DNA of 64,000 nucleotides from Turritopsis dohrnii (Eukaryota; Cnidaria; Hydrozoa; Anthoathecata; Oceaniidae): the NCBI GenBank assembly GCA_027922465.2, contig BQMF02000299.1, positions 186,001 to 250,000 of the forward strand, in the 5' to 3' direction. Positions 1 through 64,000 of the stretch are shown piece after piece. Under the pieces are notes generated by a model. It searched no databases. It was not told where the DNA came from and worked only from the letters and a program-made list of their open reading frames with translations. Every line of letters begins with the position of its first letter. The first letter of the stretch is position 1. The translations under genes were made by a program, and so were the position numbers.

Positions 1-1868
1 ATATTGCGAAATTTAGGTCAGGAATTTTGTATTTAACTATAGTAGTTTTTTCATCATTTTGCATCAGGTTTCATCAGCGCATTTTGTATAAATTCTTTGA
101 AATGTTTTAGGCCATACTTAAAAAATGTTTGTTGAATCAGAAAGGTTGTGAAATCACAAGAATTAATCCAGTGAAATGTAGATTAATAAGTCAAAACAGA
201 TAGTTATTTCTATTTTACTTGTACCATGTGTTAGGAATTTCATCAACTATCATAAACATTGTGATTAAATAATTTTGATTATTATGCAGAATTTAACATT
301 TTGGCAACATTATCCTGCTTTATATACGAAGGTTTTTAACTAGTGATTCTATCATAACCATTAATATTTAAATTTCAGTTGCATAAGTCTCAAGCAATGG
401 GTATTATTCTAATTTATTCACTTTGTTCCTTTATTTATTCATTTTGCAGGTTTCTTTTAATGAAATCCCATTCAAGTTTACTCTAAATAAAAAATTATAA
501 TAAAAATTTATTTACATTGCAAAAACATACAGTGTATATACTTTTTAATGATTACAGTTATCAGTTCGCTTTCGTGTGTTTTTTGTAAATAGCACTGATG
601 GAAAGACTTCCGAAAAGCTTTTGCTATAATAATATTTTAAACTTTGTTGTTTTACCCTTTAAAGGGAAATTAAGCCTTCATTGAAAATTTTAAATTAGCT
701 GCAGAAAGGTCTTATTAATCTCATTAATCTTCTGTGACCATTAAAAAATAATAATTATATATACTCAATTTTTCTTTACTTAATATCTAACAGCAGATGT
801 CATTGGTGCTTACAAAAGAGCACTACGATGGAGATTGTATAAATTTTTGACGTCACAGAACAATTGATCTTTTTGTAGCGATTGCGTGAACGTGAAGATT
901 GTCCTTTTGTTGATGAAAGTTCTCCTGTTCTTTGTGATATTAAATGTTGTCTAGCTTCAGTACGAGTGTTATTCTTTTTTCTTGAATCATTATTGCTGCT
1001 TAATTTACATTCATAATATGAATTTTAATCTTATCAAATGTTAAGTCAACAAATTATTTTTCAATGGCCGGCTGGTTGTTTTAGTTATTATAGCTACTTT
1101 TACATCTTCTGCATTTTTTAAATTTGACATCTTCGAGGAGGGTATAAAGAATGACACATCATGGAAATTTAATCTTTCATTGCACAAAACTTTTTCTGTT
1201 TATCTGGTTCTGTTTATTCAGTTAAAGATAAAAAACACAATCCGTTATTGTTACTAAGTTACTAAGAATAGAAATCGTCCCCTTTAAGTTGTTCGACATG
1301 ATCCCTTGTGGAAAACAAGTATCTTTGTTTTCATAATAAAGATGTGTTTTCATGCTCAAAAATAGGGAAAGAATGGAAGGCTTTATTTCCCTAAATTTAC
1401 CATATTTCATATTTTCTTCTTTAAAAATAGATATCTGTTTGAAAATATTTTAAGACATTTAAGATAATAAGACGTGCAAGCTGATTAGTTGCATAGTTTT
1501 TGATTTTAAAAGGCTTGATTGCTTTTCCTTCAATACCTTTGAGAATGGAGTAACATCATTTACGATGAGTTTTTCAAAATGACTTTTGATATTTTATGAT
1601 ACGTTCAATAATGTTTATGCTTCATAGGTTTTTATTATCAGTGAAGAAAGTATTCTACATGATTATTATGATTATAACATAGAGTTCATCTAACAATTTG
1701 AAAGCATCAAAACTTATGGTGTAAACCTTGTAAAAGTTTGCTTGGGTGATTGAGTTTATAAACATCATTTGCTTGGTTCTTTCAAATATTACTATAAGAG
1801 TTTTCACCAAAAAGTTTGATGCTTACAAATAGTTAGATGAAGACATTCTAATTAGCTGATGTATATGT

Positions 1869-1935
<67 letters not shown>

Positions 1936-2440
1936 AAACCTTGTAGAAAATTTTGAAAATGAAATTTCCACCCACCTTCTATTTATAACTATGCTTTTTA
2001 ATACCAATAGCTACCAATAGAATTATGTGTAAAACAACTGTTAAAGCTGATTCCTTTTCAGTCAACCATTTTTTCTTACATCCTTGTGCTGCTGCTTTAG
2101 CTCTCTGAGCTGGGAAAACATCACTGTCGAAACATCAATAACTACTGATAAAGAAAACGAAAACATGGATACTCTTTCCTTTATTTTACTTTTTCTTGAT
2201 CTTCACAGGAATACTGAACAAATTTGCAATAACAAAATCAAATTACTCACATCTTCTGCTCTCTGCCGTTCTTTCCAAAAATTAATTTCACCGCCACGTG
2301 AGAAACAAGAAAAATAGTTTTACAGACCACAAAGCAGTGGTTGCACAGACCTCGCTGAATAGTTATATATATTCACGGAATGTCGAAAGACCACGGAAAG
2401 ATTACATCATCTAAAATCCTTGTCGAAAATTGAAGCCCGA
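1..2440. other. Non-coding AT-rich DNA
   Basis: No open frame here resembles a known protein, and the short ones lack codon structure or splice context. The stretch is AT-rich with many A and T runs and contains one long TA microsatellite near 1.9 kb. I see no RNA gene or transposon terminus. It lies upstream of a truncated LINE. Confidence 0.6.
1874..1933. repeat. (TA)n microsatellite
   Basis: About 30 uninterrupted TA units. The run is perfect, so it is probably polymorphic in length and prone to assembly error. Confidence 0.97.
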
Positions 2441-2478
2441 AATGTGCACCTTAACTCCGTCGAGTTTTCAAGAAGCAT

Positions 2479-4989
2479 ATGTCAGTAATTTTCAATCGAA
2501 CAGCAAAAGAAAGTAAAAAGATGTTTTTCTTGGGAGACTTTAATATCAATAGTCTTGACTACTCAACTAATAGAACTGTAAAAACGTTCATTGACTTCAT
2601 GTTAAGCAAGGGTGTGATGTCAATAGTTAACCGAGGAACGAGAATTGGTAAAAACAAAATATCATGTCTAGACCACATCTACATCAATTCGTTCATTTAT
2701 CAAAATACTCTTTCGGGAATAATCAAGACAGATCTTACCGATCATTTTCCTGTTTTCATTGTTGATCAAAACATAGACAACACAAATTACCCTGATAAAA
2801 TTGAAAAGTTTATTAGACCTTTTAATGCTAAGAACAATGCAGAATTCAAAAATGCGCTTAAGGAAAAGGATTGGACCATAGTAACAAGCACAAGGGACAC
2901 TAATCTTTCATACGATATTTTTCTAAAGCAATTTTCCGAAACTTACAATAAATACTTTCCTCTGACAAAAATAACTATAAAGTGAAAAAATTTACTTAGC
3001 CCATGGATTACGGCGGGGTTACTGAAGTTTTCTAAACAAAAACAAAAGTTGTATAGGAAGTTCTTAAAACGCAGAACATATGCCAATGAAAAAAAGTATA
3101 AAGAATATAAAAACGTTTTTGAAAAATTAAAGAACAAAGCAAAACAGAACTATTATTCATCGCAGTTCCAAGCTCATGCTTATAACTCCAAGAAAACCTG
3201 GAACCTTATGAAGGAAGTAACCGGAAAACTTAAAACAATAACTGAAAACTTTCCAGGAAAAATAATCATAAACAATCGGGAAATATTAGATCAAAAAGTA
3301 ATAGCAAATGAGTTCAATAATTACTATACTAATGTAGGAAGTAAATTAGCAGCTAAAATTCCACAAAGTGAGAAACATTTTACTGAATATCTGGATTGGT
3401 GCAATACTTCGATGTCATATAAAGAATTAACGTTTGATGAACTATGGGAGGCTTTCCAATCACTGAAAAAGAACAAAGCCTATGGTTTTGACGAGATTCA
3501 TGTAAACATAGTAAAATCAATATACGAAGAAATAAAAATGCCACTGTTTCACATTTTTAAAACTTCCATACAGCATGGGTGCTTTCCAAACCAACTTAAA
3601 ATTGCCAAAGTGAAACCATCATTTAAAACAGGAGCAAAAGAAGTACTAAGCAACTATCGGCCAATATCAATCTTACCAATCTTCTCAAAAATCTTAGAAC
3701 GGATCATGTATAACAGGGTATACACTCACATTACTGAAAACAATTTGTTATATAACAAACAGTTTGGGTTCCAAAAACATTGCTCCACAGAACATGCAAT
3801 CATGCAACTTACCAAAGAAATCTTACAATCTTTTGATGAAAGAAAATTTACACTTGGGGTTTTTATAGATCTTAAAAAAGCTTTTGATACCGTCAATCAT
3901 GACATCCTCCTCTCCAAATTGTCTTATTTTGGAATAAATGGAAACTATTTGAAATGGTTTAGAAGTTATCTATCAAACAGAAAACAATACATTTCCTATG
4001 GAGAAAACGCATTTTCGCACTTACTAAAGATTGATTGCGGAGTACCTCAGGGGTCAATACTAGGACCATTATTGTTTCTAATTTACATTAACGACTTACA
4101 TAAGGCATCGGCAAAAATTCAACCCATTATGTTTGCTGACGATACGAATTTGTTCTATTCTAATAAAGATATTAAAGAACTATTTAGAATCATGAGTAAC
4201 GAATTAAGAAGTATTGAACAATGGTTTAACTCCAATAGGTTATCTTTAAATGCTTCAAAAACAAAATATAGCTTCTTTCATCCATCAGCACGTCAAGACG
4301 ACATCCCCTTACAACTTCCACGGCTTACAATCGACGGCAATGTAATCAAAAGAGAAAATGTCATGCGTTTTTAAGCCGTTCTATTAGATGAACAATTGAC
4401 GTGGAATGATCACATAACTTGTATTGAAAGCAAAGTATCAAAAAACTTAGGATTATTATACAAAGTTAGAAGATTCGTAAATAATACATGCATGAAACAA
4501 TTATACTTTTCTTTTGTAAACTCCTACATTAATTATGCATGCATTGCTTGGGCTAGTACCAACAAGACCAAACTTAAGACTTTACATAGACGGCAAAAGC
4601 ATGGGGCCCGAATTATATGTTTTAAAGATAAGTATTATCCTTCCCAGCCGCTCATGAAAGAAATAAAATTATTAAATGTCTATCAATTGAATATTTATCA
4701 GACACTATTATTTATGCACAGAGTCAAACACTCAAATGTGCCAGAAATATTTAAAGATCGGTTTCGGTTAACTGCAAACAAATACAATACAAAGGCAGCA
4801 AAAAACACCTTTTATAAGCCAACAATATTTAAGAAAATGTGTCAGTACTCTATTAACTATCGAGGACCACTACTATGGAACTCATTGCTCAAGCGAAAAA
4901 TTGAACTGCAAAATATACCGTACAGTGCATTTAAAAAACAATGCAAAGAATTTTGTCTACAGCTACAAGAAAGTGAGGTCTTTTTTTAA
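2479..4989 (+). pseudogene. LINE ORF2: endonuclease C-terminus plus reverse transcriptase, with two in-frame stops
   Basis: One reading frame spans the region and is broken by TGA at 2983-2985 and TAA at 4372-4374, so this copy cannot make one protein. The first part (2479-2982) is the C-terminal half of an apurinic-type endonuclease: GDFN, then SCLDHIYIN and the terminal Asp-His of a TDHFPV motif. The second part has the RT signature in order: NYRPIS, GVFIDLKKAFD, GVPQGSILGP and FADD (the catalytic Asp pair, written F-A-D-D rather than Y-A-D-D). The third part (4396-4989) is the thumb and C-terminal region. The enzyme class nicks DNA and copies its own RNA at the nick. The N-terminal half of the endonuclease and ORF1 are absent. 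High confidence in the family, low in the exact start. Confidence 0.92.
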
Positions 4990-5351
4990 GTAAACTCTTT
5001 TCCGTTATATATCTATTTATATATCTGTATATATTTTTCCATATCTTGTATTACTCCTAACATTGGTAACTTTTATTAAACATTGTAAAGACTTTTGAAG
5101 ATACGTGATAAGACTTTTCTTTTCTGTAAATATTTCACTATTTTAACCAGATCTACGTATACCACATTGTAAAGGGTGCCCACGATAAAGCACAATGCTT
5201 TCTTGGGATCCCTGCCTAGTATTTTGTTTCCACTAGATGACTCTGAACTAGGATCGACTTTTATTAGTTATCTAACTTTTATCGTTTATGACGTTATCTT
5301 TTGATTTTATGGACTATGTTGTAAATAATTACTAAAGGCGAAATACATATA
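4990..5351 (+). other. LINE 3' untranslated region
   Basis: Non-coding sequence between the ORF2 stop and the CTA repeats. It contains a GC-richer block around 5170-5250 that differs from the AT-rich surroundings and may be the structured RNA end recognised by the reverse transcriptase; that role is inference from how such elements work. Confidence 0.55.
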
Positions 5352-5371
5352 CACTACTACTACTACACTAC
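5352..5371 (+). repeat. (CTA)n tail of the LINE
   Basis: Several CTA units at the 3' end of the LINE, immediately before repeat B begins. Microsatellite tails of this type mark the 3' ends of several LINE clades. Confidence 0.8.
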
Positions 5372-5373
5372 AT

Positions 5374-6512
5374 ATGTAGAGCCATTTTTATTTATCCACT
5401 AATACTAACTGTGTTTTAACTAAATAGATACTATTTTAACTTTACCTCTCAATACCAATTCACATCATCATATCATGTTAGTAAACAATATTGATCATGA
5501 TCTGTAGTAACCATTATCAATTTCTAAACTCTTTACTCTCTATATTTCATACCTGTAAATTAAAAACACTCGATTTACTTTCCAAGATACTTTCCTATTG
5601 TAAACATATACTTTCTCTTTGCTTTCTACTGCAATTCCACTACCATTTTTATACAGTGAAAGACATAAAATGCTTTCTTCATAACTTCATAACTGTGGAG
5701 TCATTTTGAATTAAATAAAATAAGGAACAGCAATTTCGTTACCAAAACAAATCAGTAACTGCTCCTGGGACATGCATCTTTATGATTTGATCGTTTTAAC
5801 TCTGTTTTTACTCCCTTTTAACGCTGTATTTACTAAATCTGTTTGACTCATGTACTTACGTATATTACTTTATATCTTTTCCAAACAATTTCCCTCTGAA
5901 AAGAAGTAAAACCATTTTCTTCGCCAATGTAAATAAACAGCATCCTTTCTGCAGCCATTTTAAAATAACTTCAACTTCATCTACACTACTTTACTGCTGC
6001 ACTCCCATAACTATCTGATAACTATAAAAAGAAATTTCATCTCGTTCTTCGTTTCGTTTTCCTCTGAAAAAACCTATATATAAAAAAAACAACATCTGTT
6101 TAAAAACTCACCTAAGCATGTGGTTATACCTGTTCTTTTATTAATCTAAAATAAAATCTAAAATACAGTAACAATAAAAGTTTAATAATAAACAGTTTAA
6201 TAAACAGCACGTATACAAACCTGTATTTCTTCGTGAAAATAACTGCGATAATGAAAATCGATTAACGAACTAATTTGTTTGGAAATCGACAACCAATCAA
6301 ATTGGCGAAAAAAGAACTTCTTGCGTTTTGATTGGTTTAAAAAATTTAATCGTCACACTTAGATTACGTAACATTAAAAAAAGTGTCCGTCGCCTCTACG
6401 TGGTTTTACGACGAAAAGGGAAAAAATAAGGATTTGACCGCGAAAATAAAAAGAAATATGTCACTCTCTAAAATAAAAGTGGGATGCACAATCGCGGATT
6501 ATTATAATAAGA
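5374..6512 (+). repeat. Dispersed repeat B, copy 1
   Basis: A non-coding repeat whose second copy, in the same orientation, lies at 42211-43789. The copies share long near-identical blocks, for example from CACTAATACTAACTGTG at 5397 onwards, and both end in GCGGATTATTATAATAAGATAA. Copy 1 is shorter, lacking blocks present in copy 2. No long open frame. Its last 100 bp resemble a segment of repeat X, so B and X may be members of one non-autonomous family. Type unknown. Confidence 0.85.
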
Positions 6513-8675
6513 TAAACCACAAGTCGAGGAACGCGGAAGTTTATACTCATTATTTTCGATGATAATTTCAATTGTCTTTGGTAGACCAGACAATGGAATT
6601 CTGTCAACAGCAGTGACAAACTTCAGAAATAGACTTAAATCAACACCATTTGCTATTCTGCTCAAGAATAGTTCAAACTCTGGTGTCTTGAGCTTATATT
6701 TCTTCGTTACTCCCAGGTAGCATGTCATCTGTGTCATCTGTCATCTATGCGAAATTCTATCCACTTTCTTACGTCCACTAGTGTAACATGTACTTTGTCT
6801 TCATACAGCATTTTAATTTAAGCATATCTTCCGTAATTGAATTGATGCCTAGTTTGTATTGTTCAATGGCAGCACTTCGTGATAAAAGACAAACGTTTTG
6901 CTTAAACAATATTATGTTTCCGTAAATATATGATTTCAGCATGATATTTGCATCAACTAATGTTAAATCCTGGCGATATGTTCGTTCATTTCACCATTAC
7001 AGACGTTTCCTATGTTTAAGTGGGCGCTGCCTGTAAACATAAAGTCAACAAGCGCTAGGTGCAAGCACTGTGGACCTCTTGATAAATGAATGATTGATAA
7101 TGCTGGTAATTACCCATCATGAAGTATTGATGATTTGAAACTGATTGGGGACTTGAAGTGAAAAATACACTTTCTGAACCTCCAAATACATTTGATGACG
7201 AAGTAAATTTCTCCTTTGACATCAACAACAATTCCCTGTAGGGTCCCCCATCATCAGCACATGGTTCCCCTGCCCAAATGACTTAAGTAATAGGAATTGC
7301 AACAGCATTCTGTCTGAAAATGGTAGGCCAAAATGATCCAGGTCTGCGATGAGAGTAACCTTCCTTTACCAATCAGATTGGCCTCTTTTAGCAGTGTCTC
7401 AACACTGAAGTGATCACAAAAAAGTTTAGCCTTGCATTGCTTTGCACAGTACCCAAGACATAGTGCCTCACACTGATGACTACTTGAGGCACGCCAAGGT
7501 TAGGTTGTGGGGAAACTCTTTGCTTTCTTGCATCTTGTAATTCTCTTGCTATTTGTTCATGCTTAAGCTGGTCAATTCCTTGATGCAGTTCAGCAGGTTC
7601 AATGAGACATTTTTTGATAGCTTCTTTCTCTTTGTCTTTTTGTAGAGATAATTCATAAGCAGCACTTATTTCATCACGTAAATGTTTTCTTTCATTCGTT
7701 GTTCCTATTAACGAGGTTGCTGGTGCCAGTAATGGTTTTTATAAAAAATCAAGATTTCTAAGCAACATAACTATAATTGAGAATTCTCTAATCAAATAAA
7801 ATCTACATACTGTAACTGTAGAAGATGTAGCACAATCATTCAATAAAACATCATTGGGTTGTATCTAAAAAGATTGATGACTAGTTGGAGTTAAGTGATT
7901 ATGATAACATAGACTTTGTTCAAATCACATTAAGAGGGTATACAATATTTATAGGGGAAGGTGGAGAGAATTAGAAGGAGAAGAAAAAAATACACATGAC
8001 CTGATGACTATCTAGGTAAATAAGGAAATGACACTATACTGCCTTTTTTCCTCATCCTGACATTCTGAAGGAAATGGTTTTGCAAAATAGTTCTGACATA
8101 TATATCAAAAATTTTCCCCAACAAGGACAGTAAGGATATTTAAGATCATAAAACCATACTTCTCTATTTAACCTCTTTGGTAGATATAAGAAGTCATCAT
8201 CAGAGTCACTCTCATTCAGGATGTTAATGATTGACTTTGATTGTGTTATTAATACAAATTTAGGCACCTTTAATCCATACACGGTTATATATTTGTCAAT
8301 ATCGGTTATATTGTTGCCCATTTTAGTTGACAAAAGATCAGTTTTTCCACCAAACGCTATCAATTGACATGCAAAATTGCTTAATTTTCCTTTCATGTTC
8401 TTTCCAGAAGGGAAAAACATTGATTTAGCTTCTGTGAGACATTCAGCAATGGAACTGCTACGATTTAGTCTTTTTTGTCTTAAACCGCCACCATTTGATG
8501 CTCTAACCTGCTTGGTGGTTCCTTTTTCAACATGATACCAATTAAAATGCACATTTATGGTGTCAGGTTTCTTTCTTGCAAAATATTTTGTGGCGTATCC
8601 ACTTCTAACATTAGCTACCAACTCTTTCAGGTTCAGTTTTCTTCTTTTCCTATCAAAAATCCCTTTCCCTCAGAT
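6513..8675 (-). pseudogene. HECT/G2E3-like ubiquitin-ligase gene remnant, three coding blocks
   Basis: Three separated minus-strand blocks look like parts of one gene. Block 1 (about 8675-8179) has the pattern HFNWYHVEKG, then QVRASNGGGLRQ and SMFFPSGKNMKG, as in the N-terminal region of G2E3-like HECT proteins expanded in fish and invertebrates, and ends in an acidic stretch beside a plausible GT donor. Block 2 (about 7735-7430) has a UIM-like DEISAAYELSLQ helix and VRHYVLGT. Block 3 (about 6737-6535) ends FLKFVTAVDRIPLSGL and LPRSSTCGL, matching the HECT C-lobe, where the catalytic Cys follows ST. Sequence between blocks 2 and 3 that should hold the rest of the HECT domain is not readable as open frame, and block 3 runs straight into repeat B, so the gene looks broken. 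Family assignment is from motif memory only. Confidence 0.5.
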
Positions 8676-8839
8676 ACTGTATAATCCACAAAAACAAGGG
8701 AAGAAGAGGCATACTTCGCAATTTCCATTTTGCATACAACCCCCTCCAACTATATGTGCTAGCAACTTTACATACTATTATGCAATACTACATACAGTTT
8801 CCAAAATTTAAGTGGCAATGGGAATAAAATTTATTTTAA

Positions 8840-8889
8840 ACACACACACACACCATCCTCTCTTGTTGTGGAATGTTAAAGAGATTATA

Positions 8890-8924
<35 letters not shown>

Positions 8925-8930
8925 CTATAT
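8840..8930. repeat. Simple repeats: (CA)n, then (TC)n-(TA)n
   Basis: A short CA run at 8840-8853 and, 37 bp later, about 10 TC units passing directly into about 7 TA units at 8890-8930. Confidence 0.9.
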
Positions 8931-9321
8931 GAACAGTTAAAAACATGTCTTCACGAATTTTCGATATCTTACATATCTTTATCAAGTTAAAAATGATACA
9001 ACTGTTGAACGTTTATATAGAGAAAAAAATTAAAAATTAAAATTAACAAGAGGTTAGGTTTGAATAAAGATCGTGATCAATCAAGTTAAGAATGTGCGTG
9101 CAGTTAAAATGATATCAAAGACTCAAGAGTGTGACGGCGCAAAGGATTGTGTAAGACAATGGTACTAAAGAACGAATTGCACGTATTTTCTAAAAAAGAC
9201 TTGAAAACACAGAACGAGAAAGTCACAGAACGAAAAAAAGTTTAAACAACCGAACGATGTAATACAGAATGGTTACTCCGACCTACCCCGATTCTTCGTA
9301 AGAGGAGAGAGGGAATGAACC

Positions 9322-9324
9322 TTA
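9322..9324 (+). repeat. Target-site duplication TTA, left of A3
   Basis: TTA lies immediately outside the 5'-TAGTGAGGT end of A3 and recurs immediately outside the other end at 12671-12673. Three bases alone could match by chance; weight comes from the same rule holding for A1 and A2. Confidence 0.75.
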
Positions 9325-10405
9325 TAGTGAGGTCAATAATGCTAAAATAACACCATGATACTTCAAAAGGTGATTAAAGCATAAAAATTGGCACAAATGT
9401 AGATAATCAAATTCCAGTTCAAAAAATTGACAGATCCACCTGAAAAAAGTCACGTGACTGCTGACTTCAGCACTTTTTCTGCTGAAATATTTTGTTTCGA
9501 AAATGGCAATGTTTTAGATATCGTTGGAAAGGAAATTTAATTCTGAGCAAAAGTCTCAATGCAAACACGGTCTGAAAATGACGTCATCAAAAGTTATTGA
9601 CGTTCGAAACGCCAAGGATGACGTCATCAATTTTTGGTGAAAAATGGATTTTTCAAAATACATAAACCTATACATCGTTGGAAAGGAAATTTAATTCTGA
9701 GCAAATGTCTCAATGCAATTACGGTCTGAAAATGACGTCATCAAAAGTTATTGACGTTCGAAACGCCAAGGATGACGTCATCAATTTTTGGTGAAAAATG
9801 AGTTTTTCAAAATACCTTAACCTATACATCGTAAAGGAAATTCAATGGCGAGAAAATTTCTTGCTATCATGGATGTCTGAAAATTCATTGCAAAAGAGTT
9901 ACAGGAAGCTGAGTTGGGTTAATCAATATTGCAAATTGAGGTAAGGTACATCATATAATAATTTTTTTTCGTAGTAAAGCAACAATAATATACCATTAAA
10001 CTTGTAGAGATTGAATCAGTTATTTACGGAAACAAAAAACGATCTGATTGACTATTTTGTCTCATAGTGGTAGCAAGTTTGTACGTGACGCACTGAGGTA
10101 CCCAAGGGACCAAAAAAACGTTTGATTTACGGAAAGTTTGAATTACAGAGGTTCGAATTATAGAAATTCGACCGTATAAACTTTTTTTTATCTTTAGATG
10201 AAGAAAATATAGTAAGAATGTCAACCATAAGCTCGAATGTTAATGTAGTTACAATTGAGAAACTTAATGAAGCTTTAGAAACTATCGATTGGAACCTGTG
10301 TTTTATTTGCCAAACTCATCAAGCACATAAATTAATAAATCCTTCATCAAAGAAAGGTATGATTTGTAGCTAGAACTGAATCTATATCGTAAAAGTGTTT
10401 TCTTT
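9325..10405 (+). repeat. Left inverted repeat of A3
   Basis: Pairs with 11597-12670 over about 1.08 kb with scattered mismatches and small indels. Inside is a tandem duplication of about 165 bp (roughly 9500-9840), each unit containing the palindrome TGACGTCA twice (9579, 9619, 9733, 9773). The inner part holds exon 1 of the A3 gene in plus orientation. Confidence 0.92.
10218..10356 (+). pseudogene. Inverted duplicate of A3 gene exon 1
   Basis: Starts at ATG 10218 and is open to a GT donor after 10356. It encodes about 46 residues ending in a Cys-x2-Cys ... His module (LCFICQTHQAHK). The same exon lies in the right arm on the minus strand (11787-11648), where one extra base shifts the frame. 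This left copy has no downstream exon in its own orientation, so it is a by-product of the inverted duplication, although its promoter may still fire. Confidence 0.7.
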
Positions 10406-11787
10406 TGACGCTCTTCTGTGAGGTCACCATCAAACGTTCTTCATTTGCAAAAAGATACTTTCGAACTATCCTAGCTGCTTTTGAAATAACCATCCCATCA
10501 TCATTATTTGAATTTTGCAAAAGTTCAATCAATGCCTTCCCGATACCTTCTTCCATTGTCAGCACCACATATTTTCCGTCTTTCTTCTCCAATAGTCCTG
10601 GAACTTGACGAAGAATATCCTCTTTGAGTCTCGTGACATTTACATTCTTAATTTTGTGTTCTGATGCCCCAAAGGCTCTTAACCTTTCCTGGTACATGCA
10701 GCGTATATCTTTTAGCATGAACAGAGGAGTATACGATTCATCTAATGTTTTTTCTTCAATGATGCCAATAAATCTAACACAAATACAAATACTAATTCTA
10801 CCACTAAAACTAATAATGTTAAAAGTTTATTTTGTGCTTTGGTTACTTGTTTTGATAAAAACCTACCTGCAACAATCACATAAATTCTCTAAAACACCTA
10901 GCTACTTGATCAAATTTGACAAACTAAGAAATTTTAATAAGTTTGAAATAACCTCTAACCTGACACTATATCGTCATTGTCGTCTAACTCCTTTTTCTGT
11001 GTTGCTCTATATCTGTTACTATAAGCACACAAACATTTATTGTGATACTTAGCCTCTGTCGCTACCATATCTCCTTCGACTAGTTTAGCCAAAATTTGGG
11101 AATCACCTAATACTTCTGCAATACTTTTTATCTTATTGCTTAGTTTGATTGACATACATATGAATGGAGAGTGGTAATGCCATAATGACAGTCACAAAAG
11201 AAACATTTATTTGAAAATGTTTTTATATCAAGACTTCTTCGTGTTTTACGAGAACTCTCCTGATCTTCGCTGATATCATTTCCACAACCATTATCTTCTT
11301 GTTCTCGTGCAAACTTTATCCTTTCATGTAATTTTCTCTTTCGGGAAATCTTTCCTTTGTTGTAATTTGTTATACAATGTTTATGAAAAACAGCCTCATT
11401 TGAAATAAAGGAACTCAACAACTCATCATGGGTTTTAAACCTTGAACATCTTCGCTGCGGAGTTTGAGGCAGCTCACAAATCAATTCAAACTGCTTGAGA
11501 TTTTCGGCAACAGTGTGGTACGAATTTTTCTCAGGGTCAAAACCTAAATATATCAAATACATAACTGGGTAGATGAATTGTTTACAAAAATTTAACAAAA
11601 ACACTTTTAAGATATAGATTCAGTTTTAGGCAAGTAGCAAATCATACCTTTCTTTGATGAAGGATTTATTAATTTATGTGCTTGATGAGTTTGGCAAATA
11701 AAACACAGGTTCCAATCGATAGTTTCTTAAGGCTTCATTAAGTTTCTCAATTGTAACTACATTAACATTCGAGCTTATGGTTGACAT
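10360..11787 (-). pseudogene. Truncated Academ-like gene of A3 (N-terminal zinc modules only)
   Basis: Minus-strand gene in at least three exons: 11787-11648, 11543-10960 and about 10772 into the left arm. Junctions have GT donors (GTATGA, GTTAGA) and AG acceptors. The protein would start with CFIC, continue through FHKHCITNYNKG and CFFCDCH, and then KYHNKCLCAYSNR, i.e. two Cys2-His-Cys-like modules as at the N-termini of the A1 and A2 genes. Exon 3 (RLKEDILRQVPGLLEKKDGK) aligns by eye with the region after the zinc module in A2. An extra base in exon 1 and a frameshift near 11150 break it, and the catalytic middle and nuclease are missing. Cannot encode a working transposase. Confidence 0.7.
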
Positions 11788-12670
11788 TCTTACTATATTT
11801 TCTTCATCTAAAGATAAAAAAAAGTTTATACGGTTGAATTTCTATAATTCGAACCTCTGTAATTCGAACTTTCCGTAAATTAAACGTTTTTTTGGTCCCT
11901 TGGGTACCTCAGTGTGTCACGTACAAACTTGCTACCACTATGAGACAAAATAGTCAATCAGATCGTTTTTTGTTTCCGTAAATAACTGATTCAATCTCTA
12001 CAAGTTTAATGGTATATTATTGTTGCTTTACTACGAAAAAAAATTATTATATGATGTACCTTACCTCAATTTGCAATATTGATTAACCCAACTCAGCTTC
12101 CTGTAACTCTTTTGCAATGAATTTTCAGACATCCATGATAGCAAGAAATTTTCTCGCCATTGAATTTCCTTTACGATGTATAGGTTAAGATATTTTGAAA
12201 AACTCATTTTTCACCAAAAATTGATGACGTCATCCTTGGCGTTTCGAACGTCAATAACTTTTGATGACAACATTTTCAGACTGTAATTGCATTGAGACAT
12301 TTGCTCAGAATTAAATTTCCTTTCCAACGATGTATAGGTTAATGTATTTTGAAAAATTCATTTTTCACCAAAAATTGATGACGTCATCATTGATTTTTAG
12401 AACGTCAATAACTTTTGATGACGTCATTTTCAGACCGTGTTTGCATTGAGACTTTTGCTCAGAATTAAATTTCCTTTCCAACGATATCTAAAACATTGCC
12501 ATTTTCGAAACAAAATATTTCAGCAAAAAAAGTGCTGAAGTCAGCAGTCACGTGACTTTTTTCAGGTGGATCTGTCAAATTTTTAAAGTAGAATTTGATT
12601 ATCTACATTTGTGCCAATTTTTATGCTTTAATCACCATTTGAAGTATCGTTGTGCTTATTTACCTGACTA
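11597..12670 (-). repeat. Right inverted repeat of A3
   Basis: Inverted partner of 9325-10405. It keeps three TGACGTCA sites (12225, 12379, 12419); a fourth is mutated near 12265. It includes the promoter side and exon 1 of the A3 gene. Confidence 0.92.
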
Positions 12671-12673
12671 TTA
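12671..12673 (+). repeat. Target-site duplication TTA, right of A3
   Basis: Matches TTA at 9322-9324 directly outside the opposite terminus. Confidence 0.75.
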
Positions 12674-12870
12674 CACAAGCACACTCTGGAAAACAAATAA
12701 ATACACATAGAGGTACTAAATATAACAACTATAAATCTTGGAAGCGTTTTATTCCAGATTTAGTTTTCACTTTCAATGCTGCTTCCCTGCATAAAGCTAC
12801 ACACCGTTTAAATTTTTGCCTGGTCTGTTTCACATCGAAAGGATAAGTTTCACCTCTTTCTTGGCACCTA

Positions 12871-12905
12871 GTAAGTAAGTATATAAGTAAGTAGTAAGTA
12901 ATAAT
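12871..12905. repeat. GTAA-type simple repeat
   Basis: Imperfect run of GTAA/GTAAGTA units just before the Myb-like exon. Confidence 0.8.
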
Positions 12906-12960
12906 TTATGTTCCATGTCAGAAATACAAAATAAATAAATGAATAAATTCTAATACAAAC

Positions 12961-13241
12961 CTTTCCTTCACTTCAGTGATCACGTTTATGTAGTATTCAC
13001 TATTCTTAACATTTTTCACGTTTGTGAGTAATAACTTTCTTGTATATCTTTCATTATTTAGAATAACATCAACGAGGTCGTCAACAATCTTCTCATTCCA
13101 TACACATTTCCTTCCTTTCTTTTTCGTTTTTTTTCCACTTAATCTTTCCAGTATGTCATTATCATCATCATCTTTTTCTGAATCACTAGATTGGTTTTCG
13201 TTTGTCAAGATTTCATCGATTGTATCGATCTTCCCTGCCAT
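12961..13241 (-). CDS. First exon of a Myb/SANT-like protein (partial)
   Basis: Begins at ATG 13241 and is open for 93 codons to a GT donor (AAAG then GTTTGT). An acidic, serine-rich leader (about residues 15-32) is followed by a lysine cluster and WNEKIVDDLVDVILNNERY, then KLLLTNVKNVKN and YY. Trp plus the repeated LVD/ILNN helix resembles Myb/SANT-like DNA-binding domains found in Harbinger-type accessory proteins and related animal genes. No further exon could be found before element A3, which lies directly downstream, so either the intron is long or the gene has been cut. Function and start are inferred. Confidence 0.45.
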
Positions 13242-13269
13242 GTTACTTCTCTGTTGTATTCAAAAATAA

Positions 13270-13585
13270 TCGAGCGCCAAATATCAAAATAGGTGAAGCG
13301 CATGCTTGGATAATTATATTCGTGTTTTTGTTACAAGAACTTTCTCAGATATCAGGAAAGTGCGACAAAAGAGCGGCTGTATAAAGTCGTGCCGGTTTTA
13401 GGTCGCACTTATGAATTAAGTTCGACAAATTCTGATGAACTTAATAGAAAGTGCGACACTTATTAGAAATGAAGGCTTTATACAGCCGCTTTTATGTCGA
13501 ACTTAATTCAAAATTCTTCTCATTTAAGTTAAACGCGACGTAAAAGCGGCTGTATAAAGTAGGCCTAATGAAAGTTGCTATGGGC
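13270..13585. repeat. Cluster of small hairpin (MITE-like) repeats
   Basis: AGCGGCTGTATAAAGT occurs at 13372-13387 and 13545-13560, and inverted (CTTTATACAGCCGCT) at 13476-13490. The segment 13476-13560 folds on itself: CTTTATACAGCCGCTTTTA pairs with its complement at the end with a short loop, making an 85-bp hairpin. GTGCGAC-type heptamers recur in both orientations around it. No coding sequence. Probably one or two tiny non-autonomous DNA elements; no target duplication assigned. Confidence 0.65.
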
Positions 13586-13912
13586 TAATTGTGTAGTTTT
13601 CATCAAATTACCACTCAAAACGAGGCGGGAGTACGGTTTGGTAAAATTTCGACATTTGAAGTAATATACGGGAGTATTTTGAATAGCAATATAACTCAAA
13701 AGTACATTGTATTGATAGGGTTACATTGCATTAATTTTTTTGCAAACAAAAGTAACATTCTTTTGGTTTGATATGGATACGCATTCACGTACACAGTTAC
13801 GAATTTAACTTGCTCGGTTTGTCTTTGTTGAATAAAAATCCGGCTATCACGCATTCCATATTTTCGCTGGCGAACAAGTGATTACACGCACCCACTCCGC
13901 AAACATTATTGC
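13586..13912 (+). repeat. 327-bp direct repeat, copy 1
   Basis: Nearly identical to 16965-17292, same orientation, from GCTAATTGTGTA to CCACTCCGCAAACATTA. Separated by about 3.05 kb. Terminal TG/CA expected of LTRs is absent, so I do not call it an LTR. Confidence 0.88.
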
Positions 13913-14923
13913 GGAGTGTAGCTTTTTAGCGGAACGGAGCTCATTTGGCAAGATCAAATATTGTCATCAAAATACTAACAGAGAGATGCATTTCGGCTGC
14001 CGTAACTCGATGAAACCTCCTACAGGGTCATACAAAAAGTGCAATTTGGCTCACTTACATCAGATTTCCCAAGTAGAATTCACTCAGATAACACCTTGAA
14101 TGCGCGAGCAAAAAAATTTTCAAAGTATGGCTTTTAGGCAAATTTTCCCGTTTCTACGGTACATGGACTGCTTACCAAAATGCAAAGTTGTCATTCTTAG
14201 TTAGAGTTAAGTAGACATTTTTCCCCTTTCCCCGGGAAGGCTTTGCTTTGAGGCTTGTTTCTGGGAAACCAATACCTTCAATGTAAGTTGAGGATGGGAA
14301 TAGATTGTTTGTTGACCTTTTTGACAATCTCTTATATTCTAGAAGGTTTCTATACTTTTTAAAGCACACTAAAATTATTTGTTGACTGGGCATCAATGTG
14401 CTTGAAACAGCTGTGTGTTGTGTGCTAGTAGGAATATAATATCCATACGATCCATACGTATTTCTTATCCATTCCTTTTGCTTCTACGTTTCACCTATTT
14501 TTATTTAGCCTTTTGTGTTTTTTGAACCACTGGCACAAGAAAGAGTTTATTTCCACACAACAGACCGAACTAGTCAACACAACATCATTTGCATGCAATG
14601 AGACCACTTTTAAACCACAAAATTTTGTTAATTGGTTCTTACAGATTTTGAATTCTTAAGGCTAGTTGGAAATGTAGCGTATTAGGCTTTACCCTCTGTT
14701 TGGGGTAGTAGGATATATATACAGAAAAAAATTGACCTTGATTATTTCTAATGTAATCCGCTCAGCAAAAATCAAAACAACATACATCATAATGGAATTT
14801 GAAAGGGTAAAATCTCTGTCACTTTGGGTAAATGATCAATCTATTAGGTATCTTATTTGCCATAAGTTTTTTAATAATAAAAACATGAACATTCAATTAT
14901 TAATTTATTTTACGAAACTTTTC
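13913..14923. other. Non-coding spacer
   Basis: No recognisable gene, RNA or element terminus. Lies between direct-repeat copy 1 and the tandem duplication. Confidence 0.55.
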
Positions 14924-15471
14924 GTAAGTATCTCTTACATCTTCAGGTTATAATACACTGTTGTACAGTTATTATTATCAAATTGAACTGCTTTACAATA
15001 AAAACTGTAAGCAACATTACCTACCTGTAATGGCAGAAAATTATTGTCTGATTTGCTATTCAATATACAGCAACTACATTGTAGTGTTAGAATTTATAAC
15101 ATTTGGCCAGATGAAACTTTATAAAGCGGGGTTTACACTATCAGATTCTGTCTGACAGATTCTGTCGAACGATTTTTCTCATTAATTATTCATGACAGAT
15201 TTTTGCGTTTACATTTGCATTTTTATGTCGAAAATATTTATTTGTGGAATGGCGCCTTTCAAGAAAAAACGTGTTGCTGCAGCTATTGCTATAAAACTCA
15301 ACACAACTTTTATAAAACGTGCGTACTTGTAAATTCCTAGAAACTTCACATCATTAATATTTAATGAGCCAAAACTGTAATTTCATTGGCTGATTTACTT
15401 TCGACAGAATCTGAAAAGTTGAAAAAATTCAACTTTTCAGATTCTGTCGAAAGGTGAATCTTTCGATTCAT
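14924..15471 (+). repeat. Tandem duplication, unit 1 (548 bp)
   Basis: From GTAAGTATCTCTTACATC to the start of the next unit. Almost every base is repeated at 15472-16018, so the duplication is recent. The unit contains unique flank plus the first 343 bp of a MITE (15125-15467). The short open frames in the two units are identical and have no protein features. Confidence 0.95.
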
Positions 15472-16018
15472 GTAAGTATCTCTTACATCTTCAGGTTATA
15501 ATACACTGTTGTACAGTTATTATTATCAAATTGAACTGCTTTACAATAAAAACTGTAAGCAACATTACCTACCTGTAATGGCAGAAAATTATTGTCTGAT
15601 TTGCTATTCAATATACAGCAACTACATTGTAGTGTTAGAATTTATAACATTTGGCCAGATGAAACTTTATAAAGCGGGGTTTACACTATCAGATTCTGTC
15701 TGACAGATTCTGTCGAACGATTTTTCTCATTAATTATTCATGACAGATTTTTGCGTTTACATTTGCATTTTTATGTCGAAAATATTTATTTGTGGAATGG
15801 CGCCTTTCAAGAAAAAACGTGTTGCTGCAGCTATTGCTATAAAACTCAACACAACTTTTATAAAACGTGCGTACTTGTAAATTCCTAGAAACTTCACATC
15901 ATTAATATTTAATGAGCCGAAACTGTAATTTCATTGGCTGATTTACTTTCGACAGAATCTGAAAAGTTGAAAAAATTCAACTTTTCAGATTCTGTCGAAA
16001 GGTGAATCTTTCGACAAA
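15472..16018 (+). repeat. Tandem duplication, unit 2
   Basis: Copy of 14924-15471. This unit continues past the breakpoint into the intact 3' end of the MITE, showing that the MITE was present before the duplication. TTTCG/TTCG microhomology occurs at the junctions. Confidence 0.95.
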
Positions 16019-16105
16019 AAAAACTTTCGATTTTCTGTTTACACTATCAGATTCTGTCGAATCGACAGAATCTGTCAGACAGAATCTGATAGTGTAAACC
16101 CCGCT
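15673..16105. mobile_element. 433-bp MITE, PIF/Harbinger-type ends
   Basis: Ends AGCGGGGTTTACACTATCAG and its inverted complement, flanked by TAA at 15670-15672 and 16106-16108. Each subterminal region adds further nested inverted motifs (ATTCTGTC and GACAGAAT), so the ends can form strong hairpins. A 3-bp TAA/TTA duplication is the rule in PIF/Harbinger. No coding capacity. A truncated copy produced by the tandem duplication starts at 15125. Confidence 0.85.
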
Positions 16106-16108
16106 TAA

Positions 16109-16964
16109 CATGTTTTTGTCTAATGATAATGTAATTTTCAAAATTCTTTAAATGAATTAGATAACTGAAAAGTAAATCAATAAATTGGTTTTTCTATAAC
16201 TGTACGCCTTTGTGTTACTACTTGAGTTCATTCTAATAATATAACATTACATAAAATGATTTTACTTAGGAAAAATCACATTAATAACTTATTACTATCA
16301 TTTTGTGAATGGGAAATTTTATGTTCTTATTAATTAATATGTTGTTTTACTATTTCAGGTGTATATATATCACATTATCAATGTATGAATGAAGAGGAAA
16401 TGTATAATTGCTGGACATCTCGTACACTTGAAATGGAAGGGCTGAACCAAAGATAGGAGTAACTAATGTCAAAGTGAAGTGCTAATAAATAATACTCCGG
16501 AAGCATTCATTCAAAGATATCTTCAGTGATAATTCATTTGAAAGGAACGACACATTAAAGCATGTTTTAAATTGAATTTTCTTTGACTTTTAAAGTTTCA
16601 ATTAACTGAATGTTGATTGTCATCTCTGGGTTAATGTAAACATTTTTGGAAAAAGTTTGGAATATGCCTGTTGTATTTCTTGTTGGTTTCAACTTCCTGG
16701 TCTTCTTTATTTGATAATATTTGAGTGTGTATATCTACTATTTATGCAGGATACTTTTACAACTGTGAGTGTCAAAATTTTTTGAATCTGTACTTATGTA
16801 TGAAAGAACTGAAAATTATTGATTCATAAAGTATTTTATTTTATTTTGTTATTCCTTCTCTTTTCCATCTCCATCTCACGTTCACATTATCAAATTCTTA
16901 AAAAAAAAACACTATCAGACTATTAAACCCAACCACATTTTGACTATTTATATTTTGATATGCT
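16109..16964. other. Non-coding spacer
   Basis: AT-rich, no coding signal, no repeat found elsewhere in the window. Confidence 0.5.
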
Positions 16965-17292
16965 AGCTAATTGTGTAATTTTCATCAAATTACCACATCA
17001 AAACGAGGTGGGAGTACGGTTTGGTAAAATTTCGACATTTGAAATAATATACGGGAGTATTTTTAATAGCAATATAACTCAAAAGTACATTGTATTGATA
17101 GGCTTACATTGCATTAATTATTTTGCCAACAAAAGTAACATTTTTTTGGTTTGACATGGATACGCATTCACGCACACAGTTACGAATTTAACTCGCTCGG
17201 TTTGTCTTTGTCGAATGAAAATCCGGCTTTCACGCATTCCATATTTTCGCTGGCGAACGGGTGATTACACGCACCCACTCCGCAAACATTAT
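16965..17292 (+). repeat. 327-bp direct repeat, copy 2
   Basis: Second copy of 13586-13912 with scattered substitutions. The flanks differ from those of copy 1. Confidence 0.88.
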
Positions 17293-18247
17293 ATATTGAT
17301 ATATTGATATCATTTGTTATCAAAATCCCCTGGAACGTCACATATCATCAATGAGAGTCCGTTCCAATCCAATTGAAATTATCCTGAGTGGAAATCAGGC
17401 TTAACACGCACCATTATAGACTGATGTTGCTACTATAATACGAAAAAGGAAAACTGTAAATACTCGGAGTAGGAGTAATAGTGAGTTTAAGCAATGATGC
17501 GTTACGTGAGGTGGTTAGAATAAAAGGTGATAGCGTGATCTCTATCACCTCAAATTTTAAAAACATTAAGCTTTTGTTGAATCGAAAGAGACGTTATGCT
17601 AATTAATTATTTATATAAAACTTTAAATAAATATACTAACAGGAATATTGTAGGAAAGAGTAAAACAAAATGGTTGGGTTAAGAGATACTAGAGATCATC
17701 TTATGTTAGCTTACGACGACAATCTAATTGACGATGTGGAATTCCATCTTTTATATCTTTTATAATTACTCCTTACTGGAATTACGAAAAGTTCGAACTA
17801 GAGGATTTAAATGATGCTTCGTAGCCATTTTTTAATTAAAATTTTTTACTTCTTTGATTAGCCTGATATTTTCTTTCGAGCTTACGTAAACGAGAAAGTT
17901 TAAACTACTTATTAAAAGGGTTTCACTTCATAAATTATTCACATCACGCATGTTTTACAAGCGGCTGTAAAAAACCAGATTTCTAACGCCAATTTATATT
18001 AAGACGCGGTAAGATGGGCTTTCCTCTGAGCCTCATTAATTATGTATGAAGAAATCAATTGTTTTCTTATCACCACCTCTTGATAACGCTTCTTTGCTTT
18101 AACTGGCTAATGTCCTATTCCGCTCTAAAGAAAAATGACGTAATACTAAGAAAACTATGCACATGATTGGTCTCACATGTATCATGTAAAATGGTGCATT
18201 TGCTACGGACTTCTGATTTTTTTGGATAGGAGATCTGATCCGAGACC
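17293..18247. other. Non-coding spacer
   Basis: No gene or terminus recognised. Ends at the putative target site of the Harbinger-type element. Confidence 0.5.
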
Positions 18248-18399
18248 TTATTCTCGGATTCAGTTTGTACCGGTTGCCGTAATTTTTCCTCCGTAAACCA
18301 CGTGACTGAAAATACTGTGGGTGAAAACAAATCGTCCATAAGAGCTGAAAACACTTGTATGTATAGAGCCAAAGCAGTAAGAAGATTGAATTGATCGAA

Positions 18400-20203
18400 A
18401 TGCCTAAACACTGTGTTGCCTATGGATGCACTAATCATAACTACATGCATGAAAAGAATTTATCGTTTTGTATTTTTCCTAATAAATTGAAACAACGAGA
18501 AAGATACGATAGATGGGTCCAAGCTTGTAAACGCGTAAACCCAGATGGAACAAGATGGGAACCCAAAAGTAAACATGTTTATTTGTGTTCCGAACATTTT
18601 ATAGAAGGTATGCTTAGTTTTGATTATACCTTTTTTAGAACTATCTTCCTAGATTTTTCAATATATATTTCTAAATTTATTTTTCAGGGAAAGCTAATTC
18701 TAATCCAAGTCATCATCCAGATTATGTCCCCACAGTCTTTAAGTACACTGATGCTACAAGGGACAAGGCAAAGTTAAATCGATTTAACAGTGCAGCTCAA
18801 CGTGCTAAAAATCGTGAGGTGATGTTAGCTAAGAAAGAACTGGAAAATTTAACACCGGCAGCTGTGGTACGTGGACAGCTTAATGATGCTTTGCAGGATC
18901 CATCATCTGATCATGATTCATTATTGATGTCACCAACAACATCTATTGTAGATGAATCTGCCAGTTATAATATTTTGTTGTCACCATCATCCGTGGATTT
19001 TTCTTTGGAAGAAAACAAAGCAATTGCTTCTACTCCAAAACGTTTTATTTTGGACAATAATATGGTTGATGAATCTGAGGAAAACTCAAATAATTGTGAC
19101 CCTATTAGTTCAATAAACTTAACTGAAATGAATTTTTTAAGAGCAGAAAAGTTAAATTTGATGAGCAAAGTCAAAGCACTAGAGGAACAGGTTAGCTTAA
19201 TTAGTTGATTCTTCATTACAGAAATTTTCTTCCACTTTCTTTCAGTATTGTATTTCTTTTTCAGGTGATGTTTTCACGCTATGATCCAAAATATATGGCT
19301 GGAAATGATGAAACTTGTCATTATCTGACTGGCTTGTCATTTGATGTTTTTAATTTCCTTTGTGAATTTTTGGAACCACATTTAAAAAGGCCTCGTGTTA
19401 ATTTGCCTTTATGAAATCAAATACTGATGGTACTTGTTCGATTGAGGATGAATTTGCCACTTCAGTTTATAAGCCTTCAAGTAGGGCTTTCAAGGAGTAC
19501 TGTTCACAATACATTTCATAAAATCATTGATCTGATGTACACAAAGCTGAACGTTTTCATTTGTTGGCAAGATAGAGATTGTATTCGGCAAACAGTCCCG
19601 CCAGTATTCAAACAACATTTTCCTAGACTGACATCTATTATAGACTGTTTTGAAATTTTCATCGACAGGCCAAAGAACCTCAAGGCCAGACCTGAAGTGT
19701 ATTCCAATAACAAAAAACACAGTACCGTAAAGTATCTCATTTCTTGTAGTCCATTGGGTGCAGTGAATTTCTTGTCGAGTGGCTGGGGAGGACGTGCAAC
19801 AGACGTGCATATAGTTCGGAATTCTGGTTTCATCAGTTCAAAGTTTCATCACCCTGGTGATCAAATTTTGGCCGACCGTGGCTTTACCTTACAGGACGAT
19901 TTCGCATCATGTTGTTCTGCAGAACTGATTATACCTGCTTTTACAAAAGGAAAACAGCAATTTTTAGCAAGAGAAGTTGAAAATACCCGGAAAATTGCTT
20001 CTGTGAGAATACACATTGAGCGCATAATTGGATTGATGAAAAATAGGTATCACATACTGGATGGTCCCATTCCAGTGTCATTAGTGAATTCTGCCACAAA
20101 CGAACACATTGAAAATGCAGTTCCAACCATAGATAAATTAGTGACAGTTATTGTCGCATTATGTAATCTTTCACCTGGGATAGTGTACAATGAAAAGAGT
20201 TAG
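18400..20203 (+). pseudogene. THAP-domain DDE transposase (Harbinger type), one in-frame TGA
   Basis: Three exons: 18400-18607, 18689-19189 and 19265-20203, with GTATGC and GTTAGC donors and TTTTTCAG acceptors. The start at ATG 18400 gives MPKHCVAYGC, the canonical THAP opening. The THAP zinc finger continues with FCIFP, a Trp in DRWVQAC and CSEHF (C2CH). Exon 2 is a low-complexity linker ending in a leucine-rich, possibly coiled, segment. Exon 3 is the catalytic core of the DDE_Tnp_4 family: IIDCFEIFIDRP (first Asp), GWGGRATDVHI, DQILADRGF (second Asp) and RIHIERIIGLMKNRY (Glu). TGA at 19412-19414 interrupts the start of exon 3 within LPL-NQILMVLVRL; Arg (CGA) would fit. The enzyme would bind the inverted repeats through THAP and excise the element. 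Otherwise nearly intact. Confidence 0.9.
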
Positions 20204-20271
20204 TTTTTTTATATAACGCGACATGTTTTTATATCATACTCTATAAATACTTACATTATATATACAAATAG

Positions 20272-22166
20272 TTATTTATCGGTATCAACTTTTCTGCGTT
20301 TCCTGCGACAAAATTTGCAGTACCAGGTGCCTTTGGGAGCATTCTTAATTTTTGCACATTTATAATGTATCCACTTGTAAATGCAATCTGGATTGTCACA
20401 ACCCACCATTTCTTCATTCTCATTATTGGGCTGCTGGCAATAACACAATTTCTCGGTTGTACTTCTCTTTGTGGTGCTCTTGTTTTTTTCATATGATCTC
20501 TTAATCAGCTCCAGTGCAATGTGCTTCTTATGAAAACTGACCAGTTTTGGTACACACTCCTCTCCAAAGTTTTCATTGAATTGTACGCTTGTTGATGCTA
20601 TAAATTGAGGTGTCCATACCACAAAATGACATGTATTTATTTTGTTAATATACATTTGCATTTGCACTTGAGCCATGTACTGGTGTTTTTCTTTTAATAC
20701 AAAGTTTTCATCAAGGCAAAAGTTTTTATCATTCTCTACACATTCTTCTATACTTTGTCTGTCCCTATGACTAAATGGGCATTTTATTTCCACCAAAAAT
20801 TTCCCATGACAGTGACATTCACCAACAGCATCAGGAGAGGCCCCAAGAAATGGATAGTCACTATCAAGAAGTAAACCGCATTTATTGATTTCCAATTCTT
20901 GGTGTTCCAGTTTCAGTTTTTCTATAAACTTCAATAGAGCAGTGGCTTCATGGTCCCTCCCCCATTTAAGGGCAGGGGTGTCAAAATGTCGTCCAGGGGT
21001 ACAAATCTTTAGTATAAGTGACACGGATGGGCATAGCGGATCTGTATGCAAAACATCATACACCACAGAAGCAGTGATTCTCCCAATGCGAATTTCTTGC
21101 CATGCCAAACATTCGTTCTGTTTGCGTGTAGATTTTTCAATAAAATCGATATCACATTTCGGAAGTCTCAATTGAATTAACTCCTCAACTTGAACTTCAA
21201 TGTCCTGTTCACTGATGTCTGATCTGAACATCTCTCGCAAACATTTAGGGATTTTTGGTTTCACAGGTGTTGCTGCCTGATGGTGAAACATGCTTGAATG
21301 TTGGCTAAACAAACTCAGCACCACTGGCTGTCTTGTGTTATTCAGTGTTTGTAATTTATCTAAGAATGATGTTTTCTCGTCCTCAGTTGGTGGTTTAAAT
21401 GTCCTTCGTAGTGACTGTTTGGGCACCTTAGTTTTCTTGTAGAAATTAATGTTTTTTATTTCTTTCCCAACTATCTTTTTGACAAAGTCATTGTTCCAAG
21501 CACAGGGTAAGTCTGTAAATGCCATTTTTGTATATCCAAGTCTGTTTGCAGCTTCGATCTTAAACAGCAGAGCTCCAATATGGGAACATGATTCACCCAA
21601 CCTGCAAAAGAAAACAAAAAAATTGTCAATCATGTACATACATAACTTGATGCAGTCACAACAAGTTTGCCTTACCCAGCCATGCAATCACAATGAGCAC
21701 AAATCACTGAGCCATTTGCATTGGATGGTGCTATCCATGGATGCAATGGGTCTTTGTTTAAAGCCTGGGAATGGAGAACATTGGCTTTTAAAACTGATAC
21801 CCCATCGTTTTGGTAAATTTTGATATCACCAACCCATCCAGAAAGAAACTGATTGTGACTCTCTAAACTTTTTCGATTTTTCATAGACTCTCTTGTGTAT
21901 ACACCTAAAAGATATGAGAAAATACAGTTCATTTTCAGGTAAAACACTTCAACACAAAATGTAAAGGATTTAGTATGCAAACCTGGAGTATTGATCAAGT
22001 AATCATATATATCTGGATATTCTATATCTGGCCACTTTGTTGGGTTATCAACCCAAGCATCAGCTGGCAAACGATACGGACATTCCTTTAACTTTGAAGC
22101 AGTCAAAAGTTTCTGGTATCGCGAACGAGATTCACTATCTAGCGAATCAAAATACGAATAAGACAT
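20272..22166 (-). CDS. SWIM zinc finger / YqaJ-like nuclease / PHD finger protein
   Basis: Minus-strand gene in three exons: 22166-21983, 21904-21676 and 21601-20272, about 580 residues, all frames open. The start is ATG 22166 (MSYSYF). Exon 2 ends and exon 3 begins inside a SWIM finger (Cys-x-Cys ... CSHIG). Then comes a YqaJ/lambda-exonuclease-like fold: RIGRITAS, a Glu in KWGRDHEATALL, GASPDAVG and FLVEIKCPF (Asp ... Glu-x-Lys), followed by KEKHQYMAQVQMQM. The C-terminus is a PHD finger from CYCQQ to WYCKFC. Such nucleases trim DNA ends in phage recombination; PHD fingers bind histone tails. It converges on the transposase gene and shares its inverted repeats, so I infer an accessory role in transposition or target choice. 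It could instead be a host-type gene captured by the element. Confidence 0.88.
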
Positions 22167-22316
22167 TTCCAATTTTCAAGCTGCAAAAAGGCTTTCACCA
22201 CTGTCAACATATGTCAAATCTGCCATTATGCCCGGTTGTTTTCACCCACTAAAATTCGTAACCCGTGACAATAATAATGGCGCATTAATATGACGTTAAA
22301 CCGAATCCGAGAATTC

Positions 22317-22867
22317 AGGTCTGTGCTTGTGTTTTCTGTTTTTTTCTTTGGTGTCTTGCCCATTGTTCTTGGTTTTGGAAAGGAAGGGAAGGGCTTATGA
22401 TTAAGTGGGAGGACTCCAGAGGCGTTATGTTTATAGTGTATAAATAATACCTAGCACCTCCACTTCCAGTTAGGAAAAGCTTCTAATTACGCTATGAAGC
22501 TTGGCAAGCAGCTTAGCTACACGATTCTTAATTCTTACAGGGTTTATTTCAAAATTATGCCAAAGTTAGGAATGAATCTTGCTACACATACAGTACAAGT
22601 TGAGGAAGGATTTTAATGAATCTTGTCAACTTTTGCTTTATTAATATTATATATATTATATATCAAGAAGTAACTAAAATAACTTCCTGCGTAAGGTGAT
22701 CGAGCTTGTAGTGTAAAGTTCGGCGCTATTTCCTTTTTGCACCCCCCTTAATGTATCTGATCCTAACCTTAACCCTGACCCTAAAACATTATGGATGAAG
22801 AATGGGGTGCGAAAAGGAAATAACACCTTAAGTACCTAGCTACCTAATAAAATTTCGCTGTGTCTGC
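22317..22867. other. Non-coding spacer
   Basis: No coding signal. A degenerate telomere-like string (CCTAACCTTAACCCTGACCC) lies at about 22762-22784. Confidence 0.5.
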
Positions 22868-23050
22868 ATGGCCGGCAGCCGGTCAATGTCTTGGCATATA
22901 CTAAATGGCCGGCAGTCCAATTATTCAGAACTTTTACTTGTCGCCGGTCAAGAATCCATCAGATACCATATGACCAGCAGTTCAATTACATGTCGAATGG
23001 CAGCCGGTCATTGCCAGAGCATATACTAAATGATCGGCAGTGCAGCTAAA
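22868..23050 (+). repeat. Minisatellite, about 62 bp x 3
   Basis: Units carry GGCAGCCGGTCA, a spacer with CATATACTAAATG and a C/TCGGCAGT block. The first and third units are 125 bp apart and similar; the middle unit is more diverged. GC-richer than its surroundings. Confidence 0.75.
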
Positions 23051-23919
23051 GCTACTTGCGAACACCAAAACAAAATATGGCAAAAATTATCTTATTAAAT
23101 AAACTTTTTTTCCCATACAAAGTTTATCCCATTTTTTTTATCATAACAAATTGAAGCATGTTACAACAGAAATTCTCTAACAGTTATAGCTTAATTCTAA
23201 ATACTTTGAGTACATGTAGTAGAAGAGTGAGTGCCTGATAGGGATTCTGAGAGGTCGTTGAGATATAATTTTTAGACTTAATGTATATGCTAAAAATTGA
23301 AAAAAAACTACCATTATGTGAAAGGCAATTGTAATTCTAGTAATGATATTGCCTAAAATGATATGCATGCAGAACCTGTATCTTAATGTATGTTAATAAA
23401 TATATACGATACAACTTAAGCTGCAAAGGAATGAATATAAACATGAAAACATAAAAGATTTCATGTATATGTACAGTTTTATATGTCTTTTACACGAGGT
23501 CGTTCAAACGAAATTAATGATGGGAGGAGGGTAAACTGAACACGAACAAAGAAACAACAGAAAAGAATGTTGACTTAAAGTTCATCATCCTTTATGAACA
23601 AGTTCGGCACTATATACATACACAAAGTAACATGCATCTAGATTTTCAAATTTGCGAGACCTGAAAATATTAGTAGGATACTGCTCAAATTTTCTAGCGA
23701 ATGGAGTTCAAAGAAAAAAGATATGTAGTGCACTTCTTATCTACCAGATTTTTTAAACCTCTTATCATTGATGCTGCTGTCAAAAGATGCAGTGTCAATA
23801 TTCTGACCCTACAGGTAACTTTCAGTGAAGGGGTGATTTTCATTGATTGATTTGCATGTAGATTGACCATTATTATATTATAATTTGAAAGTATTATAAC
23901 ATTCATAGTCACTTCAAAG
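23051..23919. other. Non-coding spacer
   Basis: AT-rich with no coding or RNA signal, ending at the Cys-rich first exon of the next gene. Confidence 0.5.
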
Positions 23920-26509
23920 ATGTTTGAATGTTATTTTTGCAAGAAGACTATTGGGTACTCCACATCAATGTGTGTTGTGTGTAACCAATACATTTGTAAT
24001 GATGGTAAATGCTGTGGTGGAGTATTTTATAACTGTACCATGTGCAATGTGTGTTTTAGTAAGTAATTTTGATTTACATTGGTCTAATTTATTATGAAGC
24101 AGGAAATAGAAATCCATTGAAATGTTTTTGCTTGAAAAAGCATTATTCATCAACTGATTCGATATCTTTTCAATAAAAAAATATTTTTGATTACTTTCAT
24201 GATGAACAAAATCTGTAATTGCTGCTAGCTTGCAATAATTTATGTATATACCTGACATGACTTCATTTATTCAGTAACATATATTAATCATGTCAAAAAA
24301 GCTTAAAACTTAAGAGCTGTTTCGTTTCATTTTGAATTGTACTTTCGAACATTCTTTTTTATTCTGATATTTAGAACGACAACTTGGTTCCTGTGACACT
24401 TTTATCAATCATGAAGAAAATGAGAACTTCATAGCCAAAGGTTTGCCTAATTTTTCTGTAATAGTGATGATAACATGAAGCTTTTACATATAGTAACTAC
24501 ATACACCAAACTTACTTTACTCCTAACTTTGAAACTTTTGCCGATTTAAATCATAGAATTTTGACTACATACTTAAAGTTGTAATGCCAGAAGTTGTGAT
24601 TTGTGCATTTGCTGAGAGTATTGGGTGGCCAAATATGAAAGTGAGTAGTAACATGATCAATCATTTAAAATCTTCAAGATTAAAAGATTGAAGCCAATTA
24701 GTGTATTTTTAAGGCAGAAGATCTAATCATGACTTTTTTATGAACCAAGTATGTCAACTAATTCTCTACTATTTGTTTTTCATGGTTATGCCACAAATGT
24801 AATGCATATGATATACTATAGATATGACAGACACCGAAATGATATTGGAAATGAATCTAACATAAGTGATTCTGATGATCTGGGTATGATATACTTTTGT
24901 TTGTATTGGTTACTTGTAAAATTTAAGTAGGTTTAGAGATTCTTCTACATTATTTTTCCCGAAGACAATAATAGTGGTGTTATGACATTTAAAGATCTTG
25001 TACAAGATATGATGAGAAAACATCAGAGGGACCGTAGGTATTGAAAGTTTATAAAACAACATTCAAGGTGATATCTCAGCAGAACGGCCCTTTCGTCCAT
25101 AGCTGTCTTCCATTAAAACCAAAATGTTAATGGAAGTATATGTCAAAGTTGAACTCTTGCCTGAGGTGGTGTACATTGCGAATACTTCTGCAAGAATACA
25201 TATTTTCAGCCAAAATGAAGCTGAGTGATTTACAATGTCATTGAAGAAAAGTATTTTTTAGTTTGATTTATAGTTTTTTTTATGAATCACATTTTGTTAC
25301 CTTAATATTTAGTTCTATTGTTCCATAACAAAATTTTGGAGGTTACAGGCAGAGGTTGGATTTTAATATTACAATATCGATCTTATTCTAAATATTAGAA
25401 CTATACTTTTGCACCAACATTTGGTTAGAAATCTGGATAAATAAGAGAAAGTACACTTAAATACGTCTGCATTACATAATTACATTTCACATAGCTGAAA
25501 GCATGGTGCCACCCACTCCTGAAAAGATACATAAAAAGGTTAGGCGGCTGCTAAGTACTAATTTCTGGCTATGTTTGGTTCTGTACAAAATGCATGACAT
25601 TTGGTCCAACCATTTATTTGGAATTTATAGATCAATAGAAGCTTTTTTGCAAAAGATGTATGGGCCATAGTAGATGAAAGAAATGAGCAGGTAATTGTAT
25701 GGTATATGATAATAATTTCTTTCCATATCGATTGATACTGTGCGATTGGTTGATTCTTTCTGATTTTTATTTCGTCACGAGATTTGAGATTTTTTTATAT
25801 TTCTTGGTTAGTGTAAACAGTTTTAGAAGGCAATCTCAAAGTGAGAAGGGAATTGGTAAATTACTTATAAGTAGTTCATGCGATTTTATTTGTCTGGTAA
25901 AAGATAGCTAAACATTTCTTTGATAATTCCATGGGTTCTATTTCTATTGAATCAGAGCACCAAACAGAGGGCTTTCAAACAAAGCATGGGTGTCACAAAA
26001 AAGAAGAGAGATGCTAACATTAGTGTATCCACTAAAAGGAAAACTGAGGTGGGAATTATTAAGTTTATTATTATGTCTTTTAAGCAGATTACCAAATATA
26101 TCCGTACATGCCCTTACATTTTCAAGAAGAACGAAACAAGTCAGGGAAACCGAGTCCAACGTGTAAAGGAGCTAGATGTTACTTTTTCAAATGTGAAGAA
26201 TGCCAGATGGTTATTCGGGATAAATATGCTTGACATTTAGTTTCTAAACACAATTGGGATGACAAAAAAGCTTTTTTGAGACAAAGTGAATTCCGAATAA
26301 TGTTTTTGTGGTGCAAATCCAATAAACATAACTGTCCTCTACCAGCTCCTTGCTTGGAATGCAACGAATGGTATATGAGAATTGACCATCATTTCAGGAA
26401 TCATGCAAAGCATAAAGTTACTAGTGATCGCCTTAATAATCTTGTTGCTCAGGCTAAGAATAATGTTTGGTGTAATGGAACTCGTATATATCGGGGAATG
26501 AACCAGTGA
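23920..26509 (+). pseudogene. Unrecognised Cys-rich multi-exon gene with C2H2-like finger, small exons
   Basis: A series of small open segments with good splice sites on the plus strand. Exon 1 (ATG 23920 to 24058) is very Cys-rich: CYFCKK, CVVCNQYICND, CCGG, CTMCNVCF. Further candidates are 24374-24439, about 24820-24883, 24964-25037, 25494-25539, 25629-25690 and 25957-26047, each preceded by AG and followed by GT. The last (about 26128-26509) has FKCEECQMVIRDKYA, then HLVSKHNW (C2H2-like), CPLPAPCLEC and RIDHHFRNH, and stops at TGA 26507. A TGA at 26231-26233 falls just before the finger's first His, where Arg (CGA) is plausible, so the copy is probably dead. I do not recognise the family; a zinc-binding, nucleic-acid-related protein or element ORF is likely. 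Exon chaining is by eye. Confidence 0.5.
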
Positions 26510-26523
26510 CTTCCCACGTGTTT

Positions 26524-26843
26524 TCATTTTATTTATTTGTTTATTTATTTACGAATGTTTACCCAGGATGGCTTCTTCAGTTCTTCAAGGTACTGTTATC
26601 AATGAGGGTCCTGCGAAGGCGGTTCTAGAGCATTTTAAACCCCTCATTTGGGCTACGGAAGCTGTAATGACAGAAACCACGCAACTAGACAACCATATAC
26701 ATCATCCCAACTCTGTCGCTGAGTGCTAAGCAAGGAGGAGTGATTCACACTGTTATAGTCACTGGCATGACTCGGTTGGGGATTGAACCCGCGACCTCCT
26801 GAACAGGAAGCAAGCACTCTACCACAAGGTTACCAGACAGTTA
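26524..26843 (-). mobile_element. tRNA-derived SINE
   Basis: On the minus strand the 5' part carries a polymerase III A-box-like TTGTGGTAGAGTGC (complement of about 26813-26827) and a B box GGGTTCAATCCCC (complement of about 26777-26790), spaced as in a tRNA. A tRNA-unrelated body of about 220 bp follows, then a tail of AAATAAATAAAC-type repeats (26524-26551). About 320 bp, typical SINE length. The anticodon stem is too degenerate to name the parent tRNA. Confidence 0.82.
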
Positions 26844-28747
26844 AAGATTTTATTTGCTTGTGACACTCTGATCCGCTGTTTGCAGCTTCAGTAAATCGAA
26901 ATTAAGTTGAGATTCAAACCGTTTCCAAAATCTTAAACATCTTGTAATCAAGTATTTTTGTAATTTTTTTATGTTATTTTGTTTGAAAAAGGTTGGTTGA
27001 TAAGCTTTAAAGTAGGCAGTATAATAGTTCTTCTTTTTCTAGATCTCCCTCCTCCACATGACATGCTTACCGCGAAAATAAGTTCCACGAATTTCGTAAA
27101 AATCCTTCAACCGCGAAAATAAATACCCGCAAAAATTAGTTCCCTTAAGGTAGGTCACCACAGTATTGCTATTAGAATCGAAGAAAAATGTAATTGAAGA
27201 ACTTCTTTTGACAGAAAACTTCCATCATATACTCACGCGCGCTTGAATTGTTTTTATTTTTTATTTTTCGTTCTGGACAACACTTTTGTTTCAAATGAGA
27301 ATGATACGTTTCTTAACATGACTAAAAGGCTTCAGGGTTAAGGTTAGGGATAGGGCCATAAAAGTTTATTATCATCATTATCTTGCCAAATAATGTATAT
27401 ATTATTACTAGGAACAAAGACAAGTGTAATTCATGAGAAGGTCTATGAAATGCCAATACTTCCTGTAACTGTTCAAACGAGCCTCGTTTATCATACTTAG
27501 CCATTTTCTTTAACGAAGAGACTTCGTGGGATGAATTTTTCTTCATTTTTGGGCAATGTGTAATAATTTTCGATACAAAATCAGCCTAAGGACAGTTATA
27601 TAGGTATTTTAACAGTAATTCCAGGAAAGGTGAATTCTTCATATTATTATACAACGTCCGGATTATCCTACCATGATGTACAATAAGAACCAAACTTGAA
27701 TTACTTTCTACCAGTTTTATACAAATGATGGTAGTCGTTCTGATTAGGTTAAAGCAGGAACACTATTACGACTGTTTTTCCACACAACATCGTTATAGAT
27801 GATTTTTTCAATTCTTTTTTAATATCTCAAAAATGCCTTGGTAAAAATGTTTATTTCTTCTTTGCACTGAGACTTTTACTTACGGAGCTTTAAAATTCTG
27901 AGGAAATGTTTAAGTGATCGCTCCGAATGGCGAAGATCCCGGGTCAGATGAAAAGTAAACCGTATACTTTTATTCGATCGATTGTACGATTGGCTAGCTG
28001 ATTCTAATCTGGAAGACCATCAACATTTTTTTCAAATCCGGTATTGCTGCAGAAAATGGGATCTTTGTAATTGGTTCAATAAATTGATCCTAGTAGTGCA
28101 TGCGACATTAATGTAAATGTGCAGGTATGTTCAAGTCTTAATTTAAGAGGGAAAGTTAAGACAGGTTATCGTCAGTTTGCTACCATTGATTTTCAACTAT
28201 CTTCACATACCACAGTTTATAACATCGCTAAATGTTTCAAAGTAAGATCGGAAAGATTTCACACTAATTGTCGAAAAAAACCAACTTATTGCCAACTTAT
28301 TTTTCTGCATAAAAACATATAAACCGAGGAAATGAGGCATCAAATCTAGTCACTCTGGTGACGAACATTTGATAATATTGTCTAATATATAGTCTAGGAA
28401 AAACATTCGTCATGATATACCTATGCAAAATGAAGCTTCTGGTGATTCTCTTTGTTATAAAATCTAAGAACTGATTTTGTTGATCATCAACAAGAACTTA
28501 CTGTCGACTTCAGTCAGTTTAAACATTACATATATGTAATATTCACATATTTACACATTTACAGTAGGTTTAACATTTATTGCATATATCAAATATCACA
28601 AGCACATTCATATAGTCCATATATCTTCAATTGAATTAACTTCAGCAAACAAAATATCAATACTACTCTCAAATAACCACAAGAGTTTTTATTATTCATT
28701 GATATTGTTCTAATCTAAATGAAAATCGCATAATTGAAAATTCCTTA
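26844..28747. other. Non-coding DNA
   Basis: No coding or RNA gene seen. Around 27068-27145 the motif CCGCGAAAATAA appears twice with related AAAATTAGTTCC blocks, possibly part of an old MITE. Near 27333-27353 there is a degenerate telomere-like run (AGGGTTAAGGTTAGGGATAGG). Confidence 0.5.
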
Positions 28748-29644
28748 TCATTTTGAAGCCTCTAATGCTAGGTGTAATTTTTTGTTGAAGGCGATCTTTT
28801 TCTTTTCATTCCACAAATGGATCATGTATTGCACCATAAACATGAAATGTTCTCGAGACATCTGCTTTGAGGTAGCCTTAATACATTGAAGGTACGAGTT
28901 GAACTGTTCACAAATGCTAGTATTGACTGATTGGAGTCCAGTCATCTCTTTACTGCTCTAATGTGATGAACAATTTTGAGCGAAGCCATGAAATATGTCA
29001 TGAAAAAAACAGGTATTCCCGATTCAAACAATATTCTTCTAAATTACATGAGAAGTCATAGAATATGACTTCAGGAGCTTTCTGTAAGTAACAATGTAAC
29101 AATGTCCGTGCATAGGACAAAACCACAAGAATAAAAAGGTAGACCCTTTTTTTGATAACATGGGGTACCTTTTCGAACAAGATGACGTTGTTGCTGCATC
29201 ATCGAATGACGAAGTGCTCTTAATGTCGATATCAAACTTTCGAGCAAGGCAAATTTGTTGACCAGTCTTGCCAAAGTAGTAAGCCCTCCCAAGTTTGGCT
29301 GGATTGTAAGAGCTAATCGGATAATCAATTTCCGGTGGCACATCGAGATCGTGAAGCTTCTTGACTCGAGATAACAAACCATTTAAAAACTGCAGCACAA
29401 TCGGATCAAAGAAAGTGGATGCCAACCTTCCCAGACAAGGGTTATATTTTCTGCATTCTGTGGTAAATTCCGTCACATGGACATTAAGATTCTCGCCGAT
29501 TGTTAATCTCTCCAAGCTGGGAAGTAATGCTAGTGGTAAGAGCGACTGGAGTGATGCATCAAAGCTAAGTAAGTTAAACAATCTTGAAGCTGAACGTACG
29601 TTAACTTCTGAGAAATAAACTTTCGTAGTAATTCTGCCATACAA
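28748..29644 (-). pseudogene. KDZ-like transposase remnant
   Basis: Minus-strand fragments in shifting frames. The central part has STFLFLWFCPMHGHCY, then KAPEVIFYDFSCNLEEYCLN with REYLFF, and after a short gap LQSVNTSICEQFNSYLQ and MVQYMIHLWNEKKK. The order CPHG-like, YD-x-SC, YCLNRE, CEQ-N matches KDZ (Kyakuja/Dileera/Zisupton) RNase-H-fold transposases as I remember them. In that reading the Asp of FYDFSC and the Glu of CEQ are candidate catalytic residues. At least two frameshifts separate the blocks and the N-terminus is missing, so it is dead. No terminal repeats were identified. It ends about 95 bp before the DIRS-like element. Confidence 0.6.
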
Positions 29645-29739
29645 GGGGAAAACCTCAATTAGGGTTTGATTTCGTTGTAGCAGTTGCTGTGGCGTAGGAT
29701 CCTCTTGTACCGATCTACGTAAGGTTCATCAAACTAAAC

Positions 29740-30268
29740 ATGAACGAGGAGCTAGCCAAGACCATCCAAGATGCTGTTAAGCAGGCAGTTGGCGAAGTTA
29801 TGGAAATACAACACAATTCCATGGATAAAATGAGAGACAGATTGGAAAGAAAACGGTGACAACACTGGAAATAAAGGTCAATATCAGCACAACAGAGACG
29901 TCACGTTCTGGAGACCCTCGACGAGGTAGACAGTCATTTAGAAGACAAGAACATCGAAAAAGCTAAAAGAGCATTGGAAAAGGGTAAGAAGCTCTTAGAA
30001 TTTAGAATGAAATGTATACGAATCGCCGATAGGGAGGGTTGGTTAACTGTTAAGCACTTTGTTAGCGACGAATTAGTATCTGACGACGAACAAGAAAAAC
30101 GGTTAAAAAGGGCTATCCGTTCTGCTACATCTTCGAGAGAGAAGTATTTCAAAAAGTCCAGGCAGACTCTTTCTAACCAAGAGAACTCTAAGGATGAAAG
30201 ATCGCGTGAAAAGCCAAAAGTGTATGACGATAAGAGAAGGATGGATGATACAAAACATACAGGAGGCG
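29740..30268 (+). pseudogene. DIRS-like gag (ORF1) remnant
   Basis: Opens at ATG 29740 with an amphipathic segment, hits TGA at 29857, and after frame disruption continues from about 29880 to 30268. The recognisable part has LETLDEV, a Lys/Arg-rich helix, RMKCIRIADREGWLTVKHF and SDDEQEKRLKRA, matching the IADRSE-x-GW-x-TV and DDEKR blocks of DIRS gag-like proteins. A zinc-knuckle half (GHYLTHCPFPPS, about 33192-33230) beyond the Penelope insert is probably its missing C-terminus. Not translatable as one protein. Confidence 0.62.
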
Positions 30269-30269
30269 C

Positions 30270-33190
30270 AGTTTTTTTCGATGTTTCGACTACCATACTG
30301 TAGTCATTTTCAATAAACGAATATGTGTTACATACAAATTTAAGTAAAGTTTTACAAAAAGTGTAACAGCCGTGACTAAATAGATAATTACAGAAAGCAA
30401 TCATATAGATAAAACGTAATAATAATAAATACCCTCTCCTCAGCATACTGAAACAAAGTACTCCCTAGAGGAGATGGGAGAAAAAGATAGTGTGATCAAC
30501 CAAACAATAGTAATGGTATTGACGTGATGTTTTTATTCAAAACAGGGTTGTCTCTCATAATAAATAAACTTTCTTTCAACTCGAGATGAAAATTGTTGTT
30601 GGAGTTAGCTAGAATACTAAAGTCTTCAAAACTCACTACATGGTTGCAAGTAAGCATGTGCTCCTTCACTGCACTGGTTTGGTAAGGATTGCTGGCAAGC
30701 CTTTTTCCAGTGAGTGGAGAAATCCCAGCATGTTCACAAGCCCTAACCTTAAAATGTCGTTTGGTTTTACCATAATAAGTGGCATTGCAGCCACCACACG
30801 AATACTTATAAACGACACCAGACTTGAGTTCTTTGGAGATCTTATCCTTAAATGTGAAAAAGTTGGAGAGCTTGCTAGATGACTTGAATATAAAAACAGC
30901 CTTACAAGATGGTAAATTATTATGAATAATTTTATTAAGGCGTGTTCTCGTTTGTAAAGTTAATTTGCCCAAATAAGGTAAGACAATAAGTAATTCCTTC
31001 TTGGAAACAGTAGGAATTCTTATTTTAGGCACATTAAGTTTGTCAAAAAATCATTTAATACAACCATCAATGAAACTAAGAGGGTAACCATTCTTATGAA
31101 AAATAGATTTCAACTTTTCAAGTTCCAAATGAAATTTAGACATGTCAGAGCAAATCGTAAAACACCTATAAATCAGGGTAGACACAAGACCATATTTGTA
31201 CGACACATGAATAAAGCTATCAAAATGCGAATACACTCCACTAAACGTGGGTTTACGGTAGACTGATGTAGAAAAGCTCTTACCATCTCTCTCAATCTGA
31301 ATATCTAGAAAAGGAAAAGTCCCACTATTTTCAATTTCAGAAGAAAAAGAAATATTTCTGTGGCGACTATTAAGATATTCTTTAAATTGTGAAAGGTGGT
31401 CAGGTGATGAAAATAGTACAAAGATATCATCAACATAACGTCTGTAATAAAGAGGTTTAAATTCAACAGGACATTCGGTTAACCATTTTTCTTCATAAAA
31501 ACACAGAAAGGCATTGGCAAGAGTAGGTCCTAATGGAGATCCCATGGCGACACCATCAATTTGTTTATGGCAATCGCCATCAAAAATAAAGAAAGATTCC
31601 TTAGTGGCCAGAGTGAGTAAATGATGGAACTCAGACTTGGATAACCCATTGTAAATATTACTGCTTTTAAATAAAATATCAACACAAATGTCAATAGTCT
31701 CATCTAAGGGAATGTTAGTGAAGAGAGAATCGACGTCCAAGCTAGCCATGAACAAGCTGGAATCTTGTGATACGATATCTTTGGCAAAACTAAAAGAATC
31801 TTTAACGGTGAACTCGTTAGTAGTTATAGGTGATAAAAGTGGAACTAAGAACTTAGCTAGATTGTATGTTGGTGTACCAATAGCCGACAAAATAGGTCGA
31901 TAAGGTGGATAATTATCGACTGTCTTTTTATGGACTTTTGGCAAACCATATAAAATACCTGGTCTAGAACCAGTAGGACACAGCTTGTAATATAGATCTT
32001 TGGTGATACTACCCTTATCTAATAAAGATTTGAGAACAGTTCGCAGCCTTTTTTCCTGATTAATAATATAATTTAAATGCTTGTCAGTTGTTATATCTAT
32101 AATTTGAAATTTATCAGAATTGGTAAGCAATGCTTTAACTCTCTGTACATAAGCAAATTTATCGACCAAAACCACAGAATTACCCTTGTCAGATTTTTGA
32201 ATGACAAGGTCGGAGTTTTTAGAGAGTTCCTTTAAAGCACGCACTTCATCTTCTGACAAATTACTGTCTACATAATGGTTATTATAATTCCGTAATGATG
32301 ATAAAGCTACATCCTTGATTCTGGTTTTAATAAAATCAGTGTCTTCCAGCGAGAGGTCCAACTGCTTAATATCTCGAAATAAAAGTTCGAAATTAACGAG
32401 ATAATCTCTGTAATTAAGTTTAGAAGGAGGAATGGCAAAGTTTAAACCCTTAGCCAGAAGTTTTTTCTCTACATCAGATAAATTATGTTTAGAAAAATTA
32501 AAAATAACCTTGTCGGGATTATTCATAGCAGGATGAGACTTTAAAAGAGCAGCAATTTTGTTTTCTTGAGTTACGTGGTGTTTTCGTAAGCTTTTGTCGT
32601 TGCCAGTCAGAAACAAAGAACAAATATGAGCGAAGTCAATGCAATTCAATTCCAATTTCAGGTATGATTTAACATTAGAGAGTTCATTTAAGTATTGTCT
32701 AACCAAAGATTTCTTTCCAGCTATTTCTTCTTTTAATAAGCGTGATTGGCATTGAGAGTAAGCCACGGAATTACGTAATCGTTTATTGGCTAATTTGAAT
32801 TGTAGAAATTTGGGAACAAGACCATGTTGTTGACAATATACAAGAAAATCCAAGTCAAGCTTCGCTTTCCGATGTTTAAAGTCATTCTTTTCAAATTTTC
32901 TAACACTTTTCAGAATGTTATTTCCATAACGATTGCGAATGATATCAGCTATTGACTTGTTGGCCGGGAATCTGACACGGACCAGGAACAGAAACACAAA
33001 TGCAAATACTTTGATGAAGTTCATGATGACGACACTAATCGGTGTTTTAAATAAATGTTGACATTCCAGTAATAATTATAAAGGTTTACTCGACTTACGT
33101 ATGATGGTAAAACTGCGAATAAACAGATGGATGATGTTATTTGCTATAATTTGCTATAATTTGCTACAATTCAATATATTTGCTATAATT
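30270..33190 (-). mobile_element. Penelope-like element
   Basis: Inserted on the minus strand into the gag region of the DIRS-like element. The coding part is nearly full length. The 3' end (about 30270) shows a short A run; the 5' side (about 33130-33190) consists of TTGCTATAAT-like short repeats. Exact ends and target duplication are unclear because flanking DIRS sequence seems to have been lost. I found no convincing hammerhead ribozyme core. Confidence 0.85.
30496..33024 (-). pseudogene. Penelope-like reverse transcriptase with C-terminal GIY-YIG endonuclease, one TGA
   Basis: A single frame of about 842 codons interrupted only by TGA at 31051-31053, between the RT and the endonuclease. 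The N-terminal half holds the conserved NSDLVIQKSDKGNSVVLVDK block. RT motifs follow: PYRPILSAIGTP, SLDVDSLFTNIPL, GVAMGSPLGPTLAN and YRRYVDDIFVLF with the catalytic Asp pair. After the stop, an Arg/Lys linker leads to VVYKYSCGGC, YYGKTKRHFKVR and EHA, the GIY-YIG nuclease with its Cys pair, as in the Neptune/Poseidon-type branches. The stop follows GCIK and may come from CGA. Such enzymes copy RNA at nicked DNA ends. Apart from this stop the copy is nearly intact, so insertion looks fairly recent. Confidence 0.93.
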
Positions 33191-33191
33191 C

Positions 33192-33399
33192 AAGAAGGTT
33201 GGTCACTATTTGACCCACTGTCCTTTCCCTCCAAGTCGCGAGCAACTAAAAGTGCCCAGGATCGAAAAGAATAGACGTTGAAACTTTATTATTTGGACAA
33301 GAACAAATATTACATTGAGTTACAAAACGTTTAACTATAAAAAGCTAAACAATTTATATTTTAATTTCTATTGACTTTGTGTTTTCCACTTACATTAGA
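33192..33399 (+). other. Zinc-knuckle remnant and spacer of the DIRS-like element
   Basis: KVGHYLTHCPFP reads like the last half of a CCHC knuckle, followed by a basic stretch and a stop near 33273. The rest is non-coding up to the polymerase. Confidence 0.45.
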
Positions 33400-34836
33400 A
33401 AGATATTGGGAGTTTGAGGAGGACGAACAAGTCTCAGTTGCGGGAAAGATTCAAAAACATGTTTCTTATTGGGAAGAAAATTTAAACGCTCCGCCGTTCA
33501 TTCTCGACGTAGTCAAAAATTGATACAAACTACCATTCATCTCGAAACCGCCACCATTTTATGCTGAAAACAATAGTTCTAGTCTGAAGAACGAAGAACA
33601 AAGAACTTCTTCAAAATGACTGTATTCAAGAAGTCGATTATCTCCCACATTGTGTCAACCCCTTAACAGTAGCTGAACGAAATTCGAAATTGAGACTTGT
33701 CGTAGACCTCAAGTACTTGGACGTAACAAAATTTAAATACGAAAATTTGAAAACAGTTTCAAATTTATTCAACAAAAACGAGCATATGTTGACATTTGAC
33801 CTGAAAAGCGGCTATCATCACGTTCCGATTCACAGCGAATTTTTTACATATCTGGGTTTCTCGTGGGAGTTTGATGCCAAGCTGAGATACTTTGTCTTCA
33901 AAGTTTTACCGTTCGGCCTGAGTACCGCTTGCTTTATCTTTACGAAGTTGATGCGCCAACTGGTTTAAAAAGTGGAGGTCAGAAGGGATTAAAATTGCGA
34001 TGTATCTTGACGACGGCATAGGAGGCAATATTCTGAAACCAAGCGCGATAAAACAACGAAACGTGGTGGTCCCTGATATAATTTCTGCCGGGTTGACTAT
34101 CAACATCAAAAAATCATCTTTGGAACCTGAAACAGTAAAACATTGGTTAGGTTTCATAGTTAACACTGACAAGATGCTCACAAAAAATCGAAAAAGTAAT
34201 AAGGCTTATTAAGGAAATTTTAAATTTTGACTTTGTCACCACAAGATTTATTGCAAAAATCGCCGGTTATATCATTTCAATGTCTATCGCCATTGGCCCC
34301 CTTAACAACCTTTTTACACGTCAATTGTATAAGTTTATTGAAAGCAGAAATTCCTGGGACGGTTATAGGCCTCTAACATTCGAAGTTAAGAGAGAATTAA
34401 ATTTTTGGAAAAACAATCTGGAACGCTCAAACGGATTTGAGTTCAAAACAAAGCCTGAAATTACAAAAATATGTTATACCGACGCTAGTGAATACGCCTA
34501 TGGTGGATACGTTGTAGAAAAGCTAGAAAATATTATTGCTAAAGGATCTTTTTCGAACGCAGAAATTACTTCAAGTTCAACTTACAGAGAGCTTCTAGCA
34601 GTCAAAAACGTTCTCCAATCTTTCTCAAGCATTTTAAAAAATCAAAACGTGCAGTGGGTTTCTGACAACTTAAAAGTTTCACGCATAATTAATTCTGGTA
34701 GTACAAAAGAACATTTACAGTATTTGTCACAATATTTGCATTAATCCGTCCTCGGTCCCAAGGGAGCAAAATGTTTAAGCTGACAGAATATCAAAAGCTT
34801 TTGATACAGATAACAGGTCAATTGACGATGAAACTT
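33400..34836 (+). pseudogene. DIRS-like reverse transcriptase/RNase H, part 1
   Basis: Broken frames carry the polymerase in order: WEFEEDEQ and VAGKIQKHVSYWEEN upstream, a TGA near 33522, VNPLTVAERNSKLRLVVDLKYLD, FDLKSGYHHVPIH (motif A Asp), VLPFGLSTACFIFTK (motif B), MYLDDGIGG (catalytic Asp pair), and the connection with NIKKSS and HWLGFIV. RNase H starts with ICYTDASEYAYGGYV and RELLAVKNVL and then WVSDN. YLDDG rather than YMDD and this RNase H are typical of DIRS-type elements. Frameshifts lie near 33968, 34205 and 34744. The frame is cut at 34836 by the TTAA insertion and resumes at 40516. Confidence 0.82.
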
Positions 34837-34840
34837 TTAA
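34837..34840 (+). repeat. TTAA target duplication, left
   Basis: TTAA precedes GAGCCATTATCTG and is matched at 40512-40515. Removing one TTAA and the insert restores continuity of the RNase H reading. Confidence 0.9.
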
Positions 34841-35769
34841 GAGCCATTATCTGTAAGAATCAGACAGAGCCTGGAAGTGATATCCTTAAATTTTGCTTAT
34901 TTTCTGATATTATGATCAAAACTATGTATACTGACATCAGGTAAAATTTTTTTTGAAAATTCTTGTCGGCTGCCAAGATTTTGGGCCTTAAAGTTTGGCC
35001 CATTTTTGTGGAAAAAGCACCTACAGAATGAATCTGCACTTTTAAACATCAAATTACCAAGACATATTGCTCTGAAATATATTTCAAGTGCATTTCATGG
35101 AAGTATGGTGTAAATTCCTCCATGCCACCAAATTTCAGGGTCCTTAAACTTTTTGCTGTCTAGAAATCATGGCCCGAATACTTAATTTTTTTGCTTTTCG
35201 ACTGTATTTGGACCTAATTATCTGTTAAGGGAAAGGAGTGCACATGATTGTTTTTGGTGGGATTAAAAGTGCTATGCCTCCTCTTCAAATTAATGGAAAA
35301 AAATTCATGTGCACACAAGGGCCTGGGGAGGAGCGCTTCCGCAAACTTTACCATTTTGATAAAGTTTACCAAATGCCACGGCCCATAATGGCAGCGGCGA
35401 AGGTCTTGTCATGTTGGTTTAATGTTATTTTGGAAGATACTTCAATGCCTTATCATATTCACAAAAGAAAATCATGTGCCCTCTTTCAGACTAGTCACAA
35501 AATAAAGTTGAAATTCACTATTTTTGCTGTACCGGAAATTGAAAGAATTCCCTAGCAACCAGCAATTACACTTAGCAACGATGATTTTACAGCTTGAAAA
35601 ATGAAATTAGGTTGTTGTTAACCACTTAAGCATATTTGGAGAAGCTTAATATTATTCATGTACCATGCATAGGTAATGCTTTGAATAAAAAACAGCCAAT
35701 ATTTGAAAAGTCTGGGTATATACCCAGCAAAGATCCATTTTCCGGTTTGTAAACAACTTTTTAACAATA
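34841..35769 (+). repeat. Left inverted repeat of the TTAA element
   Basis: Pairs with 39588-40511 at high identity. It contains a 105-codon open frame (35238-35555) also present in the other arm with three changed residues; it has no ATG start at the ORF edge and is probably non-coding. Confidence 0.93.
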
Positions 35770-35785
35770 ATTTTACAAGAACTTC

Positions 35786-38700
35786 TAAGAATGTTTAGCT
35801 AACTGAAAGTCTTCACTGTGCATCTCATAATCATTGCGATTGTTCTTCGGTCGAACAGGATTACGCATGCGGAAGAGTATAGATGCCCTTTCATACCAAG
35901 CGATATCTTTTTTTGGCCAACGGAAGGTGTTATTTGTTCCACATTTTTCCATGCATCGTACTTTTATGTCATCATCTAGAATCTGATAAAAGAAACCAGT
36001 TCCATTAAATAGGTAATCTTAGATATAATTATATTGATTTTCTTGATGACTACTTATAATAGTAAATTATAAGGGCTAAGCTTTTCACAACGTTCATGCA
36101 AGTATACTTGTACAAACCTCCTCTACTGTTCCTGGGTACCAATCATCATCATATATTACAACAACCCAGTCTCCTACCACTACCTCATTAACAGTGCTAA
36201 TCTCCTGTGCTATTCTCTGTATGGTCTCCACTTCCTCATAGCTGTCACGATTATAGCAAGCATCATTGTCTTCTCCCAAGTTTTCATCATCAATGGCAAT
36301 CGAAATACCTTTTCTCTTTTGTTTGCTCCATCTGGGAAAAATAGAATTTGATCCTTATGATTTCTGTACATTACCTTAATTCAAAGTTATTGCCATTTTA
36401 AATACTAATTTAGTCTTTATCTTATCTTGAGAATAATGACCGAATCTGTTTTCTTGTCACATATTCAGTTGGCAAAAGATGCTTCCTTATCATAAGGTGG
36501 GCTTCCTCAGGACTGACCTTTTTACCAGATTCTTCACCAGCCATGAAAATTTCCAACAGTATACTTTTCTGCTTAGCTGTATATCTGAAATGCTTGCGCA
36601 CAGGTAAGGCCCATCCTTTCGTAGAACAGGAATGCATTCTTCTATCATCATAACTGTTGACAAGTATGGAAACCGAAGTTGACGAGCTCTGCTGAGACTC
36701 TGCAACTATACCTTTCATGTGGCATACAAATGATTTTTTAGCTCGGTCTAGCATCGAGTTAGTGCCAACCGTGGTATGTTGCTCAGACAGCTGGTGTTCT
36801 TCCAGATCTGCATCATTCTCAAATGATTGTCTGCAGCCAACCACTGGACAAAACTTGAAGCTGTTGATCATTCTATCCATCCTTGGTCTTTTATTGCTAG
36901 AAATATATGAGAACTTGCTTGTTGCAGTAAATTCCTTCACAATGGAAGCTCCCGATTGAAACACTACTTCTGAATACTGCCACTTTTTGCCTTTACCAAT
37001 GCCAAAGTATCGCCACATCAACATATAATCTTCATGGAACTCAAAGGAATGATACTGCCTAATTTTTGCTATTGTTGATGAACCATGCAGCTTCGTTTTC
37101 GTTTTATCAATAATAACTACAGAAACATCCGCATTTCGTATGCCTTTTCCATGATGTAATGCATCATAGATATCTTCTGCTGCCAAAAGATCATTGCCAG
37201 CATCAATGTAACTTCTGATGACACACTTGGCACCAGCTGACTCACGATCACACTGATCCCTTCCACGACAGGGTTCGTTGTAATCATATCGTTTTAAATG
37301 CATCTGTTTTCCTTTACATAACTTGTGCAGTGCCTCACAATAAAAATTCCCATGATACCCAGATGCATTGTCTGACTTTGCATACAACTTATTTATGCTT
37401 GGAAATTCTTTTCTAACTTTATCAAGGAAAATCTCTGCCAAACACAGTGAATCAGATAAACCTTGGTCACATCTTGTAAGGGCAGAAAAATACACCTTTT
37501 TCATCAGGGTTCTGTTATCTGGCTTGTGAAAAAGAACATCTGCATGAAGGCTCGTGCCCTTCTTGCCAAAGTATTCCTTTTGGCCTTCTCTATATTTTGT
37601 TGGTAAAACCTTTTGGCAATAGTCTTTGAGCCAGAAAGCTGTCTCATCATCTAATTCATCAAAGGCCTTGATCTTAGCTAGGCGCTGCTCTGCATCTCTA
37701 AGCTGATGATTTATATATCCCTTAACATCATCTATGGCCATCTTAACATCATACAATAAATCTTCATCTTCCTTTTCAGCTGCAAGTTTCTCCATTTTTA
37801 CTAAGGCTGAGAAAAGGTTCTGGCAATCATTGCAATCAAGGTCATCAACTAAACTCTCTTCTACCAAATCATGGTCTGTTACGTCAGAAAGAGCAAATGT
37901 TGTAGAATGGCTTTTGTAATTTGAGGAAGGATCACAATGTAACTGAAAGTTGGTTTTAAGATAACGTTTTCCATTTCCAAGATCTTGTACAATGGCCTTT
38001 TCCATATGCTCACCTGCTATTTTTATCAACATTGCGAAACCACTCATTCCAGCTGCTGTCATATCATCTAGGCCAGCCAGAGCTTTCCTTTGGGATGGCT
38101 TGATTCCTCTCAGTATTCGCCACAAAGATTGGTCAGAAAGAGATTCATATGATAATTCACCACAAATTTCTTTATAATAGGAAATTGCATGACTGTAGCG
38201 CATTGTTAAAACAGCATTAGCAACTCTATGTTCTTCTCCACTATCGAATACTATTTTGTTGACCCCATATGCTACATCTTGAATAAATCCACTTGAAAAC
38301 AGAAAATCAAGGAAATGTTCAATTTTTTCTTTTGAAACCCTGTTCCTCGTGTGTTTTTCTTTCTGGGGAAGAACAAGCTTTGAATTTTCCTTTTGCAATT
38401 TCCGTGCCTGGTCTACGCTATACTTGGAGCAGTTAAAATAGTTCATTATTTCTTCTTTGGTATATTTTTCATGGTTGACTAGTGTGAGTATGATTAACTG
38501 TCCCAAAGAATCACTTTCAATATACTGTCTCAATAAAACTATTAGGTCATCTGGTACATGTTGACTATCATCAAGTGGGTCACGCAAAACCATTTCAATG
38601 AAATCTTGTGACTGTCCAGGTGCTATAGCTTCTGCAAATTTTTTCTCAAGATTCTCTTGCATTCTGTTAAACTTTTGCCGTAACTTCTGCTTAGTACCTT

Positions 38701-39479
38701 CACTTAAGGCTGATATTTTCTTTTGCTTAATCTGATATGATATGGGACTAGTAACCAAAGAGGTGCTTAATTGTTCCACAGCTGTTGCTCCTCTGTGAAT
38801 ATCTTCTTCTTGAATAATAACCTCTTCTGGCACGTAATCTGCATCATAAGGGGTGCTGTTTCGAATTGGTGACTCTTCCAAAACTTGTAGTTTGTTAATA
38901 TTGGTTGCAAGTTTGAGGTGTTTGTAACAAAATGCAGATCCAATCGGCAGTGTTGAATTGGTGTGCTCATTGTACAAGGACTGGTCGTGTTGGTGGTTTT
39001 TTTCCATAGCTGTATTCATGATCTTGGTGCTGGCATCCATTTGGAGCCTTCCATCCAATACCAGCAGAAAAGCGATGATATGCACATAGTTGCACATCAG
39101 CAGGCAATACTTTCTCTAGTCTATTTTCTATCAGAATTTTCTCATTATAACCAATCGAAGATTTGAGCTAGATATATAAAAATGCACTAAAAAAATCTAA
39201 ACTGACATTACCATGTGAGAAAAAATGGTAAAAAGTATGCAGTATGTATACCTTCAAAATTTTGAAGTGAGAAGAAATATCTGCATCAAGTTCTTGAACA
39301 CTATACATTCCATCTCTATTCCAACGTGTAAATGGACCACATAGCTTATCATTGAAACAAAAGCATTTTTCATAAGGGTTCTTTTTTTTCTCTTTTGACA
39401 AGGCCATTTTCTGACTATCTACTATCTTGTAAGCGGAGTAGAATGCTCTGTTCTCACAGATCTGATCTACGGAAGCCAT
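35786..39479 (-). pseudogene. Putative transposase of the TTAA element
   Basis: Minus-strand gene in four exons: 39479-39252 (ATG, MASVDQIC), about 39154-36425, about 36333-36118 and 35978-35786. Exon 2 begins LEKVLPADVQLCAYHR and then changes frame near 38990, so this copy is slightly damaged. It then runs for about 850 open codons. Features: a helical Lys-rich region, SLWRILRGIKPSQRKALAGL, LYAKSDNASGYHGNFYCEAL with a likely catalytic Asp, RYDYNEPCRGRDQCDRESAG with another Asp-rich motif and a C2H2 finger (CPVVGCRQSF ... HQLSEQH). Exon 3 has VGDWVVVIYDDDWYPG, a Tudor/chromo-like beta strand pattern; exon 4 ends in CMEKCG, FRWPKKDIAWY. I have seen this architecture in cnidarian and mollusc hypothetical proteins but cannot name its superfamily. 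RNase-H-fold DDE activity is inferred. Confidence 0.75.
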
Positions 39480-39587
39480 TGCATTGCACAAATTCCCACA
39501 AAATATGCTAAAAATAACTTTTCAAATGTCATAAAGCTAAATTTAGTATTATTATCATTGCACAGATAGCTATGTGATATTTTTTAA

Positions 39588-40511
39588 AAAGTTGTTTACA
39601 AACCGGAAGATGGATCTTTGCTGGGTACCCAGACTTTCAAATATTGCCTGTTTTTTATTCAAAGCATTACCTATGCATGGTACATGAATAATATTAAGCT
39701 TCTCCAAATATGCTTAAGTGGTTAACAACAACCTAATTTCATTTTTCAAGCTGTAAAATCATCGTTGCTAAGTGTAATTGCTGGTTGCTAGGGAAATCTT
39801 TCAATTTCCGGTACAGCAAAAATAGTGAATTTCAACTTTATTTTGTGACTAGTCTGAAAGAGGGCACATGATTTTCTTTTGTGAATATGATAAGGCATTG
39901 AAGTATCTTCCAAAATAACATTAAACCAACATGACAAGACCTTGGCCGCTGCCATTATGGGCCGTGGCATTTGGTAAACTTTATCAAAATGGTAAAGTTT
40001 GCGGAAGCACTCCTCCCCAGGCCCTTGTGTGCACATGATTTTTTTTCCATTAATTTGAAGAGGAGGCATAGCACTTTTAATCCCACCAAAAACAATCATG
40101 TGCACTCCTTTCCCTTAACAGATAATTAGGTCCAAATGCAGTCGAAAAGGAAAAAAATTAAGTATTCGGGCCATGATTTCTAGACAGCAAAAAGTTTAAG
40201 GACCCTGAAATTTGGTTGCATGGAGGAATTTACACCATACTTCCATGAAATGCACTTGAAATATATTTCAGAGCAATATGTCTTGGTAATTTGATGTTTA
40301 AAAGTGCAGATTCATTCTGTAGGTGCTTTTTCCACAAAAATGGGCCAAACTTTAGGGCCCAAAATCTTGGCAGCCGACAAGAATTTTCCAAAAGATTTTT
40401 ACCTGATGTCAGTATACATAGTTTTGATCATAATATCCAAAAATAAGCAAAATTTAAGGATATCACTTCTTTACTTTGTTTGATTTGTCTGATTCTTACA
40501 GATAATGGCTC
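39588..40511 (-). repeat. Right inverted repeat of the TTAA element
   Basis: Inverted partner of 34841-35769. Confidence 0.93.
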
Positions 40512-40515
40512 TTAA
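40512..40515 (+). repeat. TTAA target duplication, right
   Basis: Matches 34837-34840. Confidence 0.9.
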
Positions 40516-40927
40516 TTACATTCAAAATAACTTTGGTTTATTCACAGTTGACAGATTTGCCGATAATACGGACACTAAATTGGAAAGGTTTAATTCGAAA
40601 AGTTCATTGTCCAAATTCAGAAGCCGTAAATGATTTTACTTGTCAATGGAAAGACGAATTTAATTGGCTTTGTCCACCAATTTACCTAATAGGAAAGACG
40701 CTTCAACATTTGAGAGAGTGCAACGGTAGAGGAGTATTGTTTGTCCCGATGTGGAAGTCGTCTTATTTTTGGCCTTTGCTGACAACCAACGGCATAGATT
40801 TTCTTCCTTTTGTGAAGCATTATTTAATTGTAGATCCCTATTTTTTTAACCGTTCGACAATCAAGTCTGTTTTTGAAGGATATGCCAAATTTTATTCTTT
40901 AGGTTTGTACATAGATTTTTCTCGCTA
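40516..40927 (+). pseudogene. DIRS-like RNase H, part 2
   Basis: Continuation of the polymerase after the TTAA insertion. YIQNNFGLFTVDRFADN joins the frame interrupted at 34836; a frameshift near 40605 leads to VHCPNSEAVNDFTCQW, NWLCPPIYLI and VPMWKSSYFWPLL, the conserved C-terminal block of DIRS-type RNase H. Stops at 40926-40928. Confidence 0.82.
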
Positions 40928-40929
40928 AA

Positions 40930-41132
40930 TATATTGAAAGTACAAGTATGGCTACTTATAATGATTAGAAAAAAAAAATCGGGATTACTGGGTTAACTGA
41001 TCAGATTGCTATACAATATCTATGCAAACATAATTTCTAATAATTCGTTATTTTCTTTTTCATCATTCAATACTAAATCCTGTTGGGAATCACTGTTGGT
41101 TATTGTTGATGTTGTGGCAATCATATTAATAC
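40930..41132. other. Short non-coding stretch
   Basis: Sequence following the RNase H stop, perhaps DIRS-like DNA upstream of the X insertion. No coding signal. Confidence 0.4.
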
Positions 41133-41293
41133 TAGTATCCCGGGTAAAAACCTTTTACCGAACTTAACTTCGAAAATATTAGGTCAAATCCACCATTCCC
41201 GTGTACGTACCCCGTGACGAAAAAATAAATCATAGAATCGCAACTCATCCCAGGCGGCGTCGCTCGCCACCCATGTTCAGTATGCGTTGTGTC
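41133..41293 (+). repeat. Repeat X, copy 1 (short, uninterrupted)
   Basis: Starts ACTAGTATCCCGGGTAAAA and contains CGGCGTCGCTCGCCACCC then ATGTTCAGTATGCG. The same blocks occur inverted at 62757-62135, and the last piece at 45167-45147, with A1 in between. This copy lacks about 450 internal bases present in copy 2. It preserves the empty site into which A1 inserted in copy 2. Confidence 0.75.
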
Positions 41294-42210
41294 GCAGAAT
41301 TTAACTCTTGCAAAAGTTTCTTTTCAGCATTAATTTTTTAATTCATTTCTTACATTCGGAAAATTTAAAACAGAAACAAATAGCAACATGGCTCAGAATA
41401 TATATTCATACGCAGAAGAGAAGTAACTTTAATGTAAAAATATGCAATATATAACACAGAACCGTTTACTAAGACATACAAAACCAAACATTGAATAACA
41501 TTACAAAAATGATACCTTCCAACTTTTTCTTTTGTTCAAAAGTTACTTCTGGACTGCAACCATTAATGAATTTTTGAAATGATATAGTTAGTTCTTCCCA
41601 AAACCATCAACATCATGATTAAAACCATGAGTTTCATTTCTTTATGCTTTTTTTATTATTGCCTAAAAGAATAATGTTTCAATTGTAATACCGAAAAAAA
41701 AAAAAGAAACAACAAAAAAAAAGGAAATTCAAGTACGTATTTATCCTAAAAACAATAACTAAGAAGAAAAATTTACACAAAAGATAAAAAGTCACAAATA
41801 AAATCATAAATTCAAAGTTATATACCTAGGCATAGTACGTAAACGATTACCATAACACAAAATATGCATAAACGCGATAAAATATAAACTTAAGAAAAAT
41901 ACAGCCAACAACACTTATTTTTTGTAAGATAGTTTCATTGCACAGTCATTAAATAAGTAAATCTTAAGTAACCCTCTCGACATTATAACCCATCATGTGC
42001 TTCATTTCTATTTTAACAGATCAAAACATTAAAAAAACATATACAAAAAACCTAATCATGCTATGACGAAATCTAAAGAAAAACAAAACAAAGTAAAAGA
42101 AACTTTGAAAATGTATTAACCTTAAAAATAATAATTAAAAACACAAACGTAATGACAGAATTAGTATAGCTGAAAAATTTTTAACATATGAAAACATTCG
42201 TGGAGCCATT
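41294..42210. other. Non-coding AT-rich DNA
   Basis: Many A and T runs, no coding signal, no terminus recognised. May include the rest of repeat X or the start of B. Confidence 0.5.
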
Positions 42211-43789
42211 TTTTATTTCCAGTTCAAAGCTCCTCTCTGCTGGAAAATTCAAAACACAACAGTAAACATCCCTCTTATCCTTTATGTATCCACTAATACT
42301 AACTGTGTTTAACTAAATAGATACTATTTTAACTTTACCTTTCAATACCAATTCACATCATCATGATAGTAAACAATATTGATCATGTTCTGTAGCCATT
42401 ATGAAACACTTCTAAACTCTTTTACTTTCTGTATTTCATACCTGTAAACAAATTAATAACACTCGATTAACTTTCCAGCATACTTTCCTATTGTAAAGAT
42501 ACACTTTCTCTTTGCTTTCTACTGAAATTCCAATACCATTTTTATACAGTGAAAGTCATAAAAATGCTTTCTTCGTAACTTCATAACTGTGGAGCCATTT
42601 TGAATTAAATAAAATAAGGAACAGCAACTTCGTTACCAAAACAAATCATTAACTGCTTGAGGGACATGCATCTTAATGATTTGATCGTTTTAACTCTGTT
42701 TTTACTCTCTTTTAATGCTGTATTTACAAAATCCGTTTGACTCATGTACTTACGTATATTACTTTATATCTTTTCCAAACAATTTCTCTCCGAAAAGAAG
42801 TAAAACCATTTTCTTCACCAATGTAAATAAACAGCATCCTTTCTGCAGCCATTTTTAAACAACTTCAACTTCATCTACACTACTCTACTGCTGCACTCCC
42901 ATAACTATTTGATAACTATAAAAAGAAATACGTAAACAGCTCGTAAAATTAAAAATAGACTTCCTTCATCTCGTTCTTCGTTTCGTTTTCCTCTGAAAAA
43001 ACCTATATATAAAAAGCAACATCTGTTTAAAAACTCACCTAAGCATGTGGTTATACCTGTTCTTTTATTAATCTAAAATAAAATCTAAAATACAATAACA
43101 ATAAAAGTTTAACAATAAATTGATAACTAAAACGTAAACAAACATTTAAATACATTTAAATACTAACTTGTTCTTCTATTAATCAAAAATAACAGTTTTA
43201 TAATAATACCTTTTGTTCGTTCGATCTTTCTGCAGCTAATTTTTAAAAACTTCACTGCACTTCTTCTGTATATCTAAATATGATTTTTCATTGTAAACAA
43301 ACAACTAACCCGTGTTCTTTTATTAATAAGAGTAAAAGTTTAGCAATAAACATGATAATAAAACGTTTTATAATAATAACAATACCTTCGTGCATACAAA
43401 CCTGTGTTTCTTCGTCAGTTCTTTCGTCGATTTGCTGCCTAAAACAATCAAATTTAAATTAAAATATTCGTATACAAAAAGAAACACGTCTTCTTCGCGA
43501 AGTTTCTTGCTCACGAAATGATCGTTGACAAATTTCGAACGAAGAAGATTGCATTGCTCGCACTCCTCCAAAGACGTTTTTCGGCTGATTTCCACTGCGC
43601 AAACCAAAAATAACAAAACGGAGGAGCATATACTAATCGCGGAAAATCAAAAAAAGTGTTCTCGCCTCTACGTGGTTTTACGACAAAAAGGGAAAAAATA
43701 AGAAGGATTTGACCGTGAAAAAAAAATAAATATGTCACTCTCTAAAATAAAAGTGGGATGCACAATCGCGGATTATTATAATAAGATAA
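42211..43789 (+). repeat. Dispersed repeat B, copy 2
   Basis: Direct-orientation copy of 5374-6512, with extra blocks near 42940-42965 and 43100-43600. Ends in the same GCGGATTATTATAATAAG motif and is followed at once by a minisatellite. Non-coding. Confidence 0.85.
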
Positions 43790-43950
43790 TATTTACTGGC
43801 CCGTTAATGTCTGTGTATGCTTGACGTGGCATTATAATCAATATTGTCCGGCCCGTTGGTGTCTGTGTGTGCACAGCGCGGCATTATATTCAATATTTAC
43901 TGGCCCGTTGGTGTCTGTATGTGGACGGCGTGGCATTATAATCAACGTTG
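43790..43950 (+). repeat. Minisatellite, about 57 bp x 3
   Basis: Three units of the form CTGGCCCGTTGGTGTCTGTG ... CGTGGCATTATAATCAATAT, with a few differences each. Lies between repeat B and the recombinase fragment. Confidence 0.85.
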
Positions 43951-44059
43951 CTTCGTACAAAGAAATTTTCAACAGGTATGTGAGTATTAATAGTTTTATC
44001 TCCAATTTTCTTAGACTCCATATCGTGTGGAATTTGGGAGAAATTAGACGAAATCGAAA

Positions 44060-44455
44060 ATCCTCACTTAAGAGAAGTCGCATCGTCACTTCCGAGTTTC
44101 ATAACAGCTGCTCACGCAGACTCTACATTACTAAAGTACAAACCAGCATGGAAGAAGTGGATTAGCTGGTGCACCAAATTCCCTGCGGTTAATCCGTGTC
44201 CTGCAGACCCTTTTACGTTGCTATTTACATCAACAATATTGTTTCTAATAATGGGAAGATAGGTACGGTCAAAAGTGCAGCTTTAGGAATTCGATGGGGA
44301 TATATTACCTCCGGTCAAAGATCTCCTACAGACAGTCCGTTCGTAAAGTTAGCCATAGAGGGAGGGAAAAGAATAATCACAAGCAGGGGAGAGACGAAGA
44401 ACCAGAAGGAACCAATCAGTTTAGACTTATTGAAGGAAATTATTGAAACTTACGG
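44060..44455 (+). pseudogene. Tyrosine-recombinase fragment (DIRS type), N-terminal core-binding part
   Basis: Two overlapping frames carry LREVASSLPSFITAAHADST, LLKYKPAWKKWISWC, then (after a shift near 44200) FYVAIYINNI, GTVKSAALGIRWGYI, SPFVKLAIEGGKR and EPISLDLLKEIIETYG. This is the helical core-binding domain of DIRS/Ngaro tyrosine recombinases, which integrate circular cDNA. The catalytic domain with the Arg/His/Arg/Tyr residues is missing: at about 44455 the sequence changes to a BEL/Pao-like fragment. Fits as the 3' gene of the DIRS-like element upstream. Confidence 0.72.
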
Positions 44456-44575
44456 GTCAATGTGTTACTTGCCAGCGTCACAAATCAAGACCAATGGAAG
44501 TCAAGATGGCCGATCTACCAATCGATAGGATCAAGATAGCCACTCCTCCATTCCACCAGACTGGGGTTGATTTAC
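44443..44575 (+). pseudogene. BEL/Pao-like integrase fragment
   Basis: In one frame: LTGQCVTCQRHKSRPMEV, then MADLPIDRI, PPFHQTGVDL. The Cys-x2-Cys, MADLP and TGVD order is that of the zinc region and the start of the integrase core in BEL/Pao retroelements. Only about 44 codons remain, joined within a few bases to the recombinase fragment, so the junction is a recombination or deletion scar. Confidence 0.7.
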
Positions 44576-45164
44576 ATTGGACTAAAGTTACTTCTATTCT
44601 GCGTATACAATATATATTTCTTTGTTGTATTGTCATTCGTTTCTGCATTAAATCTTCTGCATGTAAAAACATGATTTTGGTCTGAAGTAGGGCGTTTAAA
44701 GTGTTGCAATGTTTGTTTCACGTCTCCAGGGTAAAAAATAATTTTACAAAACCTTTTTTCAGTTTTATTATGATTTGTTTTACGTACAAGTTACTTTGCA
44801 TTTTCTGTGTTTCAAAAAAATAGTTTTTGGTCAATAGTAGGGCATTTTAAGTATTGCGATGCCAGGGTAAAAATTTTCATTAGGTAAATAGTTGGTAAAT
44901 AGTTTTGCATGTGTTCTTCATTTCATCTTCTGGGCATAAAAACATGGTTTTGGTCAAAAAGAGGGAATATCGAGAATTTCGATGTTCCAATTTTTATTAT
45001 TATTTTGATGTTTGATTGTTTTATGATCCTCTCTCTCCGTTCAACTCGCATTGACTGGTAAAAATTATTACCAGTTATTACCAGTTATGTTCAACACTTT
45101 ACAACATGGGCAAACTTATCATTGCCAATTCTTCATTTTATTTTTCGTGAACTGGACGCATGCT
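44576..45164. other. Non-coding DNA with three degenerate repeats
   Basis: ACATGNTTTTGGTC followed by TAGGGC/AGGGAA and a TTTCGATG/TTGCGATG block recurs near 44668, 44815 and 44950, suggesting an old tandem repeat with a period of about 140 bp. The last 20 bp or so match the end of repeat X. Confidence 0.5.
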
Positions 45165-45167
45165 GAA
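45165..45167 (+). repeat. Target-site duplication GAA, left of A1
   Basis: GAA precedes TAGTCAGGG and follows the other end at 62132-62134. The X-copy-1 site at 41.28 kb carries a single GAA (as TTC on the plus strand) at the corresponding point. Confidence 0.82.
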
Positions 45168-45634
45168 TAGTCAGGGAGCAATTGGAAATTTTTTTTTATT
45201 TTAAGAGGGACATTGTAATGATTACTTGGCTGAATCAAGTGCTATATGAGGATGACAAATCCATTTACCGGACATTTGAAAAGTACCAATTTCGTCAATC
45301 CGGACCAAATTTAAATATTGATGACGTCATCAATAAATCGAAAAACTTTTTCGACTTTTTTCATATATTTATACATCAATCGAAAGCTAGTTAAATTCTA
45401 AGCATAATGAAACTTATAACTATGCGATAAAAAAGAAAAGAAACGGAGTTACAGAAGATTAAAGAGCTTTTGATGACGTCACACTTTCTTCCGGGTTTAC
45501 AAAAAAAAGGTAAAAAAGGTAAAAAAAGGTTTGTCAATATTTTTTTCAGATAGTAATTGAAAAATACTAACAGTTATTTAAGAAAGAGTGATATTGAAAG
45601 TCAGCAAGAGTCGAAAATTTTATAAATTCACGAT

Positions 45635-48600
45635 TTACTCTTCAAAATCCGAGACATCAGAACTATCAGAAAAAGAAGAATCTTCCGTTGAAGATAAATC
45701 TGATGTATCTAATGTGTTTTCACATCCATTACAACAACACATGTCTGTGCATTTAAGCCCATGACTTTTGCAGGCACAATTATTTGCCAAGCATTTATTA
45801 CGGCGGCAACTGCACGACAAGAGATTTAAAACCTCTTCGGGGGCCGGTTTGCGTAACATCCATTCGATAGACAGTTTATCTTCTTGAATTTTCCAGCCAT
45901 GGTTTACTGTAATATCTGCGTTAAGAGCTCGTTTGACAATTGCAGTAACGTATGATACACGCTTGCAGTGGCAAAGTAAAGCATCCCTGGTTGGTGGCAA
46001 GCGTTGTGGTTCCGGAGATGCTTTTCCACTTAAAAATTTCCGGTATCGTGCTTCATCAGTGTTGGAACATTGGACACCATATAACTTGCACACAAACTGT
46101 TCAATTGATGAAAAGAGATCTGCATCAAAGACAAAGGAGTTACCAAGCTTTGAGAAAACTTCAAGGAATTCACCACTATTGGATAATTTCTCGAATGCGG
46201 CAGCTTTCCCAATCCCATAAAATGCGCTGGTGTAATCATTTCCTGTGAACGAATGAAAGGCAGGGAGGGAAGAACACAAATTATCGCCTAATGTTTGGGC
46301 CATTTTACGTATATCCAAAATTCTTCGTCTATCTTTTACTCCAATTTGTATAAACATTGATGGTGAAAGAGCATTGTTATAATATAAAGCATACAATGGT
46401 TTGTCACTATCAACAGTAGTGATCACGACAAACTTTGCTTGAAATTTAACTTCAGCATGTTTGGTACACAAGAAAACCTTAGTGTCTGCTTCTTCTTGAT
46501 TGGTTTGCAAATCATCACATTCTTCACATAAAACCTAAAAATATTATTATTGAATAAATTATTAGTCTTTGGTTATTGGTTATTTCTTTCTTATACAATA
46601 ATGTTATGTAAATTGTTGGTTCATTTTACCTCATCATTGTATGAGATCTTGAAGAATTTTGAACCAACATTGATGAATATAATCTTTGTTCTGATCAGTT
46701 GGTTAAACTCTCCACTTTCTGACCAGTCTTTCAACAGAAATTCCACAAGTTCAAGTTTGTTTTGAGAATCAAGCATGTATTTTCCCCATTGTTTTGGACA
46801 TTTCTGGTCACGGCTTCGGATCTTAATTCTCAAAGTACCTTGTGACGCTCTTCTGCTCCGTTCATACGATTTAATCGAATTGTGAGAATATTGGTCCGTA
46901 ACAAAATACATGACATTTCCTTTGGCAATTCTGTGTATGATATTAGCAGATATATCACCAAAAGTATTTAATTGAGCAGTTTTGAGTTGCTGCAGTATGA
47001 CCATCCCATCAAAGATATGAACTGCATCACGCAGAGTTTCAACATTATCTATCTCGCACATTTTCTCTACTGCATCTAAAATGACATTATTACTATTATT
47101 AAATAAAAAAGTATCAAGTAAGTTATCAAGTAAACATAACATATAAAAGTATGGTTATCTTTGAGATATAAAGTATTTAATACAAATTTACAAATGCGTT
47201 TAAAGCATACATACCTAAGAGTTTAGATTTAGCAGTTTTTACAAGACCTCCATCAGGTAAGCCAAAGCACCATGGGATTGAACTAAGCGAATAGGACAGG
47301 ATATTTTCCAATGACAATTGACCGTTACTTTTTGCCAGAGCCAACAGTCTTCCGAAAATACTTCTCTCGGCAGCTAAGGACACCGTTTTATCTTTAGTTT
47401 TAAATTGATGTTTCGTTTTGTTGTGGGAGAAGGTTTTCAGAGAACATTTCTTGATTGGATCATAGAAATGTGTCGAAGATGTTTTGATTCTGTTGTTAAC
47501 AAAATCTTGGAACGAGGTTTCTCCTACTTCTTCCGCCGTCAACAAATCATTCTTTATTTGATCAGTTGCTATGACACCAGAACAAATGTTAATTAAATCG
47601 TCATTATGTTGAAAAGGATTGCCCCAGTCGGTTATAACCTGCGTCACTCTCTCTATAGAAGCGAAATCAAATTCGATTCTGCCTTGTTGAAGGAATTTAG
47701 GCTTATTTATCGGTTGGTCTGCTTCGATCATCCTTTTGAACTTATCTACAGACTTGGAAGCAACATGGCTGGTTAGTACCCATCTTTGTACAGTAGATGT
47801 TGCTGTTGAAAATCCAACTATGCCACCACTCGTCTTTTGGGACCGATTGATAGTTTGCTCGATACACTGGTCAGTTGGAACTTTGTTGAATTTTCCATTT
47901 GATCTTTTTACAGCAAAATTTCCTTCCCTGAAGAAATTCATCGAGAAAAATAATTCAAAATATTAATTTAGCTTAGGCTAAACAGATTAACTGACAAATA
48001 ATTTTTTAAAAAGCTTTTACAATAATGATTTTATATTAAGTACTTACATAAATTGTTTGTAGACATCAGGGTGTGTATTGGGAAGGTTGACCATTTCGGA
48101 CCAATACAGCGATGCAATCCTTGAATAGTTTTGTCGGTCATAGGCAAACAACCATGGCAACATCATGCGTGTAGCATGCAAATGAGATTCCCAATCACCA
48201 AGTTTGAGAGATCGTTGGTATAGAAATAAAATATTCATCATTTTTAGAAAAGAATACCAAAATGCAGACGTAGGACCATTGTCTTGGCATAGAGATTTTT
48301 CGTGTTCCGTCACAAGTTCTGAAAATTCTTCGTTTGAAAGAACACTGTCGAGGTTTTTCCAGAACACCTAAAATTTTTAACGTTTTTATTAATAAATGAT
48401 ACACACCCATACCAAAGACATATTAAAATAAAGGTTGTGCGGAATTGTAAAAATATATGTGATAGTTACCTCTTTGAGACAGTCATTAAAATATTTTGAA
48501 GTAACTACTTTTTCGAGAGTTAGAGTCGCTTCTCCTTTGTGCGTTGAAATATAACTTTGCAGACTTTGAATTCGTAAGCGTGTCAACGAGTTGTACAAGT

Positions 48601-50851
48601 ATTGAAATACACGAGTGCATCTATTATAATGTTTTCCTGATAAAACCTTTTCGACGGCTGATTGACCTATTGATACAATGTTATAATTGATTAGTATTTA
48701 ACTTTTTATTATTCATTTAACATTGGATTATATTTATGTTTTTTACCTAATATGTCACTTTCTATGATCCAATCCCTTAGTCCAGCATCACCAAATCATT
48801 TCCCAATAACAGCCATAAATGTCATAGCCATGTGAAAACCCCCAAGACGAAGGACGATGAAAGATTTTAAATCATAGTGTACCGGATTGGTTAATACTTC
48901 AACGGCTTTAGCATAAATTGCTTGATCCACTACAACATCTGCGGAGGAGAGTCCTATTTTTTCAGCTTTAGATTTCGATTGAATAAGAAGTTCTAAAATA
49001 ACATCCATATTAGTCCGCGAAGCGTTGATAGCTGGCAGATAGCCAACTTCGTGAACCCTAAAAGTTATTGATATTTTAATTAATACTTTCGGTTTCAATG
49101 ATTTATTTCGGATCAATAGAAGAATATAAAATAATAACCCTTCGTCCAAATGTTCATCCAGAATTAAATAGTTAAAACCAGTCCAATTTGGAAGGTCTTT
49201 TTTGTTGCATTGAAGTAATAACCAAAAGAAGTCTATCATACTCGAAATGTCCAGTACCGTAGTCGTCACTTCAGTGGAAAACTTAAACATAAAAAAAGGA
49301 AATAAGAATTGCGTAAACATTGTCAACATAAACTAAAAGGTGGAGATACTTATACGTTGTATCTTTTATTTATGTACTTCCTTAGAAAAACAAACATTGT
49401 AATACCTCTAGACCATTGAGATGTGCTGGTCCTTCACACTTTTTGGTTATATACTTTGAAATCGATGTCTCAATAGATTTAAAGCTTCGTCGTCTTTCTC
49501 TCTTTTGTTGAGTATCGTGAACTGTACTGTGATTTGTCTTAGATTCTTCAGATTTTAGTTGTACAATGATACCATTTGTTACATGCATAACTGCGCCACT
49601 TAGTGATTCTGGGTTTATGTCGTTATTGTCCCATACAAAAGTAGCAAAAAAGGATCGTTTGATGATCGATGGAACGAATGATCTAGCGTTTTGGTTGGAA
49701 ACAGCTTGCTCTGCAAGGTATGTCTCTAAAATGCTTATGTCTTCATTGGATATACCCAAACCACATTTATTCAACCATTGAACAATCTCCTTCGAACCAG
49801 TTTTTCTTTTAGCACACCACGACAAAAGAACACTCTTTGCTGTTTTATGCTCACCACCAGTTGCGTTGTAAATGACATCCTGGCATAACATGTCGACGAT
49901 TTTTCCTTTTCTTTTGCTAGAAGAGCTTTTCTTAGCAACAATAGATTTCATAAGTGTTTCAAGAGTTTCTGGTATTTTCGTTTGACTTTGTATTAGTTCA
50001 TCTTCTTTTGGGGGCCATCTTTCAAACGATTTAGGGGATTCGTTAATTTCTTCTCTGATTCTTTCACCAACAGCTATCGTTTGTCTTTTGAAGTCTGGTT
50101 CCTTGATCTTTTCGGACAGATTAGCTATTTTTCTCATTAAAACTTCAACTATCTTTCCTTTTTCGATCTCGTTGTTAAATATAAAAGGTACTCCGTTATC
50201 CGGGTGCCAAAATATCACTCTGTCATTGAATATATTTTTAACTTTCTCGCGCAAAACTCTGATATCTGGAATTGCAGTATCTGGTGCAGCATCTTCAAAA
50301 ATCTTTAATAGCTCTGCCACAGGTATAACTTCAAGATCAACAAAAATCTTTTTCTCCACGGCGTCAAGAAAGTTTTGGAAATCGCCAGAAGTAGATGAAG
50401 ACGATGAAGGCGATAATTTAAGCGTACTAGGTTTGGTATATAATGAATAACAACTTCTATGGTATCGTAATTCTAATGCCACAATTGATCTCCAATCAGC
50501 TGCTGATACGTAAGCCTGTAAACGAGGATTGTCTGCTTTCAAGTTTGCGTATTTTTTCAATGTTTCCGCGGCGTTTTTTGTAAGACACATAGACAATTTT
50601 TCGTAGTTAGTTTTTTTCCATTTAGAGCGATTACAAATACAGCAAATGTTGTCGGCCAAGATAACTCCTGAAATTCAAATTGGACATTTTGTCAAACACA
50701 AGGTTTCATTTGGCGCGTTTGAGAAAGTACAATGCTCACCTAGTCTATTCCTTTTCCTTTGGGAGCGTCTTTCCTCAAAATTTTCTACGTTTTCATCATC
50801 ATCTTTGCCTTCTTCTTTTCCTTCATTTTCTGACTTTTTCTTTTGTATCAT
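45635..50851 (-). pseudogene. A1 gene: Academ-like transposase with FEN/XPG-like nuclease and CXC domain, one TGA
   Basis: Exons (minus): 50851-50740, 50668-49406, about 49288-49143, 49059-48747, 48666-48470, 48367-48048, 47927-47215, 47075-46630, 46534-45635, all joined by GT...AG with compatible phases. Start at ATG 50851 (MIQKKKSE); the apparent start at 50659 is a TTG inside exon 2. N-terminus: ICCICN ... LRYHRSCYSLYT zinc module. Middle: VVVDQAIYAKAVEVL, FIVLRLGGFHMAMTFMAVIG, GKHYNR, a likely RNase-H-like core. Exon 9: NQEEADTKVFLC, VDSD and SFTGNDYTSAFYGIGK, matching the acidic motifs and GxDY...GIG loop of FEN1/XPG nucleases, then PPTRDALLCHCKRVSY. C-terminus: a CXC domain (CSCRRNKC to CCCNGC) as in tesmin/MSL2, a DNA-binding fold. 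TGA at 48796-48798 in exon 4 may derive from CGA. Upstream 5' UTR splicing (donor near 51055) is cut by A2. Confidence 0.85.
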
Positions 50852-51082
50852 CAAAAGTGACTTGGAATGGGTATAATTGTCATAACATTTCTGGTGAAAT
50901 TGTAAGTTCGCAGTGCTTCCGCATAGTAAATTAGATAAATCAGTATCTCCTCTTATTTCACTAAATATTTGAATGAACAGGGAAAATCAAAAACTTTTTA
51001 AATGATGACTAGTAAAGCTCATTTTAAAAATCATAAAAACGAATTTACTTACCAAGCACTTTTAGCTGTAGTCAATGATTTG

Positions 51083-51085
51083 TTT
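51083..51085 (+). repeat. Target-site duplication TTT, left of A2
   Basis: TTT precedes TAGACCAGG; TTT follows the other end at 59328-59330. Weak alone because T runs are common here. Confidence 0.65.
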
Positions 51086-51442
51086 TAGACCAGGTCACTG
51101 TGGAGCCAAGTACCACCTAGAGGGTGGGGAATTCTCTTTAATGGTTTTGAATTGGTATATACCTATATTTTTGAGAATGAGGTGTCAAATTTGCTGGGGA
51201 GGTGGCACTGGTCCAAAAATGGCCTTGTTTTAGCGGTACATGACCTGGGTTTTATTCAAATTTATAAGGGTTTCTTAAGAAAACAGAAATTTCTTATCTT
51301 GCAAACTAGACCACTGGGCCTTAATTATTTAAAAAATTTCAAATTTTTTATCAGGGGGGTTTGTATAAAAACTTTAGGAAGTAGAAAAAATACGTATATT
51401 TTATGAAAACATAAATTTTTTTATTATATCAATATAAACAAG
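51086..51442 (+). repeat. Left inverted repeat of A2, outer part
   Basis: Matches 59327 down to about 58915 in inverse; a stretch of about 60 bp near 59020-59085 differs between arms. Confidence 0.92.
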
Positions 51443-53292
51443 ATTCGCAAAAATGCGACTATATATTTCCCCAAAGTTGCAAACATTTTATCAATTATTG
51501 TGTGTACATTGATAACCATGAGAAATATGTATCATTAAATAATTACAGTATAACTACCATCAACCTGATACTCAGATTGAATTTAATACCACAAAAAAAC
51601 TTACTTTGAACTTATTATGATATGAAGTTGTTCACGGTCAAATGATAAAGGTTTCTCTTAAAATTTTTTGCTGAGGAGTTAAAAAGTGACTGAGAAGTTA
51701 CTATGGACACGTAGCTAAAATGTGACTAATATTTCCCCTTAAACAACTGCATATCAACAACCCCATCAATGTGTAAGACAATTTCATCATAACATAATAT
51801 GTATGATCTTTATTGTTGCAGAAGCTTGACAAGTTTCCTTTACACCATAAAATCACGGTAAACAATGTAATTTGAGAGAACACTTGCTTTTTGTAACTCG
51901 GATAAAATTATCTTACAACATGATACAATCAAATTTGTATACAGGTTTTCTGTACAAAAGAAGAAAAGAAAATTGTCAAACCTAATACCACAGTATACTT
52001 TCGGGTAGACATATAAGCAAATAACTATCGAAAGCAATCAAAATCTCTACTAACAAATGTTACGTGTAACATTTCAAATTAGGACAGAATAGTTATTTTC
52101 AAAAAAAAGATGGGCTTAAAGTGACAATTTATAAAACTAAATTCAAGTATTCAGAATAAACATCTATGTTCAAAAAAATATGTTCACACTCATTGTTTAT
52201 TTTGTGGTAAAAACGACCTTCATATATAAATCCCAAATGGAAAAAAAATTTTGGTAGTGAAAATACATATTCATAACCAAATCACTACATAGCTGAAGTA
52301 GAAGTTCGTGTTCCGGTTTGATTTAATTTACAGACTGTCATTTGTATTGTGTTTTGATTTACGCTCGTTGTTCATACAGGAAAATTGACAGTATATAAAT
52401 TTTGCAAAATAAAATATGACATACAGTATCAAAACAGTATACGTGACCATAGCCAGGAGACCCAGCCACATTCGTTGAGTAAGCAGGCTAAGAGTAGATG
52501 GGTCTCCTGGCTAACGTGACCATGGAATTCATCCATAGTAAACTATGTTTCTGTTGTTGGATTAAATGACTATCCAGGGAAGCACACTCGACCAGATTCT
52601 TTCAAGTTATTATGTGTCTCAATCCTGTGTGTGTTTTAAAATATTATACGTAATTGGTTTTCTGAACTTCTTATTGCATATACGACATCACGTTTTTACT
52701 TGCTGTTTTTGTATGTACTTTTTGAATTATCAAACTGATTGAACTGATTGTTCTCCACATGAAATAGGTTTCCTTTGTGGTTGGTACATCGTGCTTTCAG
52801 TTCAGTTGGGCTACATTATATATCAGGATGGAAAACAAAAATAAATCTTCAGCCTGGCTATTGATAATGAATTTTCACCTTTGCACTGAAACCACAGCTT
52901 CAATGGTTTGCTGTTCGAAGCAAATTAATTACCAATCATAACATTTATCAACAAAAACAAAACATCATTGATATATCAATTCTTTCTGGTTTTTCCACGT
53001 TCATTTCATTCAAAAACACTGAACTAAAACGATTCATTTCCATCATTTAACATCATTTAACGCTTCATCTATTGAATCATTTTAAAAGCTAGCAGAAAAA
53101 AAGCAAAAATCTTCCACTGCACTGACTGAAAAAAATGGCGTGCTGTAGGCTAGCCTCTATTCTTATCTAGTTTGGCTAGGCGAAAATTCAATACCGAACC
53201 GAGGCTATAAAAGTGAACGGAGAAGGAGGAGGAGGAGAAGGAGAAGGAAAATGCCGGTTTTAACATATATTTCGCCCTATGGGGAAATATAT
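51443..53292. mobile_element. 1.85 kb non-coding insertion in the A2 left inverted repeat
   Basis: The A2 repeat is interrupted here; AACAAG is present on both sides (51437-51442 and 53293-53298), as expected of a 6-bp target duplication. ATATATTTCCCC occurs near the left end (51461-51472) and, inverted, at the right end (53281-53292), so short inverted termini are likely though the left has 18 extra bases. No coding capacity. Contains a palindrome (52450-52512: AGCCAGGAGACCCA ... TGGGTCTCCTGGCT). Superfamily unknown. Confidence 0.8.
53219..53250 (+). repeat. GGA/GAA purine-rich simple repeat
   Basis: Run of GAGAAGGAGGAGGAGGAG-type triplets inside the 1.85 kb insertion. Confidence 0.85.
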
Positions 53293-53298
53293 AACAAG

Positions 53299-53600
53299 GT
53301 TTTCTTAGCTTAAACATGTCTAAAGTCTTAGATTCATACACTTAGATGAATTTTTTATATCTCCTTGAATAAAGGTAAGTAAAAAATTGTTTTATTTTAT
53401 CTTACAGGGGGTAATGTAGCTTTTTCAGGGGGCAAAATTGTGATAATTTGACACAAAAAATCCTTTCTCTTCCTCAACTCATAAAAATGTGGCATGGAAA
53501 TTTATGTCAATGTGATTTTTGATTAATCTTGGTGTCAAATATGCTTTCAGGGGGTAATTTGGCTTTTTCAGGGGGTAATGTAGCTTTTTCAGGGGGTGAA
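53299..53600 (+). repeat. Left inverted repeat of A2, inner part
   Basis: Inverse of about 58613-58914, nearly perfect. Contains three CAGGGGGTAATNTNGCTTTTT units plus isolated CAGGGGG motifs, arranged symmetrically in the other arm; possible transposase-binding sites. Confidence 0.95.
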
Positions 53601-53729
53601 ATGTTAAAGAATTACTACAGTATGTATAAAAAAAATAGAACTCCATATATAGTTATTTTTTGAACAAAATTAGAACTAATAATAGAGTATTGCTAAATAA
53701 GTCTCTAAAATATTATTTTTAATAAAACA

Positions 53730-56700
53730 TCAGTCAGAGTCATCATTTTCTGATTCGTAATCATCATCTTCAAGATCTGAGACACTTTCAACTGCTTCAT
53801 TGAGCAGAATGTCAGTTATATCGTCTGGGAAGGCATAATCGACCCATATAGGAGTTGCATCGTCTTGCCAACCATTGTCAGTTATTGGTGGTGGATTCAC
53901 TACGCTGTGTAATGATAATCGCCAAAGTTTCGCAACATAATTTGCACGTTTACAGTGAAGGTAGAGGACTGATTGACATGGTGGAAGTAATGAAAGGTCG
54001 ATTATTTTTCTTTGGCTTAAGTACTTGCTTTCAAATAATTTAAACCTGGCAGCATTAACAGATTTCTCCTTCTTCATTTTGTAAAGACAACAGGTGTACT
54101 CTTCAAGAGTTGAGAAGAGCGGGCTATCAATCTCTAAATCCCAAGATGTGCCTAGCTGACCAAAAGCACGTATAAATTTATAATTTGTTGACAGCGCTTT
54201 CCAACAGGCTGGTTTTCCTTTCCTGAAGAATGATGAAATATAATCATTTCCAGTATAAGCATGGAAACCAATCAAAGCTAGTTTTAATTCTGGAGATGTC
54301 TGAATTGAGCTTAACCATATACCTTTCCTTGCTTTTCCATTACCATAGTCAAGGAATATTCTTGTAGGATCGAGCATACCAAGGGCCAGTATGAGAATGT
54401 CAGTGTCTCCTGACGGTGATCTTAAAACTACACTATCAATACCATTTTCGTTTAAAGAATGATAGCAGTGCAATATCACTTTCGTATCAGCTTCTTCCTG
54501 ATCTGAAGATAATTCATCAATAACATCAACGCCAGTTTGTATAAGACGATGAGTACGGCAATCTTGAGAAATGTATACAGAAGAGCAACCCAAGATTTGC
54601 AACACTTTAGAGTAGTTGTTGTTTAATACTTCGGTTATTATTTCGATCAAACGAGTTTTGTTTTCACTATTTGACAAAAATCTGTTGAAATCAGACGGGA
54701 GCTTTGATTTTGGTGAGGAAATTATAACCTTAGAAGAGTTGCCACGTGAATTTCTTTCCATGTTTTTGATAGAGATGTTTCTGTAGGTATCTGCTACTAA
54801 GTCGATCCGTTTATAGCCTTTTGGTAGTGTTTTTATGAATTTCCAAACAAACTCTTCGTATGTTTTTGGGAGCTTGGTCATTGTTCGAATCTGAGCCATG
54901 ACATCGATCACATAAGACATTTTGCTTATCTGCATTGTTGCTTCCTCGTTTATCGCATTAGATGGAACAATCTCACTTTGCTTGAACAAGATCGACAAAA
55001 GCTTACTCTTTGATGTTTCACGGCGTTTACCATCTCCAGTTGCTAAACTCAAAGGGATCGGCGAAAGAGGATATGTTAAAGCATGAGCCATATCGATTTG
55101 TCTTTCATGTAGTAGCGAGAAAGATAGCAATGAACCAATAATATTTCGATTTACCTCAATATTAGTTGTTGATGAATTGTGTTTGATTTTGAAAGACTTA
55201 CTTGTATCTTTGAATCGCTTTTGTTTACACTTCTTTATTGGGTTGTGAAACTTCTCGGGACCATAGATTCAATTTTCAATAAACTCTTTTGCTTTATTGG
55301 CACCATTTTCCTCTAAAGATAGAATTGATTCGGCTAGCTCATCATCAATTGTGGTTCCTGAACTGATGTTGTGCAAGTTCTCATATCCAACACCAAATGG
55401 GTTGATAAATTCTTCTTCAAGCACGCGGATACCTTCTGTTATCAGATTTTCGGATTTCAAGATCTGTGATGGTCTCATAGGTTTGTACATAAATGAATCC
55501 TTTGAGATACCTGCCATTTTCTTTAGCTCACTTGTATTTTTGGCCTGATCAGGTCGATTAAGACACCACTTTAGGACTGCTTTGTTTGTCTGATGAAAAA
55601 TTACGTATACCACCTAAAAAAGAAACTCATTGTTTCATATAAAGAAGAACTCAATTTAATACTTGAAGATAACAATAATATATAACCTCTATCCTGCCGT
55701 CTTAGCATCACGATTAATTGTTTGTTCACCTCTCTGATCTAATGAAGTTCGTAGTGGATAATTTGTTTGTGCTTGTACTGATAAACCTCCAGAATCAAGT
55801 AACTGCTTCAAGCCTGGAAAACGCCTTTCAATGTTTTTTAAACATTCAACATACCAAGTACCATATCGTGCATAGTTAAACTTATCAAAGGCAAAGTAAT
55901 ACGGTAATTCTCGCTGCCAGGCATCAAGTCTCATTTCAAAGTTGTTGGTCTGTACCGCAGTATGTATTTGATGCTGTATCTTCATCAGTTCTAGGTATTG
56001 TAACCAAAATTGAGCAGTTTTACCCATTTTTTCCATCTTTGACTGATTTGCGAAATCTTTCGTATTGATTATATAATGATTGAAATGTAGTTTCATCGGC
56101 AGTAACAAAAAGATCTGGATCTGCTGCTATATCATCAATTCTTTTTGATATGGTTGGCTTCACCTACAAAGACAAAATAGTTTGAAATAAATTAACACTT
56201 TTAATTATATATATGAAACATTTAATGACTTTCAAGTACTTTTGAAACAATATGGTACTGACATTTTCAGTTTCATGCCAAACTTACCTCTGCAAGAAAT
56301 CTTTTCATCAACAATCGCTCTAGCACTTCAGAGAAGTTCATGTGAACGAACCATGCTCGATTGTACTGCGTGCCAGCCAGGACTCCATTTAGACTACCAC
56401 TAGAACAAATGTTTGCTTGAAAGATAGCATCTTTGAACCCTGATGACTCAACCAACATTCCAATTATCTGTTAACAAAAATACATATATATAACTCTCAC
56501 AGAAGTCTTTGTAGTGTATTTGACATCTAATTTGACAATTAATATCTATAGTACCCGTAAAAATAACGTTAATGTTATAATGACACTCCTTGAATAAAAA
56601 CCTAATCAGCCAGAACAAAGTGGTAATATATCTTATCTACACACTGAAAGGCTGCTATTCCCAACTAATAGTAATAAAAAGTGAAAGATATCATTACCTG

Positions 56701-58566
56701 AAAGTTTTCCTTCATGAAATGGAAGTCACCCAGGTGAATTAGTACATTATCATAAACATCTATGTTGGACCAAAGGAATTTGTACGCATTGATAGCCTCT
56801 CCTACATCCAAAGAGATATTAACATATGGCATGTTGGACGACTCTGAGAGTGATTTCAAGTATGACATATACGTAGAAATAGTACGAAACTCTGTCACTT
56901 TACTAGTTATAGGAGGCAAGTAAGTTTCTTGTGTCTTTTCCAATAATTTATTAGGCTCTGATTTCTGACGATTTTTAAGTAACCAGCCAGGAAAATTGGG
57001 AAGAACTTGATCAAAGGAGTTTTGTTTTCTCAAGTACAACCAGGTAAACAATGAACAGTTGAAGTTGCTAGGATCAAAAATTGCCTGAGTCTCATTTATA
57101 AATATGTTAGTAAAGCCTGGAGGTTCGATTGATGTATCAATGTTGAAATTAGACGATTCAATAACTTCTTCACTGGTGAACTTTCTCTTTTTTGTTCTAG
57201 ATATTGGTACATGCGAGTAATCAATAGATCTACCATTTCTTTCTTGAAATGCCATAAGATGTGTAGTATTGACAGCTCCAGCACCACTTTGTCGTTCTAT
57301 TTTAACGTCAAAGTTGTCAACCCAATATACAGTTACAATGATCTCTTCCCCATTTGGTTTGATTGGAAGTATACTTGTTTCTTTACTTCGTTTTATCGTG
57401 GCTTCAGACAAAGCTGTCTCAATTTCACATGATAAGTTATATGAGATGCAGTGACCTAATTTGTTTGCGATGAGTATCGGTTGTTTCTGACCTGTCATGT
57501 TATGAAGACCAAGCGCAAAGAGATAATGCTTTGGTGTAATGACTTTGCCATTACTTATGTTGAATACGAAATCGGCGGTGATAGAATTTATTAAACGTTT
57601 TGCTTTTTCCCTGGAGTCTACATCATGCTTTCCTGAGGTCAAAAGATGAGTTAAAAATATTTTCACGGAATCTGGTGGATTTCCATACTCTTTGGTGATT
57701 GTCTCAACTGTAGGTGGCCAAGAATGTTCAGGAATATTATTACAATATTCCATGATATCATCTCTCAGTTGCCTTGCAACTAAACGAACATTGGCCATTG
57801 GTTCAAATTCTGGTCTGGCCTTTGTGAAAATGTCATTACTAAAAACAACCTCAGCACTTTTTCCACATGGCTGTACATAAGTCAGCTGTCCTGGATATTT
57901 TTTCTCTATACGCATCTTTAGCTTATGTCTGTACCGACTGTCTCCAGTATTAAGACCATAGATCTCATGCAAAAGATTCATTGATATTGCTTTCCCTTCT
58001 CTCATCAGTTGATATTCTAGAAACTCTGTAACAGCCTCAAAATCACCTTCCTCTTGAACTTCTTTGCTTTCTCCATCGCCCTCTTCATTCTGTTCTTGTT
58101 GATGTAGGTCCTCTTCCTAATAAAAAAACATTCAATCTTTAGGGTCCTTTTTTGTGACAATTAAGATATAAATGATACATAGCCTATGGATAAAAGGTTT
58201 CTTTAGTAATCATTTGTTTTCATTAAGATGAACATATCATCTTACCTGATTTCGACTTTTTCTTCCAAATCCTTTAGTAAAAGATGTTCTGCAGTGTTCA
58301 TGCATCTTGAACTCTTTTGCAATAAGGTCTAGTTCTGCTATTTCTTGATACATTTTTGGTTCTTTTTCCTTAGCAGCTGCTTTAACTGTCTCTACAGCAT
58401 CATAAGTAAGAATGGTTATTGGATAGCACTTTTTTCCATTTCGTTGAACTCTGCACTTTTTACATATATTGCACTCTGCAGGATAAATCCAAGAATTTTG
58501 TCTTTGTATACTATTTTGTTCTCTTGAACTCCTTCTACGTTCTTCAGATTGTAAGTTTTTATTCAT
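53730..58566 (-). pseudogene. A2 gene: Academ-like transposase with FEN/XPG-like nuclease, frameshifted
   Basis: Exons (minus): 58566-58246, 58116-56698, 56467-56288, 56163-about 55689, 55613-53730, roughly 1,400 residues. Start ATG 58566 (MNKNLQSEERRR). N-terminus: CNICKKC ... MHEHCRTSF zinc module. Exon 2 ends VNISLDVGEAINAY and IHLGDFHFMKENF, the counterpart of the A1 DQAIYAKA and LGGFHMAM blocks; here the Asp of LGDFH is kept where A1 has Gly. Exon 4 aligns with A1 exon 6 (MRLDAWQRELPYYFAFDK) but shifts frame near 56045 and again near 55690. Exon 5: QEEADTKVILHC, SGDTDILILALGML and AYTGNDYISSFFRKGK, a clear FEN/XPG-like set, then LPPCQSVLYLHCKRANYV. It ends in an acidic tail and has no CXC domain, unlike A1. 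TGA at 55269-55271, where CGA would fit. Confidence 0.85.
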
Positions 58567-58612
58567 TATTATAATACTATTACTATTTATCTGAAAAAAA
58601 CAAAAGATATAC

Positions 58613-59327
58613 GTTAAAAAAAGCTACATTACCCCCTGAAAAAGCCAAATTACCCCCTGAAAGCATATTTGACACCAAGATTAATCAAAAATCACATTGA
58701 CATAAATTTCCATGCCACATTTTTATGAGTTGAGGAAGAGAAAGGATTTTTTGTGTCAAATTATCACAATTTTGCCCCCTGAAAAAGCTACATTACCCCC
58801 TGTAAGATAAAATAAAACAATTTTTTACTTACCTTTATTCAAGGAGATATAAAAAATTCATCTAAGTGTATGAATCTAAGACTTTAGACATGTTTAAGCT
58901 AAGAAAACCTTGTTTATATTGATATAATAAAAAAATTTATGTTTTCATAAAATATACGTATTTTTTCTACTTCCTAAAGTTTTTATACAAAACCCCCTGA
59001 TAAAAAATTTGAAATTTTTTTTTTAGAAAATCAAAATTTAGTTCATCAACAACACCCCTGCCAATTTTCAAGCTTGTTGGGCAAATAATAAAGGCCCAGT
59101 GGTCTAGTTTGCAAGATAAGAAATTTCTGTTTTCTTAAGAAACCCTTATAAATTTGAATAAAACCCAGGTCATGTACCGCTAAAACAAGGCCATTTTTGG
59201 ACCAGTGCCACCTCCCCAGCAAATTTGACACCTCATTCTCAAAAATATAGGTATATACCAATTCAAAACCATTAAAGAGAATTCCCCACCCTCTAGGTGG
59301 TACTTGGCTCCACAGTGACCTGGTCTA
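58613..59327 (-). repeat. Right inverted repeat of A2
   Basis: Continuous copy of both left-arm parts. Carries the CAGGGGG-type motifs, here as CCCCCTG. Confidence 0.95.
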
Positions 59328-59330
59328 TTT
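59328..59330 (+). repeat. Target-site duplication TTT, right of A2
   Basis: Matches TTT at 51083-51085. Confidence 0.65.
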
Positions 59331-60117
59331 GTAAATCCTCTCAAAGGTAAATTTTGTGCATCATACATAGCATAATGAAAAACGCATTCATTTTTTGCTT
59401 TCTTTTTAGGTGAATGCTGCAATCGTAAAAAACTCAAGCAGCTGATGACATCAAAAAATGTCAAACTGTGCAAAGTGAGGGGACAATTTAAAAACCACAT
59501 ATTTGTCTTTTAATCACATCAAAGAATAAAAAAACATTACTCTGCACTTAAAAAAATCTTTAACGCCAATGTTATTGTCAAATAGAATTATTAAAAACAG
59601 GATTCCAATCCAAGTAACTTCATCCGCCATCTTAATAAACTTTCGAATGTTTCTATCGGCTGTCAAATCAGAATATGAAAACAGAGACGGAGGTTCAGGA
59701 GTTGTTTTTGCTAATCAATATAAAAGAAAAACAAAGACAATCGTAAAGGCTTTCTTGCTTACGCAGAAATCCAATTAAAAAGTCAAACATTAAAATGAAT
59801 TTTAATATTTTGTTAATTATTTTTTTTTTGAAAAACATCTTCTTTATAAAAGTAAACTTTGAGAATAACTTTTATGTTAACCCCCTGAAAGGTTTTTTGC
59901 ATCAACGATTGGAAAAACCATCAGGAAATAGCACATCATTTCCGAGATCGCACAGTTTTCTTCAATTTGGGTTCAAAGTTCTTTAAATTGACGTCAATCG
60001 AAAACCAGGTTTGTGTGCTTAAAAGTACAAAAATGACTTTAACCTAAGTTTCCAAAAATCCCGTATCGTTTGGGAATCAAGCAAACGGTTTATATTACGG
60101 TATTTATTACATTAAAG
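59331..60117. other. A1 internal DNA right of A2, mostly non-coding
   Basis: The continuation of A1 beyond the nested element. A possible short plus-strand exon follows TTTTTAG at 59409 (ECCNRKKLKQLM, Cys-Cys start), which could be the zinc module of the right-hand gene, but it lacks support. A minus-strand ATG in good context (GATGGCGGATGAAG) lies near 59624. Otherwise unrecognised. Confidence 0.4.
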
Positions 60118-61125
60118 GTTCACTGTGATGAAGAAGTTAACCTCGCTACTGATCAGGAAGAAGCTGATACTAAAGTTTTCCTCTGTGGCAAACACGCCGA
60201 AACCACTTTCGAATCTGACAAAGTAATCATAAAGACTGTGGACAGTGACATATCTATTTATGCGCTCTACTTTCAATTGCAATTGGAAACCAAGCTTTAT
60301 GTTGAAACTGGTTCTGGCGAAAATCTTCGCACACTTGACATCAAGACCTTTGCAAGTAAGCTAGGTGAAGGAAACTGCAAAGTTATGCCGGCCTTACACG
60401 CTTTCACTGGAAATGATTATTCTAGTGCTTTCCACGGTATTGGGAAAGTTAAGGCCCTCCGGTTAATCACGAAGGTGAAGAAGTTCAGGAAGGCATTCAA
60501 GCGAATTGGCGAGAGCTTTGACTTCAACGCCAAATATTTTCGGGTCATCGAAGAATTTGTTTGTCTTCTATATGGCATTAAGGGTTGCATGGATGTTAAC
60601 GAAGCACGATACCTGAAATTCTTTTCGTGCAAAAATGGTAATACAGAGCCGCAGAAGCTTCCGCCAACGAGAGATGCACTCCTTCAGCACTGTAAAAGGG
60701 TATCATATGTTACTGCGGTGATCAAGTTAGCCCTTCAGAACAACCCTTTCATTCCTGATCCTGATGGTTACGGCTGGACGAGATCCGGTAATTCGCTCCA
60801 AATCAAATGGATGCTTCTTCCACCAGCGCCCCCACAAGTACTGCAACAAATTTCTTGTGCTTGTAAAAAGGGTTGCAAAACAAGGTCGTGTTCGTGCAGG
60901 GCCCACGGAATCAGTTGCACTGAATTTTGCAAATGTCAAAGCTGCACCAATCAGACAGCTGATGATGATGACATAGACGGTCATGAACATGATGCAGATG
61001 ATGATGTTTACGATGAAGATCAAATGGCTGATGCTTGTGAGGAAGAAGTCGAAGACATTGATGATGAAATTGATTTTCTAATTGAAGATGAAAAATTCGA
61101 AGACATTTTGAAGGATTTGAATTGA
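60118..61125 (+). pseudogene. Lone last exon of a second Academ-like gene in A1 (FEN/XPG-like plus CXC)
   Basis: Open from an acceptor (CATTAAAG at 60117) to TGA 61123-61125, about 335 codons, in the opposite orientation to the A1 gene. Motifs in order: DQEEADTKVFLCGKHAE, VDSDISIYALYF, HAFTGNDYSSAFHGIGK, PPTRDALLQHCKRVSYV and a CXC domain from CACKKGC to CKCQSC, then an Asp/Glu-rich tail. By eye it matches A1 exon 9 at about half the residues, so the two are old relatives and not arms of a recent inverted repeat. The acceptor phase corresponds to that of A1 exon 9. No upstream exons are recognisable, so the gene is truncated, or A1 originally had two genes with their 3' ends facing the termini. 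Confidence 0.8.
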
Positions 61126-62131
61126 AATGAATACTGATCGTATTTTTTTAGTATTTCCTTAGGTTCTGGATGTCCACTATACTGATTCTTTCAAAAAAAT
61201 TTCATTTTTCGAATAAAATTTTAGGCCAAAAGTACGTATTTTTCTCATGAGCTATGACGTCATTCTCTTAACTTTAAAGTCTCATAACTTTTGATAAAAC
61301 GATTTTAAGATATTTGTTGTAATGTTTTTATTGATCTCCTTGAAAAAATGTGTCGATTGATGTATAATTTATCAAAATTTGACGTCATAAAATTTTCACT
61401 TTACCTTGTGACGTCATCAATCAGCATGCCCAGTGCGCCCGGTAAACATTTTTTTGGGTGCAGAGTAAGTCAGTTGAAATCAGTAGGGTCTAGTTGCTAT
61501 AAAAAAACTGCTATGTATTTGTCCCAACGTTTTCCAAGTTTTTGATGTTATCAGCTGCTTGTCTATAATGACAAGAAAAACATTAATTGATAAAAGTAAA
61601 ATAATTGTTTTTAAGTCGTGAAGATTGTATTTTGCGATTGATAGACGCGTGAAAAACGTAAACATTCTATTTCTCCACATGTCGTTCGATTTGAAAATAT
61701 ATTTTTCGGGACGGGGGTTTGTAAGGCGAAATAAATGTTATGTCTGACTAATAAACATATTTATTTTTTGCACCAAAAACATATTAAAAGATTTTTATAA
61801 ATTTTTGACTTTTACAAAAAAAGCTTTCTTTAAATTTATCAAAATAATTTAGTTATTTATACAAATGAATAAACATCGAACACCCTGATTTATAATAATT
61901 TCATTCCCGTGCAAAAGAATGATTAAATAAAAAATGGTGGATGAAAGCTGGAAAGATTTGAGAAAATTGTCGAACATGTTTTTATTGATAACTTTTTATA
62001 TTGGTGGAGTTTTAATGTCCAGTAAAGATTTTTTGTTAGCAGATACATGTGTCTAACAGGTTTTCAACTTTTTACATTGTCCCTTAATATGTTGTAAAAT
62101 CATATTTTTTTTTCCAATTGCTCCCTGACTA
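61126..62131. other. A1 right subterminal region
   Basis: Non-coding. Holds TGACGTCA at 61255, 61380 and 61409 and CATAACTTTTGAT-like blocks resembling those beside TGACGTCA in A3. Ends in TTTCCAATTGCTCCCTGACTA. Confidence 0.7.
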
Positions 62132-62134
62132 GAA
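62132..62134 (+). repeat. Target-site duplication GAA, right of A1
   Basis: Matches 45165-45167. Confidence 0.82.
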
Positions 62135-62757
62135 CATGGGTGGCGAGCGACGCCGCATGGGCGTCTAGTCTTATATATAATAGCCAGTGTGTGTCACACT
62201 TTTATTTTAGACAGTGATAGATTTTGTTGAATTTTACGGTCAAAGTCTTCTTAATCGTGGTCATTTTTTTCGTTATACCATGCATTTTTTTACGATTATT
62301 ATATAGTAGCACGTGCCGTGACGTCAGTTTTTTAATCTAATACAGGGAATAATTGCATTGCATCTCTAATCGAATGCGACGTTCTTGGGGAAATATCTCG
62401 AGAACCAATAGGGATAACTGACGTTTTCTAGGGTCTGCATTACGGGAGGTGGGGTGACACAAAATTTGGGCCTAAATTTTATTTGGTACTGTGGTTATGA
62501 CAGACATCATCAATGTCTTTGATCAACGTTAACTCTGCAACGGTTGGCCGTAGCGAAATGATCCCATACATTATTTTGCTCAGTTTTTCGAGCTCTACAG
62601 CATGGATACACTTTCCACTTACGATTCCATGGTTTAATTTTTTGTTGCGGGGTTTGCACACCTTGATTATATTTTGTCACCTTTTTCCGACACGGGATTT
62701 GCATATATCCTTTTCGAAGTTAGATGTGGTAAAAATGTTTTACCCGGGTTACTAGTT
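62135..62757 (-). repeat. Repeat X, copy 2 (interrupted by A1)
   Basis: On the minus strand it starts ACTAGTAACCCGGGTAAAA (62755 down) and ends in the motif GCGGCGTCGCTCGCCACC before A1; its last bases continue left of A1 at 45167-45147. The segment GACTAGAACATGGGTGGCGA to ATGGGCGTCTAGTC (62127-62171) has palindromic ends and an inner GACGCC/GGCGTC hairpin. The part TCTAAAATAAAAGTG ... ATTATATATAAGA parallels the end of repeat B. A non-autonomous element of unknown class; a Helitron-like origin is possible but unproven. Confidence 0.7.
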
Positions 62758-64000
62758 GTTGAATGCCCAAAACAACAACAGCAAAAAATTGACAACAAAA
62801 AAACCTGTCCATACGTACAGCCACCATCTTGAAATTCGATATTCAGGAAAGGAAAAGAAAAAACATTGTTTTGTTTGGTCTCAGAATAGTAGCCCTTGTC
62901 AGTCCCGATATTGTCCTAGAATTGTTTCTTGTGCGGAAAACATTTCTGGAAATAGTTGGCCGAAGCGAATGTTGTATTCAGCTGAAATTATATTTTAACA
63001 TAATCAGGAAACGTATGCTTAAGTATCATCAAGATCCCACTTCTTATCATCAGATAAAGATCGATATAAGGTTTTAAAAGCAATTGCAATAATTTCTAGA
63101 CTTTCGTGTGATATGTAGACTTTTCATAAAGATATATACCCTCGAAATATTTTAAATCCTTCCCACTAGTTGTTCTGTAATACCATCCACTAAAATTGGT
63201 GATTACCTTTAAATCCATGGGTATATGTAAAGCAGTTTCCTGCTGCATCAAATTATTTTAAAGGACGATGAGTTTTTGTTCATTCCTGACAATAGCCTCT
63301 GGCATGGTGTCAATTTGTTTTCCAACGAATTGAGTCTTGTTTCAATGTTTTTGCCAAGTGTCGTCAGAGTTCTAAAAATATTCCAAAAGCTGTGAGTTGT
63401 ACCCTTGTGCACGTCAAGACATCTCAAGAAAGGACCAACGCAGTAAACAATAAGCATACACTTGTTTATTCCTAAGCAGTTTTGTTGTTGTAAATAAGTA
63501 CTCTCTGGTTTATTTATCTAAGTTAACATTCTAATATTTGAAATTCCTTTAGGAAGTAAATAGTCCCCTACGAGTGAGCTATTCTAAAATTACTGACTGT
63601 ATTTCAACAAGAAAGTTATTAGGATTTTACATCTTTGGGAAACCAGATGGATTTATTCCCAGCCAAAAAATGCTAGACAAGTATAAGTACAAAATAGTAT
63701 CAAAGGTCACAGGGTGGTTAAGGTTTGAACATTCAACATACATCAAAATTAAACTATCTTTGATCATTACCAATACGGATTTATTTTCAAATCTTTTCTG
63801 AATCTTTAAAAAAATGTTAGTGTATGTTTATATACTGTATAGTTATCAAGGCAATCTTTGTAGTTTGTCTTTAGCATTTGCTAAAGATATTCAATTGCTA
63901 GGTTCCAAAACCTTCATTAATCTTCTGATTTCAATTTGCCAGCCAACAGAGAAAATGTCGGTTTGAAGCTTTGCTTACTGCCTGGGATGTTCCAGAGTTC
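62758..64000. other. Non-coding DNA at the window end
   Basis: Short open frames only, with no motif or splice support. No RNA gene or terminus recognised. Confidence 0.5.

Follow-up and report, generated by a model that had tools for sequence, protein, structure and literature searches.

The 64,000-nucleotide stretch of Turritopsis dohrnii DNA analysed here (the window) in all likelihood carries a cut-and-paste DNA transposon, now defective, from the nuclease-bearing (AcademX-like) branch of Academ, with a second, distant relative inserted into it. The copy at this locus is dead, and its gene, referred to as gene A, is broken twice, by an in-frame TGA and by the interruption of its exon 1. 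A preliminary description had presented the span as one large and self-contained mobile system, neither of which can be maintained: 8.2 kb of the span are a nested second transposon, the outer element measures 8,722 bp without this inner insert (5,918 + 2,804), and gene A is cut by the insert and carries an in-frame stop. A single 17-kb element is ruled out by the inner ends, the inner duplication and the exon 1 that is opened by the join, and the locus serves as a caution that what looks like one giant element may consist of related elements of one kind, nested in each other. The outer element and gene A comprise the following features (coordinates within the window):

45165..45167 (left copy) and 62132-62134 (right copy): GAA target-site duplication
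45168..62131, no strand: outer transposon with nested insert, 21-bp terminal inverted repeat and GAA flanks
45168..45188, plus strand: left terminal inverted repeat, TAGTCAGGGAGCAATTGGAAA
62111..62131, minus strand: right terminal inverted repeat of the outer element
59328..59404, minus strand: 5' part of gene A exon 1, with a provisional start and interrupted by the inner element; from the empty-site join, with weak similarity to the Hydra protein P0001 (E 0.097)
51053..51085, minus strand: gene A exon 1, 3' part, with a gtaagt donor at its end; from the empty-site join
50740..50960, minus strand: gene A exon 2
49406..50667, minus strand: gene A exon 3, contains Cys pairs and the first Asp of the transposase (DNND)
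49139..49281, minus strand: gene A exon 4, weak donor
48747..49057, minus strand: gene A exon 5, contains the second Asp of the transposase (VVDQA) and an in-frame TGA at 48798-48796
48470..48666, minus strand: gene A exon 6
48048..48367, minus strand: gene A exon 7
47215..47927, minus strand: gene A exon 8, contains the catalytic Glu (DQCIEQT) and, near its end, the start of the nuclease domain
46630..47075, minus strand: gene A exon 9, nuclease acids in IFDGM and VTDQY
45635..46534, minus strand: gene A exon 10, EEAD, DSD and GND of the nuclease, and CXC domain

The termini proposed earlier hold as a perfect 21-bp inverted repeat with TAG ends, TAGTCAGGGAGCAATTGGAAA at 45168-45188 being complementary to 62111-62131 at 21 of 21 positions, and the claimed GAA duplication is likewise present as a triplet on both outer flanks, a 3-bp duplication being weak evidence alone (1 in 64). 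When the 500-bp stretches around both outer ends were subjected to 200 dinucleotide shuffles, the longest perfect inverted match had a mean length of 10.05 and a maximum of 14, so that none of the 200 reached the 21 observed. The 12-mer of the outer ends occurs exactly only at these two ends, with one extra occurrence at two or fewer mismatches, which is the chance level. TTYGAA, the motif of the LIN54 CXC domain, showed no enrichment in the vicinity of the outer ends, with 3.99 per kb at one and 2.00 at the other vs. 3.44 overall, and a scan with Rfam returned nothing at the gathering threshold.

Within gene A lies the inner unit, with the following features:

51086..59327, no strand: inner transposon, ends TAGACCAGG...CCTGGTCTA, TTT duplication at 51083-51085 and 59328-59330
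53730..58623, minus strand: inner gene of the transposase-nuclease type, without CXC
53730..55268, minus strand: last exon of the inner gene, complete FEN/XPG fold
51443..53292, no strand: insertion of 1.85 kb within the left inverted repeat of the inner element, flanked on either side by AACAAG, a duplication read by eye

Joining the two sides of this unit as an empty site with one TTT copy gives the open frame LRGFTNKSLTTAKSA, followed by a gtaagt donor; the joined exon is identical to residues 34-48 of Hydra P0001 at 8 of 15 positions, and the tblastn match of exon 2 resumes at residue 49. As the similarity of the upstream part is weak alone (E 0.097), the case for nesting rests jointly on the open frame, the donor, the collinearity, the ends and the triplet, and we read the inner unit as a clean insertion of a separate transposon into exon 1 of gene A. 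The exons within 53730-58623 belong to this inner element, which shares its type with the outer one but is only distantly related to it. The inverted-repeat stretches of the inner element have lengths of 245, 115, and 297 nt at 98–100% identity, while its arms differ by the 1.85-kb insertion in the left one and by 62 bp present in the right one only. Its gene carries a TGA at 55271-55269 as well as two frame breaks, although the inverted repeats are nearly identical; the inner copy may have moved with an enzyme from elsewhere, may have decayed recently, or may be affected by assembly errors.

The exon borders of gene A are GT-AG pairs picked by hand to preserve the frame, and the gene is a predicted model. 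It is a multi-exon gene, as claimed, with ten exons modelled (the split exon 1 plus nine) in place of the nine first counted. The nine exons after exon 1 amount to 1,504 codons including the terminal stop, and their product is identical at 724 of 1,487 aligned residues to P0001, the protein of Hydra vulgaris LOC124811086, with the eight junctions among the nine exons collinear between the two. P0001 is a full-length relative that has the CXC pattern, and as a predicted protein has no in-frame stop, unlike gene A, whose TGA at 48798-48796 occupies a position where relatives have a coding residue. The D, D, and E motifs are conserved, and predicted secondary structure gives a mostly helical stretch ahead of the Glu in the D/D/E region. 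In Pfam, no DUF6589, XPG or transposase match was obtained for spliced gene A, and no XPG or transposase family for the separate exons. An intact protein of this family would be a single chain composed of N-terminal Cys motifs, a D/D/E region with a presumed transposase fold, a FEN/XPG nuclease and, in the majority of the relatives considered, a C-terminal CXC domain.

A second, opposite-facing terminal exon had been reported as well, and it is present between gene A exon 1 and the right outer end:

60118..61125, plus strand: gene B, a single 3' exon from a paralogue, coding for half a nuclease and CXC
59435..59565 (plus strand) and 61440-61561: arms of a diverged inverted repeat flanking exon B, 63% identity

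This exon is 48% identical to the last exon of gene A and 55% to Hydra P0001, and in a tree of 29 rows the three form one clade (100/98), the order inside which is not resolved. No further plus-strand match from the 44 query proteins was found in the window at E 1e-3, and phmmer of exon B against the PDB returned nothing up to E 1. The repeat around it has arms of approximately 130 bp (84 of 133 positions identical), which are stretches picked from an inverted-repeat scan. On its sequence, exon B is best read as the putative remnant of a paralogous element. It is also possible, though doubtful, that the outer element is a hybrid, with the left part and gene A combined with a right end from a B-type element, the two travelling as one mobile unit via shared ends. 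For such an origin speak the orientation of exon B, a 3' exon pointing towards the right end, its degree of identity to gene A, and the outer ends themselves, which among the 25 longest of the 51 inverted pairs have 21 bp in common and no more; however, exon 1 of gene A sits in the right part, which is therefore not purely a B element, and the diverged inverted repeat around exon B agrees no less well with an insertion upstream of gene A. It is highly improbable that gene B is instead short but functional, with transposition regulated by its product of half a nuclease and CXC. Its 335-codon open frame follows a plausible acceptor and retains EEAD, DSD, GND, and the Cys pattern, but no upstream coding exon was found among the matches of the 44 query proteins, no in-frame Met precedes the conserved core, and the part bearing two metal ligands is missing.

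With respect to classification, the AcademX lineage of the Academ superfamily reportedly goes back to Kojima in 2020, and its nuclease is of the XPG type. DUF6589 (PF20231), which we take to be an Academ marker, is found in several relatives, with one of the seven scanned passing the Pfam cut-off. Academ lineages encode either a nuclease or a helicase, and the length of the target-site duplication is linked to this difference, being 3 or 4 bp in AcademX and 9 or 10 bp in AcademH (accessible part of PMC10045372). Judged from this description, both elements at the locus fit AcademX, with which they have in common the 3-bp duplication (GAA for the outer and TTT for the inner element, one copy of each), an encoded nuclease and inverted-repeat ends, and the Academ-like identity assigned earlier is consistent with it. 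AcademH, whose superfamily is shared by name, has the longer duplication and a helicase; it is ruled out by the 3-bp duplication and by the absence of any helicase among the Pfam matches of the ten exon ORFs of both elements and of spliced gene A. A RecQ helicase is mentioned for Academ in the accessible part of PMC3627910. A literature search of limited coverage returned no paper linking DUF6589 with transposons or Academ with XPG. The curated Academ consensus sequences of bivalves have a mean length of 5,565 bp, to which 8.7 kb comes closer than 17 kb (accessible part of PMC10294476).

The last exon of gene A (46534-45635) holds EEAD, DSD, and GNDY...GIGK together with a Cys-rich C-terminus, while the Asp residues of IFDGM and VTDQY presumably correspond to D34 and D86 of FEN1, an assignment made by the order of the residues. 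The fold around these motifs had been named beforehand as a point on which the preliminary description could fail, and a PIN/FEN fold is favoured, on the inner exon and on P0017, a relative with 34% identity to gene A in the part searched, with gene A assigned by motif. For both, a FEN/XPG fold was predicted by the second of two structure searches, which listed FEN-type matches for the full model. Plain Foldseek gave XRN1 as the top match of the inner exon (E 4.5e-6), a weaker result than that of the second search, and nothing at or below 0.001 for P0017, with FEN1 on top (E 0.012). Identity to the EXO1, FEN1, XPG, and GEN1 nucleases is approximately 9–14%, and the domain differs from them in its fusion to a transposase region that precedes it. 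The nuclease acids are strongly conserved, four looser nuclease patterns being all present in 78 of 91 EEAD proteins, and in the predicted models fold and metal-ligand acids both fit the FEN/XPG superfamily, to which we assign the nuclease. Motifs and the fold of family members thus support the claimed chain of a transposase-like part, a FEN/XPG-fold nuclease and a C-terminal CXC domain, and a large family of transposases in many animals has a FEN/EXO1-fold nuclease, its acids conserved, as a regular component.

Enzymes of the FEN1/EXO1 type cut 5' flaps next to short gaps. We infer the catalysis, the order of the steps and the role of CXC as follows. The D/D/E domain would free the 3' ends of the element and join them to the two target strands at points staggered by 3 nt, after which the 5' ends of the element would bear donor DNA as 5' flaps beside short gaps; the fused nuclease would remove these flaps, and after repair a simple insertion flanked by the duplicated 3 bp would result. 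The CXC domain would probably bind DNA, perhaps the element ends. Such an action of the nuclease on 5' flaps after strand transfer is the reading we prefer, while giving it slightly less than an even chance, and the question whether a transposase supplies its own flap nuclease to finish integration is made testable. The nuclease could also act at the excision step and, like TnsA of Tn7, cut the non-transferred strand at the ends of the element, which would result in a full double-strand cut. The presence of two separate sets of conserved acids within one chain and the FEN fold would suit this rather unlikely course, and cleavage at junctions of single- and double-stranded DNA is established for the FEN/XPG family, but the observations at the locus do not separate cutting before strand transfer from cutting after it. 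We consider it unlikely that the nuclease is dispensable for transposition and serves donor-site repair or a block of host processing: the accessory enzyme does vary among Academ lineages, nuclease or helicase (accessible part of PMC10045372), but the nuclease acids are strongly conserved and the domain is retained in relatives both with and without CXC.

As to the tesmin-type CXC domain, the Cys-rich C-terminus in the last exon stands and the Cys pattern is kept in gene A, but the Pfam TCR/CXC score (PF03638) of 19.4 bits, like the 18.1 bits of exon B, lies under the cut-off of 23.5, which two of the seven relatives scanned pass (P0002, 27.7; P0015, 31.2). The pattern was searched in a set of 148 proteins, 91 of which have EEAD and 68 of those at least 255 residues from EEAD. 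Since 60 of these 68 have it, the CXC fusion appears to be the rule in the outer lineage; the remaining eight comprise five whose Cys-rich end is variant or cut, P0038 and P0039 without any, and P0087, which ends in other sequence. The same count rules out the fusion as a novelty of this copy and does not support its being special to this element, and in UniRef at least two relatives (P0069 and P0100) are named 'Tesmin/TSO1-like CXC domain-'. No mention of XPG or CXC was found in the accessible text on Academ, which is limited in coverage (parts of PMC10045372, PMC10294476, PMC6431247, PMC12730594, PMC10799480, PMC9587614, PMC3627910, and PMC5753468), and the CXC fusion may be in print.

For the inner lineage, 31 relatives were considered, 22 of them with EEADT and 19 of those with at least 240 residues from EEADT. 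The Cys pattern is missing in 17 of the 19, and the two that have it (P0175 and P0176) are 27% identical; at an identity of at least 32% it is present in 0 of 16. All four nuclease patterns occur in 12 of these 16, the misses being the first-Asp pattern in P0152 and P0166 and the DxD pattern in P0153 and P0159. By these patterns, CXC seems to be present in most, not all, lineages seen, and because the inner lineage is without it, the general reaction cannot require CXC, provided that this lineage moves by the same chemistry. Together with the preferred action on 5' flaps, we tentatively propose, well short of an even chance, that the fused FEN/XPG domain is obligatory, for flap removal or for a second-strand cut, that one polypeptide would carry out both cleavages as a eukaryotic counterpart of TnsA/TnsB, and that the lineages with and without CXC would do so with different end-recognition modules, one of each lineage being found here. 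Many proteins of the inner lineage have an acidic tail at the C-terminus instead of CXC.

A 3.3-kb element at positions 9343–12662 of the window is bordered by inverted repeats of ~1 kb (97–99%), which contain 154-bp tandem repeats. Because an ORF at 11140–11619 (−) is overlapped by a weak tblastn match (E 1.9e−4) to the N-terminal part of P0009, a relative protein retrieved by sequence searches, this element may, judging from sequence similarity, be a further derivative of the Academ-like transposon type in which a transposase region is fused to a FEN/XPG-family nuclease.

For the gene of the inner transposon (53730–58623, −), the closest relative among those listed was P0149 (56%), a protein from a Nymphon striatum record; its presence in a sea spider assembly could reflect either contamination or horizontal transfer. 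The other listed relative with a species name came from the hydrozoan Clytia. The left inverted repeat of the same transposon carries a 1.85-kb insertion (51443–53292) with a 6-bp duplication (AACAAG, read by eye), and no ORF of at least 90 aa was found wholly inside this insertion.

Another pairing of a transposase with a nuclease is located at 18367–22175, where a DDE_Tnp_4 transposase ORF (+), a YqaJ-type nuclease ORF (−) and an ORF judged by eye to be THAP-like form a set presumably resembling ISL2EU/Harbinger. The element at 34858–40485 has 851-bp inverted repeats (98%) and encloses an 897-aa ORF (36422–39115, −), for which a single weak Pfam match, under that family's cut-off, was obtained.

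Several direct repeats (83–100%) are shared in conserved order between 5415–6515 and 42308–43789, regions ~37 kb apart that may represent either a repeat present twice or the two ends of a single element.

As for retroelements, at 30496–33075 a reverse transcriptase ORF adjoins an ORF with a stretch that looks GIY-YIG-like by eye, a pair that we take to be Penelope-like. At 2455–4989, a LINE-like reverse transcriptase occupies a single frame interrupted by two stops, and its middle ORF matched Pfam RVT_1.
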